From Siphonodentalium dalli (Eukaryota; Mollusca; Scaphopoda; Gadilida; Siphonodentaliidae): DNA of 64,000 bases. Below the pieces are notes generated by a model, which saw only the letters and a list, made by a program, of their open reading frames with translations, ran no database searches and had not been told where the DNA came from. Shown piece by piece: positions 1 to 64,000 of this stretch. The DNA lies in contig CP136062.1 in the NCBI GenBank assembly GCA_032622095.1, positions 223,896,578-223,960,577 of the forward strand. The letters run 5' to 3'. How positions within the stretch are numbered: the stretch's first letter is position 1; each line of letters starts with the position of its first letter. The translations under genes and the position numbers were made by a program.

Positions 1-255
1 CTAGGTAACCAAGCAATAACACTAGAACATCGACGTCCCTACCTACCACAATAACTTGTTTCAGATTGCAACCCGTGCTGGCATCAAGTGAATGAAGGAT
101 AAGTCTAGTCTATTCGCGATTAGACTCTAACCCTTCCAAGCCTGTTCCATCTACCGAACAATCTACTCTGCAATCTTCTTGGAATCCCCCTGCAACAACA
201 ACAGTAACACATTCTGTTTTCGCGTTGGTAACAAGTTCTCGAGACAAGAAATAAT

Positions 256-578
256 TTAATCGGACTTGTTGTCAGACAACAAAATGAAACTGTTCCAATT
301 GTGTGGGATGGGAACATCACGATTTGTTATTATCCTTCGTATCAATGGTACATTGCGACTTCTTTTCGATCTGGTGGCAGTCTTTATAGATTTATCCGAG
401 TATCTGTCGAACACTACATTAATCCTGACATTGCCTTCGCCTTTCTGCAACACGCACACTGAGAATACATCGGACAAATCTCCAAAATGTATTTACCGTT
501 TCCGGTTTACCTATGGCCACAACAATGGCCTGGCCGGCAATGACAATACCTGCACGGGAAGATGGTGTCATAGTTGTT
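256..578 (-). pseudogene. Broken gene fragment, left copy of a head-to-head pair
   Basis: The minus strand encodes a recognisable fragment with the words VFDRYSDKSIK, IRRIITNRDVPIP and LLSDNKSD, and ends at a stop at 256. I know this pattern (VVFDRY..SIK..TR.RR, then VPxPxNW..F..L.xNK.DL) from large families of uncharacterised invertebrate proteins often found in repeats; no function is assigned here. Compared with the right copy (674-1099) this copy has one extra T in the run at about 483-487, which shifts the frame, so only about 73 codons read through. It lies in the left arm of a ~0.8-kb palindrome and points away from the axis. It lacks the rest of the family protein on both sides, so I treat it as a relic. 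Confidence 0.5.
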
Positions 579-1073
579 AGGCAAGATAATTTCTCGATCA
601 GAGCGTCACTAAGTATTGCTTTTTTCCAGTTCGAAGTGTTTTATTTGTCTCGCATAATGCAATTGGAACAGGCATGAGTTCATATTGTAAAACAGATCGC
701 AGAGTATTACATCGTCTTGTAGTTGCCCTTCATGGCGACAGGGCCGTCAACTTGCAAACAATGACACCATCTCCCCGTGCAGGTATTATCATTGACGGTC
801 AGGCCCTTGTTGTGGCCATATGTAAACCGGAAAAGGTAAATACATTTGGAGATTTGGCAGATGTAATCTCAGTGTGCGTGTTGAAGAAGGGCGAAGGCCA
901 TGTCTGGATTGATGTAGTGTTCGACAGATACTCGGATAAATCTATAAAGATTGCCACCAGATCGAGAAGAAGTCGCAATATAACATTGATCCGAAGGATA
1001 ATAACAAATCGTGATGTTCCCATCCCACAAAATTGGAAAAGTTTTATTTTGTTGTCTGACAACAAGTCCGATT
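258..1073. repeat. Imperfect palindrome of duplicated gene fragments
   Basis: Bases about 258-578 are the reverse complement of about 754-1073 (for example GTTGTCAGACAAC at 268-280 against GTTGTCTGACAAC at 1051-1063). The arms are about 320 bp with scattered differences, and the spacer is about 175 bp. The coordinates sum to 1331-1332 throughout, so the arms are collinear with almost no indels. The two halves carry the same gene fragment, transcribed outward. Confidence 0.8.
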
Positions 1074-1099
1074 TGAAATTCGGTTTCATGGTATTGTAA
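674..1099 (+). pseudogene. Gene fragment with VVFDRY/RRIITNRDVP motifs, right copy
   Basis: This is an open frame of 141 codons starting at ATG 674. The family part begins near residue 30 and includes TFGDLADVISVCVLKKGEG, WIDVVFDRYSDKSIK, TRSRRSRN, IRRIITNRDVPIPQNWKSF and LLSDNKSDL. The order and spacing match the uncharacterised invertebrate family described for the left copy. The similarity stops just after DNKSDL, where full-length relatives continue, and the last residues (KFGFMVL) look like accidental extension. The first ~25 residues lie in the palindrome spacer and are also probably not native. It reads as a C-terminally truncated fragment, possibly transposon cargo. There is no clear promoter. 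Confidence 0.5.
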
Positions 1100-2495
1100 A
1101 AATTAATGACGTCATATATACGCCTAAACATGAAAAGCAACAATTAACGCCCCTGTTGTGGTTGCTAATATGTTTAAATTGTCTTGCACTAAATGTCATG
1201 TACCCGACAAGGATACAGGTATACAATGCAAATTGGTAATCAATATAGGACGACATTCTGTACAACCACACCGGAGATACCGAGATTATCATTTTATTAT
1301 CCGCGTTCATCGCGCAGCTTAATAATTATGACAGTCATTCAATGCAGATCATTAATTCACCGACATATTGACAAATTGATCAAGTATAGCGAATATTGAA
1401 CCAAATTGTAAAAATAATTGTACGAGATCTCTACGAAGTCGCCTCCGATGCTGATATATATACTATATATTAACCCTAATTGCTGTACTAAATAGATTAT
1501 CCCACTCAAGTATATATAAGTATACGTTGTCCACCTAGAGGGGTTTTGGGGGGGGGGGGGAGCAGATACAGAGAATGCGTGTACAGAAAGAATTATATTT
1601 ATCGGAGGGAACTACTCTTCTAATAATTATTATCTGAACTTTTTCCAGGGAACTAAGTACTCGTCAGTATGGGAGGCCCTTTTCACATATTATCACTTAT
1701 TTGGTGCTCAAGCGCAAATATCTGCTTTTAAGCGTAATTAACTTACGCTCGAGCGTAAATCATTTGCGTGTAAGCGCAAATACCTAACACGTCCTTCTTC
1801 CCTCCAATTATGAATGATTGAGTCCATCTCATAGTATATTCATTAGTTTGTAATACTATGCATGAGATAGATAGATTTTATTTGTACAATAAACATAGCA
1901 TATTACAGTTAAACTAAAGATGCAAAATTAATGATATTGTACAGGGACTGCATGGCCAATACTGACCGTCTTCCTGCAGTCCCTTAAATAAATAACAAAT
2001 TATCCACTACCTGGCGGTAATTGTCAAATAATAAGTATATATATATATAATATATATAATATAATATGATATAGTATAGAATAATATAATATCCGCAGAC
2101 CAGATTCAATTGTACATGTAGGCATCGAATGTTGACTATATAGATTGAATGTAAATAAATAAATAAGGACAGAAAGTCAGTGAACGTTAATACTAGTCAT
2201 ATTATAGTCATGGGCTATGTTCAATGGGTGTTATTATAGTAGCTGGTCACATCGAGTTCATTACGATATTTTTAAGTGATACGTGTGCAAATTGATTGAA
2301 CTTGTTATGACCAGACGGGTGAAATATCCAGAAAGAATGACATCAATATCAATAAGTATAATTATAATATTTAGTTATAGGATATAGTTATAATATTTAG
2401 TTATAACATTTAGTTCCGGGGTTATTTTGTAATGAGCAACTGTAACAGTAACTGTGTCTATACAGACTCGAAAATACAAGAAGAAAAAACATTTC
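1100..2495. other. No gene seen; low-complexity spacer
   Basis: This is AT-rich sequence with a G run at about 1546-1560 and related words (AAGCGCAAAT, AGCGTAAAT) in both orientations at 1709-1790. I see no supportable coding frame. Confidence 0.6.
2032..2095. repeat. AT microsatellite
   Basis: A run of TATATA/TAATATA words interrupted by single G residues. Simple low-complexity sequence. Confidence 0.8.
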
Positions 2496-2555
2496 CATAT
2501 ATGTGACCCGCCATATCAAATCCAGTCGTAAGTCGGGATTTTTTTTTACCCTGTG

Positions 2556-2622
2556 CCAATGCATTCTCTTATATATGCGAGTCTACCATAGGTCGCCACG
2601 TATATATAAGAGAATGCATTGG
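2556..2622. repeat. 67-bp foldback, copy 1
   Basis: CCAATGCATTCTCTTATATA pairs with TATATAAGAGAATGCATTGG across a short loop. It is a perfect or near-perfect hairpin, repeated at 18393-18459 in the right outer arm and in degenerate form near 37.7-37.84 kb. Confidence 0.8.
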
Positions 2623-2704
2623 CCTAACAATTTTTTACAATTTTAATAATTTTTTCTTTAACAATTTTATAATTTCACCCATACTAGTACTGGCCCCACC
2701 ATTG

Positions 2705-3253
2705 CACCTAGTACAAACGCTATCGCATGCCAAATGGGGTGGGATGCTGAAAAATCGCAAGCCAATTTGCGCGCGATTTAGTTTGCCGTGTCCCGCGTGA
2801 CTCAGCATCGCATGCGAATATGTTTCGATTGTAAAATTCAAAGAAATGTAACTCTAACATACCCGTTATTTAGTAAAAAATCATACCAAAAGAATGACAC
2901 CACAAAGAGACACGTTTCAAAAACACTATAGGAAAAATCACTTTTAGGGAGGCGGACGGCACTGTCTAAGACCTGTTAGGAAACACAAAAAGCAACGTCA
3001 CCCCTTTTTCAAATTGATATCGAGGCAGTCAGGTCGCGCCAGCGACCGCTGCCGCGGGGGCCTGATGGCTCATAAAAACAACTCTATATATAAGCGCCCG
3101 CGGCTACCACTTTATAGCATCAAGGGTAGACTGAGCAAATCGAGACGGGATGCTGGTCCCGCCAAACTCTCCAGACGGCATCGACATATCAAAACGCATG
3201 CGATTCTCGCCTATCGTATCCGTATTTGGACGAGATTGTAAGACCATAGCCTG
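2705..3253. mobile_element. 549-bp insertion with 7-bp target duplication
   Basis: ACCATTG occurs at 2698-2704 and again at 3254-3260. The right outer arm has a single uninterrupted copy (as CAATGGT at 18220-18226), so the right arm is an empty site and this segment is a clean insertion flanked by a 7-bp duplication. A precise deletion from the right arm between the two repeats would look the same and is the alternative. The insert has no obvious terminal inverted repeat or poly-A. It contains a good TATA box (CTATATATAAGCGCCC, about 3084-3099) and a small hairpin (GGGATGCTGGTCCC). The open frame from 3014 is not convincing as a protein. Confidence 0.55.
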
Positions 3254-3364
3254 ACCATTGACCCCCGTAGGATTTTCATGTGGAGAACTGATTATATGTG
3301 GACTTCAATCAATAGGTTATATGCTTTCAAAAAATATTGGGTAGACATCACACAAAGTCCTGCG

Positions 3365-3378
3365 GTTGCCATGGCAAC
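3365..3378. promoter_or_regulatory. X-box-like palindrome
   Basis: GTTGCCATGGCAAC is a perfect 14-bp palindrome and fits the known RFX-family X-box consensus. It is in the left outer arm, mirrored at 18102-18115. Binding is inferred only from the match. Confidence 0.45.
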
Positions 3379-3552
3379 GGCTTAAATATACATGCCAAAT
3401 ATTGAGGTTTCAACAACTGGAATGCTTGCATTTAACCACTTATCTCGCGTTGTATTTGTTATAACTGCCTGCACATATCTATATTTGCTATATAAACATA
3501 TCTAACTTATCGGGAAATGCTAGGTACAAGTTGGCTGGCCATATATATCTCC

Positions 3553-3566
3553 GTTGCTATGGTAAC
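3553..3566. promoter_or_regulatory. X-box-like motif, diverged
   Basis: GTTGCTATGGTAAC has the same spacing as the 3365 palindrome with two changes. A similar word, GTTACCATAGCAAC, is at 5806-5819. Confidence 0.35.
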
Positions 3567-3779
3567 GATCAAATATCATTGAGAATGGGCTTATAGTCAA
3601 TGTCTGCCCTATAGCCATTGCAGGAATAAACGAGTCCCCCCCCCATATGTTGAATATAACATATATTTAGAAGAGACCACAATATCACATATCAAGTAAA
3701 GGGCCAAAATGTGGGATGTGACGCCACTTATGATGTCATCGACGTCATGACATCTAAACTGGAATCTCGCCATATGCCT

Positions 3780-4140
3780 TTTAGTGGGGCGGATAGATGA
3801 CACAATCGTGCATTTTATGGTAAAAGCACCAAACTTGACACGCTTGTACTACATATCAAAATAACACATTTTTGATATCATGCCAAGCTGGAGAATGCCC
3901 ATGGTTGCCATGGCAACCGTTTTGACAACAAATCTTGTTTTTCTCTCAATCCCAACAAGTATGCATCGTTATGACTCAGTTTCTAATCGAAAAACAATGT
4001 TTTATGTACCTATTTGTACTGAAAAGGGATCAAGCTATATATTAATTGACTCATGTGTCCGTTATAGTTGGGTAGAATCAAAATGGCGGATAAAATGGCC
4101 GCCATTTGTTTGAAAGTCCCTATTATTGGCTGCGTGTATC
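3780..4140 (+). repeat. Interspersed repeat, unsplit copy
   Basis: The order of words here (GACACAATCGTGC, GGTAAAAGCACC, CATATCA, CATGGCAACCGTTTTG, GGGTAGAATCAAAATG) recurs in the sequence split by the palindromic element: the first part at 6205-6280 and the rest at 14773-15045. It is a diverged, non-coding repeat family in the same orientation. It serves as the comparison that shows the uninterrupted target of the palindromic insertion. Confidence 0.6.
3904..3917. promoter_or_regulatory. X-box-like palindrome
   Basis: A second exact GTTGCCATGGCAAC, inside the interspersed repeat. The matching place in the split copy (14841-14854) reads GTTGGCATGGCAAC. Confidence 0.45.
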
Positions 4141-5020
4141 GACATTTTATTGAGATGTGTGTACATTTTTTATTATAAAATGTACTTTGACAAGAAAATA
4201 TAAACTGATAATTCACTCTGTATATATATAACAATTCTAAGGATTGCAAAACAAAAATTATAGGCCAGAAGATGATGGAATAGCGTAAATATAATGCAAA
4301 AAAAAAAAATGGGTTGTTTGTTTTGATTACTATAATTGATGGTTACAATGACACGAGAAGCATTTCTATGATATAAAACTATCTGAAAGTTGATTATGAC
4401 AATCTTCCGCGTTAACTTTATATCATATCATTTTAGCGAGTGTGTGTGGACAATATTGGTCTGGTACAAAACTGCTTGGCAACCGTTGCTATGGAGCTAC
4501 CCGATTACCTTTGTGCAGCTATAATAACACTTACTCACAATTTGACAAGCTGCTAATCATTGTGGTATTATATGCGGAACATACAAGTACCGCAAAGTTT
4601 ACATATTTATGATATTAACTATAATTCTTCAAAATAGAGGTAAGCAAATGTTTTTATTACGAGCGTAGGTGCGAATTATGTGCGACAAGGTATGATATGA
4701 ATTGTTTACATTTGCAATAGCAATATCGTGAGATATATGTAATTGCCTATATAGTTGTTATACAACTTAAGTGTGCTAAAAACTTTGATTCTAATATATT
4801 ATGAGAATCAATCATGCAATAACTCGTGGCGTTTCGCCGCTCCAATATAGGATAAAACAGTCGAAGACACTCATTCTGCGATAAGTGGCATTCAATAATG
4901 TGCAATGGATAGTCAAGTATGAATAATTCATGACAAATCGCCAGTCAATTCTGCTAGTTGTGTGAACGCACCCTAAAGAGTTGGAAAAAATTGCATACAT
5001 GTCACTTTTGGCAACACTTG
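4141..5020. other. No gene seen
   Basis: AT-rich unique-looking sequence with an A run at about 4298-4307 and a partial X-box-like word at 4495. No supportable coding frame on either strand. Confidence 0.5.
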
Positions 5021-5176
5021 CAGTAATGCCTTAAGTAATCGACATCCTAACCACAGCAGAATTATGGGTATCTTCCAGGATTTAGTCGGAAATATGGATA
5101 TTTATTTCCGACTAAATCCTGAAAATTACCCATAATTCTGATGTGGTTAAGGGGTCGATTACTTAGGGCATTACTG
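5021..5176. mobile_element. 156-bp foldback MITE
   Basis: The two halves are inverted copies: CAGTAATGCC at 5021 pairs with GGCATTACTG ending at 5176, and the match continues inward through TAACCACAGCAGAATTATGG and TTTAGTCGGAAATA to a short AT loop. The same inner sequence forms the axis of the large palindrome (10300-10762) and the ends of the gene-capturing elements at 7511-7755 and 13298-13542, so this is a small copy of one foldback family. I cannot define a target duplication confidently. Confidence 0.75.
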
Positions 5177-5298
5177 TATTTGCAATAGAGCATAGAACAG
5201 TACAGCGTAATGATGCCCTCGAGAATTTGCAATTGTTTTTGCATCCATTCTTGCAACCACATCGCAATAGTTCTTGGCAACCTTTGGATGCTCCAGGA

Positions 5299-5610
5299 TT
5301 GATTGATTGATTGATTGGGGTTTATTGTCGCTTTAGCAACTAAGGCCATATCACGACATTGCCAGTTTTAGTGGTGGAGGAAATCCGCACACTTGCGACT
5401 AATCTAACAGTGATTTCAATGGCTGATAAACTCGTCAACCATGTGCGGCAAACCACCGGCCATCGGCGAGTAACTGGTAACTCCACCAGATAACGATTTC
5501 GAGCTACAAAGTCCACGACGGAAACATGAGGATTTGAACCCTTATCGCCAGCGCTGGATGGCGAAACGGCTTGGAGTTGTACCCCTAACCGATTGAGCCA
5601 CCGAGGCTCC
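5299..5610 (-). mobile_element. Full-length tRNA-derived SINE
   Basis: Read on the minus strand it begins GGAGCCTCGGTGGCTCAATC. It has an A-box-like TGGCTCAATCGG (5589-5600) and a B box GGGTTCAAATCC (5530-5541), then a body ending in TTAGTTGCTAAAGCGAC and a (CAAT)n tail. It is flanked by a perfect 13-bp target-site duplication, GGATGCTCCAGGA (5286-5298 and 5611-5623), which fixes both ends. From memory, the body and tail resemble SINEs of bivalves. Transcription would be by RNA polymerase III and mobilisation by a LINE with a similar tail; a LINE with a CAATCAATCA end is present at 48682-49930. The sharp duplication suggests a fairly recent insertion. A tail fragment of the same family is at 50341-50405. 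Confidence 0.9.
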
Positions 5611-6204
5611 GGATGCTCCAGGAAGATCGGTCCATGCCACACTCCAACTTTCTTCATAGTAGCCTGTCATTTGTATACAAAAAATGGGTTTCGTAAACAA
5701 AATTGGGGATTTTGTGCAATGTAGTTAATCGTAAATCCCATATACTGGAGACATTGGAAACCATTGTTGATAAGCTTCTTATCGATTAGCAGCCTCGAAA
5801 ATGGCGTTACCATAGCAACAATATGTGGTTTCTGAGACTTCTGGAAAATGATCATATGTGAATTATTTTAGTGACAACGGTGGACTTGTTGGTCGATATG
5901 GTTATATAATAATACTTGCATGCATACATTCTCCAAGACGAACCTCCAGCACTGATCTCAAGAGTCAAGGTGACTATGAAAGGTCAAGTGTTTTATCACT
6001 TCATGTGCTATTATTTGTCTTTATGAGGAACCTTTCTCAATTTATTGCATCATATTGATATTTGTTACATTCTGGAGATCATAGCCTTTATTTTGAGATA
6101 CATATCTTATCCATAGGCTGATTGTTACTTGTGTGAGAGATTTTACGAAATATGTGACCAGGCCAATTGGCGACCCTTAAAATTAGAAATTGCTCTTCCC
6201 GATA

Positions 6205-6280
6205 TAATAGACAATGGCCACACCATTAGTTGGGTGGAAAGAGGACACAATCGTCAATGTTATGATAAAAGCATCGCAGT
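6205..6280 (+). repeat. Split interspersed repeat, left part
   Basis: GGACACAATCG and GATAAAAGCATCGCAGT match the start of the repeat at 3780-4140. The last six bases, CGCAGT (6275-6280), are duplicated at 14773-14778 on the far side of the palindromic element. Confidence 0.65.
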
Positions 6281-6788
6281 AGAAGAATAGATGTCTCGTT
6301 AGAGTCACATCTAAAAATAGAATCTTTGGGTCTAAAATTGTTTGTACTAAAATATTCCCAAAATATCAAAACCCAAAAAAAAAATTCAAAACTTCAAAAA
6401 TTTATTTTTTCCAAAAAATTTCAAAAACCCTAAAATTAATTTTTTCCACAAAAAATTTCCAAACTTCCAAATTATCAAAAAAAGAAAAAATTTCAAAACC
6501 CTCAAAATTATTTCTCTAAAAAAAAGTTTAAATAAAAAATTTATAACGAGTTTTTCGGTTTCTGATAATCTCGATATTAAAAAATATCGAATGTTAAATT
6601 ATTTGCGCGTAATATCTTTCGTTATTTTTTTGTTCAAATATTTTTCATGAATTTATTAATCGATGTTTAGAAATAGCTTTATTGGACATTGTGACCAACG
6701 GTATGAATGCATACATTCCAGTGTTTAACGGACGCAGTTCATATAATTGTCATACCTGAAAATAGACACCATTACTTTTTACATAAAT

Positions 6789-6802
6789 AATAAAGAGCGT
6801 TT
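6789..6802 (+). promoter_or_regulatory. Recurrent 14-mer AATAAAGAGCGTTT
   Basis: About 510 bp inside the left end of the palindromic element, preceded by ACATAAAT. The exact word also occurs at 14251-14264 (minus), 54850-54863 (plus) and 59447-59460 (minus). Its role is unknown; it contains AATAAA and often follows a TATA-like run. Confidence 0.4.
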
Positions 6803-7510
6803 ATTCTTTACTTATCTCTATATGAAGTTATTGAGTATATGACAGGCGTGTATTTTCGTCAATTATTGGAAGTATTGAAATGTACTATGTTGAATCCCTA
6901 ACGGTCGAAAATTGTAATGTGAAATTAGAACCCTCCAGAATGAATTGTCATATTGAATGAATGATGATTTAATCTCAGCCATTTTTACATGGAACATGAG
7001 CGATGTACACTCAATCACACACGCCACATTGGTGTTAACAATGTGTCTTTCACACCTTTGCTTTACCAAATGAATTCTATTATTTCCCCGGTCACAGCTA
7101 TATGGTATTCAGAAAACATATCGATTTAATGTCTGAACAAAACGAGTTAGTATCAATTAAGGTTGATAAACTGTGTCATTCACACCATAATTAGTTATCC
7201 ATAAAACATGCATACATATTACGTCAGGTCGTGAGACACTCAATTATACAAATTGCTTTGATCACATTGTTATAACAACATTACGTAATAACCCCTTATC
7301 ACTCCAGTCACACTTACGATCATTTTGTATGCCGAAAACTCCAGGTAGCACCGATGATGTAACATTATATCACTGCTATTGTACCAATGATAAATTCAGA
7401 CATGTTCCATGTTTAGAAAAATAGATAATCTGCAGGTGTTCACTTGACAAGACATTTTGTACACTCAATCACAGGCCAACGTGATAATACCAGCCCACAC
7501 CCAACCCCCA

Positions 7511-7569
7511 AGTTACCTATAATTCTGCTGTGGTTAAGCCACAACAACAACAACAACAACAACAACACC

Positions 7570-7600
<31 letters not shown>

Positions 7601-7755
7601 GTCACCAAGCGACATAACATCCTGTTTTGATGATCCAATGGCCAATGTCCATGAAGATTTTATTTCCGATGCAAGTCATATTTCAGACTAACTCCTGAAA
7701 AGTTACCTATAATTCTGCTGTGGTTAAGCAGTCCATTATTTAGGGCATACCTGTA
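7511..7755 (+). mobile_element. Rearranged foldback element with captured ATPase gene piece
   Basis: Two direct copies of the foldback-family word ACCTATAATTCTGCTGTGG (7515 and 7705 regions) enclose about 126 bp (7540-7665). These match the plus-strand ATPase gene: a (CAA)n tract, then CACCAAGCGACATAACATCC and on through the codons for SCFDDPMANVHEDFIF (gene residues roughly 50-98). The piece runs on the plus strand, opposite to the intact gene copy in this arm. The right side ends like the family terminus (GGGCATACCTG, about 7753). It looks like transduplication of host-element coding sequence by a MITE, mirrored in the right arm at 13298-13542. Confidence 0.7.
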
Positions 7756-7920
7756 TGTAGGCCTACCAGTGGATGAATAGTCTGCCGGAGAAGTACTGTG
7801 TAGACAGGTCTTGTCGGTAAGAAAGTCAGACGAGTAGTGAAGGCTCGGCTATTAAAACATAGTAATGCGATAGCGAACATCAAACGAGTCTGCGCACGCA
7901 TATCTGTCAAAGGATACAAG

Positions 7921-8006
7921 GGCAGTCATTGGTCAATTTATCCCCGGTGTCAGCTCAGTACAATGGCAGTCATTGGTCAATTTATCCCCGGTGTCAGCTC
8001 AGTACA
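7921..8006. repeat. 44-bp tandem duplication
   Basis: GGCAGTCATTGGTCAATTTA begins at 7921 and again at 7965, and the two copies are nearly identical. It is mirrored in the right arm at about 13047-13132. Non-coding, outside the ATPase gene. Confidence 0.85.
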
Positions 8007-8344
8007 CAATCGGCACGAAGCCGCAGGTCATAATTACTCTTACGAATGAAGAGCGTTGAACATATACGAAATTATTACACGAATGAACTGAAATTTATAT
8101 TTCACATCTTACCAACAACAGATACAGACATAGTCATAGTGTTATATTATCTTACATGTACCCATGCTATGACATACTTAAAGGGGGGATAATGCACACA
8201 CGGTGTGTGGAATGTTAAAGTGACACGAGGTAAGGGACGTTATGTAATATTGGTGTGTGAATATTAAAGGAGCATTCTCGCTATACAAACCCCCCTCCCC
8301 ACTTATAGATATATAACGAAGACGAGAATAACATGTTGATGAAG

Positions 8345-8350
8345 TTTATT
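8345..8350 (-). terminator. Poly(A) signal of left ATPase gene
   Basis: AATAAA on the minus strand, 5 bases past the stop codon of the left gene. It is mirrored at 12703-12708. Confidence 0.6.
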
Positions 8351-8355
8351 GAAAT

Positions 8356-9895
8356 TTAATCATTGTCTGAATCTTCGACCGTTAGATTTACTTCTAAGAG
8401 TTTCTTGAATTTTCTCATCGCTTCATCTGCAGCCCATTCATTATTATATCCGCGTTTGGTCAGTTTGACCATTTTCTTCATGATCGTGTTATGTATGGGT
8501 GATGTTTTCAATCGATACTGGTATTCTATTAATCGTCTATAACTTTTGAGAAACAGAACAAACTCTGTGTCGATGGTATCCTCTTTTCCCGACATGCTCT
8601 CATCTCCCGAAATGCTCTCTTCTTCTTTCACATCAGTGGTGACGCGTTTCATCATACTTTTGAATGTGTCCATCTCGTTGACACATCGCGCAGCTTTCTT
8701 AAGACCGAATACCGTTCTACTACCGACGACATTACCATCTTTTGAATCTGATAGCGTTCCTCGTTCATCTTCATCTGTATCTTCTCCGAAGAGAGTTGTT
8801 TTTGTCTCGGACATAGCTCCGTGTTCATCCGGGTCCTCAGTTAATTTTCGTTTTAACTTATTTTCTTGACACCAGTTTTTTACGTGTCTCTGAACATCAT
8901 AATGATCTGCGAACAAAAGCCCGCATTCATTACAAGGGTACGACATGTCTTCTCGAATGTCTATACGTTTCTTCTTATTAATTTCATCGAGCTCACCAGG
9001 TGGCCGTATGTCGTTAGTATAGTCATTATGTTGACCCTGGGGCACAATATAATTATATGTTATGCCCTTCTGTTGACCAGGGAGTTCTCTGTCATCGTAT
9101 TTTATCGCATTCTGTTGACCCTGGGTCTCAGTGTCTTTTGTATGTTTTTTCATCCCATTCTGTTCATCTGGGTGTTCTCTGTCTTTTTGGAGATTATATT
9201 TCATGCCATTCCATTCACCCCTATGTTGGTTCGTGTCCTCTTTTAGTACATTCTGTCGCAGACGTAATGTGTCCGGTGTTGCGGCTTTTAAATCCACAAG
9301 TAGGTAACCGTACGGTTCACTCGTCGCTTCCGAAAACTCTCGAACCATACGCTGAGGACATTCAGGATACATCTGTCTTGATAATGTTGAAATTAATCCC
9401 TTGTCGATTGGGTTATTGAACAATACCAAATATTGACAATTTCGTCGTTGCGTTGGATCTTTGTTGTAGTAGAAATTCTGGTTCAAACTTATCAAAGATA
9501 AGTTCAAATGGTGACTTCCTTCGGAATGCAAATCATTAACTCTCTGGTCTTTTGATGAAGTTTGCATCAAGTCATCGAGTATAACTAGATTTTTATACCG
9601 GGGGTTGATAAGCGAATCCAAGTTTGCTGGTATTCCTCGTATAAAGTTGACCTGAGGGGTGACGGTATACTTTAATTCGTCATATAGGGGCTGCCAATAT
9701 TTATAAAACCATATTATTCTGTCAGGTGCGGGTGATATTTTTGAGGCAGACTTTTGTAGTAAGGTTTTCACGAAGTATGTCTTACCACAAGATGTCGGTC
9801 CACTTACACATGCCGTGAATGGATGCTTGAAAATAAAATCTTCATGGACATTGGCCATTGGATCATCAAAGCAGGATGTTATGTCGCTTGGTGGC

Positions 9896-9947
<52 letters not shown>

Positions 9948-10122
9948 GGGGGTGATGATACTGTTGTTGTTGTTGTTGTTGTTGTTGTTGTGGCTGATGA
10001 TACTGTTGTTGTTGCTGTTGTTGTTGTTGTTGTTCTGAAGGCGTGTGTTTAACTTTGATATGACGCTTCAAACTATCTTGCCAAGCATAGACACTTAAGC
10101 ACTCTTCACATTGATACTTCAT
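8356..10122 (-). CDS. Zinc finger-polyQ-packaging-type ATPase, left copy (588 aa)
   Basis: This intact, intronless frame begins at ATG 10122. Residues 1-26 form a C2H2 zinc finger (C5-x2-C8-x12-H21-x4-H26). Residues 31-76 are three polyglutamine tracts separated by YHQP and YHHP. From about 95 there is a P-loop NTPase: Walker A GPTSCGKT (108-115), RIIWFYKYWQPLYDEL (136-151), Walker B LVILDDL (179-185), then EGSHHLNLSLISLNQNF with a QN sensor-like pair and LFNNPIDKGLISTLSRQMYP. This order matches the A32/FtsK-HerA-like DNA-packaging ATPases of Polintons and related viruses; the exact subfamily is my inference. Residues 300-385 are hydrophilic degenerate repeats (QxNGMKY, PGQQ). A second finger-like motif (C397, C400, H413, C418) follows, and the C-terminus (FVLFLKSYRRLIEYQY onward) is probably helical. 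The likely role is nucleoprotein packaging or DNA handling for the element. A TATA box lies ~135 bp upstream and a poly(A) signal just after the stop. Confidence 0.85.
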
Positions 10123-10256
10123 TTAACTAGTTCAGGCTGTCGTTCACAACGTCTCTTAGTGTTGTTTGTACTGGATACAAATTTATCACATTAGCTACAA
10201 TACAACCTACCTATCCAAATGTCAATGCAATTATGAGTGATTTCAATATGAACACT

Positions 10257-10266
10257 CTATTATATA
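10257..10266 (-). promoter_or_regulatory. TATA box of left ATPase gene
   Basis: TATATAATAG on the minus strand, about 135 bp upstream of the ATG at 10122, exactly mirrored at 10796-10805. Confidence 0.45.
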
Positions 10267-10299
10267 GATATGTGTAACCTGGTGACTGACATGATGATA

Positions 10300-10762
10300 C
10301 AGTTATGCACTAAATAAAGGACTGCTTAACCACAGCAGAATTATAGGTAACTTTTCAGGAGTTAGTCGGAAATATGGCTTGTTGCCATTCATCGGAAAGC
10401 TCTCGCCGCCGGCGGATGTTGATGGCGGCGGCATTGCGGTGGTGTTGTTGTTGTTGTTGTTGTTGTTGTGACGCCGGCGGCGGCGGCATTGCGGTATTTT
10501 ACTGCGGCGGCGGTGCCGCCGCCGCCGCCGGGGTCCGCCACCGGCGGACCCCCGCAGTAAAATACTGCAATGCCGCCGCCGCCGCCGGCGTCACAACAAC
10601 AACAACAACAACAACAACACCACCGCAATGCCGCCGCCATCAACATCCGCCGGCGGCGAGAGCTTTCCGATGAATGGCAACAAGCCATATTTCCGACTAA
10701 CTCCTGAAAAGTTACCTATAATTCTGCTGTGGTTAAGCAGTCCTTTATTTAGTGCATAACTG
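10300..10762. mobile_element. Foldback element at the palindrome axis
   Basis: It starts CAGTTATGCACTAAATAAAG and ends with its reverse complement. Inward are the family words TAACCACAGCAGAATTATAG and AGTTAGTCGGAAATATGGC, then a (GTT)n/(CAA)n pair, then GC-rich GCC/GGC repeats meeting at about 10531. Coordinates of paired bases sum to 21062, the same as the surrounding arms, so this element shares its axis with the 8.5-kb palindrome. The family is the same as the foldback at 5021-5176. It could extrude as a stable cruciform. Its GC-rich core encodes nothing credible. Confidence 0.8.
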
Positions 10763-10795
10763 TATCATCATGTCAGTCACCAGGTTACACATATC

Positions 10796-10805
10796 TATAT
10801 AATAG
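10796..10805 (+). promoter_or_regulatory. TATA box of right ATPase gene
   Basis: TATATAATAG lies about 135 bp upstream of the ATG at 10940, in the interval between the axis foldback and the gene. Confidence 0.45.
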
Positions 10806-10939
10806 AGTGTTCATATTGAAATCACTCATAATTGCATTGACATTTGGATAGGTAGGTTGTATTGTAGCTAATGTGATAAATTTGTATCCAGTACAAACAA
10901 CACTAAGAGACGTTGTGAACGACAGCCTGAACTAGTTAA

Positions 10940-11108
10940 ATGAAGTATCAATGTGAAGAGTGCTTAAGTGTCTATGCTTGGCAAGATAGTTTGAAGCGTC
11001 ATATCAAAGTTAAACACACGCCTTCAGAACAACAACAACAACAGCAACAACAACAGTATCATCAGCCACAACAACAACAACAACAACAACAACAGTATCA
11101 TCACCCCC

Positions 11109-11157
<49 letters not shown>

Positions 11158-12697
11158 GCCACCAAGCGACATAACATCCTGCTTTGATGATCCAATGGCC
11201 AATGTCCATGAAGATTTTATTTTCAAGCATCCATTCACGGCATGTGTAAGTGGACCGACATCTTGTGGTAAGACATACTTCGTGAAAACCTTACTACAAA
11301 AGTCTGCCTCAAAAATATCACCCGCACCTGACAGAATAATATGGTTTTATAAATATTGGCAGCCCCTATATGACGAATTAAAGTATACCGTCACCCCTCA
11401 GGTCAACTTTATACGAGGAATACCAGCAAACTTGGATTCGCTTATCAACCCCCGGTATAAAAATCTAGTTATACTCGATGACTTGATGCAAACTTCATCA
11501 AAAGACCAGAGAGTTAATGATTTGCATTCCGAAGGAAGTCACCATTTGAACTTATCTTTGATAAGTTTGAACCAGAATTTCTACTACAACAAAGATCCAA
11601 CGCAACGACGAAATTGTCAATATTTGGTATTGTTCAATAACCCAATCGACAAGGGATTAATTTCAACATTATCAAGACAGATGTATCCTGAATGTCCTCA
11701 GCGTATGGTTCGAGAGTTTTCGGAAGCGACGAGTGAACCGTACGGTTACCTACTTGTGGATTTAAAAGCCGCAACACCGGACACATTACGTCTGCGACAG
11801 AATGTACTAAAAGAGGACACGAACCAACATAGGGGTGAATGGAATGGCATGAAATATAATCTCCAAAAAGACAGAGAACACCCAGATGAACAGAATGGGA
11901 TGAAAAAACATACAAAAGACACTGAGACCCAGGGTCAACAGAATGCGATGAAATACGATGACAGAGAACTCCCTGGTCAACAGAAGGGCATAACATATAA
12001 TTATATTGTGCCCCAGGGTCAACATAATGACTATACTAACGACATACGGCCACCTGGTGAGCTCGATGAAATTAATAAGAAGAAACGTATAGACATTCGA
12101 GAAGACATGTCGTACCCTTGTAATGAATGCGGGCTTTTGTTCGCAGATCATTATGATGTTCAGAGACACGTAAAAAACTGGTGTCAAGAAAATAAGTTAA
12201 AACGAAAATTAACTGAGGACCCGGATGAACACGGAGCTATGTCCGAGACAAAAACAACTCTCTTCGGAGAAGATACAGATGAAGATGAACGAGGAACGCT
12301 ATCAGATTCAAAAGATGGTAATGTCGTCGGTAGTAGAACGGTATTCGGTCTCAAGAAAGCTGCGCGATGTGTCAACGAGATGGACACATTCAAAAGTATG
12401 ATGAAACGCGTCACCACTGATGTGAAAGAAGAAGAGAGCATTTCGGGAGATGAGAGCATGTCGGGAAAAGAGGATACCATCGACACAGAGTTTGTTCTGT
12501 TTCTCAAAAGTTATAGACGATTAATAGAATACCAGTATCGATTGAAAACATCACCCATACATAACACGATCATGAAGAAAATGGTCAAACTGACCAAACG
12601 CGGATATAATAATGAATGGGCTGCAGATGAAGCGATGAGAAAATTCAAGAAACTCTTAGAAGTAAATCTAACGGTCGAAGATTCAGACAATGATTAA
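10940..12697 (+). CDS. Zinc finger-polyQ-packaging-type ATPase, right copy (585 aa)
   Basis: Mirror copy of the 8356-10122 gene. It has the same ATG context, the N-terminal C2H2 finger, Walker A GPTSCGKT, Walker B LVILDDL, the second CxxC finger-like motif and the same C-terminus. It is 3 residues shorter because each of the three polyglutamine tracts has one CAA codon fewer (9, 9 and 17 instead of 10, 10 and 18). One other visible change is Met for Ile in the QQNA(I/M)KYDD repeat. Both copies are open from start to stop, so either both are under selection or duplication is very recent. The two genes diverge from a shared ~800-bp central region containing the axis foldback and two TATA boxes. 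The polymerase or integrase genes that would normally accompany this ATPase are absent. Confidence 0.85.
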
Positions 12698-12702
12698 ATT
12701 TC

Positions 12703-12708
12703 AATAAA
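12703..12708 (+). terminator. Poly(A) signal of right ATPase gene
   Basis: AATAAA begins 5 bases after the TAA stop (12695-12697). Confidence 0.6.
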
Positions 12709-13297
12709 CTTCATCAACATGTTATTCTCGTCTTCGTTATATATCTATAAGTGGGGAGGGGGGTTTGTATAGCGAGAATGCTCCTTTAATATTCACACAC
12801 CAATATTACATAACGTCCCTTACCTCGTGTCACTTTAACATTCCACACACCGTGTGTGCATTATCCCCCCTTTAAGTATGTCATAGCATGGGTACATGTA
12901 AGATAATATAACACTATGACTATGTCTGTATCTGTTGTTGGTAAGATGTGAAATATAAATTTCAGTTCATTCGTGTAATAATTTCGTATATGTTCAACGC
13001 TCTTCATTCGTAAGAGTAATTATGACCTGCGGCTTCGTGCCGATTGTGTACTGAGCTGACACCGGGGATAAATTGACCAATGACTGCCATTGTACTGAGC
13101 TGACACCGGGGATAAATTGACCAATGACTGCCCTTGTATCCTTTGACAGATATGCGTGCGCAGACTCGTTTGATGTTCGCTATCGCATTACTATGTTTTA
13201 ATAGCCGAGCCTTCACTACTCGTCTGACTTTCTTACCGACAAGACCTGTCTACACAGTACTTCTCCGGCAGACTATTCATCCACTGGTAGGCCTACA

Positions 13298-13452
13298 TAC
13301 AGGTATGCCCTAAATAATGGACTGCTTAACCACAGCAGAATTATAGGTAACTTTTCAGGAGTTAGTCTGAAATATGACTTGCATCGGAAATAAAATCTTC
13401 ATGGACATTGGCCATTGGATCATCAAAACAGGATGTTATGTCGCTTGGTGAC

Positions 13453-13483
<31 letters not shown>

Positions 13484-13542
13484 GGTGTTGTTGTTGTTGT
13501 TGTTGTTGTTGTGGCTTAACCACAGCAGAATTATAGGTAACT
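13298..13542 (-). mobile_element. Mirror copy of the gene-capturing foldback
   Basis: Reverse complement of 7511-7755, including the (GTT)n tract and the captured ATPase piece, here on the minus strand, opposite to the intact gene of this arm. Its presence in both arms dates the capture to before the palindrome formed (or shows conversion between arms). Confidence 0.7.
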
Positions 13543-14250
13543 TGGGGGTTGGGTGTGGGCTGGTATTATCACGTTGGCCTGTGATTGAGTGTACAAAATG
13601 TCTTGTCAAGTGAACACCTGCAGATTATCTATTTTTCTAAACATGGAACATGTCTGAATTTATCATTGGTACAATAGCAGTGATATAATGTTACATCATC
13701 GGTGCTACCTGGAGTTTTCGGCATACAAAATGATCGTAAGTGTGACTGGAGTGATAAGGGGTTATTACGTAATGTTGTTATAACAATGTGATCAAAGCAA
13801 TTTGTATAATTGAGTGTCTCACGACCTGACGTAATATGTATGCATGTTTTATGGATAACTAATTATGGTGTGAATGACACAGTTTATCAACCTTAATTGA
13901 TACTAACTCGTTTTGTTCAGACATTAAATCGATATGTTTTCTGAATACCATATAGCTGTGACCGGGAAAATAATAGAATTCATTTGGTAAAGCAAAGGTG
14001 TGAAAGACACATTGTTAACACCAATGTGGCGTGTGTGATTGAGTGTACATCGCTCATGTTCCATGTAAAAATGGCTGAGATTAAATCATCATTCATTCAA
14101 TATGACAATTCATTCTGGAGGGTTCTAATTTCACATTACAATTTTCGACCGTTAGGGATTCAACATAGTACATTTCAATACTTCCAATAATTGACGAAAA
14201 TACACGCCTGTCATATACTCAATAACTTCATATAGAGATAAGTAAAGAAT

Positions 14251-14264
14251 AAACGCTCTTTATT
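14251..14264 (-). promoter_or_regulatory. Recurrent 14-mer, right arm
   Basis: Exact AATAAAGAGCGTTT on the minus strand, the palindromic partner of 6789-6802. Confidence 0.4.
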
Positions 14265-14772
14265 ATTTATGTAAAAAGTAATGGTGTCTATTTTCAGGTA
14301 TGACAATTATATGAACTGCGTCCGTTAAACACTGGAATGTATGCATTCATACCGTTGGTCACAATGTCCAATAAAGCTATTTCTAAACATCGATTAATAA
14401 ATTCATGAAAAATATTTGAACAAAAAAATAACGAAAGATATTACGCGCAAATAATTTAACATTCGATATTTTTTAATATCGAGATTATCAGAAACCGAAA
14501 AACTCGTTATAAATTTTTCATTTAAACTTTTTTTTAGAGAAATAATTTTGAGGGTTTTGAAATTTTTTCTTTTTTTGATAATTTGGAAGTTTGGAAATTT
14601 TTTGTGGAAAAAATTAATTTTAGGGTTTTTGAAATTTTTTGGAAAAAATAAATTTTTGAAGTTTTGAAATGTTTTTTTGGGTTTTGATATTTTGGGAATA
14701 TTTTAGTACAAACAATTTTAGACCCAAAGATTCTATTTTTAGATGTGACTCTAACGAGACATCTATTCTTCT

Positions 14773-15045
14773 CGCAGTTGGCACACATGTATATCACACC
14801 ATTATATATCATTTTGGATATGATCCGAATAACGTACACCGTTGGCATGGCAACCGTTTTGGTGAATCACATGTTGTTTGTCATACTATATCCATTATGT
14901 ATTGCTAATGACCAGAAACCTCATAAAAACTGTTCGATGTGCATCTATTTTGATTGGGTCATATACTTGTAAGAACATATAAATTTTATATATGGGTAGA
15001 TTCAAAATGCTATCCCCAACAGTATGGTAATAGGACGCATGTACG
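14773..15045 (+). repeat. Split interspersed repeat, right part
   Basis: It begins with the second CGCAGT and continues TTGGCACACATGTATATCAC, CATGGCAACCGTTTTGG and GGGTAGATTCAAAATGC. This aligns in order with 3825-4100 of the unsplit copy. Joined conceptually to 6205-6280 it restores the repeat with one CGCAGT. Confidence 0.6.
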
Positions 15046-15851
15046 CCAATAATAATAATAATATATATTTAACAACAGTTGAGCATCGATGTTTTTATTT
15101 ATTTCCAGATATTGTCGTAGAACAGGGATCAGTTGAGTTGAAATGCTTTAAAGTTGTCGCCCTGGGATTAATCAAGTACACAATTTAAAATCCATATCTC
15201 AGATAAAACATCCGTTTTGCGAGAACGACCGAGATGTTGCTATGAAAAATCCGTTTATCAACTATGCATCAAATCGGTCGACGTTTGTTCAAGTTATATA
15301 TCGCGATAACGACACTAAGTTTTTTTTAAATAGGCAATGGACATTTTGTTTCTGTTTGATTGCTTTGAAAGATTCGACTGACTGAACACTGGGAAAGGAT
15401 AGTTGAACACTATTTCAATAGAACACAAACATTATATGTGAGACAGACGTAGAGAGAGATAATATAGAGTGAAAGACAAGGTATATAGATGGAGAATGGA
15501 GAGAGAGCGCGGGAAGGGAAAGATGCTTCTTTTATATTTATATTTTGTCTGATAGATATATAGGGTTATTGTTATTAATTTCGGCGTAATGGTTGCGTGT
15601 TCGGTCAATGGATATGGATTTTGAATGGTTTAAGTGATTAAGCCTCAAGAGGAATCAGATTGTATTACTTGTTGTGCTTATAAAATAAGCGTATCTGCAG
15701 CCATAAACTATTGTATTGGTGTTGGGGTCCTTCTTCATAAAATGTTGGTACATGTGTAAGAAACAAGTATATTATAACGGTATATTTTGAAGGGGGGTGA
15801 CTTGTTTGTCCGAAAATATAGCCTCAAGAGTTCCGAAATATATCAATGACC
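15046..15851. other. No gene seen
   Basis: AT-rich sequence with a short AT run near 15046-15070 and GAGAGA-type purine tracts at 15430-15510. Nothing coding. Confidence 0.5.
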
Positions 15852-16147
15852 TTTTTTTATAAAAACTGAGAGATTCTTGGTAATTATTCTGTTGTGGTTA
15901 TTGAATAGTGCTGCTAACTTGTTAGCGTTTGGTTTCCGATAATATTATGGCCCCAGGTATTGTACGCGTATGTCTTGGGGTTCAATACATTTAAGGATTA
16001 CATGATACTCGTCGCACATTTCTGAGTTGCAGAGGGCACATAATCTATCCGAATATGGGGCATTGGTCCACGTGCCATATTCTATTGAGAGTCTATGGTT
16101 CCCCGTTCGGAAAAGAAGGATGCTTTGCACGACCCGGTGGTTTGTTA
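15852..16147 (-). mobile_element. LINE reverse-transcriptase 3' fragment, broken
   Basis: The minus strand encodes the C-terminal zinc-knuckle end typical of CR1/L2-like LINE ORF2: LLFRTGNHRLSIEYGTW, then RLCALCNSEMCDEYHVILKC. A TAA at 15945-15947 interrupts it, but the same frame then continues with a typical tail (YYRKPNANKLAALFNN) to about 15852. The 5' part is missing. It is a dead remnant, distinct from the LINE at 48682. Confidence 0.7.
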
Positions 16148-16532
16148 TTCATAGGTAACTTTCTCGTTCACATGAGGTCTTGATAATACGATAAGAGGCG
16201 AATTTACTGGATGTTGTTATCGATGACAACTAAGTGTGCTTGGCATGCTCATCGATATTCATTCTCATGATAGCATTATGTATTCAAGCAAGTGTACTAG
16301 TCATCATAATTATAAACCTGTGGATATATATACATAATCATAATATTTAATGAACATTGAAATCACTTCCGACATATATATTAGCTTACCACTAAATCCG
16401 TTTTATGTTAATGTTCTAATTGGACGCTAGGCCATTGGAAATGCATACATGGATGCTCATGAAATGCCATATTCGTCAAATGTGTTAGAGTTCATGAATA
16501 ACTGGTTCGGACGTTAGAACGATCAACCAATT

Positions 16533-17365
16533 AGTTTGTAAAAGTGGTCAATATTAGCCAGTTTCTTTGCAAAAGACGTAAGCCTACATCCTTCTCGAAA
16601 TTTGAATGCCATTGTGCGCAAATTTCACCTTTTAATCTTCTAGTCTATTCCAGACAAAGCAATTTTCCAAGTAGATTTGGAGAGCTGCTATGAGTACTAT
16701 GGCATTTCCTATAGAACGTTAATGTCAATAGAACGTTGTTTGATAAACCAATGGCTAATTGTGGACCCCTCTCCAATTCTGATCTCTCACGATAATCCAG
16801 CGACAAAAAGGGCACCGGTCTCATAAGAGACATATACAACATCACAAAACAACAGGTATGTCTTGGACAGTAAACGCCCTTTGTGCTTGTCGTGTTTAGT
16901 AACTCATTCAACGTTTTTTTTTAGAGTTTGCGAGTTGTTAGTCTTGGATCGGATGTTATCATAATGAACCAATTAGTGTGTAAAAGTTGTCAATATCAGC
17001 CAGTTTCTTTGCAAAAGACATAAAGGCTACATCCTTCTAGAAAATTTAATTGTCATTGTGTTTCGCAAATTTAACGGTTTATTGTTCTAGTTTATTCTAA
17101 GCAAAGTCATTATCAAGGTAGACCTGGAGAGCTTCGATAGGCATTATGGTATTTCCCAAATAAATTTAATTTCAATAGAACGTTGTTTTATAAACTAAAG
17201 GTTAATTTTGGACCACTCTCCAAATCTGACCTTTCACGATAATCGGGCGACAACAAAAGGCCATCAACCTCATATGAGCGATCTAAAACATCACAACACG
17301 ACAGGTGTGTCTTGGAGGTAGTAAGCGCCCTTTGTGTTTGTCGTGTCGAGTTACTCATTCAAAGT
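16533..17365. repeat. Diverged tandem duplication, ~435-bp unit
   Basis: AACCAATTAGTTTGTAAAAG at about 16530 recurs as AACCAATTAGTGTGTAAAAG at about 16966. The rest follows collinearly: GCCAGTTTCTTTGCAAAAGA, then ATAGAACGTTGTTT, then CGCCCTTTGTG and GTGTTTAGTAACTCATTC or its counterpart. Two copies, many substitutions, no open frame shared by both. Confidence 0.75.
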
Positions 17366-17950
17366 GTTTCATCTTCCTGATGGATCGGTAAAAAGCGACA
17401 TTAGCCAGTCAATATAGGTGATCGTGAATATGTGGCAGTGAGGCTCAAATTGCCTCTACTCCTACTACTAATCCATTCTTATTCTGCGTTTAAACAAATC
17501 TGCCAAAGGACATGTCTCTCGACGCGAGTTTCACCACTTTGTTTGTGGTATTCCCCAAGATGCTTTACCCGAAAAGACAAAAGTTGGTGTGTTTACATGT
17601 ATGTTTATATAGACATATTATGAGATCTGTCTATCTATCCGTCCGTCCGTTCGCAATTAACGTTTCGTCCTAACCCCAGAACCGCTGTTGTGGGTTAAGT
17701 AACTAGATAGAACAAGTTGTAACGAACACATTTGTTTATTGTTTTGTGTCTACTGATCGCCAACAAAAGAGTAGCCGTTAACGTGTCACTTGCAACACTT
17801 AGGAAACAGCCGCCCACACCATACTGTGCCATAACCAATAAAAAATCGAAGACTGCCCCCCCCCCTCCAATGTGTTTTTGTTCTTGAGGACACAAATGTC
17901 ACGGTTATTCACGCTGTTGGGGTAGGATTGTAATATAACAACTTCAGAAA
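17366..17950. other. No gene seen
   Basis: Unique-looking sequence with a (CCGT)n run near 17640 and a C run near 17850. The frame from 17432 has no recognisable features. Confidence 0.5.
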
Positions 17951-18101
17951 TTGTACCTAGCATTTCCCGACAAGTTAGGTATGTTTATATAGCAAACATA
18001 GATATGTGCAGGCAGTTTTAACAAATCCAACGCGAGATAAGTGGTTAAATGCAAGCATTCCGGTTGTTGAAACCTCAATATTTGGCATGTATATTTAAGC
18101 C

Positions 18102-18115
18102 GTTGCCATGGCAAC
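18102..18115. promoter_or_regulatory. X-box-like palindrome
   Basis: Exact GTTGCCATGGCAAC, the right-arm partner of 3365-3378, unchanged although its neighbourhood has diverged. Confidence 0.45.
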
Positions 18116-18392
18116 CGCAGGACTTTGTGTGATGTCTACCCAATTTTTTTTGAAAGCATATAACCTACTGATTGAAGTGCACATATAATCAGTTCTCCAC
18201 ATGAAAATCCTACGGGGGTCAATGGTGGGGCCAGTACTATACAGAGCCCTAGACAAACATGAGCAGACGACACTCTTCTATATGCTTCTAGATATGTGTG
18301 GGGCTCCCTGCAGGGTAATGGATGTTTTTTATTTTATGTCCTAAAAAATGTAAGAAACATTTATTTTAAAAAAATGATAACAAATTGTTAGG

Positions 18393-18459
18393 CCAATGCA
18401 TTCTCTTATATATGCGAGGCGACCTATGGTCGACTCGCATATATAAGAGAATGCATTGG
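18393..18459. repeat. 67-bp foldback, copy 2
   Basis: CCAATGCATTCTCTTATATA against TATATAAGAGAATGCATTGG, with a loop that differs from copy 1. Paired coordinates with copy 1 sum to 21015. Confidence 0.8.
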
Positions 18460-18518
18460 CACAGGGTTAAAAAAATCCCGACTTACGACTGGATTTGATA
18501 TGGCGGGTCATATATGCA

Positions 18519-18947
18519 TATCAGCATCCCTGTCCTTGTTTTATTAAAGGGACACATCCTTTAAGTTCATAACCAAGTTAAAGTTGATTACTGTCTGCTT
18601 GAGTGGACCACACTGCATATCAATATTTGTTTTCATTAATTGGGCTGGAATATTTGTAACTGCTTTATTCTTCATTATGATATATGGGGGGTATGATGCT
18701 ATATTATGCAAATAAAAATATAACTCAACATTATGATACAAATGAAGCCTCCTCCCATAGAGCCAGGACAATAAGCTATATATTTGTGATTGGAGTTTTG
18801 CGTAAAATTATTAATTATTCTAGCAGCTCTTGGTACCGAAAACGACAAAAAAATAAAATAATGTTTTCAACCTCTCAAATGTATTACAATCCATTGTTTT
18901 TGTTGTTTCTACATAATTGCTCAGAATCTATATACAACTATATACAA
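18519..18947. other. No gene seen
   Basis: AT-rich spacer between the outer palindrome and the satellite, with no recognised feature. Confidence 0.5.
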
Positions 18948-21900
18948 ATGAGGCAACAATACACTGCCGTTGTATATCAGTATTATATAATGAGGCAACA
19001 GCACACTGACGTTGTTTTTCAGTATTATATAATGAGGCAACAATACACTGACGTTGTATATCAGTATTATAATGAGGCAACAATACACTGACGTTGTATA
19101 TCAGTATTATATAATGAGGCAACAATACACTGACGTTGTATATCAGTATTATATAATGCGGCAACAATACACTGACGTTGTATATCAGTATTATATAATG
19201 AGGCAACAATACACTGACGTTGTATATCAGTATTATATAATGAGGCAACAATACACTGACGTTGTGTATCAGTATTATATAATGAGGCAACAATACACTG
19301 ACATTGTATATCATTATTATATAATGAGGCAACACTAAACTGACGTTGTATATCATTATTATATAATGAGGCAACAATACACTGACATTGTATATCATTA
19401 TTATATAATGAGGCAACAATACACTGACGTTGTATATCCGTATCATATAATGAGGTAACAATACACTGACGTTGTATATCAGTATTATATAATGAGGCAA
19501 CAATACACTGACATTGTGTATCAGTATTATATAATGAGGCAACAATACACTGACGTTGTATATCAGTATTATATAATGAGGCAACAATACACTGACATTG
19601 TATATCAGTATTATATAATGAGGCAACAATACACTGACGTTGTATATCAGTATTATATAATGAGGCAACAATACACTGACGTTGTATATCAGTATTATAT
19701 AATGAGGCAACAATACACTGACGTTGTATATCAGTATTATATAATGAGGCAACAATACACTGACATTGTATATCAGTATTATATAATGAGGCAACAATAC
19801 ATTGACATTGTATATACTTATTATATGATGAGGCAACATTACACTGCCGTTGTATATACTTATTATATAATGAGGCAACAATACACTGACGTATATCAGT
19901 ATTATATAATGAGGCAACAATACACTGACGTATATCAGTATTATATAATGAGGCAACAATACACTGACGTTGTATATCATTATTATATAATGAGGCAACA
20001 ATACACTGACGTTGTATATCATTATTATATAATGAGACAACAATACACTGACGTTGTATATCATTATTATATAATGAGGCAACAATACACTGACGTTGTA
20101 TATCATTATTATATAATGAGGCAACTATACTGACGTTGTATATCAGTATTATATAATGAGGCAACAATACACTGACGTTGTATATCATTATTATATAATG
20201 AGGCAACAATACACTGACGTTGTATGTCATTATTATATAATGAGGCATCAATACAGTAACGTTGTATATCATTATTATATAATGAGGCAACAATACACTG
20301 ACGCTGTATATCATTATTATATAATGAGGCAACAATAAACTGACGTTGTATATCATTATTATATAATGAGGCAACAATACACTGACGTTGTATATGAGTA
20401 TTATATAATTAGTTGTATATGAGTATTATATAATGAGTTGTATATCAGTATTATATAATGAGGCAACAATAAACTGACGTTGAATATCATTATTATATAA
20501 TGAGGCAACAATACACTGACGTTGTATATGAGTATAATATAATGAGTTGTATATCAGTATTATATAATGAGTTGTATATCAGTATTATATAATGAGTTGT
20601 ATATCAGTATTATATAATGAGGCAACAATACACTGACGTTGTATATCAGTATTATATAATGAGGAAACAATACACTGACGTTGTATATCATTATTATATA
20701 ATGAGGCAACAATACACTGACGTTGTACATCATTATTATATAATGAGGCAACAATACACTGACGTGGTATATCATTATTATATAATGAGGCAACAATACA
20801 CTGACGTTGTATATCAGTATTATATAATGAGGCAACAATACACTGACGTTGTATATCAGTATTGTATAATGAGTTGTATATCAGTATTATATAATGAGTT
20901 CTATATCAGTATTATATAATGAGGCAACAATACACTGACGTTGTATATCATTATATAATAAGGCAACAATACACTGACATTGTATATACTTATTATATAA
21001 TGAGGCAACATTACACTGACGTTGTATATACTTATTATATAATGAGGCAACAATGCACTGACATTGTATATACTTATTCTATAATGAGGCAACAATACAC
21101 TGATGTTGTATATCATTATTATATAATGAGGCAACAATACACTGACATTGTATATACTTATTATATAATGAGGCAACATTACACTGACGTTGTATATACT
21201 TATTATATAATGAGGCAACAATACACTGACGTTGTATATCAGTATTATATAATGAGGCAACAATACACTGACGCTGTATATCATTATTATATAATGAGGC
21301 AACAATACACTGACGTTGTATATCAGTATTATATACTGAGGCAACAATACACTGACGTATATCATTATTATATAATGAGGCAACAATACACTGACGTTGT
21401 ATGTCATTATTATATAATGAGGCATCAATACACTGACGTTGTATATCATTCTTATATAATGAGGCAACAATACACTGACGTTGTATATCATTATTGTATA
21501 ATGAGGCAACAATACACTGACGTTGTATATCATTATTATATAATGAGGCAACAATACACTGACGTTGTATATCATTATTATATGAGGCAACAATACACTG
21601 ACGTTGTATATCATTATTATATAATGAGGCAACAATACACTGACGTTGTATATGAGTATTATATAATGAGTTGTATATCAGTATTATATAATGAGTTGTA
21701 TATCAGTATTATATAATGAGGCAACAATACACTGACGTTGTATATCATTATATAATGAGGCAACAATACACTGACGTGGTATATCATTATTATATAATGA
21801 GGCAACAATACACTGACGTTGTATATCATTATTATATAATGAGGCAACAATACACTGACGTTGTATATCATTATTATATAATGAGGCAACAATACACTGA

Positions 21901-24900
21901 CGTTGTATATTAGTATTATTTAATGAGGCAACAATACACTGACGCTGTATATCAGTATTATATAATGAGGCAACAATAATCTGACGTTGTATATCAGTAT
22001 TATATAATGAGGCAACAATACACTGACGTTGTATATCAGTATTATATAATGAGGCAACAATACACTGACGTTGTATATCAGTATTATATAATGAGGCAAC
22101 AATACACTGACGTTGTATATCAGTATTATATAATGCGGCAACAATACACTGACGTTGTATATCAGTATTATATAATGAGGCAACAATACACTGACGTTGT
22201 ATATCAGTATTATATAATGAGGCAACAATACACTGACGTTGTGTATCAGTATTATATAATGAGGCAACAATACACTGACATTGTATATCATTATTATATA
22301 ATGAGGCAACACTAAACTGACGTTGTATATCATTATTATATAATGAGGCAACAATACACTGACATTGTATATCATTATTATATAATGAGGAAACAATACA
22401 CTGACGTTGTATATCCGTATCATATAATGAGGTAACAATACACTGACGTTGTATATCAGTATTATATAATGAGGCAACAATACACTGACATTGTGTATCA
22501 GTATTATATAATGAGGCAACAATACACTGACGTTGTATATCAGTATTATATAATGAGGCAACAATACACTGACATTGTATATCAGTATTATATAATGAGG
22601 CAACAATACACTGACGTTGTATATCAGTATTATATAATGAGGCAACAATACACTGACGTTGTATATCAGTATTATATAATGAGGCAACAATACACTGACG
22701 TTGTATATCAGTATTATATAATGAGGCAACAATACACTGACATTGTATATCAGTATTATATAATGAGGCAACAATACATTGACATTGTATATACTTATTA
22801 TATGATGAGGCAACATTACACTGCCGTTGTATATACTTATTATATAATGAGGCAACAATACACTGACGTATATCAGTATTATATAATGAGGCAACAATAC
22901 ACTGACGTATATCAGTATTATATAATGAGGCAACAATACACTGACGTTGTATATCATTATTATATAATGAGGCAACAATACACTGACGTTGTATATCATT
23001 ATTATATAATGAGACAACAATACACTGACGTATATCAGTATTATATAATGAGGCAACAATACACTGACGTTGTATATCATTATTATATAATGAGGCAACT
23101 ATACTGACGTTGTATATCAGTATTATATAATGAGGCAACAATACACTGACGTTGTATATCATTATTATATAATGAGGCAACAATACACTGACGTTGTATG
23201 TCATTTTTATATAATGAGGCATCAATACACTGACGTTGTATATCATTATTATATAATGAGGCAACAATACACTGACGCTGTATATCATTATTATATAATG
23301 AGGCAACAATACACTGACGTTGTATATGAGTATTATATAATTAGTTGTATATAAGTATTATATAATGAGTTGTATATCAGTATTATATAATGAGGCAACA
23401 ATAAACTGACGTTGTATATCATTATTATATAATGAGGCAACAATACACTGACGTTGTATATGAGTATTATATCAGTATTATATAATGAGTTGTATATCAG
23501 TATTATATAATGAGGCAACAATACACTGACGTTGTATATCAGTATTATATAATGAGGCAACAATACACTGACGTTGTATATCATTATTATATAATGAGGC
23601 AACAATACACTGACGTTGTACATCATTATTATATAATGAGGCAACAATACACTGACGTGGTATATCAGTATTATATACTGAGGCAACAATACACTGACGT
23701 ATATCATTATTATATAATGAGGCAACAATACACTGACGTTGTATGTCATTATTATATAATGAGGCATCAATACACTGACGTTGTATATCATTATTATATA
23801 ATGAGGCAACAATACACTGACGTTGTATATCATTATTGTATAATGAGGCAACAATACACTGACGTTGTATATCATTATTATATAATGAGGCAACAATACA
23901 CTGACGTTGTATATCATTATTATATGAGGCAACAATACACTGACGTTGTATATCATTATTATATAATGAGGCAACAATACACTGACGTTGTATATGAGTA
24001 TTATATAATGAGTTGTATATCAGTATTATATAATGAGTTGTATATCAGTATTATATAATGAGGCAACAATACACTGACGTTGTATATCATTATATAATGA
24101 GGCAACAATACACTGACGTGGTATATCATTATTATATAATGAGGCAACAATACACTGACGTTGTATATCATTATTATATAATGAGGCAACAATACACTGA
24201 CGTTGTATATCATTATTATATAATGAGGCAACAATACACTGACGTTGTATATTAGTATTATTTAATGAGGCAACAATACACTGACGCTGTATATCAGTAT
24301 TATATAATGAGGCAACAATAATCTGACGTTGTATATCAGTATTATATAATGAGGCAACAATACACTGACGTTGTATATCAGTATTATATAATGAGGCAAC
24401 AATACACTGACGTTGTATATCAGTATTATATAATGAGGCAACAATACACTGACGTTGTATATCAGTATTATATAATGCGGCAACAATACACTGACGTTGT
24501 ATATCAGTATTATATAATGAGGCAACAATACACTGACGTTGTATATCAGTATTATATAATGAGGCAACAATACACTGACGTTGTGTATCAGTATTATATA
24601 ATGAGGCAACAATACACTGACATTGTATATCATTATTATATAATGAGGCAACACTAAACTGACGTTGTATATCATTATTATATAATGAGGCAACAATACA
24701 CTGACATTGTATATCATTATTATATAATGAGGAAACAATACACTGACGTTGTATATCCGTATCATATAATGAGGTAACAATACACTGACGTTGTATATCA
24801 GTATTATATAATGAGGCAACAATACACTGACATTGTGTATCAGTATTATATAATGAGGCAACAATACACTGACGTTGTATATCAGTATTATATAATGAGG

Positions 24901-27900
24901 CAACAATACACTGACATTGTATATCAGTATTATATAATGAGGCAACAATACACTGACGTTGTATATCAGTATTATATAATGAGGCAACAATACACTGACG
25001 TTGTATATCAGTATTATATAATGAGGCAACAATACACTGACGTTGTATATCAGTATTATATAATGAGGCAACAATACACTGACATTGTATATCAGTATTA
25101 TATAATGAGGCAACAATACATTGACATTGTATATACTTATTATATGATGAGGCAACATTACACTGCCGTTGTATATACTTATTATGTAATGAGGCAACAA
25201 TACACTGACGTATATCAGTATTATATAATGAGGCAACAATACACTGACGTTGTATATCATTATTATATAATGAGGCAACTATACTGACGTTGTATATCAG
25301 TATTATATAATGAGGCAACAATACACTGACGTTGTATATCATTATTATATAATGAGGCAACAATACACTGACGTTGTATGTCATTTTTATATAATGAGGC
25401 AACAATACACTGACGTTGTATATGAGTATTATATAATGAGTTGTATATGAGTATTATATAATGAGTTGTATATGAGTATTATATAATGAGTTGTATATCA
25501 GTATTATATAATGAGTTGTATATCAGTATTATATAATGAGGCAACAATACACTGACGTTGTATATCAGTATTATATAATGAGGCAACAATACACTGACGT
25601 TGTATATCATTATTATATAATGAGGCAACAATACACTGACGTTGTACATCATTATTATATAATGAGGCAACAATACACTGACGTGGTATATCAGTATTAT
25701 ATACTGAGGCAACAATACACTGACGTATATCATTATTATATAATGAGGCAACAATACACTGACGTTGTATGTCATTATTATATAATGAGGCATCAATACA
25801 CTGACGTTGTATATCATTATTATATAATGAGGCAACAATACACTGACGTTGTATATCATTATTGTATAATGAGGCAACAATACACTGACGTTGTATATCA
25901 TTATTATATAATGAGGCAACAATACACTGACGTTGTATATCATTATTATATGAGGCAACAATACACTGACGTTGTATATCATTATTATATAATGAGGCAA
26001 CAATACACTGACGTTGTATATGAGTATTATATAATGAGTTGTATATCAGTATTATATAATGAGTTGTATATCAGTATTATATAATGAGGCAACAATACAC
26101 TGACGTTGTATATCATTATATAATGAGGCAACAATACACTGACGTGGTATATCAGTATTATATAATGAGGCAACAATACACTGACGTTGTATATCATTAT
26201 TATATAATGAGGCAACAATACACTGACGTTGTATATCATTATTATATAATGAGGCAACAATACACTGACGTTGTATATTAGTATTATTTAATGAGGCAAC
26301 AATACACTGACGCTGTATATCAGTATTATATAATGAGGCAACAATAATCTGACGTTGTATATCAGTATTATATAATGAGGCAACAATACACTGACGTTGT
26401 ATATCAGTATTATATAATGAGGCAACAATACACTGACGTTGTATATCAGTATTATATAATGAGGCAACAATACACTGACGTTGTATATCAGTATTATATA
26501 ATGCGGCAACAATACACTGACGTTGTATATCAGTATTATATAATGAGGCAACAATACACTGACGTTGTATATCAGTATTATATAATGAGGCAACAATACA
26601 CTGACGTTGTGTATCAGTATTATATAATGAGGCAACAATACACTGACATTGTATATCATTATTATATAATGAGGCAACACTAAACTGACGTTGTATATCA
26701 TTATTATATAATGAGGCAACAATACACTGACATTGTATATCATTATTATATAATGAGGCAACAATACACTGACGTTGTACATCATTATTATATAATGAGG
26801 CAACAATACACTGACGTGGTATATCAGTATTATATACTGAGGCAACAATACACTGACGTATATCATTATTATATAATGAGGCAACAATACACTGACGTTG
26901 TATGTCATTATTATATAATGAGGCATCAATACACTGACGTTGTATATCATTATTATATAATGAGGCAACAATACACTGACGTTGTATATCATTATTGTAT
27001 AATGAGGCAACAATACACTGACGTTGTATATCATTATTATATAATGAGGCAACAATACACTGACGTTGTATATCATTATTATATGAGGCAACAATACACT
27101 GACGTTGTATATCATTATTATATAATGAGGCAACAATACACTGACGTTGTATATGAGTATTATATAATGAGTTGTATATCAGTATTATATAATGAGTTGT
27201 ATATCAGTATTATATAATGAGGCAACAATACACTGACGTTGTATATCATTATATAATGAGGCAACAATACACTGACGTGGTATATCATTATTATATAATG
27301 AGGCAACAATACACTGACGTTGTATATCATTATTATATAATGAGGCAACAATACACTGACGTTGTATATCATTATTATATAATGAGGCAACAATACACTG
27401 ACGTTGTATATTAGTATTATTTAATGAGGCAACAATACACTGACGCTGTATATCAGTATTATATAATGAGGCAACAATAATCTGACGTTGTATATCAGTA
27501 TTATATAATGAGGCAACAATACACTGACGTTGTATATCAGTATTATATAATGAGGCAACAATACACTGACGTTGTATATCAGTATTATATAATGAGGCAA
27601 CAATACACTGACGTTGTATATCAGTATTATATAATGCGGCAACAATACACTGACGTTGTATATCAGTATTATATAATGAGGCAACAATACACTGACGTTG
27701 TATATCAGTATTATATAATGAGGCAACAATACACTGACGTTGTGTATCAGTATTATATAATGAGGCAACAATACACTGACATTGTATATCATTATTATAT
27801 AATGAGGCAACACTAAACTGACGTTGTATATCATTATTATATAATGAGGCAACAATACACTGACATTGTATATCATTATTATATAATGAGGAAACAATAC

Positions 27901-30900
27901 ACTGACGTTGTATATCCGTATCATATAATGAGGTAACAATACACTGACGTTGTATATCAGTATTATATAATGAGGCAACAATACACTGACATTGTGTATC
28001 AGTATTATATAATGAGGCAACAATACACTGACGTTGTATATCAGTATTATATAATGAGGCAACAATACACTGACATTGTATATCAGTATTATATAATGAG
28101 GCAACAATACACTGACGTTGTATATCAGTATTATATAATGAGGCAACAATACACTGACGTTGTATATCAGTATTATATAATGAGGCAACAATACACTGAC
28201 GTTGTATATCAGTATTATATAATGAGGCAACAATACACTGACATTGTATATCAGTATTATATAATGAGGCAACAATACATTGACATTGTATATACTTATT
28301 ATATGATGAGGCAACATTACACTGCCGTTGTATATACTTATTATGTAATGAGGCAACAATACACTGACGTATATCAGTATTATATAATGAGGCAACAATA
28401 CACTGACGTTGTATATCATTATTATATAATGAGGCAACTATACTGACGTTGTATATCAGTATTATATAATGAGGCAACAATACACTGACGTTGTATATCA
28501 TTATTATATAATGAGGCAACAATACACTGACGTTGTATGTCATTTTTATATAATGAGGCAACAATACACTGACGTTGTATATGAGTATTATATAATGAGT
28601 TGTATATGAGTATTATATAATGAGTTGTATATGAGTATTATATAATGAGTTGTATATCAGTATTATATAATGAGTTGTATATCAGTATTATATAATGAGG
28701 CAACAATACACTGACGTTGTATATCAGTATTATATAATGAGGCAACAATACACTGACGTTGTATATCATTATTATATAATGAGGCAACAATACACTGACG
28801 TTGTACATCATTATTATATAATGAGGCAACAATACACTGACGTGGTATATCAGTATTATATACTGAGGCAACAATACACTGACGTATATCATTATTATAT
28901 AATGAGGCAACAATACACTGACGTTGTATGTCATTATTATATAATGAGGCATCAATACACTGACGTTGTATATCATTATTATATAATGAGGCAACAATAC
29001 ACTGACGTTGTATATCATTATTGTATAATGAGGCAACAATACACTGACGTTGTATATCATTATTATATAATGAGGCAACAATACACTGACGTTGTATATC
29101 ATTATTATATGAGGCAACAATACACTGACGTTGTATATCATTATTATATAATGAGGCAACAATACACTGACGTTGTATATGAGTATTATATAATGAGTTG
29201 TATATCAGTATTATATAATGAGTTGTATATCAGTATTATATAATGAGGCAACAATACACTGACGTTGTATATCATTATATAATGAGGCAACAATACACTG
29301 ACGTGGTATATCAGTATTATATAATGAGGCAACAATACACTGACGTTGTATATCATTATTATATAATGAGGCAACAATACACTGACGTTGTATATCATTA
29401 TTATATAATGAGGCAACAATACACTGACGTTGTATATTAGTATTATTTAATGAGGCAACAATACACTGACGCTGTATATCAGTATTATATAATGAGGCAA
29501 CAATAATCTGACGTTGTATATCAGTATTATATAATGAGGCAACAATACACTGACGTTGTATATCAGTATTATATAATGAGGCAACAATACACTGACGTTG
29601 TATATCAGTATTATATAATGAGGCAACAATACACTGACGTTGTATATCAGTATTATATAATGCGGCAACAATACACTGACGTTGTATATCAGTATTATAT
29701 AATGAGGCAACAATACACTGACGTTGTATATCAGTATTATATAATGAGGCAACAATACACTGACGTTGTGTATCAGTATTATATAATGAGGCAACAATAC
29801 ACTGACATTGTATATCATTATTATATAATGAGGCAACACTAAACTGACGTTGTATATCATTATTATATAATGAGGCAACAATACACTGACATTGTATATC
29901 ATTATTATATAATGAGGAAACAATACACTGACGTTGTATATCCGTATCATATAATGAGGTAACAATACACTGACGTTGTATATCAGTATTATATAATGAG
30001 GCAACAATACACTGACATTGTGTATCAGTATTATATAATGAGGCAACAATACACTGACGTTGTATATCAGTATTATATAATGAGGCAACAATACACTGAC
30101 ATTGTATATCAGTATTATATAATGAGGCAACAATACACTGACGTTGTATATCAGTATTATATAATGAGGCAACAATACACTGACGTTGTATATCAGTATT
30201 ATATAATGAGGCAACAATACACTGACGTTGTATATCAGTATTATATAATGAGGCAACAATACACTGACATTGTATATCAGTATTATATAATGAGGCAACA
30301 ATACATTGACATTGTATATACTTATTATATGATGAGGCAACATTACACTGCCGTTGTATATACTTATTATGTAATGAGGCAACAATACACTGACGTATAT
30401 CAGTATTATATAATGAGGCAACAATACACTGACGTATATTAGTATTATATAATGAGGCAACAATACACTGACGTTGTATATCATTATTATATAATGAGGC
30501 AACAATACACTGACGTTGTATATCATTATTATATAATGAGACAACAATACACTGACGTATATCAGTATTATATAATGAGGCAACAATACACTGACGTTGT
30601 ATATCATTATTATATAATGAGGCAACTATACTGACGTTGTATATCAGTATTATATAATGAGGCAACAATACACTGACGTTGTATATCATTATTATATAAT
30701 GAGGCAACAATACACTGACGTTGTATGTCATTTTTATATAATGAGGCATAAATACACTGACGTTGTATATCATTATTATATAATGAGGCAACAATACACT
30801 GACGCTGTATATCATTATTATATAATGAGGCAACAATACACTGACGTTGTATATGAGTATTATATAATTAGTTGTATATAAGTATTATATAATGAGTTGT

Positions 30901-33900
30901 ATATCAGTATTATATAATGAGGCAACAATAAACTGACGTTGTATATCATTATTATATAATGAGGCAACAATACACTGACGTTGTATATGAGTATTATATA
31001 ATGAGTTGTATATCAGTATTATATAATGAGTTGTATATCAGTATTATATAATGAGTTGTATATCAGTATTATATAATGAGTCAACAATACACTGACGTTG
31101 TATATCAGTATTATATAATGAGGCAACAATACACTGACGTTGTATATCATTATTATATAATGAGGCAACAATACACTGACGTTGTACATCATTATTATAT
31201 AATGAGGCAACAATACACTGACGTGGTATATCATTATTATATAATGAGGCAACAATACACTGACGTTGTATATCAGTATTATATAATGAGGCAACAATAC
31301 ACTGACGTTGTATATCAGTATTGTATAATGAGTTGTATATCAGTATTATATAATGAGTTCTATATCAGTATTATATAATGAGGCAACAATACACTGACGT
31401 TGTATATCATTATATAATGAGGCAACAATACACTGACATTGTATATACTTATTATATAATGAGGCAACATTACACTGACGTTGTATATACTTATTATATA
31501 ATGAGGCAACATTACACTGACGTTGTATATACTTATTATATAATGAGGCAACAATACACTGACATTGTATATACTTATTATATAATGAGGCAACAACACA
31601 CTGATGTTGTATATCATTATTATATAATGAGGCAACAATACACTGACATTGTATATACTTATTATATAATGAGGCAACATTACACTGACGTTGTATATAC
31701 TTATTATATAATGAGGCAACAATACACTGACGTTGTATATCAGTATTATATAATGAGGCAACAATACACTGACGCTGTATATCATTATTATATAATGAGG
31801 CAACAATACACTGACGTTGTATATCAGTATTATATAATGAGGCAACAATACACGGACGTATATCATTATTATATAATGAGGCAACAATACACTGACGTTG
31901 TATGTCATTATTATATAATGAGGCATCAATACACTGACGTTGTATATCATTATTATATAATGAGGCAACAATACACTGACGTTGTATATCATTATTGTAT
32001 AATGAGGCAACAATACACTGACGTTGTATATCATTATTATATAATGAGGCAACAATACACTGACGTTGTATATCATTATTATATGAGGCAACAATACACT
32101 GACGTTGTATATCATTATTATATAATGAGGCAACAATACACTGACGTTGTATATGAGTATTATATAATGAGTTGTATATCAGTATTATATAATGAGTTGT
32201 ATATCATTATTATATAATGAGGCAACAATACACTGACGTTGTATATCATTATATAATGAGGCAACAATACACTGACGTGGTATATCATTATTATATAATG
32301 AGGCAACAATACACTGACGTTGTATATCATTATTATATAATGAGGCAACAATACACTGACGTTGTATATCATTATTATATAATGAGGCAACAGTACACTG
32401 ACGTTGTATATTAGTATTATTTAATGAGGCAACAATACACTGACGCTGTATATCAGTATTATATAATGAGGCAACAATACACTGACGTTGTATATCAGTA
32501 TTATATAATGAGGCAACAATATAATTAGTATATACAACTGACGTTGTATATCATTATTATATAATGAGGCAACAATACACTGACATTGTATATCAGTATT
32601 ATATAATGAGGCAACAATACACTGACATTGTATATCAGTATTATATAATGAGGCAACAATACACTGACGTTGTATATCAGTATTATATAATGAGGCAACA
32701 ATACACTGACGTTGTATATCAGTATTATATAATGAGGCAACAATACACTGACATTGTATATCAGTATTATATAATGAGTTGTATATCAGTATTATATAAT
32801 GAGGCAACAATACACTTATATTGTATATACTTATTATATAATGAGGCAACAATACACTGACGTTGTATGTACTTATTATATAATGAGGCAACAATACACT
32901 GACGTTGTATACCAGTATTATATAATGAGGCAACAATACACTGATATTGTATATCAGTATTATATAATGAGTATATACTTATTATATAATGATGCAACAT
33001 TACACTGACGTTGTATATACTTACTATATAATGAGGCAACAATACACTGACGTATATCAGTATTATATAATGAGGCAACAATACACTGACGTATATCAGT
33101 ATTATATAATGAGGCAACAATACACTTATATTGTATATACTTATTATATAATGAGGCAACAATACACTGACGTTGTATACCAGTATTATATAATGAGGCA
33201 ACAATACACTGATATTGTATATCAGTATTATATAATGAGTATATACTTATTATATAATGATGCAACATTACACTGACGTTGTATATACTTATTATATAAC
33301 GAGGCAACAATACACTGACGTATATCAGTATTATATAATGAGGCAACAATACACTGACGTATATCAGTATTATATAATGAGGCAACAATACACTGACGTT
33401 GTATATCATTATTATATAATGGGGCAACAATACACTAACGTTGTATATCATTATTATATAATGAGACAACAATACACTGACGTTGTATATCATTATTATA
33501 TAATGAGGCAACAACACACTGACGTTTTATATCATTATTATATAATGAGGCAACAATACACTGACGTTGTATATCATTATTATATAATGAGGCAACAATA
33601 CACTGACGTTGTATATCATTATTATATAATGAGGCAACGATACACTGACGTTGTATATGAGTATTATATAATGAGTTGTATATCAGTATTATATAATGAG
33701 TTGTATATCATTATTATATAATGAGGCAACAATACACTGACGTTGTATATCATTATTATATAATGAGGCAGCAATACACTGACGTTGTATATCATTATTA
33801 TATAATGAGGCAACAATACACTGACGTTGTATATCAGTATTATATAATGAGGCAACAATACACTGACGTTGTATATCAGTATTATATAATGAGGCAACAA

Positions 33901-35443
33901 TACACTGACGTTGTATATCAGTATTATATAATGACGCAACAATACACTGACATTGTATATCAGTATTATATAATGAGGCAACAATGCACTTATATTGTAT
34001 ATACTTAGGCAACAATACACTGACGTTGTATATACTTATTATATAATGAGGCAACAATACACTGACGTTGTAAATCAGTATTATATAATGAGGCAACAAT
34101 ACACTGACATTGTATCTCAGTATTATATAATAAGGCAACAATGCACTGACATTGTATATACTTATTATATAATGAGGCAACAATACACTGACGTTGTATA
34201 TCAGTATTATATAATGAGGCAACAATACACTGACGTTGTATATCATTATTATATAATGAGGCAACAATACACTGACGTTGTATATCATTATTATATAATG
34301 AGGCAACAATACACTGACGTTGTATATCAGTATTATATAATGAGGCAACAATACACTGACGTTGTAAATGAGTATTATATAATGAGGCAACAATACACTG
34401 ACGGTGTATATCATTATTATATAATGAGGCAACAATACACTGACGTTGTAAATGAGTATTATATAATGAGGCAACTATACACTGACGTTGTATATGAGTA
34501 TTATATAATGAGGCAACAATACACTGACATTGTATATGAGTATTATATAATGAGTTGTATATCAGTATTATATAATGAGGCAACAATACACTTACATGTA
34601 TATTGTATATACTTATTATATAATGAGGCAACAATACACTGACGTTGTATATCAGTATTATATAATGAGGCAACAATACACTGACGTTGTATATGAGTAT
34701 TATATAATGAGGCAACAATACACTGACATTGTATATCAGTATTATATAATGAGTTGTATATCAGTATTATATAATGAGGCAACAATACACTTATATTGTA
34801 TATACTTATTATATAATGAGGCAACAATACACTGACGTTGTATATACTTATTATATAATGAGGCAACAATACACTGACGTTGTATATCAGTATTATATAA
34901 TGAGGCAACAATACACTGACATTGTATATCAGTATTATATAATGAGGCAACAATACACTGACATTGTATATACTTATTATATAATGAGGCAACATTACAC
35001 TGGCGTTGTATATACTTATTATATAATGAGGCAACAATACACTGACGTATATCAGTATTATATAATGAGCCAACACTATACTGACGTTGTATATCAGTAT
35101 TATATAATGAGGCAACAATACACTGACGTTGTATATCATTATTATATAATGAGGCAACAATACACTGACGTTGTATATCAGTATTATATAATGAGGCAAC
35201 AATTCACTGACGTTGTATATCATTATATAATGAGGCAACAATACACTGACGTTGTTATGAGTATTATATAATGAGGCAACAATACACTGACGTTGTATAT
35301 CAGTATTATATAATGAGGCAACAATACACTGACGTTGTATATCATTATTATATAATGAGGCAACAATACACTGACGTTGTATATGAGTATTATATAATGA
35401 GGCAACAATACACTGACGTTGTATATCAGTATTATATAATGAG
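18948..35443. repeat. 42-bp satellite array, 16.5 kb
   Basis: Tandem units of 42 bp begin ATGAGGCAAC, carry TGACGTTGTATATC in the middle and end ATTATATA; roughly 400 units. The unit length is a multiple of three and three of six frames lack stops, so long frames appear (one reads MRQQYTDVVYQYYI over and over). They are by-products: all three open frames repeat the same 14-residue pattern and are ended by short units. Variant units include 39-bp forms (loss of 3 bases from GTTGTATA or TATTATATA) and 25-bp forms lacking 17 bases (ATGAGTTGTATATC), often in runs of two or three. The unit includes the 10-bp palindrome ATTATATAAT and a near-dyad ATACA-CTGACGT-TGTAT. It could be pericentromeric or simply an expanded minisatellite. 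Confidence 0.95.
23560..29877. repeat. Tandem 3,159-bp higher-order repeat inside the satellite
   Basis: Unit variants recur with a fixed offset of 3,159 bp: TATACTG (23674 and 26833), the rare GTATATCCGT (24751 and 27910), and the 25-bp clusters (24001 and 27160; 26027 and 29186). The match runs from about 23,560 to a first mismatch near 26,759/29,918. So the satellite here grows by large block duplication, not only unit by unit. Confidence 0.75.
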
Positions 35444-37027
35444 TTTAATGAATGGAATAAGGGTCGGATCGTGTAATAAAAATATATACTCAATTGACGT
35501 CACTCTTAATTTATGCCGTCGCCATCAACAAAATTATATATTCACCAGCTTGTCGCTGGTCGTACCTAACGCAGAGACGTGGCGACAGGGGGGGGGGGTT
35601 GGGAGTGGCTCACCTCCTCCCCAACTTTGGTCAAAATGTTCACCAGTTGGAAATTTCATACCTGCCAAAACATTAGTCGGAAATTTCACACAACAATAGG
35701 TTGAAAATATTCTTGTAGTTTGATTTTCAAACAATTTATTGGGGGGAATTAATTGTGTTTGGACCAATATTTGTATATTTTCCGTCAAAATTTTGGACTG
35801 AAATGGTCATCAGTTGGAAATGTTCCAACCTTAGGGGGGGTGGTGACAGGTTGGATATTTCCAAACACTTGGAAAGCTTGTGTCTTGGTCCCCCCTCCCC
35901 ACCTCCGTGGCCAGTCAAAAACTACTAGTTAATTTAAGAAAACAATATTGTCATACATTTGGTCAACATTGTCATTGGAATTGTCATCAGTTGGAAATTT
36001 TCCAACTTAAGTGGGGGTGTCAGGTTTGAAATTTCCAACTCTATGAAGGCTTGAGGCTAGTCTAGATGCTAGTAATGTGTAATTGTTCACAGACCAAACG
36101 GTAAAAACAAAAACGAAATCACCCGGCGAATTCATTAAAATGGTGTTGAAAATTATGAAATAATAAAATCTTATGGACCCCTTACGTTCATACGCTGTCA
36201 AATTTAGCTGGCAATTTATCGGAATTTCGTTGTACAGAAGCCCTGTAGCTAAGATATGTATGATTCTTGGTCAGAATCAATGGTGCAGTAACACCTGGCA
36301 TTTCATAGTCTCATATAAGCGATAAAACAATGAAAAATATACAATATGTAATTGTTTTTGTCATTTTTTCGGGCAGAATCGGGGGAACAACATTTTCCAA
36401 ATCCGCTTTGGGGGAAATTTTCTAGAGTTCTTTGAAAAAAAGTCATATTTACGTGTATGGCTTTAATGTTAGATATTTCGTTCCTTGTGGAATTATTAAT
36501 AAGTTATTATTGTTGTCATTACAAAATCCAAAATAGCGGACAAAATAGTGTCCGGAAGTGGTCAAATTGTGCAAATTTCGATTCATTTTACCAGATAATT
36601 TCCATTTTTTAGAAAAAAAATATACCATGCTAAATCGATATCTGATAATAATGAGCCATATCACGAGGATTTGGCCCTTCAGTGTCCATCAAATTAAAAA
36701 GATTTAAAACACGATTTCGAAGAAAAATCAATTATTATTGTAATGCCCAGAAGGGAATTGAACTCACCAGTGTACTGAATACTGAATACCAATAAGATGG
36801 CAGATATGAACCATTAATGCCAATTTTAGCAGAAACGAGGGCGTCAATATCCAAAATAGGGACAAAATGGCAACCGGCAGCAGTAAAATTGGGCAAGTTT
36901 GGCTAAAGTTCACCAGACTGTTTCCATGGCATCGAAAAAAAAAATTTCATTGATTTAAATTGTAACTAAATCTTCTCATAGCCAATAGTCCTATATGCCA
37001 TGATATGAGTGTCAAAAGCCACCAAAC
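35444..37027. other. No gene seen; G-run and AGTTGGAAATTTCC-type words
   Basis: After the satellite the sequence has a G run at 35589-35598 and diverged repeats of CATCAGTTGGAAAT (35810, 35987). Nothing coding is supportable. Confidence 0.5.
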
Positions 37028-37689
37028 TTGTATCCAAACATATCCAATGAGTGTCCAAAACCACTTAACGAGTGTCCCAAGTCATCTAAGGAGCTTAAGT
37101 CCACGCATCGGAGGTTTCAAACTACCATCTTAATTAATATAGTATACCAAACCAATACAGTCATTATAACGGGCATCCCCGATTGCCAACCAGTGTCCCG
37201 AACCACCCAATACGCATCCCAATCGACCCAACTAGTGTCGCAAACCATCCAAATGGTGTCAAACACGCCCTAATGAGTAATCAAAACCATCCAACGATTG
37301 ACAACACATATCATCCAGAGAATGTCCCAAATCTCACAAAGAGCATCTCAAACCATCAATTGAGAACCCCACACCATCCCACTTGTGTCCAATACAACCA
37401 ATCAATGAGTGTTCATACCCATCCAAGGGCCGTCCCATGCAACATGACGATTGTCTCAAACAACCAGGACCAAGAGTGTCTAAAAACATCCGCCTGGTGT
37501 CTAATACCACCCTATGCAGAATGTCCCACACCATCGAATGATTGTCCCAACTATTATACAAAATAATCCATCGAATATCTCAAACAACCCAGCGAGTGTC
37601 TCTTGATTTGTAAACCCATTGGATGGTTTGGAACACTCATTTGATGGTCTTAACCCTTTAATGACTGTAGCTTCTTGAATTTTTGCGAA

Positions 37690-37840
37690 AATCCTGTGCC
37701 ATAGGGCGCAACGCATATATAAGAAAATGCATTGGCCTAACAATACTTACCTTGGCCATGTGAGCCACGGAATTCTCATAACATATGCAAGACTCCCTAT
37801 GGGAGACTCGCATATATGGGAGAATGCATGACACAGTATC
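37690..37840. repeat. Degenerate foldback, copy 3
   Basis: Contains CGCATATATAAGAAAATGCA and CGCATATATGGGAGAATGCA in direct order plus a hairpin around GACTCCCTATGGGAGACTC. It is related to the 67-bp foldbacks at 2556 and 18393, and sits where the minisatellite reverses strand. Confidence 0.55.
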
Positions 37841-38430
37841 ATTAATGCTGTATCAGCACATCACCCATGCATCGTGAAAAGGATCAATACTCGGTGGAGG
37901 GTTTTGTACACTTGTTTGGATGTATTGAGATGCAAGTTAGTAGATGGTTGTGTGACCCATTTGGATGGATTGGGAACTCAATGGCTGGTTTGTGATACTA
38001 GTGTTATGGTTTGGGTCACTCGCTGGGTGGTTTGTGACACCCATTGCATGGTTTGAGACATCAGTTGGGTTGTTTTGGACACTCGACGTGGATATGGGAC
38101 ACACGTGTGGTTGAATGGGACACTAATTTGTCGAATTGTTCAATGGTTGGGTCATTGAATGGATTGAGACGACTTTTGGTGGTTTGAGACACCTGTTATA
38201 TGACATACTTGGACGCTCCCCGGATGACGTGGGACTCTGGTTGTGTGGTATTGGGTACATATCAGACACTCTTTTCCCTTCGAACACTCGCTGGATGGTT
38301 TGGGACATTCATTGTGTGGTTTGGGGCAATCATTGGATGGATTGACCCACTCGTATGATTTGGAGCACTCGTTCGATGGTTAGGGACGCTCATTTTGGTA
38401 GTTAGGGTCCAAACCTATGTGGTTAGGGAC

Positions 38431-39357
38431 ACCAGTTGCATTGCTTGGGGCACTAGCATGCACTGTGGTTTTGAACAATCGTTGCAGGGTTGCGACACTG
38501 ATCGGGTGAATTGAGACACTCCGTGGATGGCTTGTGATACTCATTGTGTGGGTTAGGACACCAGATGCATGGTTTGGAGGACTATCTGTGCAGGTCGGGA
38601 ATCAGGTGCATATGGTATGGGGCACTACTTAATTGTTTGTGCCACCCATTGGAAAGTTTGAGACACCAATTGGGTGGTTTTTGACACTAGATGTGCATAT
38701 GGTACACACGAATGGTGGAATGAGACACTCATTTGTCAACTGGTTCACTGATTGGGCCGTTGAATGGATTGAGACGAAAGTTGGTGGTTTGGGACACATG
38801 TTGTATGACATAGGACTCTCATCGGATGGCCAAAGGCCATTTCTAAAAAAATAATAACAATTCAGATATTAAAAGTTATGAAGTCAACAATTAACCAGTT
38901 GCATTGCTTGGGGCACTAGCATGCACTGTGGTTTTGAACAATCGTTTGCAGGGTTGCGACACTGATCGGGTGAATTGAGACACTCCTTGGATGGCTTGTG
39001 ATACTCATTATGTGGGTTAGGACACCAGATGCATGGTTTGGAGGACTATCTGTGCAGGTCGGGAATCAGGTGCATATGGTATGGGGCACTACTTAATTGT
39101 TTGTGCCACCCATTGGAAAGTTTGAGACACCAATTGGGTGGTTTTGGACACTAGATGTGCATATGGTACACACGAATGGTGGAATGAGACACTCATTTGT
39201 CGACTGGTTCACTGATTGGGCCGTTGAATGGATTGAGACGAAAGTTGGTGGTTTGGGACACATGTTGTATGACATAGGACTCTCCTCGGATGGCCAAAAG
39301 CCATTTCTAAAAAAATAATAACAATTCAGATATTAAAAGTTATGAAGTCAACAATTA
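38431..39357. repeat. 463-bp tandem duplication
   Basis: ACCAGTTGCATTGCTTGGGG starts at 38431 and 38894. The copies differ by only a few bases (for example one extra T near 38945), so this block doubled recently within an old minisatellite. Confidence 0.85.
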
Positions 39358-39425
39358 ATTTCTTCAGATAAAGTCAACAGTTTAAAAAAAAATTAAAGTT
39401 ATAAATTTAGTTAAAATTTCAGATT

Positions 39426-39954
39426 ATCGATCTATACAGGTGCTATACTTGTGTTGTATCTTGCTAAATATGTTTTATCTTGTTGTTTTATCTTATTTAT
39501 TCAATAACTAAAATAAATAAAACAACAACCGTTAATTAAACTCATAGAACAAACTTTTTCCAAAGACGAAGAGCACATCCTGACCTACCTGAAGTCTCCC
39601 TAAATTTCCTGAAGTCTCCCTAAATTTCCTGAAGTCTCCCTAAATTTCCTGGAGGGAGACTTCAAGTCTCCCTGTTCTGAACCCCTAGGCTGAGGCCTGC
39701 CTGTGACACTAGTTTTGGTGTATATGTGACACTCTTTTCCTTTCGAACACTCGCTGGATTGTTTTGGACACTCATTTGGTGGTTTGGGGCAATCATTGGA
39801 TGGTTGCCCAAACCACCAAATGAGTGTCCAAAACATGAGTTTAATTAACGGTTGTTGTTTTATTTATTTTAGTTATTGAATAAATAAGATAAAACAACAA
39901 GATAAAACATATTTAGCAAGATACAACACAAGTATAGCACCTGTATAGATCGAT
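39426..39954. repeat. Perfect 120-bp inverted repeat with nested hairpins
   Basis: 39426-39545 is the exact reverse complement of 39835-39954 (ATCGATCTATACAGG against CCTGTATAGATCGAT at the outer ends). The 289-bp loop holds a second perfect 28-bp stem (39761-39788 with 39807-39834), a 20-bp direct repeat (CCTGAAGTCTCCCTAAATTT, three times or more near 39590-39650) and a small GGGAGACTTCAAGTCTCCC hairpin. The 28-bp stem touches the right 120-bp arm directly. Confidence 0.9.
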
Positions 39955-40450
39955 ACACTCATCACTCGTATCATTTGGATCTGGATCACTCGTTGGATGG
40001 TTAGGGACAATCATTTTTGGTATTTTGGGACAAAACCTGTGTAGTTTGGAACGTCAGTTGAATTGCTTGGGGCACTACCATGCGCTGTGGTTTGGAACAA
40101 TCGTTGCAGGGTTACGACAATAATCGGGGTAATTTAGATAGCTTGTGACATTCATTGTGTGGGCTTGGACACCAGATACATGGCTCGGGGGACCATCTAT
40201 GTGGGTTGGGAACCAGTTGCATATGGTTTGGGGCACTACTTGGTGGTTTGGGAAACTCGTTGGGTCGATTATTTATCATGCTTTACTCGGAACAATATTT
40301 GAATTTGGGGCACCAGCCGTATGGATTGGGATACTCATATATTGGTTTTGGATACTAGGTAGGTATATTGATTGATACACTCGTTAGGTGGTTCGGGACA
40401 CTCATTTGATGTATTCTGAAACTAGTTGGTGGCTTTGGAAACTTGTATGT

Positions 40451-41045
40451 ATATACCACTACTTATTGGCTTTATATTTATTCGAAATTTGAAGATTTAG
40501 TTTAAAAAGTTAAAAAGTTAGAAATGAAAAAAAGCACTTCAATTGTTGACTTCCGATTGCTATTTTCGTCATAATTTTTGAAAACTCGGGTTATGACTTA
40601 CTATTATCGGATTAGGATTGGACATCATGTATGGTGGCGCAACTGGCACCTATGGATTTTTTCAGTCAAATTATGCATGAAATGACAAGCATATGCCATG
40701 GAATCAAGAACAATGGGTTTTTGTTGTAAATGTATGTAGTGAGTGGGGTATACTCCAGGAAATGGCCGCCATATTGCCCGGAACATACACTGTCACCTTT
40801 TAACGTCGAAATAGTTTGAGCAGACATCCTTACGAAAAATGAATGAAGTTTAATCCTGGGAGGGGGTGGGGGGGGGGGTATGCACGTTTGACCGACATGG
40901 TTCCCGGACTAAAATTTCAATTTGGTCATATTCAGCAGTTAGGGAACGTTTGTGGTCAGTAGATTTGTATATTTATATAAATTTATTCCGGGTTCACCTT
41001 AAAATTGTGCTTTGTATTCGACAGTATGTGAAAATATAAGGTAAT
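40451..41045. other. No gene seen
   Basis: AT-rich spacer with a G run near 40860-40880. Confidence 0.5.
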
Positions 41046-41049
41046 TTTC

Positions 41050-41525
41050 GGGGTTTTTTGGGGGTACATTCAAAAATCCCTTCTGAAATGAAAACGCCAG
41101 GGTATTTCGTTTCAGAAATTGTCATCGACCAGTGACGATTAGAGCACTATTAATACAAAAATCAGTTTTGTACTCGAAAGTGCAAATAGAAGTATTTTTT
41201 GGGGTTTTTTTGGGGTAGGCCTACTATCAGAAACCACCATATGAAATGAAATCGCCAGGAAATTTCGTTTCAGAAATTGTGTATTATTGGTCAGTGATTG
41301 CTGGAGCACTATTAATATAAAAATCAGCTTTGTACTCAAAAGTGCAAATAGAAGTGATTTTTGGGGTTTTGTGGGTATTATCAAAAACCCCCTTCTGAAA
41401 TGAAAACGCCAGGAAATTTCGTTTCAGAAATTGTGTATTATTGGTCAGTGGTTGCTGGAGCACTACTAATATAAAAATCAGCTTTGTACTCAAAAGTGCA
41501 AATAGAAGTCATTTTTTTGGTTTTG
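41050..41525. repeat. ~156-bp tandem repeat, three copies
   Basis: AAATGAAAACGCCAGG or its near match occurs at about 41086, 41243 and 41398, each followed by TTTCGTTTCAGAAATTGT and AAGTGCAAATAGAAGT. A fourth, decayed copy may continue to 41600. Confidence 0.85.
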
Positions 41526-41689
41526 TGGGGTCTCTGGCCCCTAAACGCCAGGAATGCGGAACTTAAGAAATCAGATTTCTTTAAACGTTCCTGGGGTGGA
41601 ACAAATCTGGGGCATCAAACCTTTCGTACGCGAATGTGCAAATAGAACCCAGCAGGCTCTCGGATTTATAGGTTAGGGGTCTGTCTACA

Positions 41690-42725
41690 AAGCATTGACG
41701 AAAATCGTGTTTTATGGTGCCCCCCCCCCCAACGTACTCTTTCCACACACCCCACTCATCTCACCCCGATCCAAAATGGCCGCCGTCCAGAGGGGTTCAA
41801 ATAGAACAGCCATGCCATTTCTCTCCCCCTTGACAGATTTAGGTCATATATAAAGGTTGTTGTAGGGTGGCCACAAGCCAATCTAAATATTCGCCGCTTT
41901 CACCCATCCCGATCCAAAATGGCCGCCGTCCAGATGAGTTCAAACAGGGCCCCCATGCTATTTCTCCGCCCCTTGACAGATTTAGGTCAAATAAAGGGTG
42001 TTGTAGGGTGGCCCCCAAACCAATCTAAATATTAACCCCTTTCACACCACCCCGATCCAAAATGGCCGCAGTCCAGAGGGGTTCAAATATAGGGCACCCA
42101 TGTCATTTCTCGGCCCCTTGACCGATTTCGGTCAAATAAAGTGTGTTGTAGGGTTGCCCCAATCAAATCTAAATATTAGCCCCTTTCATCCCACCCGATC
42201 CAAAATTGCCGCCGCCCAAAGGCATTCAAATGGGGAACCCATGCATTTATCGGACCCTTGACCAATTTAGGTCAAATAAAGATCAAAATATTCATCACTT
42301 TCACCCCACTCCGATCAAAAATGGCCGCCGTTCAGATGGGTTCAATTAGGGCACCAATGCCATTTCTCGGACCCTTGACCGATTTACATCAAATAATATG
42401 TGTTGTAATGTGCCCCCAAGCCAATCTAAATATTCCACCACACCCCGACCAAATGGCCGCCGTCCAACGGCATTCAAATAGGGAACCCATGCCATTTATC
42501 GGACCCTTGACCGATTTAGATTAAATAAAGAATGTTATAGGGTGGACCCAAACCAATCTAAATATTCACAACTTTCACCCCACCCCGATCCAAAATGGCC
42601 GCCGTCGAGATGGGTTCAATTAGGGCACCCATCCCATTTCTCGACCCCTTGACTGATTTAGTTCAAATAATGATTGTTATAGGTTGGCCCCAAAGCCAAT
42701 ATAAATATTCACCCCTTTCACCCCG
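41690..42725. repeat. ~140-bp tandem repeat, seven copies, with AAAATGGCCGCC words
   Basis: Each unit has CCGATCCAAAATGGCCGCC, then a CCCATGCCATTTCTCGG-type stretch, CCCTTGACCGATTTAGGTCA and CCAATCTAAATATT. Units start near 41773, 41918, 42057, 42199, 42317, 42451 and 42592. The AAAATGGCCGCC core resembles the YY1 site class (GCCATNTT on the other strand). Confidence 0.85.
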
Positions 42726-42727
42726 GT

Positions 42728-45284
42728 AAAATATAACTATCTTTGGATTGAAAGGTGTTTATTGTTTTGGTCTATTTTAAATGTATCACACTACAGTGTT
42801 TATAGACTGAATTGCTCAAGATGGCTTCCAAAATGGCAACCAAATTTGTAGAATGTTAATTTTTTACATATATCCCGGGGGGGGGGGGGGTGTCGGAAAC
42901 AAATTACAGGATACAAGGACCGGGTGGGTGGGTGTCCCCGAGCCCGGAATGCAGATTTTTTCTGATGTCATGCAATTTTTTTCCAAAATTACAGCTTCAA
43001 AATGAATTGAAACAATCAGATTCATATAGTAGTGCATGCTATAGCCTTATACAAGTGAGGGGGGCTCTATATTTAAATTTTTTGTCCACAAATTCTCCCT
43101 TTAACAGTTGAAAACATGAGGTGGGTCCGGTTTTGGTCGAGGAAAAAAATTGCAATGAAAAAAAAAGCCATTCTCATCTTCTCTCATAGTTTATCATGGT
43201 TTTTTAACTTATTCTACACAGATGATACCTGCGTGTTTTGAGTGAATGCTGGAAGTATCTCATGAGTGGTCACAGTGAGATATAACCTATAATACTGTAT
43301 ACAACTGCATACAACATAAATAATGTAACATCAATACAACACAATACATAAATAGTAACTAACATAGAAATTCATATTGCTCAAAAGTTCTTGGTTCCCT
43401 CATTCCTTGAAATCCCACTGGAAACCCTAGTACTTTTAAATAAATACCGGTAATGTATGACCCATTAGATTGATTTGCTGTCAAAAAGCCGAAAAACCGT
43501 TGGCCTCATTTGTTAATATTAATGATATCAGTCAATATATTGCATAAACAATAAATACAGTGACCACGTGGTCGAAGTACATGGTCGATGTCGATACATG
43601 ACTACAGTGACTTAAGTCACATAATAACGTGTTGTTCACTGATTGGAGCATTACAAGGCTCCAGATTCAATCTCAGAACATCTAATTTAAAAAAAATTCG
43701 AGGGGATGCCCCCTGACCCCTCCCTTCGGCATCTCCTGCTGGGATACTACTCGCATCCACATTTTGTAAGAGAGCTACTCGCCACTCGCCTGGAATGATT
43801 TTCTGGGGAACTCCTCATTGCTCACCAGTGATTTCACCACATGGAGAGGACTGGGACTGTTTTTATTTATATAGGAGATATAGCGCAGTAGCAGTGTTAT
43901 ATGTATTGCCTCCGAAACATGCCGAGCCGAGCTGGCCATTAGAACATGCTTGGGACTATACAACACACCAGGTGCATATTTTTAGAAGCAAATTTAATTT
44001 TTGAGACAGTGCAATTTTTAGACTGGGTGGGATTTGAACCCCGGCCCATGACGGCAAGCACGCCTTGCGACTCAAAGTCTCCTATATATATACTATAGAG
44101 ACCTTAAAATGTGCATATACGTGTAGTGTCCTAAGTGCGACGTCAGAATACAGCGGCCATTTGAGCTTCCTTTTTTGAGGTTGCTTCGGTGGTCGTGTCC
44201 AGAGTCCGAAGCCACCATCGCCATTTTGGCCACAAGCCGCCGCCAGCCATATTATCTCCAACGCCAGCCACATGAAAACATCGCCGCCGGAATTGTAAAA
44301 ATGGCTGAGCCATGGCATGGACTTATATTTTAAGGACAACTGTACTGCGAATCACAAATAACTAAACCGCATTGCCTAATATTGGCATTCTCGTATGGAC
44401 ACGGCATGGTTGTTACACTTTCAGAACACCCGGGGCCTCTCAATGTGGAATAGACTATTCCAATGCATGCTTCCATATAACGGAGTGGGAGCATCCATTC
44501 AGCATTGAAAGGGTTTAAAGTATACATCGTTTATTTCGACACGACTTAGTCTCAGACATCGCTGACATTTGTCAATATATGCACATAAACCGTCTACAGA
44601 AGAGAATAGAAAATAGTTTGAAATATTAAATATCAATACTAATGGATTCAGCATAAAATGATGAATACATATATCGCAAGATGCCAGTGATGATATAGCC
44701 GTCTGAAGTCGACAGAAGTTCCAATGTAACTTATACCGATTATATAGATGGGAAACTACATTAGCAATCCCTGCCAGTCCTTTACTGACTCCTTCGTGTA
44801 TTTCGCCATAATGGAAAAGCCCAACAACAAAAGACTTCTATGGGTTTCACAACAAACGCCACAACAAGCGGGTGTCTATAACCGGGGATTAGGACAATTT
44901 CTGAAACGAAATACGCTGAATGATAACGTCTCAGACGGCTGTCAATAATATGGCCAGAATCACAAAAGAGGTTCTCCGCAAAACTCCATACTGCAACTTT
45001 AAAATGAATTTGTCATGCCCCATACGGAACTGGAACAAATATAATAGAACGTATTTGTCAGTTAATTAACTAATACGTAAAATAACCAAGTGAGTCACAA
45101 TTTGCTATCTTTTTCGGATAACGCAGAGAGTAATGTTCGGGATATGTTAACTTTTAACTTTTTACAAATTTGGTTGCCATTTTGGAAGCCATCTTGAGCA
45201 TTTCAGTCTTTAAACATCACAGTGTGACACACTTAAGATAGACCAAAACAATAAACACCTTTGATACCAAAGATAGTTGCAGTT
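42728..45284. repeat. 2.5-kb segment bounded by ~140-bp inverted repeats
   Basis: 42728-42866 reads AACTATCTTTGG ... GCTCAAGATGGCTTCCAAAA ... AACCAAATTTGTA. 45146-45284 is its inverse (TACAAATTTGGTTGCCATTT ... CCAAAGATAGTT) with moderate divergence. The interior (42.87-45.14 kb) has no transposase frame. It could be a non-autonomous DNA transposon or two opposed copies of one repeat. Confidence 0.65.
43990..44090 (-). mobile_element. tRNA-like SINE fragment (B box)
   Basis: On the minus strand AAGGCGTGCTTGCCGTCA is followed by GGGGTTCAAATCCC, a good polymerase III B box in a tRNA-like context. An upstream A box is not convincing, so this is probably a partial or diverged SINE. No cloverleaf for a real tRNA gene closes. 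Confidence 0.4.
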
Positions 45285-46235
45285 TACTTTAACAAATGGT
45301 CGAACCCTGAAAAGTGAATTTTTGCCCATATTTTTGTCAAGTTTGTGAGAGAAAAATCCCATATTTCTGGTGATGTCAGTGGTGACAATAGTAAAAATGA
45401 TCCATGGTACATTAGACATGTTAGTATGCAATGTATAGAATACAGATTAGCCAATTGTATACATCAACCACAACTTGTAAGCGATTGCAGGACACGCTGG
45501 TGTAATATTTACCATTTTCCATATTTTGGCGGCCATATTGGCAGCCATTTTGAGCCAAAGTAAGAATTTTGGTCCCAGTGAGTTGGAACATTAATAGTTA
45601 ATGATATGCCTCACTTACATTACAAAGTTCTGTTCATTTCTTGTTGAAATATGACTAGAATCCCAATTGTGATTTTTTGTGAAATTTTATATCGCATTCT
45701 GTAAAATCGAATTTTTGAGTGATCGGAAGGGGTTAGGACCCCAATAATTCCATATTTCGTTGCTCCAATGATCAGTTAATATACAGAACACAAAATAAAG
45801 TTGCCTTACTCAACCAGTTCCAAACAGCATGAATTGATCTAGAAGATATTTGTGAAAAAATGTTATATTTTCAACTTCCGGTGGCCATTTTGGCGGCCAT
45901 CTTGGATGGTGAGTTTCAATTTTGGCTCAAAAATGTGTCATTATGTCTCAGCTTCACGAAAATATATAGATTTGTATACATTTTACAAGATTTTCCCGCT
46001 ATAATTTGCATAAAACTGACTTAGGGTCTGGGCTGAAAAACGGCGGTCATGATGGACGCCATCTTGTTTGGAGTCTACACGGCCACTTTTGTTTCTTGTT
46101 AACATTGCTTAAAAGTTGAAGGACATAATAAGGAACAAAATGAGTGGGGTGAAGTTAAGTCCCAGGGGGGTGCAAGGGTACCCCTATTACCTCCCGGACT
46201 AAATGCCTTCTAAAGTTTGGCATGTTTGTGTATAT
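45285..46235. other. No gene seen; GCCATTTTGG-type words
   Basis: Several GGCGGCCATNTTGG-like words (45529, 45890, 46060 regions) as in the 41.7-42.7 kb array. No coding frame. Confidence 0.5.
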
Positions 46236-46239
46236 ATAA

Positions 46240-46970
46240 TAGCTAGATGGTGATCGATTTTCGTGTTCGATTAGAAGCCTTTTTGTGTCTTGAGTAGAGA
46301 ATGCAAGTCATCTTATCTGCATAAGGTTCTTCTTCCATTTTTCTAACAGTATATGACAAACGTTTGCGCTATACAACAGCATTGGCAGCTGCTTACTATC
46401 CACATTGATAACATCTCATATTAATAAATTGGCAGCTGCTTACTATCCACATTGATAACATCTCATATTAATAAATTGGCAGCTGCTTACTATCCACATT
46501 GATAACATCTCATATTTACCCAGAATATTAGATAGTGCTGATTATCCTGATAGTCTCTGATAGCAATGTGAAAAGTTACGTATGCTTAAGCTAACATATG
46601 ATTCTGATTATCCTGATAGTCTCTGATAGCAATGTGAAAAGTTACGTATGCTTAAGCTAACATATGATTCTGAAATTGAGCCGTTTTGCATCGCACAACA
46701 GGGGTGTATAATAATGCAAGTATAAGGGAACACGACGGCATGTGTTCTTGTGTATCACTTATAATGTATGTGACATATATTCAGTGCTCGCAGATGCTGA
46801 TCGATTTCATTTTCAATTAGAAGCCTTTTTTTTAAATTCCCTTCTCTTGTAACAATATCTATTGTGTCTTGAGTGGAGAATGCAAGTCATCTTATCTGCA
46901 TTATTAATGACATTGCACGCACGCCGGGTGTGTGTCCTCGAGTGACCCTGCGTAATTCTTTTCACTTACT
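46240..46970 (+). repeat. Duplicated sequence, copy A, with internal tandem repeats
   Basis: 46325-46359 and what follows match 48647-48681 plus 49931-50335, without the LINE present there. Internally, a 47-bp unit starting TTGGCAGCTGC occurs at 46382, 46429 and 46476, and a 66-bp unit starting TGATTATCCTGATAG occurs at 46539 and 46605. A third related stretch (GATCGATTTTC ... GCAAGTCATCTTATCTGCAT) occurs at 46250 and 46800. Confidence 0.8.
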
Positions 46971-47233
46971 GTGTAAGTGGCCACTATAATAAGTCGTGTC
47001 CACGTGCAGATAACACAGTAATTCATTTGAATTTAATTATTTAACACACTATAGCTTCTATATAATTGCATGGTCTTTGTTGTTTTTACTTAAACCCAAA
47101 TGACTTACGGCGTTTGACCAATTTACTTAAATTGTGGCATATAGGCCTATAAAAATGATATTAATCTTAAGTTCAACTGATGCTTGTTGTCCACTTGAAA
47201 GTGTCCCATTATACAGTTGTTGCCCGATGTCGA

Positions 47234-47342
47234 GGGAGACATTGAGATTTGTCACCCGCTCGAGAACGGAATGTCTCCCAAGGAGCACAGCTCCGAGGGA
47301 GACATTCCGTTCTCGAGCGGGTGACAAATCTCGATGTCTCCC
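47234..47342. repeat. 46-bp-stem foldback
   Basis: 47234-47279 pairs with 47297-47342 with one mismatch and a 17-base loop. Each arm begins and ends with GGGAGACAT/ATGTCTCCC. Related but decayed words (GGGCGACA, ATGTCTCCCGG, TTTGTCGCCCGG) occur at 48235-48292. Confidence 0.85.
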
Positions 47343-48646
47343 GAGAAGAAGGACAACAACTGTTTTGTTATCCGATTATACCACAGAAAAAAATCCTTGC
47401 CATCCACACGCACGATGTTGCACTGAGTCACGAGTTCTTTCTTTCCCGATTATGTCTATTTTCAGTAACTACTTCTATTCTGTTCCATAAACGATAGTCA
47501 AGCCGTTAAGCGTTTGATAATCAGCGTTTATTTACGATCATTTTGGTGTATAAATCGTCAATATCGGTCTATGCAGCAATGTAAACCAATAAGCCATATA
47601 GGTATGTTATCACCTTCTGCAATGTGGAATATTCAATGTCGCCTTGCGCGCGGAATTTACTCGCGATGTTCATTTCATAACGGTCTTCCCCGAAAGCTAT
47701 TGGGAAGTTGTCGCTTTCATTAATGTACATTCATATGTGTCAGTGGTCCCAAGTACATGGAGATCCTCACACAAAATACTTCTATGATCACATTGCAGAC
47801 ATCACGGAGAGGTCTGATATCATGGATAAGCGTACTGTACCATTCATTCGCAACAAACGTATGCATTACGTTGTGTACCAGCAAACATTTATAATCAACC
47901 AACCTGAAGGGATCCACTCTTTCAATATTGCACCATAATGTCGACATGAACATATTGAATCACCGAGATGTTTCGATGTAAAAAGTACATAATAACGCTT
48001 GTCCGAAAAAAGTTAAAGTACATAATAACGCTTGTCCGATAAAAGTATCAACTTAAAAGTTCGAATATTAGTGTTCACCAAATATATGCAAATTAGCAAA
48101 CACCACAACTGGTGTGTTTTGCGAATCCGTGGGGTATATAAGATCTATGATTTTTAGTACATTATAGTGATGTGCAATAGATGAGTTACTGCAGTGTGTG
48201 TTTTGGAGATATTGTTGCATGATAACATCAGGCGGGCGACAAAAAAATGTCTCCCGGCTCAGCGGGCGACAGTGTGATTTGTCGCCCGGCACGTGACAGG
48301 ACATGGGCCAATCAGAAGAGTGGGAGGAGGGTAACAATCAAGCTTAGTCTGAGTTTCACAAGACATTTTTCTGCTTCCAAAATACCGGTATGAATAGGGG
48401 TTATGAAAAGGTATGTATGCTGAATAAAATATGGACATTCATGTTGCAACGACCATAATTCGTAACAAACATGCATGCATCACGAAGACCACAACAGAAC
48501 ATACTACTAATTATAGGCTCCTACGAAAACAATACAATTACGTCACAGTGTCTCACTGTGAATTAGATCTCAAGAACCAAACAAGCTGCACAATAGCGTC
48601 GGTTATGCAAATTGGTTTCCTAGAACCAACTAATGATATCCAGTTT
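47343..48646. other. No gene confidently seen
   Basis: A frame at 47708-47938 (76 codons, with HGDPHTKYFYDHIADI) has protein-like composition but no family I recognise and no context, so I do not call it. There is a short direct repeat, AAAGTACATAATAACGCTTG, at 47982 and 48016. Confidence 0.4.
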
Positions 48647-50335
48647 GGTTCTTCTTCCATTTTTCTAACAGTATATGACAAGTATAGAGGCTGTGTTCTA
48701 GAAATAGTTAAAGAATTCACTTATTTAGGGGTTAAATTATTTTATAATGGTCGCTTCTGCCAGAACATAAAGAAAACAGTTAATTCTGCAACGAGAGCCA
48801 TGTATGGACTGCTTAATAAGGTCCGAAAACTAAACTTACCCATTGATATTATGCTTGATTTATTCGATAAGATGATTTTACCTATATTACTGTATGGGAG
48901 TGAGATATGGTGTTTTGAACGTATTCAACGTGTAGAGACACTACATCTAAAATTTTGTAAGATGGTTGCGTCCATCAAAATGAGTACCCCCAATTACATA
49001 GTTTATGCAGAATTCGCACGACACCCCGTCTCTATAGAAATAACACGCCGAGCTCTGACATATTGGTCAAAGCTCGTATCGAGTAACGGCTCTGAGCTAG
49101 CTAAGAATATTTATACCTTAATTTATCAGACTCATGAGATGAACTCACAGACAGCAGACAAAAATAACTCCAAATGGTTATGTTTTGTCAAAAATGCTCT
49201 TTATGATTTGAAATTGCAATCAAAGTGGATCACCCAGACGGGCCTGACCGCTATTGAACTGAGAAATGCAAAAACTGTTCTCAAACAACGTCATTGGGAC
49301 GCACTACTCGTTGACATAAACACATCTGCTTCATCGAGGGCCCAATTTTATAGTTTTATTAAAACTGACTACGGTTACCCAAATTACTTGAAGATTTTGC
49401 CGTCTAGTCTATCGATATACCTCTTGAAGCTCAGAACTGCAAATCATAAACTGCCTATAGAGTGCTCAAGATGGAAGAAATCTCAGAATGATAATGACAA
49501 TAGGATATGCACCATATGTGGAGAATATTTAGGAGACGAATACCATTTAGTTATTATATGCAGTCATTTGGATGAAATCAGAAAACAATATATCCCTGAG
49601 TACTTTTGGAAGAACCCTACGAGAGAGAAATTCCATGGTCTCCTATCTCTTCAAAATATAAGCCTCATAAAAAGACTATGCATATTCCTAAGGTGTGCCT
49701 TTAAGAAGGTGTCTTATACTATATAATCGAAATCATTTATTGTTATGGGTAAACACATGTAATTATCATACTTGTTAAGTTTATCGCCTATTATTGTGTA
49801 ATCTAATTTAATTACTGCTGTGTATATGAAATGAACAATGATTAATGTGATATTCAAAGTTGTGTACATAGTGTATATATGTTTTGCTTGTTTCACTGTT
49901 ATGTGACTTATGCAATAAATCAATCAATCAACAAATGTTCATTTGGCTGTACAACAGCATGCAGTGACAGCTGCTTACTATCCACATTGATAACCTCTCA
50001 CATTTACCCAGAATATTAGTTGATGCTGATTTTCCTGATAGTCTCTGATATATGTGAAAAGTTACGTATACTAACATATGATTCTGCTCCAAGGGAACGC
50101 AAGAGCACGCGTTCTTGTGTGTCACTTCTAATGTACGTGACACAATCAATGACATTGAGTGCCGCAGCACTGGGGCTGATCGATTTCATTTTCGATTAAA
50201 AGCCTTTTTGTGCCCTTCTCGTGTGACAATATATATTGTGTCTTGAGTAGATAATGCATGTAATCATATATCTGCATAATTAGGCAAGCGGGTGTGTGTC
50301 CCTCGGTGACCCAGTGAATATATTTTTACTTAGTT
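48647..50335 (+). repeat. Duplicated sequence, copy B, interrupted by a LINE
   Basis: 48647-48681 equals 46325-46359 over 35 bases, and 49931-50335 then resumes the match (CAACAGCAT, CAGCTGCTTACTATCCACAT, GTGTCTTGAGTAGA). Copy B has single copies of the 47- and 66-bp units that are multiplied in copy A. Confidence 0.75.
48682..49930 (+). mobile_element. 5'-truncated CR1/L2-like LINE, ORF2 C-terminal part
   Basis: An open frame runs to the stop at 49724-49726. The LINE part starts about residue 84 of the frame that opens at 48431; the first ~83 residues are host sequence read through. Recognisable blocks are FTYLGVKLFYNG and ILPILLYGSEIW (end of the reverse transcriptase region), then LLKLRTANHKLPIECSRW and a knuckle-like RICTICGEYLGDEYHLVIIC. 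The catalytic reverse transcriptase core and the endonuclease are missing. The 3' end is CAATAAATCAATCAATCA, followed by ACAA, which also precedes the 5' end (48678-48681): a 4-bp target duplication, confirmed by the empty site at 46356-46359. The frame is intact, so it inserted recently, but it cannot move by itself. Confidence 0.85.
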
Positions 50336-50340
50336 ATATT

Positions 50341-50405
50341 ATTGATTGATTGATCGATTGATTGTGGTTTAATGTCGCTTCCAGCAACGAAGGCCATATA
50401 TATAA
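50341..50405 (-). mobile_element. SINE tail fragment
   Basis: GATTGATTGATCGATTGATT followed by GTTTAATGTCGCTTCCAGCA and ACGAAGGCCATAT matches the 3' end of the SINE at 5299-5610. The tRNA head is absent. Confidence 0.7.
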
Positions 50406-50439
50406 GTAGTATAGGCGGGACTGTGCCTCCCCCATTCTA

Positions 50440-51350
50440 CCAGTACCAGGGTCGATGCATGACCTTGACACGGTCCAATTCTACTAGTACCAGGTCGATG
50501 GTTGACCTTAATACTGTATGTAGGTCGCCCTATTTACCCCAGGTATCTAGGTCGCCCTATTTACCCCCCGTATGAATCTAGTAGTACAAATGGTCGATGA
50601 CCGAGATAAGCTAATGGTATGTAGGTCGCTATATGATGGATGTCGCCCTATTTACCGTCCCGTATGAATCTAGTAGTACAAATGGTCGATGACCGAGATA
50701 AGCTAATGGTATGTATGTCGTTATATGATGGATATACCAGGTAATATGGTCGATGACCGAGTATGATATACTCGAGTTTCATACGGTATGTATAGGTCGG
50801 TATATTATAGAGTAATTTATGCAGGTGTGTGAGGAATATTATCTGAGGAGGTGGTCCTATTACAAACACGGTTAGTAGGTCGCCCGAATTAGATGTGGTA
50901 AGTAGGTAGCTATATTATGCAGTATTATGTTAATGGATCTACCAGCTAATATGGTCGATGAGCGACTATTATATACACGAGTTTCGTGTGGTATGTAGGT
51001 CGGTGTATTATGCAGTATTTAGAGCGGGTTAATGGATCTACCAGATAATATGGTCGATGACCTACTGACAGATATAATACGCACTAGTACGGTATGCAGG
51101 TCGCTGCAGCATCTACCAGATAATATGGTCGATGAGATATACTCGAGTTTCGTAGGGTATGTAGGTCGCTGTACGTTTTTAGACTCGGTTATTGGGTCTA
51201 CCAGATAATATGGTCGATGACCGACTATCACATATACTCGGGAGTTTCGTAGGGTATGTAGGTCGCTGCAGCAGCTACCAGATAATATGGTCGATGACCT
51301 ACTTATCGATATACATACTCCAATTTCGTACGGTATGTAGATCGCTGTGT
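50440..51350. repeat. Degenerate repeat block with TATGGTCGATGACC words, left flank
   Basis: Units mix ATCTACCAGATAATATGGTC, GATGACCGA, TACTCGAGTTTCGTA and GGTATGTAGGTCGCT in variable order about every 80-110 bp. The stretch 50930-51110 is repeated in direct orientation at 52730-52940 on the other side of the 51464-52102 gene. Confidence 0.75.
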
Positions 51351-51463
51351 GGGGGTATTAAAATCAGATAATTTTCTTTCACTACCACTATATTTTTTCT
51401 CCTACATCTTAAAGGGTGTTATACAATATATTCTCTTTTGCTGTGTCAAAGTCTGCTGTCAAA

Positions 51464-52102
51464 ATGCCAAAAGCTACCGAGAAGACCGTAAAGAAAACGC
51501 AAGCCCCATCTAAGGATAGTGAACAACCTATTTTACAACTTTCACTCACATAATTATTCCACCTCGAGAAGACAAACTTTCAGAATATTGAAAGAAGGAT
51601 TAGTGTAGGACAGATACCTGTGAAGATAGTGTATACTATCGTGTCAAGAGAGTTGAGAGAATTCGACGACAAGGACACTGATGGTGGAACGATTGAACTG
51701 TACAAACTCACACTCAAAAGAGAATTTCAAAAGTCACTGGAAACCATCAGCGTGATTATCCCAAAACGCTACCAACACCCATGCTCAACTGCTACTCACC
51801 TAGTGAATCTTGGAAAGCTGACGACCAAAAATGGTCGTTCAATGAACAACTTATTGTTTTATAGTTCTAATGATTCCACCGAGGAGCAACCTCAAATGCA
51901 ATTCTGTGCAACAAATGGCCATTGTGCCACGTCAAGTTCATTTGATATGTACTGTTCTTTGTGTGGTGAACAACAACACGACTGGCAACATCCAGACGAA
52001 GATGGACAAATTCAATTCTGCATTGTATGTGGTTTGGAAATCAAATCTCTCACTTATGCCCGAAGTGCAAATCTAAAGAACAGTATAGCTAGATATATCT
52101 GA
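51464..52102 (+). pseudogene. Small gene with paired CxxC motifs, interrupted by a stop
   Basis: ATG at 51464 opens a lysine-rich start (MPKATEKTVKKTQ) that meets TAA at 51551-51553. The same frame then continues open to a stop at 52100-52102, about 180 more codons. The longest run without a stop therefore has no good ATG at its start; its apparent start at 51620 is a GTG. The C-terminal part has CSLC (codons 51953-51964) and CIVC (52019-52030) about 20 residues apart, a plausible zinc ribbon. I do not recognise the family. It may be a one-mutation pseudogene, a gene with a short intron over the stop, or a protein starting further in. The flanking direct repeats suggest it is cargo of a larger repeated unit. 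Confidence 0.45.
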
Positions 52103-52369
52103 GTTTCATATTCGAAGAACACGGGAACTATATGTTGTTATATATGTTATGTTTACTGATCTCCTTTCTTAATGAGGTAACGGATCAAATATTAATATTA
52201 CACTTATGTGTTGTTGTTTTTTCTTTATATCCTATATGTAAGTATGGTAAAAATATGGTATATGTTAAGATATCCTTATTCCCAATCCCGTGATATATTT
52301 GTCAGTGCTCATACCCATCGATTGCTGTAAATGATTACAAATTCTATAAATATTGAATATTTTATTACT

Positions 52370-52960
52370 AATATCGCTATATGATGGATCTACCAGCTAG
52401 TATGGTCGATGACCGAATATCCCATTTACCCCAGGTATCTAGGTCGCCCGATTTACCCGCGTATGAAACTAGTAGTACAAATGGTCGATGAACGAGATAA
52501 GCTGAAGGTATGTAGGTAGCTGTATGATGGATCTACCAGCTAATATGGTCGATGACCGAATATTATATACTCGAGTTCCATACGGTATGCAGGTCGCTAT
52601 ATTATAGAGTAATTTATGCGCGTGTGTGTGAGGAATATTATCTGAGTAGGGGGCCCTATTACAAACGCTGTTAGTAGGTCGCCCGAATTAGATGTGTTAA
52701 GTATATGTCGCTATATTATGCAGTATTATGTTAAATGGATCTACCAGCTAATATGGTCGATGGGCGACTATTATATACACGAGTTTCATATGGTATATAT
52801 GTCGCTGTATTATGCAGTATTTAGAGCGGGTTAATGGATCTACCAGATAATATGGTCGATGACCTAACTGACAGATATAATACATACTAGTACGGTATCC
52901 AGGTCGCTGCAGCATCTACCAGATAATATGGTCGATGACCGTCTACTATCGGGACAGTCG
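52370..52960. repeat. Degenerate repeat block, right flank
   Basis: Same words and order as 50440-51350. For example GAGCGGGTTAATGGATCTAC and GCAGCATCTACCAGATAATA occur in both, giving direct repeats around the CxxC gene. Confidence 0.75.
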
Positions 52961-54430
52961 TAATGTGGTGTGACCATCTGCTCAACGACCTACGCGTTAC
53001 ACGATACAGTTACGGTTGTTTTGTCTATTTCTGGCGAATAACAAAGAGCGTTCTTATTATATACGCTCGTAACTATTGTGTATTGTAATACTACATTCGA
53101 ATTGCTTGAACATTGAAAACAGAATATTCGTTAGTTTTCGAGCCACTGATGGTGTGACCAAATAGTCACTGTTTAAACGATAATGACTGTAAAATGACGG
53201 AACACATGTGGGACAAAAGATGAGTCACGGGATGTACCGTGTGTATAATTCAAAAGAAATGTGAAAAATACCTAATTTCCGCCTGAAATACTATTCAATT
53301 TGTCCAAATTGTACGGAAAATATAGCAAATTTGTTCGATATTGTCTAAATTTTGAGTTTTCGTAACGTTTTTGGTTGGAAGACACCGTAAAACGACTACC
53401 TATACACTTTCCAAAATACGAATATGAGATCATACCTCTTATATTCCAACAGTTGACAACAAGTGCAAATGGTGGATTATAACAAAGAGCAGTTATGGTT
53501 GTGTTGTCTATATCTGGATAATAAAAAAGAGCTTTTTTATCATATACACACGTGCCTATTGTATATATTAAAGATGGATTATCTCTTTAAATAACAAATT
53601 TTAAATAGTTGCGTGGGTATAAAATAATAGATATGAACTGAAGACCCCTGTCCGGAAAAGCTTCTATCAATTAATATTGTTTTTATTTCGAATATTAAAT
53701 CGGGACCGTTTGTGTTACTATTTTTAGAACAGACCATTCGGATGATACCATATTGCGATATAGAGCACTGGTCTGTTCCTATGGCTACGCACAGAAAGTC
53801 AAATGTCCCAGATTGATTGTTTGTATTGTATTGTTCCACAGATATAAGCGATAATGAGTATAATTAACGTTTGTTTGTGACAAAATTGTACAATAAAATT
53901 TCTGGTCTCTGTTAACAGTAACCACTATTGTTCGTTAGCTGAACAAACACACCTTTTTAGACCAGAAAATATTCGAAATAAAATTAATATTAACCGATAG
54001 AAGCATTTCCGGACAGGAGTCTTCGATTTAAATCTAATATATTATACCCCGGTAACTATATAATACATGTTTATAAAGAGATAATCCACCTTTAATATTA
54101 AATTCAATCGCTTGAACATTGAACTCAGAATATCCGTTTGTTTTCGAGTCCCAGATAGTGTGTGAATGCCGTATGTTTTAATGTGCAATTGGGACAGTCG
54201 TGTCGGGATATGACCCTCGACTCAAAGACCTAAGTGTTACACGATGCAGTTATGGTCGTTTTGTCGATTTCTGTATAATTATAAAGAGCTTATACCTACT
54301 GTGTATTGTAATATTACATTTGAATTGCTTGAACATTGAAAACAGAATATCCGGCAGTCGTAATGGGATATGACCTTCGGCTCATAGACATATATGTTAC
54401 ACGGGTAGTGCAAATATTATGTAGTATACA
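52960..54430. repeat. Scattered copies of a GTTACACGAT ... GCTTGAACATTGAA module
   Basis: GTTACACGATACAGTTACGG, AAAGAGC, ATTGTGTATTGTAATA and TTGCTTGAACATTGAAAACA occur in that order at about 52997-53123 and 54235-54345, with partial copies near 53480 and 54110. Non-coding and of unknown nature. Confidence 0.65.
53560..54110. repeat. Diverged ~550-bp foldback
   Basis: CTTTAATATTAAA/GGATTATCTCTTTA and CCTGTCCGGAAAAGCTTCTA on the left have inverted partners on the right (TAGAAGCATTTCCGGACAGG at about 53998; AAAGAGATAATCCACC at about 54075). Each arm is about 130 bp. Confidence 0.65.
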
Positions 54431-54849
54431 TATAACATGGCGCTGTCAAATAACCGTTATGATGTATCGTATGTTGTAGGAAGTGTATCTTCTATATCAG
54501 GGCCACTATAAATACTCCTTTCTTGGCACGATCCACTCACTCAATGGTATCATAAAAATTAAGCAAACAACACAAACTGAGACACACCCGTCTTATTTGG
54601 GCATATACTGCCCGTGATTCTCCCAAAGACGAATGCGAACTTTCCACTCGCTTTCGAATCTACTGACCTATCACTCCCTAGATGTTTGACGATTTGTACA
54701 CCTTTCATATTCAAAAATAGATTCGTGTCGCTCTCGGTCTGACGAGACTACAATGTTCGGGTCTCAATAAAAAACAAAACAAAACAGCCATATGCCCGAC
54801 ACGGGTCATAAAACACCGCTCCGTGTTAGTCCATTGTTGATATAGTATA

Positions 54850-54863
54850 AATAAAGAGCGTTT
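54850..54863 (+). promoter_or_regulatory. Recurrent 14-mer AATAAAGAGCGTTT
   Basis: Preceded by GATATAGTATA, giving a TATA-like context about 720 bp upstream of the PC4-like gene. Identical to the words in the palindromic element arms. Confidence 0.35.
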
Positions 54864-55585
54864 GTTGCACCTGTACGTAGAAAATTGAAACAGCTGAGAA
54901 AATGACTGTGACCATGGGTTGTATTGTTCAAGAGAATACAAAGACATTATATGAATAGTTAGTATATTTTAAACCAATATTAAACCTCACTCCAAATTAA
55001 GTTGACATAATATGGAATCTCGAATGGACCATTAAAATTGATAAGCATGTGATATATACATCCAATTCGTATGAGAATGTCGAGTTAGTGCAATGACGTG
55101 TGGACGTTGGGGTTAATGGACCTGATACATTATGGAGACAACCTTCACGTCAAATACGATGTGCAAAACTCGATCATTAATATTAAAAATCAGTGATGTT
55201 TGAATTGAAAATAGTACCCCTTGCGATGTATTTAATAGTACATCTTTGGAGTGTATTAAATATTATTTTCGATAACCTACCTATATCGCAAAAAAAAATA
55301 TGGTCAATGTCCTATGTGTAAATTTGAATCAAAGACGAATGTTATACACGATATAATGAGGTCAGTAAATACGACAGTGTTCGTTATGTTGTGTATTATG
55401 CGTACCGCCATAGTGCCGGTTGTTGCGAGTTTGTTATTGAGAGGCGGTTTTAATTACAACTAAAGCTGTGGATACTGTGGATATGTATACTGGTTAACTC
55501 ACACTGATCTATTTTCGTTTAAATATCGAGCGTGCTGACTATTCGCTCCATTTCGTGTAATATTATTAGTATACTTGAGTAAACG

Positions 55586-56094
55586 ATGGAATCTAAATCC
55601 TACAGGAACTATCTCGGGAATAGGGATCGTTTTTTAAACGTTTTTACGTTAAAATCTGAAGCTAGAATATATGTTCGCTGTTGGATGAAAAATGGGTCAT
55701 ACCCCACGAAAACTGGAACGTCTATGAGTCTGGCGTGTTGGTTGAATCTTTGTTATTATTTTGAAATGATTCAAGATGCCATCGATGATGGCATAGATTT
55801 ACACAAACAACATATATGTGGTAATTTGCACGTTAGTTGTGACACAAGGTTCTCAGTTATACACATAAGGACATATTTTGTTCCAGGGAGGGGCTGTAAA
55901 TCTGATACCTACACGGAAGGGGGGTCACATTGAACCATTCAGAATGGAAAGATATGGTGGAGTGTAGAGCGAAGGTAGAGGAACTTTACCCAGAGATAAA
56001 AACGTGGACTCCATGTGTTTATACACATCATAATCAAATATCAATGGATAGATGCCGAGAATGCTCACCTTCAACCTACAAGGAATACTTATAA
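55586..56094 (+). pseudogene. Tandem PC4/SUB1-like single-strand DNA-binding protein gene, frameshifted
   Basis: From ATG 55586 the first domain has the PC4 order: LGNRDRFLNVFTLK (beta hairpin), IYVRCWMKNG (cf. I.IR.Y in PC4), PTKTGTSMSL and a Trp (cf. PxxKGISL..xxW). A second domain starts at GNLHVSC, with VIHIRTYFVPG, then TEGG. There the frame ends at a run of six G (55919-55924), but the -1 frame continues at once with VTLNHSEWKDM, the expected strand and Trp of a PC4 fold, and runs to TAA at 56092-56094. So the gene encodes two PC4-like domains plus a short Cys/His tail (CRECSP), broken by what looks like one lost G; a sequencing error or programmed frameshift is possible. PC4 proteins bind single-stranded or melted DNA in transcription and replication. 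It is intronless with no host-gene context, so mobile-element cargo is likely. Confidence 0.6.
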
Positions 56095-56620
56095 ATTGGA
56101 CACATAACACTGATGACATATAATTTACACCGATCGTTGTAAATGGATATAACAGCCGTAAGAATATTTTGATATGTATCTGTATTTGATTATACAGATA
56201 GAAGATTAACTATATCATTGTTGAGTATGCTAATCATTAAATTATTTATATTTCCACATTGATTACTTTTTAAGGCTCTATAATTCATTTCATATGATGA
56301 TTCTGTGCCTAAAAAATAAATTTTACTTCAAATGTAGTAACAAATCTGAGTGGGAGTGAGTGTACTCGACTCAGATTTATTATTTATCATCAGAGATTTA
56401 TTACACCGCCGCGTATTTGCAATATAACCTGCATTTAGGTGTAGTCTTCCCTTTGGTATGTATTTCAAAATGTTACTTTGAAATATAGTCTATTTCAAGG
56501 CTATATATAATTCTATCTCTTAATACGTTTAAGATGGATGCATGATATCGATATATAGTAAACGTAAATGTATTTGCAGATTGAATAAATGTTCTATATC
56601 GCTTTAAATACGTGTACCCC

Positions 56621-56710
56621 ATAATGCTATATTAATTGTTTCAAACAAATGTGCGTTATTACCCTATAATGCTATATTAATTGTTTCAAACAAATGTGCG
56701 TTATTGCCGA
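56621..56710. repeat. 45-bp direct duplication
   Basis: ATAATGCTATATTAATTGTT begins at 56621 and 56666, and the copies are almost identical. Confidence 0.85.
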
Positions 56711-57149
56711 TGAGTATGTGTCTCATACAACCCATATTCCATTGTGCCCGGTAATGAAACGGGGTATGTTATTTGTGAAATCGAAGGTTATATAGTGTTA
56801 ACCCGTGGATACACTAGGCAGGTCGTATATTTTTCACATGGAGGTCTACTAACCACCTATAGATGGTAAGTGAAATTTGAGGAAATATGCCAGACTTATA
56901 CATAAGCAATTACCTTATTTACATATATACTTCAATAGTTATAAATGATTAACGTCAACATCTATACAATCCGGCTAAAAGAATCAATTCTCATCATGTT
57001 TGGGAGAAATACAGGGAGCCAGGTATAAATCCGAATTATTTCCTTCGACATAAGTGAACATTTTGAGTACTACTCTTCATAAAACGTTAGAAAACCATAA
57101 TCTAACAACGAATATCGAAGAAACAATGTGATTTCTTGATACAGTCTAT

Positions 57150-57520
57150 TTTGAATAATATTTCAATGAGAGTTGGGACAAAAACTCACATTTTGAGATA
57201 AAAATGTATCGTTTGTATCATAGTCTTATAAAAACGAAGACTTAATACGAACCTATTCGGTATATTGAGTGAATGTTTTAGAAAGAATATCGAAGAACCA
57301 ATGTAATTACTTGATAAGCATTGTAAATATTCCGTTTGTTTTAAATAAAATGGAAATATTTCGTCTATTTGGAATACAGTTGGAAGCAACAATCAAGTTT
57401 TAAATGAAATTTGGACCAAAAAACTTATAATTTGAGAAAACGTGTATCATTTCTATCGAAGTCTTATAATAAAGGAAGGCTTAATGCGAACCCATTCGGT
57501 CTAATGCGTGAATGTGTTCA
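57150..57520. repeat. Diverged ~235-bp tandem pair
   Basis: TTTGAGATAAAAATGTATCG at 57195 and TTTGAGAAAACGTGTATCAT at about 57430 are each followed by AGTCTTATAA, a CTTAATRCGAACC word and ATTCGGT. AT-rich and non-coding. Confidence 0.6.
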
Positions 57521-58079
57521 TATATAGCAAATATAATGATGCAGAAATGAATATTTCCTAGAAAAATGTTAACATAGCTTGTATTGAACCAATATAATGT
57601 AGCATTCGAGTTAAAATATTTCATATTTGGACCATAACGAACCAATGCAAAAGATAGGGGGACATATTTTGGCATAAAACTACAATATTTTGTTTTTCAT
57701 TCTCGATCAAAATAATGCAGGGTTGTCAATTATCAACAAAAAAAACAAATACTTTGAAACAACAAAAAAGATGACATAAGAACGAATATCCAAAAGCTAG
57801 TGTGAAAATAACCCTCACATTTATAAAAATAAAACAATAAAAAATTCAGTTTTCGAGTAAATCCTTTAAAATTATTGAATGTTTTCGTCTATGTTGGATA
57901 AAATTTGACACAAAAATCAATTAGCTCACTAACAGTTCGCGCAATATCTCAGGTTTTGAGAAATCGTTTGCAATTTTAGACAACAATATTGCTAGTGAAG
58001 GTGAACATTTCGTCCTGGAACTCATGAAATATGATAAAAATAGATGTAAAGACACTTCCTGAGCCCTCACGTCTATGAG

Positions 58080-58342
58080 TTATGAACATAAAGTCATCTC
58101 ATAGTGCCATTGTACCCCATAATTTCTTCAGTTCCAACAAGAAATGTAGAACTTCCCTGGCAACAATGTTACCTAAATTGACAAAACTGACTCCACTGAT
58201 GATGTTCCTTCATGTTTTAGGATACCATGGGCTGTAATTTCATTGATTGTTATCACACATGAAGGGTAAAAAATAAAATACACATTTCTCGTGACCAAAT
58301 TATGGGGTACAATGGCACTATGAGATGACTTTATGTTCATAA
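58080..58342. repeat. Perfect 46-bp inverted repeat
   Basis: 58080-58125 is the exact reverse complement of 58297-58342 (TTATGAACATAAAGTCATCT at the left outer end), with a 171-base spacer. The right arm abuts the first unit of the 122-bp tandem array at 58343. Confidence 0.9.
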
Positions 58343-59050
58343 GCTGGCGTCGCACGGGTTCGGCGACCCGATAAAATTCGTATCCGGGGCAAGATACATT
58401 CACATACCAAATTTCAAGTCGATAGCTCCACCCGTTTCCGAGATCTCGTCTGCGCATGCGCGAAGCTGGCGTCGCACGGGCTCGGCGATCCGATACAATT
58501 CGTATCCGGGGAAAGATACATTCACATACCAAATTTCAAGTCGATATCTCCACCCATTTCCGAGATCTCGTCTGCGCATGCGCGAAGCTGGCGTCGCACG
58601 GGCTCGGCGACCCGATAAAATTCGTATCCCGGGCAAGATACATTCACATAGCAAATTTCAAGTCAATAGCTCCACCCGTTTCCGAGATCTCGTCTGCGCA
58701 TGCGCGAAGCTGGCGTCGCACGGGCTCGGCGATCCGATACAATTCGTATCCGGGGAAAGATACATTCACATACCAAATTTCAAGTCGATAGCTCCACCCG
58801 TTTCCGAGATCTCGTCTGCGCATGCGCGAAGCTGGCATCGCACGGGCTCGGCGATCCGATACAATTCGTATCCGGGGAAAGATACATTCACATACCAAAT
58901 TTCAAGTCGATAGCTCCACCCGTTTCCGAGATCTCGTCTGCGAATCTGGCGTCGCACGGGCTCGGCGACCCGATAAAATTCGTATCCGGGGCAAGATACA
59001 TTCACATAGTAAATTTCAAGTCGATAGCTCCACCCGTTTCCGAGATCTCG
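58343..59050. repeat. 122-bp tandem repeat, six copies
   Basis: Units start GCTGGCGTCGCACGGG at 58343, 58465, 58587, 58709 and 58831. The sixth (58945) follows a 114-bp unit that lost CATGCGCGA. Each contains CAAATTTCAAGTCGATAGCT and CCGTTTCCGAGATCTCG. The frames in the array are offset copies of one another. It is followed by ACCAAGTTTCGTCCCGATCG and a (CAGA)n run, a tail style I know from dispersed repeats of marine invertebrates. Confidence 0.9.
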
Positions 59051-59142
59051 GGCTCGCCAATACGACAACGACGACCGCCTGGTCAAACTACACACGTACC
59101 AAGTTTCGTCCCGATCGGTCGAGAATCGTAGATTTGTATTAA

Positions 59143-59188
59143 TGACAGACAGACAGTCAAACAAACAGACATACAGACAGACAGAGGT
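59143..59188. repeat. (CAGA)n microsatellite
   Basis: Imperfect CAGA/CAAA repeats at the end of the 122-bp array. Confidence 0.8.
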
Positions 59189-60335
59189 CTTCAAAATATA
59201 TAAGAGATAAAACTCAATTCTGTTTGTGTGTTTGTCCGACAAAACGGCTGGATCCTCGGAGCCGGAGCTGATTAGTTGTATATATAAGGGTAATTTTACC
59301 CGGATAATCTTATCAGATAAGCCCCGTTGACACCAGATGTCTTATAAGACCATCTGAGACTCCGCGCGGAATGTTGTCAACAAGTTGCTGCATATAAGCG
59401 AGCAGAACGCTCGTTATTCATACCATATCAGGAATATATAAACAGGAAACGCTCTTTATTGTTGATATACAGAGACTGCACTCAACGTCTCACATCGCCT
59501 CGAATAGCATAAGTTCTTTATCCATATACCATATCATGTCTCACGTTGTGAGTTCTACGTTGGTTGCTCGAATGTTGGGTCATCACAATACACAATTCAG
59601 CAGAAGGGGAGACCACCAATGTGGTGTACAACGAAGTTCTTTTAAATTGAGTAAATGCATGTCAAAACATTTCATGTTGTTTCCAATCTTCTTTACCCGA
59701 GCAACACCGGATACCCCAGCTAGTTGTTCATACACTCAATTGATCTAATTGAAACTAACTTCATATGGTTCAATCTTCTTGTTTAGCTCTGGTATTACTT
59801 AAACATTTCAACTTTCGGCATCCCTTAAGCTGCTTTCATATACATGCGTTTAATGCATGTGTTTATATGTTACGCATGCACGGCGCGTACACTTTCACAT
59901 AGATGCGTTGAACTATCCGTAACTGTCCGTTTAACGCAAGCGTTTGGCACTCTTGCAATACATTTAGCATGAATTAGGTCCATTTGCTTTTTCAAAATGG
60001 TTTCATCGAAAGATGTAACCTTGTCTGTAGAGCCAATATTCCAACTAAGCTGTTGTGGACCCAGCAGACTTGGTCTACATAATTATACAGTAGATTAATC
60101 TAGTCTAATATGACAAAAGACTCTTTATATCGACATTAACTGTAACATGGTAGAGTAGCCTATATATAGTACAGATACATGGTACCATGGTAAATATCAC
60201 TTTACCATGGTAGTACCAACTGTAACAGCTAGTGTACAGTATCATAGTAGATATAATTTTTTTAACGTGCATGCATGCATGGTAGTACCGCGGTACATGT
60301 AGGTCCATATACTACCATGGTAGCACCGCTGCATT
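59189..60335. other. No gene seen; TACCATGGTA palindromes
   Basis: Contains several copies of the palindrome TACCATGGTA or close forms (about 60183, 60204, 60304). There is no supportable gene. Confidence 0.5.
59447..59460 (-). promoter_or_regulatory. Recurrent 14-mer, minus strand
   Basis: Exact AATAAAGAGCGTTT on the minus strand. A near copy, AATAACGAGCGTT (minus), is 40 bp away at 59406-59418. Confidence 0.35.
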
Positions 60336-60344
60336 GTGCATCCC

Positions 60345-60500
60345 CATTGTTTTGTGTGTGTGTGTGATAAAGGTACCCATGTTCTGAAAATTGTGATAAA
60401 GGTACCCAGGTTGGGAAAATCGTGATAAAGGTACCCATGTTCTGAAAATTGTGATAAAGGTACCCAGGTTGGGAAAATCGTGATAAAGGTACCCATGCAG
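60345..60500. repeat. 30-bp minisatellite with alternating units
   Basis: Units built on GTGATAAAGGTACCC alternate between ATGTTCTGAAAATT and AGGTTGGGAAAATC, giving a 60-bp higher-order period. A decayed inverted copy (GTACCTTTATAATAATGTTC) follows at 60698. Confidence 0.9.
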
Positions 60501-60779
60501 GTTCATCGAATTAAACGAGATTTAAATGTCTTTGGTGGAAATTCGTTTGGTTTTAAGCAGTTTCTTTCAGTTTAAATTGTTTGAACTGCTCTAAATTGAA
60601 AGGATATAGTCTCGATAAAGGATATCAGCTATTAAATGTATTCTTTGACATGTTGGCCTGCAATGTAACACATAAATAACCCGTCGACCGCAGATGCATG
60701 AACCTGTGTACCTTTATAATAATGTTCCCAACCTGCGTACGGTACTTTTATGTCACAATTTTCAGAATATGGGTAGGCG

Positions 60780-61760
60780 GCCACCGTAGGCCTACCTTTA
60801 TATCTATAAAAAAAACCCCGGTGAGAGTGACCAATTCAGCGATAGTACCGTAGTAGATCGAGTTTCATGGTACCATAAATTCCTTCGACATATTCAACTG
60901 AGCAAAAACAAAACTGCCGCAATGTCAACCAAATAAAATGAGTCGGTAAAACGCATCCGTGCGTGCGTGTGTGCGTGTGTGTATGAAAGCAGCTTTATCG
61001 CTCCATTGACTGTTAACGTGTGACAAGATCCCCTTCACCAGTTGAACGACAGTGTCATTGACACTTTCATTTCGGCCAATTTGGCCGGTTACTTCATGTG
61101 AGTTTTTCATCTGACGTGTGTGTCGGAATAATGATATGGAGGATTTATGTAAATGTTAGCCCAAACTACATTTCCAAGTAACGATGGTTTTGTTGTTTAT
61201 TTTGAGGAATAATACCGCGTCAGATGAATTCAGCCCAAATATGTTAACAGTTGTCGTGTAAAACATTCGGCAGTAAGTTAGCGTTATTTAGTATTTGTGG
61301 ATGTCCTTTAACATGGGGAAAATAGACTACTGCGCTTGAACGAGCATGTGAATTGTCGTTTTTAATGTATAGCAACTTTATAATCAATAACAGAGGCATT
61401 CTCTGTCAAATAAGGTCGCTCTATTTACGATACCAATTGGGGAACTTTGTAAATTAAATTACGCGTAAACTTAACCTGCTGCAAATAGAAAAGGTGTCGG
61501 AATCGGCGTACTCGCCCCATGGGCTAACTCGCCCAATCGGCGCGTGCCAACTCGGAATAAAAGGCCAACTCGGAATAAAAGATGCATACGGGGTGTTATA
61601 TGGCGTTTGGTCCGTTGTTTCTCAATGAATATTATTGAAATTTGGTGTATATGTCCGGGCTGGGACATGGAATACAACAACGTTTGAATTGTTTTTAAAT
61701 TTACAAATTTGTTGATTTTATTCATTTTGTTTTCGTTCTGAAACACACTATAAAGTGTAT
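60780..61760. other. No gene seen
   Basis: Contains a (GT)n-rich run at 60960-60985. No coding feature recognised. Confidence 0.5.
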
Positions 61761-61764
61761 ATAA

Positions 61765-62090
61765 TATAATAACGAACACGAGACATACATAATTTATGAA
61801 CTGTTAACAAAAGATATCAAATTCAATACATGACAAAGATGACTCAGTGGAGTTTATAAAGTGAACATAAAAACATTGAGGTAAGAATCTTTTTAAGGAA
61901 TTCAACTTTATTTAATGATAATAAACACATAAATTAAAATAACAAACATGAGACATACATGATTTATAAACTGTTAACAACAGATATCAAACTCAATACA
62001 TGACAAAGATGACTCAGTGAAGTTTATAAAGTGAACATAAAAATATTAAGGTAAAAATCTTTTTAAGCATTACTAAACCGTTTAGCACAG
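61765..62090. repeat. ~172-bp tandem duplication
   Basis: GAGACATACATAATTTATGA at about 61780 recurs as GAGACATACATGATTTATAA at about 61951, followed in both by CATGACAAAGATGACTCAGT and AAAGTGAACATAAAAA. Confidence 0.85.
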
Positions 62091-62094
62091 TCCA

Positions 62095-63440
62095 CTTCAC
62101 TCATCCGATCATCACTAAACTTCATATTTATCTTGATATTGATCTATCAGATGAGAGCTATCAAATATTTTTTTAATTTTATAGGAAAAAATGGTCGCCA
62201 GCGGCCATATTGCATTTACGTTATATGTTATCGCGTCATGTCGATATCTAGTATTACTTAGAAATTTCACCTTTCCAGATTCATAATTGCTCCATTGACT
62301 GTAACAGATGGAATTATTCCCCTCTTCGGATAGAGTGTCACTGAAACTTTATTTTGTCAGACTGTCTGTATAGTCACTGATTATATATGGCAATAATCTG
62401 TAATAAGATGTAGCACTATTTTATTTTATATTTACATGCAGTGCTGTTTTTATACAACAATTCTAATCCCCCCTAGATCATCATGTGATCGACCATACAT
62501 CGCGCGAGGACCTGGTTGAATTAAGGGGGGTTTTTATGGATAACTTCTGTCCTCAAGCTAGATTATACTTATGACATTTAATGGCATGTTTCTAACATGG
62601 AGGGTTAGATATGCGTGAGACACCACCACTCTTCAATTCACACCAAGTTATCAGCTGTCATATTCGGATATTAGAACCCATAGCCATGATATATGGTTTA
62701 TTTTGTGTATACTAGTAATATTGTTATTTTCAGTACCTTTATATACCAGTACTGTGTATAACAATGCATATACATTAATCCATGTATACATGTATATTGA
62801 TTCAACGGATTCAGTGGTTTTGTCCATCAGTCTATCAAATTTGCGGGGAAAACATGGCCACAAGCAGTACACCCTGTTAAATTTCGAATTTGAATCAATT
62901 GGCGCACCCTGCAGCCAGCTTTTATTGGAGAACTTTTTCTCATGTGGATAGTTTGGGTCACCGCTAGATGTGAGCCATGTTTTGTTCTCAAGCTGTCCTT
63001 GTGAAGACATCACTGCCAGCGGTGATCTTGAATTTTACTATTTTTATGGCTAAATAATTTGGTTGATCCTACAGACGACACCCCTTGTCCGATCGTCACC
63101 AGATTCCACAATGATCTTCTGGATAACCAGGGGGAGAGTAATCTAATTTTCCCGAATTTCGTTAAAAAACATTACCACAGGCAGCAATTTGGTATCTTAC
63201 TGTTTGATCCTCTTTTGCGTGACTGAATTGTTTAGCAACTGTACAGTCATATCCCTCATCTGATAGTCACCACACTTTATATTGATCTTCGGGCTGACAA
63301 CTAGATGAGAGCTATCGAATTCTTTGAATTTTTTTGGAAAACATTGTCGCCAGCAGTCATCTTCTATTTTGGTTTTTATATACATGTATATCTCTTCATT
63401 CGGATAGCCAGTATTACGTAGGTACTTCAACTTTCCGCAT
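62095..63440. repeat. Degenerate dispersed repeat (GATGAGAGCTATC family)
   Basis: The order CATCCGATCATCAC, TTGATCT, AGATGAGAGCTATC, GGAAAAAATGGTCGCCAGC and AGTATTAC at 62100-62260 recurs at 63255-63425 and, in part, at 62830-62890 and 63090-63190. Strongly diverged and non-coding. Confidence 0.6.
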
Positions 63441-63659
63441 TCCTGTCATCATTTGAAATATAAAAATTTACCTGATACCATGCACCCTTCAAAATTTGTT
63501 TCGTCGTATCTATTTTAATGACCCGTATGGTAATATTGATACAGATATATTTGTCAAACATTTCTTTGTACAATATACAGGTATTTAGTTTGTAACTAAA
63601 TCTAGAAATATATAATAGTAGCTGGTGGACCCTACTTCGTCCGGGATGTTCCCCTCTGA

Positions 63660-64000
63660 TTTTCGGAGAATTGCGCGATTTAACCTTGAATTGACCATTT
63701 TAAAGGTGAACGTCATGTCGGGTCACGATTTGACCCGCCCAAAACACTCCCCGGACAAAAGTCACGACAAAAGTACCCGTCGAAATCCGCCCGGCTTTAC
63801 CCGATTTGACAATTTTGAATGTCCAGATCAGGTCATGGTCATAATTTGACCCACCCGAAACACTCCTGGGACAAAAGTAACAGTAGGTATTATATTTCGT
63901 TGAAATACTTCGTTTTACCAGATTTGACCTTGAATTGATCTTTTTGAATGTCAAAGTCAGGTCGGGATCAAGATTTGACCCGTCCAAATAGTCCAGAAAC
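63660..64000. repeat. ~120-bp tandem repeat running off the window
   Basis: GATTTGACCCGCCCAAAACA (63728), AATTTGACCCACCCGAAACA and AGATTTGACCCGTCCAAATA mark three units, each preceded by a CAGGTC word and a TTTTGAATGTC-like word. The array continues beyond the window. Confidence 0.8.

Follow-up and report, generated by a model that had tools for sequence, protein, structure and literature searches.

The window, a stretch of 64,000 nucleotides from the scaphopod Siphonodentalium dalli, contains an 8.5-kb insertion composed of two inverted arms, with ends of the Polinton type and one gene that is present twice. The features are given below with their strand and the basis of each.

6275..6280, no strand: left target-site duplication CGCAGT, which recurs at 14773-14778 (sequence)
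6281..10531, + strand: left arm of the palindrome (arm alignment)
6281..7511, + strand: terminal repeat of the left end, covering the outermost 1161 or 1231 bases of the arm and common to full-length Polintons
8356..10122, - strand: zinc-finger packaging-type ATPase ORF, 588 aa (ORF list)
10495..10564, no strand: axis, predicted 70-nt T-shaped tip whose stem TATTTTACTGC / GCAGTAAAATA encloses two GC-rich hairpins (predicted folding)
10532..14772, - strand: right arm of the palindrome (arm alignment, self-BLAST)
10940..12697, + strand: second copy of the ATPase ORF, 585 aa (ORF list; Pfam)
13542..14772, - strand: terminal repeat of the right end, common to full-length Polintons (same comparison)
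14773..14778, no strand: right target-site duplication CGCAGT (sequence)

End-to-end alignment of the two arms (6281-10531 against 10532-14772) gave 4222 identical columns out of 4254. The 32 unlike columns comprise 6 scattered substitutions, 12 gap columns due to trinucleotide-repeat length, and 14 columns on the axis side, within the final 39 bases (10493-10531). A BLAST comparison of the element with its own complement covered positions 1-8492 at 99.3%. The left flank is asymmetric (31 of 100 columns alike), and the symmetry is therefore confined to the element. These results confirm the original prediction that the whole insertion is an inverted duplication, with exact coordinates, as well as its 6-bp target-site duplication (TSD). 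The terminal motif, AGAAGA, is a 3-nt unit repeated twice.

As predicted, the two ATPase copies, of which there are two because the element is symmetric, are its only genes: they are the sole ORFs above 130 aa, and PolB, integrase and any ORF of capsid size are absent from the element. The 588-aa ORF consists of an N-terminal C2H2 finger, a polyQ stretch, a Walker A motif (GPTSCGKT), the motif ILDDLM and a second C2H2 finger. The 585-aa copy, which was the one submitted to Pfam, matched Pox_A32 (1.2e-5, 25.4 bits against a cut-off of 22.8), its C2H2 matches being slightly under their cut-offs. The designation as a packaging-type ATPase holds insofar as the protein is of the A32 kind, but it is a zinc-finger paralogue and not the ATPase of the full-length Polintons with the same ends, to which it is 31% identical over 206 aa. 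The possibility that an arm is the truncated end of an examined full Polinton was rejected, since the ATPase there is another gene in another orientation. Two other copies of the element, L012 and L013, have one ORF truncation each, present in both arms. The pN/pS ratio pooled over all pairs (0.62) was spoiled by an exchanged C-terminus, and a comparison of the core, with small counts, was used instead.

The tip at the axis was predicted by DNA folding of positions 10440-10610 and by folding of the tip itself with RNA parameters. According to predicted folding, a T-shaped tip of the same kind is found in 11 of the 14 palindrome copies and is missing from three; when off-centre slices were folded as DNA, the T was obtained for L018, and other structures for L010, L016 and L019.

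All 14 complete copies of 8.3-9.1 kb that were examined (the one in the window and 13 fetched from the genome) are end-to-end palindromes at separate sites, and each has its own 6-bp TSD, which in L013 lies after 3 extra nucleotides. With this single exception the TSD is exact in the 21 two-ended elements examined (20/21), namely the 14 palindromes, five full Polintons, one palindrome carrying PolB, and L033/L034. The further genomic copies anticipated for these ends thus exist, and the window element is one of a multicopy family rather than a lone odd insertion. Relatives were found neither in viral_contigs, whether by protein, terminal 18-mer or ATPase alignment, nor among phages, and a literature search retrieved no published palindromic Polinton.

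The abundance of the family was estimated with sequence patterns. A pattern for the Walker A region of the ATPase matched the genome 773 times (385+388; control 0+0), and a second ATPase pattern 873 times. Among the 100 Walker-A matches listed there were 43 divergent pairs, spaced 1507 bp apart at the median, and 14 matches whose partner was not listed, with no close pair in the other order. The 100 matches listed for the second pattern fell into 65 loci (34 divergent pairs, one pair in the other order and 30 one-strand loci), a lower paired share than that of the Walker-A pattern; both lists combined gave 66 loci, of which 38 are divergent, one is in the other order and 27 are one-strand. These lists omit partners that carry mismatches. 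Some one-strand loci may be half elements, L021 being a known one. The PolB pattern (105+103 matches, control 0+0) yielded two inverted pairs among 100 matches listed. Of 100 listed matches of the integrase pattern (86+89 in all), two form a divergent couple separated by 9.3 kb, and none a convergent couple. Since PolB and integrase matches are rarely or never paired among the matches listed, pairing is a feature peculiar to the ATPase form. On C1/C2, the 66 ATPase loci are all more than 25 kb away from the PolB and integrase matches listed.

Five relatives of 16.3 kb share the ends of the palindromes and carry PolB and integrase genes, as the original prediction had anticipated. Pfam identified DNA_pol_B_2 (4.2e-52) in one of them (L026), and rve (1.8e-14) and a Peptidase_C5-like protein (6e-4) in another (L027); a 420-aa capsid candidate had no Pfam match. 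The terminal inverted repeats (TIRs) of these elements measure 1.16-1.23 kb and all five have 6-bp TSDs. In a single tree, read for topology only, the TIRs of palindromes and full Polintons are intermingled; the tree kept the left arm of L015, an outlier owing to its one-arm tract, and in 5 of the 888 'between' pairs of the TIR comparison both members come from a single full Polinton. The palindromes are about half as long as these relatives and lack the genes with which the latter are copied and inserted. They therefore look like trans-mobilised partners, presumably replicated and integrated by the PolB and integrase of the Polintons, a proposal based on the ends in common and the missing genes. 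The proposed status of the window element as a non-autonomous, symmetric Polinton derivative is supported on the same grounds.

How such a palindrome may arise is illustrated by a related element of 15.6 kb, which is the PolB half of a full Polinton copied twice. Its arms are 99.6% identical over 7742 columns and its TSD is GATCTA. It is collinear with L024 and turns at a GCCCCG match to a GC-rich tract; there is a single turn, with a loop of parent sequence, and one end is duplicated whole. This PolB palindrome is a snap-back genome, that is, a self-complementary duplicate of one parent end with a fold-back junction. I infer the same origin for the palindrome form in the window; the fold-back itself is not seen in its family, since the 66 ATPase loci listed on C1/C2, 27 of them one-strand, yielded no non-palindromic element as parent of the ATPase arm. 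The earlier idea that the terminal repeats had swallowed the element is right in that the palindrome is real, but the structure is better described as one end duplicated by fold-back, as observed in the PolB palindrome and as would apply to the window element.

Taken together, the window element is likely to be a member of a large, recently active, palindromic and non-autonomous Polinton-type family of snap-back origin that is mobilised in trans. In the proposed pathway, deduced from how the PolB palindrome is built and extended to the ATPase palindrome, a Polinton strand that is being replicated or has been displaced would fold over close to a GC-rich tract, and synthesis would then run along this strand as far as its end. 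The product would be a hairpin and, from it, a linear duplex whose two halves have identical ends and carry the same gene. In later cycles, as the homogeneity of the arms suggests, the displaced strand of the palindrome would fold into a full-length hairpin, which would keep the arms matched, while PolB and integrase of the 16.3-kb Polintons would act on it in trans. A bolder version, possible but doubtful, is that the palindromes are satellites, or hyperparasites, of the Polinton: self-priming hairpin DNAs with a conserved T-shaped tip that would use the PolB and integrase of a helper, and whose dedicated zinc-finger motor would package half-length genomes into helper capsids.

Arm-to-arm gene conversion is known for large sex-chromosome palindromes, and adjacent 4-kb inverted repeats are good conversion substrates. 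Chromosomal conversion could therefore have kept the arms identical, making replication irrelevant once the palindrome had formed, and the agreement of substitutions and truncations between both arms of a copy fits this explanation. Across the 14 copies, 32 within-copy substitutions were counted, 27 of them private (142 further within-copy differences, in microsatellites, at the centre or in the one-arm tract of L015, were excluded), against 401 between-copy sites at which both arms agree. At 334 of these 401 sites, however, the minor state is common to at least two copies, a sign that a good deal of the matching predates insertion, and one-arm differences have been left unrepaired, namely the L015 tract and an insertion in a single arm of L033/L034. 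I therefore consider conversion a less probable, though serious, explanation. The two ends of the full Polintons differ at 1/808, 0/808, 28/812, 14/807 and 34/809 positions; the notion that these elements always keep both ends matched was rejected, since three of the five show 14-34 differences, and the matched ends of the other two indicate that matching is not peculiar to palindromes.

Stepwise inward extension of the terminal repeats in an internal-deletion derivative could start from the TIRs of more than 1 kb that full Polintons already have, almost identical in two of five, but in the PolB palindrome a whole end is duplicated, the turn is single and the loop derives from parent sequence, and the few loci fetched included no TIR intermediate between 1.2 kb and full element length; such an expansion is unlikely. 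Long palindromes are hard to sequence, and fold-back joins introduced during assembly, or through hairpin reads, would look the same. An artefact is nevertheless very improbable and was rejected: the ends are sharp, the flanks differ, every one of the 21 two-ended elements has a 6-bp TSD of its own, offset by 3 nt in one case, the arms contain private differences, and among the matches listed PolB is paired at two loci only and integrase never convergently. Two opposite solo insertions, or an inverted duplication of host DNA after insertion, would account for nothing but the symmetry itself; the symmetry does not continue beyond the element, and one TSD encloses the entire insertion, which makes either event scarcely credible.

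Virus replication is known to yield snap-back genomes as by-products, and symmetric adenovirus recombinants are derivatives that keep two functional ends. Phage satellites of the P4/SaPI kind have a smaller genome and a packaging gene of their own and use the machinery of a helper, as the palindromes putatively do, but they are prokaryotic and not palindromic, and capsid use by the palindromes is putative. Snap-back genomes of AAV, as described in PMC8235507, are self-complementary subgenomes from either parent end, symmetric or looped, that replicate with the aid of helper functions. They are parvovirus subgenomes in particles, whereas the elements described here are genomic insertions with TSDs and many copies. 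Likewise, protein-primed strand displacement in adenovirus produces single strands with annealing ends, the panhandle intermediate (PMC9863843). Panhandles and symmetric recombinants belong to virus stocks, whereas the palindromes form a self-spreading genomic family. The window element shares with Polinton/Maverick elements, in the vertebrate set of PMC8097293, the 6-bp TSD and a repeated terminal motif that allows jumping-back, and its TIRs are common to elements with PolB, integrase, a protease-like protein and an ATPase; it differs in being an 8.5-kb complete palindrome with two zinc-finger ATPase copies and without PolB, integrase or a recognisable capsid gene. Here, then, the snap-back architecture is that of an abundant transposable-element family, and this genome contains another case, whose fold-back junction is visible by comparison with its parent. 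Strand-displacement replication of Polintons thereby becomes testable from genome sequence, the palindromes offer a natural case of arms matched repeatedly, and they suggest that Polintons may themselves be parasitised. Finally, L013 carries one additional terminal TCT unit, which, by analogy with the jumping-back initiation at a repeated terminal motif described for Polintons (PMC8097293), could be a leftover of such initiation.

The element at window positions 6281-14772 is an end-to-end palindrome. Self-alignment matched its arms over the whole element (4222 of 4254 columns identical), and with repeats and axis excluded 6 substitutions separate them. The termini, AGAAGAATAG...CTATTCTTCT, are flanked on both sides by CGCAGT, so that the inverted duplication with proper ends and the 6-bp target-site duplication (TSD) of the original prediction are both borne out. 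The two packaging-type ATPase genes that it recognized are present as two long ORFs, whose product of 585/588 aa matches Pox_A32 above the Pfam cut-off (1.2e-5) and C2H2 models slightly below theirs. The protein comprises an N-terminal C2H2 finger, polyglutamine, the Walker A motif GPTSCGKT, the motif ILDDLM and a second C2H2. Parts of each arm's inner half, a CAG-rich stretch of the ATPase and an 85-base segment, recur in inverted orientation within the same arm (window 7548-7665 and 7672-7756, with mirror images in the right arm). These inverted pieces resemble scars of earlier template switches.

The proposed search for additional copies with these ends was positive in the host genome (2.23 Gb, 9 contigs): 13 further complete copies of 8.3-9.1 kb were fetched. 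All 14 complete copies, the one in the window included, are palindromic over their full length. Every one is bracketed by a 6-bp duplication of its own, which in L013 follows 3 extra bases forming one more terminal unit. Three additional loci hold relatives with damage or interruptions:

L021: one half only remains
L022: carries an insertion
L033/L034, C2:120933225-120951225: palindrome with a ~9.6-kb insertion in one arm

The insertion in L033/L034 contains a 1468-aa ORF that runs off L034. Several structural subtypes, alike in their ends and ATPase core, can be told apart by the inner arm and by the N- and C-terminal portions of the protein. In eight loci (L016-L020, L022, L023 and L033) a near-invariant core is combined with either of two dissimilar forms of the N-terminal zinc finger and of the C-terminus, a pattern that points to module exchange.

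A 37-base Walker-A pattern matched the genome 385 times forward and 388 times reverse (control, 0 + 0). Among the first 100 matches listed, 86 form 43 divergent pairs and the other 14 stand without a listed partner; no differently ordered neighbours lie within 6 kb of each other. The first 100 matches listed for a second ATPase pattern (431 + 442 matches) resolve into 65 loci, with a divergent pair at 34, a pair in another order at 1 and one strand only at 30. Joining the matches listed for both (C1, and C2 to 120.9 Mb) yields 66 loci, of which 38 are divergent, 1 is in another order and 27 are one-strand, a class that may include pairs since exact matches come first and mismatched partners are not shown. 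The sole listed reverse-order pair consists of facing matches at G000:C1:147790825 and 147793853.

The autonomous-type relatives that were to be sought also exist. Five 16.3-kb elements, hereafter full Polintons, have the palindrome termini, 6-bp duplications and genes for PolB, integrase and ATPase. Not all reading frames are intact: PolB of the C9 element and the integrase of the C6 element are each split in two. A protease ORF is present in three of the five; none is listed in either fetched piece of the C1 and C5 elements, where its expected site is the border between pieces. Pfam searches with proteins from three pieces (L026, L027, L028) returned DNA_pol_B_2 (4.2e-52), rve (1.8e-14) plus a chromodomain, PC4 (4.1e-15) and, under cut-off, Peptidase_C5 (6e-4); a 420-aa capsid candidate had zero Pfam matches. 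The 221-aa ATPase matches Pox_A32 under cut-off only and is 31% identical to the palindrome ATPase over 206 aa. Full Polintons and palindromes have their terminal 1161 or 1231 bases in common, and their terminal repeats interleave in one tree (topology only), which suggests that ends have been exchanged between them.

Matches listed on C1 and C2 comprise 37 PolB and 26 integrase sites, forming 25 PolB-integrase couples less than 20 kb apart, all on opposite strands. None of the 66 listed ATPase loci on these contigs has a listed PolB or integrase within 25 kb; as far as the lists go, the zinc-finger ATPase appears to be exclusive to palindromes. In contrast to the ATPase patterns, the PolB pattern, with 105 + 103 matches genome-wide, has at least 2 close couples in inverted arrangement and at least 2 on the same strand in its first 100 listed matches, and the integrase pattern matched 86 + 89 times, with 1 divergent and 1 same-strand couple among the first 100 listed:

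G000:C8:54445012 and 54462618: same-strand integrase couple, 17.6 kb apart, possibly tandem full Polintons
G000:C3:191339871 and 191349128: divergent integrase couple, 9.3 kb apart, pointing apart

An inverted PolB couple proved to be a palindrome of a different kind, a full Polinton's PolB half twice over:

C3:286440216-286455842 (L031, L032): PolB palindrome, 15.6 kb, TSD GATCTA

Its arms are 99.6% identical over 7742 columns and collinear with positions 151-7877 of L024, a piece of a full Polinton. At the axis the parent sequence crosses a GC-rich tract (in L024, up to 91% GC per 100 bases) and ~200 further bases, reaching L024 ~8187, where it turns at GCCCCG, a hexamer present four times in the L024 tract, and then reads back as the tract's complement. 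Such a junction would be expected from priming by a folded-back strand. Another inverted PolB pair, at C1:95383281, has similar spacing (3092 vs 3218 bp).

Arms match closely within copies. Across the 14 palindromes there are 32 within-copy arm substitutions, 27 of them private, in a count that leaves out 142 differences located in repeats, at the centre or in one L015 tract. In the same region 401 sites vary between copies but not between the arms of any counted copy, and for 334 of them the minor state occurs in at least 2 copies. The mean terminal-repeat difference is 0.059% within an element (the 14 palindromes plus the PolB palindrome, 15 pairs) as against 2.25% between elements (888 pairs). 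In the five full Polintons, differences between the two ends number 1, 0, 28, 14 and 34 over ~808 sites; end matching is therefore present in some and absent in others. A full-length ATPase ORF is kept in both arms at 12 of 17 ATPase-bearing loci examined. L012 and L013 each carry one ORF truncation, identical in both arms, which suggests that loss of an intact ATPase did not keep these copies from spreading; the protein may work in trans. In the ATPase core, the more divergent pairs show an excess of synonymous change per site, on small counts (window copy versus L020: 5 synonymous changes over 144 sites, 2 nonsynonymous over 534).

Folding with RNA parameters predicted a T at the innermost 63-72 nt of 11 of the 14 copies (absent in L010, L017 and L023), made of a stem TATTTTACTGC, one GGCGGCGG-type hairpin and one GGGGTCCGCC-type hairpin. 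DNA parameters also gave the T for the window's copy and L018, and other structures for off-centre slices of L010, L016 and L019. Three T-bearing copies have the tip one way and eight the opposite; genome-wide, one tip length variant has 26 forward and 28 reverse matches (control, 0), a split expected from random orientation. Ten of 20 such tips (C1-C3, and C4 to 187.24 Mb) lie inside a listed ATPase pair. Of 37 loci searched, 10 contain the second-hairpin motif; all of these are palindromes or half-palindromes, and no full Polinton locus has it. The AAV genome also ends in a T; the likeness is one of shape alone.

The palindromes are quite probably a helper-dependent Polinton-type family, replicated and integrated in trans and of snap-back origin; confidence in this explanation is slightly lowered by the one-strand ATPase loci. 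At the sequence level the evidence comprises inserted palindromes with TSDs, common ends, the absence of PolB and integrase, matched arms and the fold-back junction of the PolB form. The helper's PolB would replicate the palindrome from both ends, the displaced strand would fold into a hairpin in which mismatches would be corrected, and the helper's integrase would insert the product. Published work describes a jumping-back replication start in Mavericks (PMC8097293), which the repeated terminal unit of the palindromes fits, panhandles formed by adenovirus single strands (PMC9863843) and AAV snapback genomes made from either end (PMC8235507). An attractive hypothesis makes the palindromes putative satellites whose own gene would serve to package genomes of half length. 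A literature search at title and abstract level, with repeat databases and most subscription papers outside its scope, found no palindromic Polinton, nor does one appear in the available sections of PMC8097293, PMC10120064, PMC1864894 and PMC6431247, which is not proof of novelty.

Near the element lies a 16.5-kb satellite (window 18947-35443) of ~390 copies of a 42-bp unit, with a higher period of 126 and a GC content of ~27-30%. The window holds further tandem arrays:

38431-39358: unit 464 bp
41028-42712: unit ~116-154 bp
58341-59050: unit 122 bp
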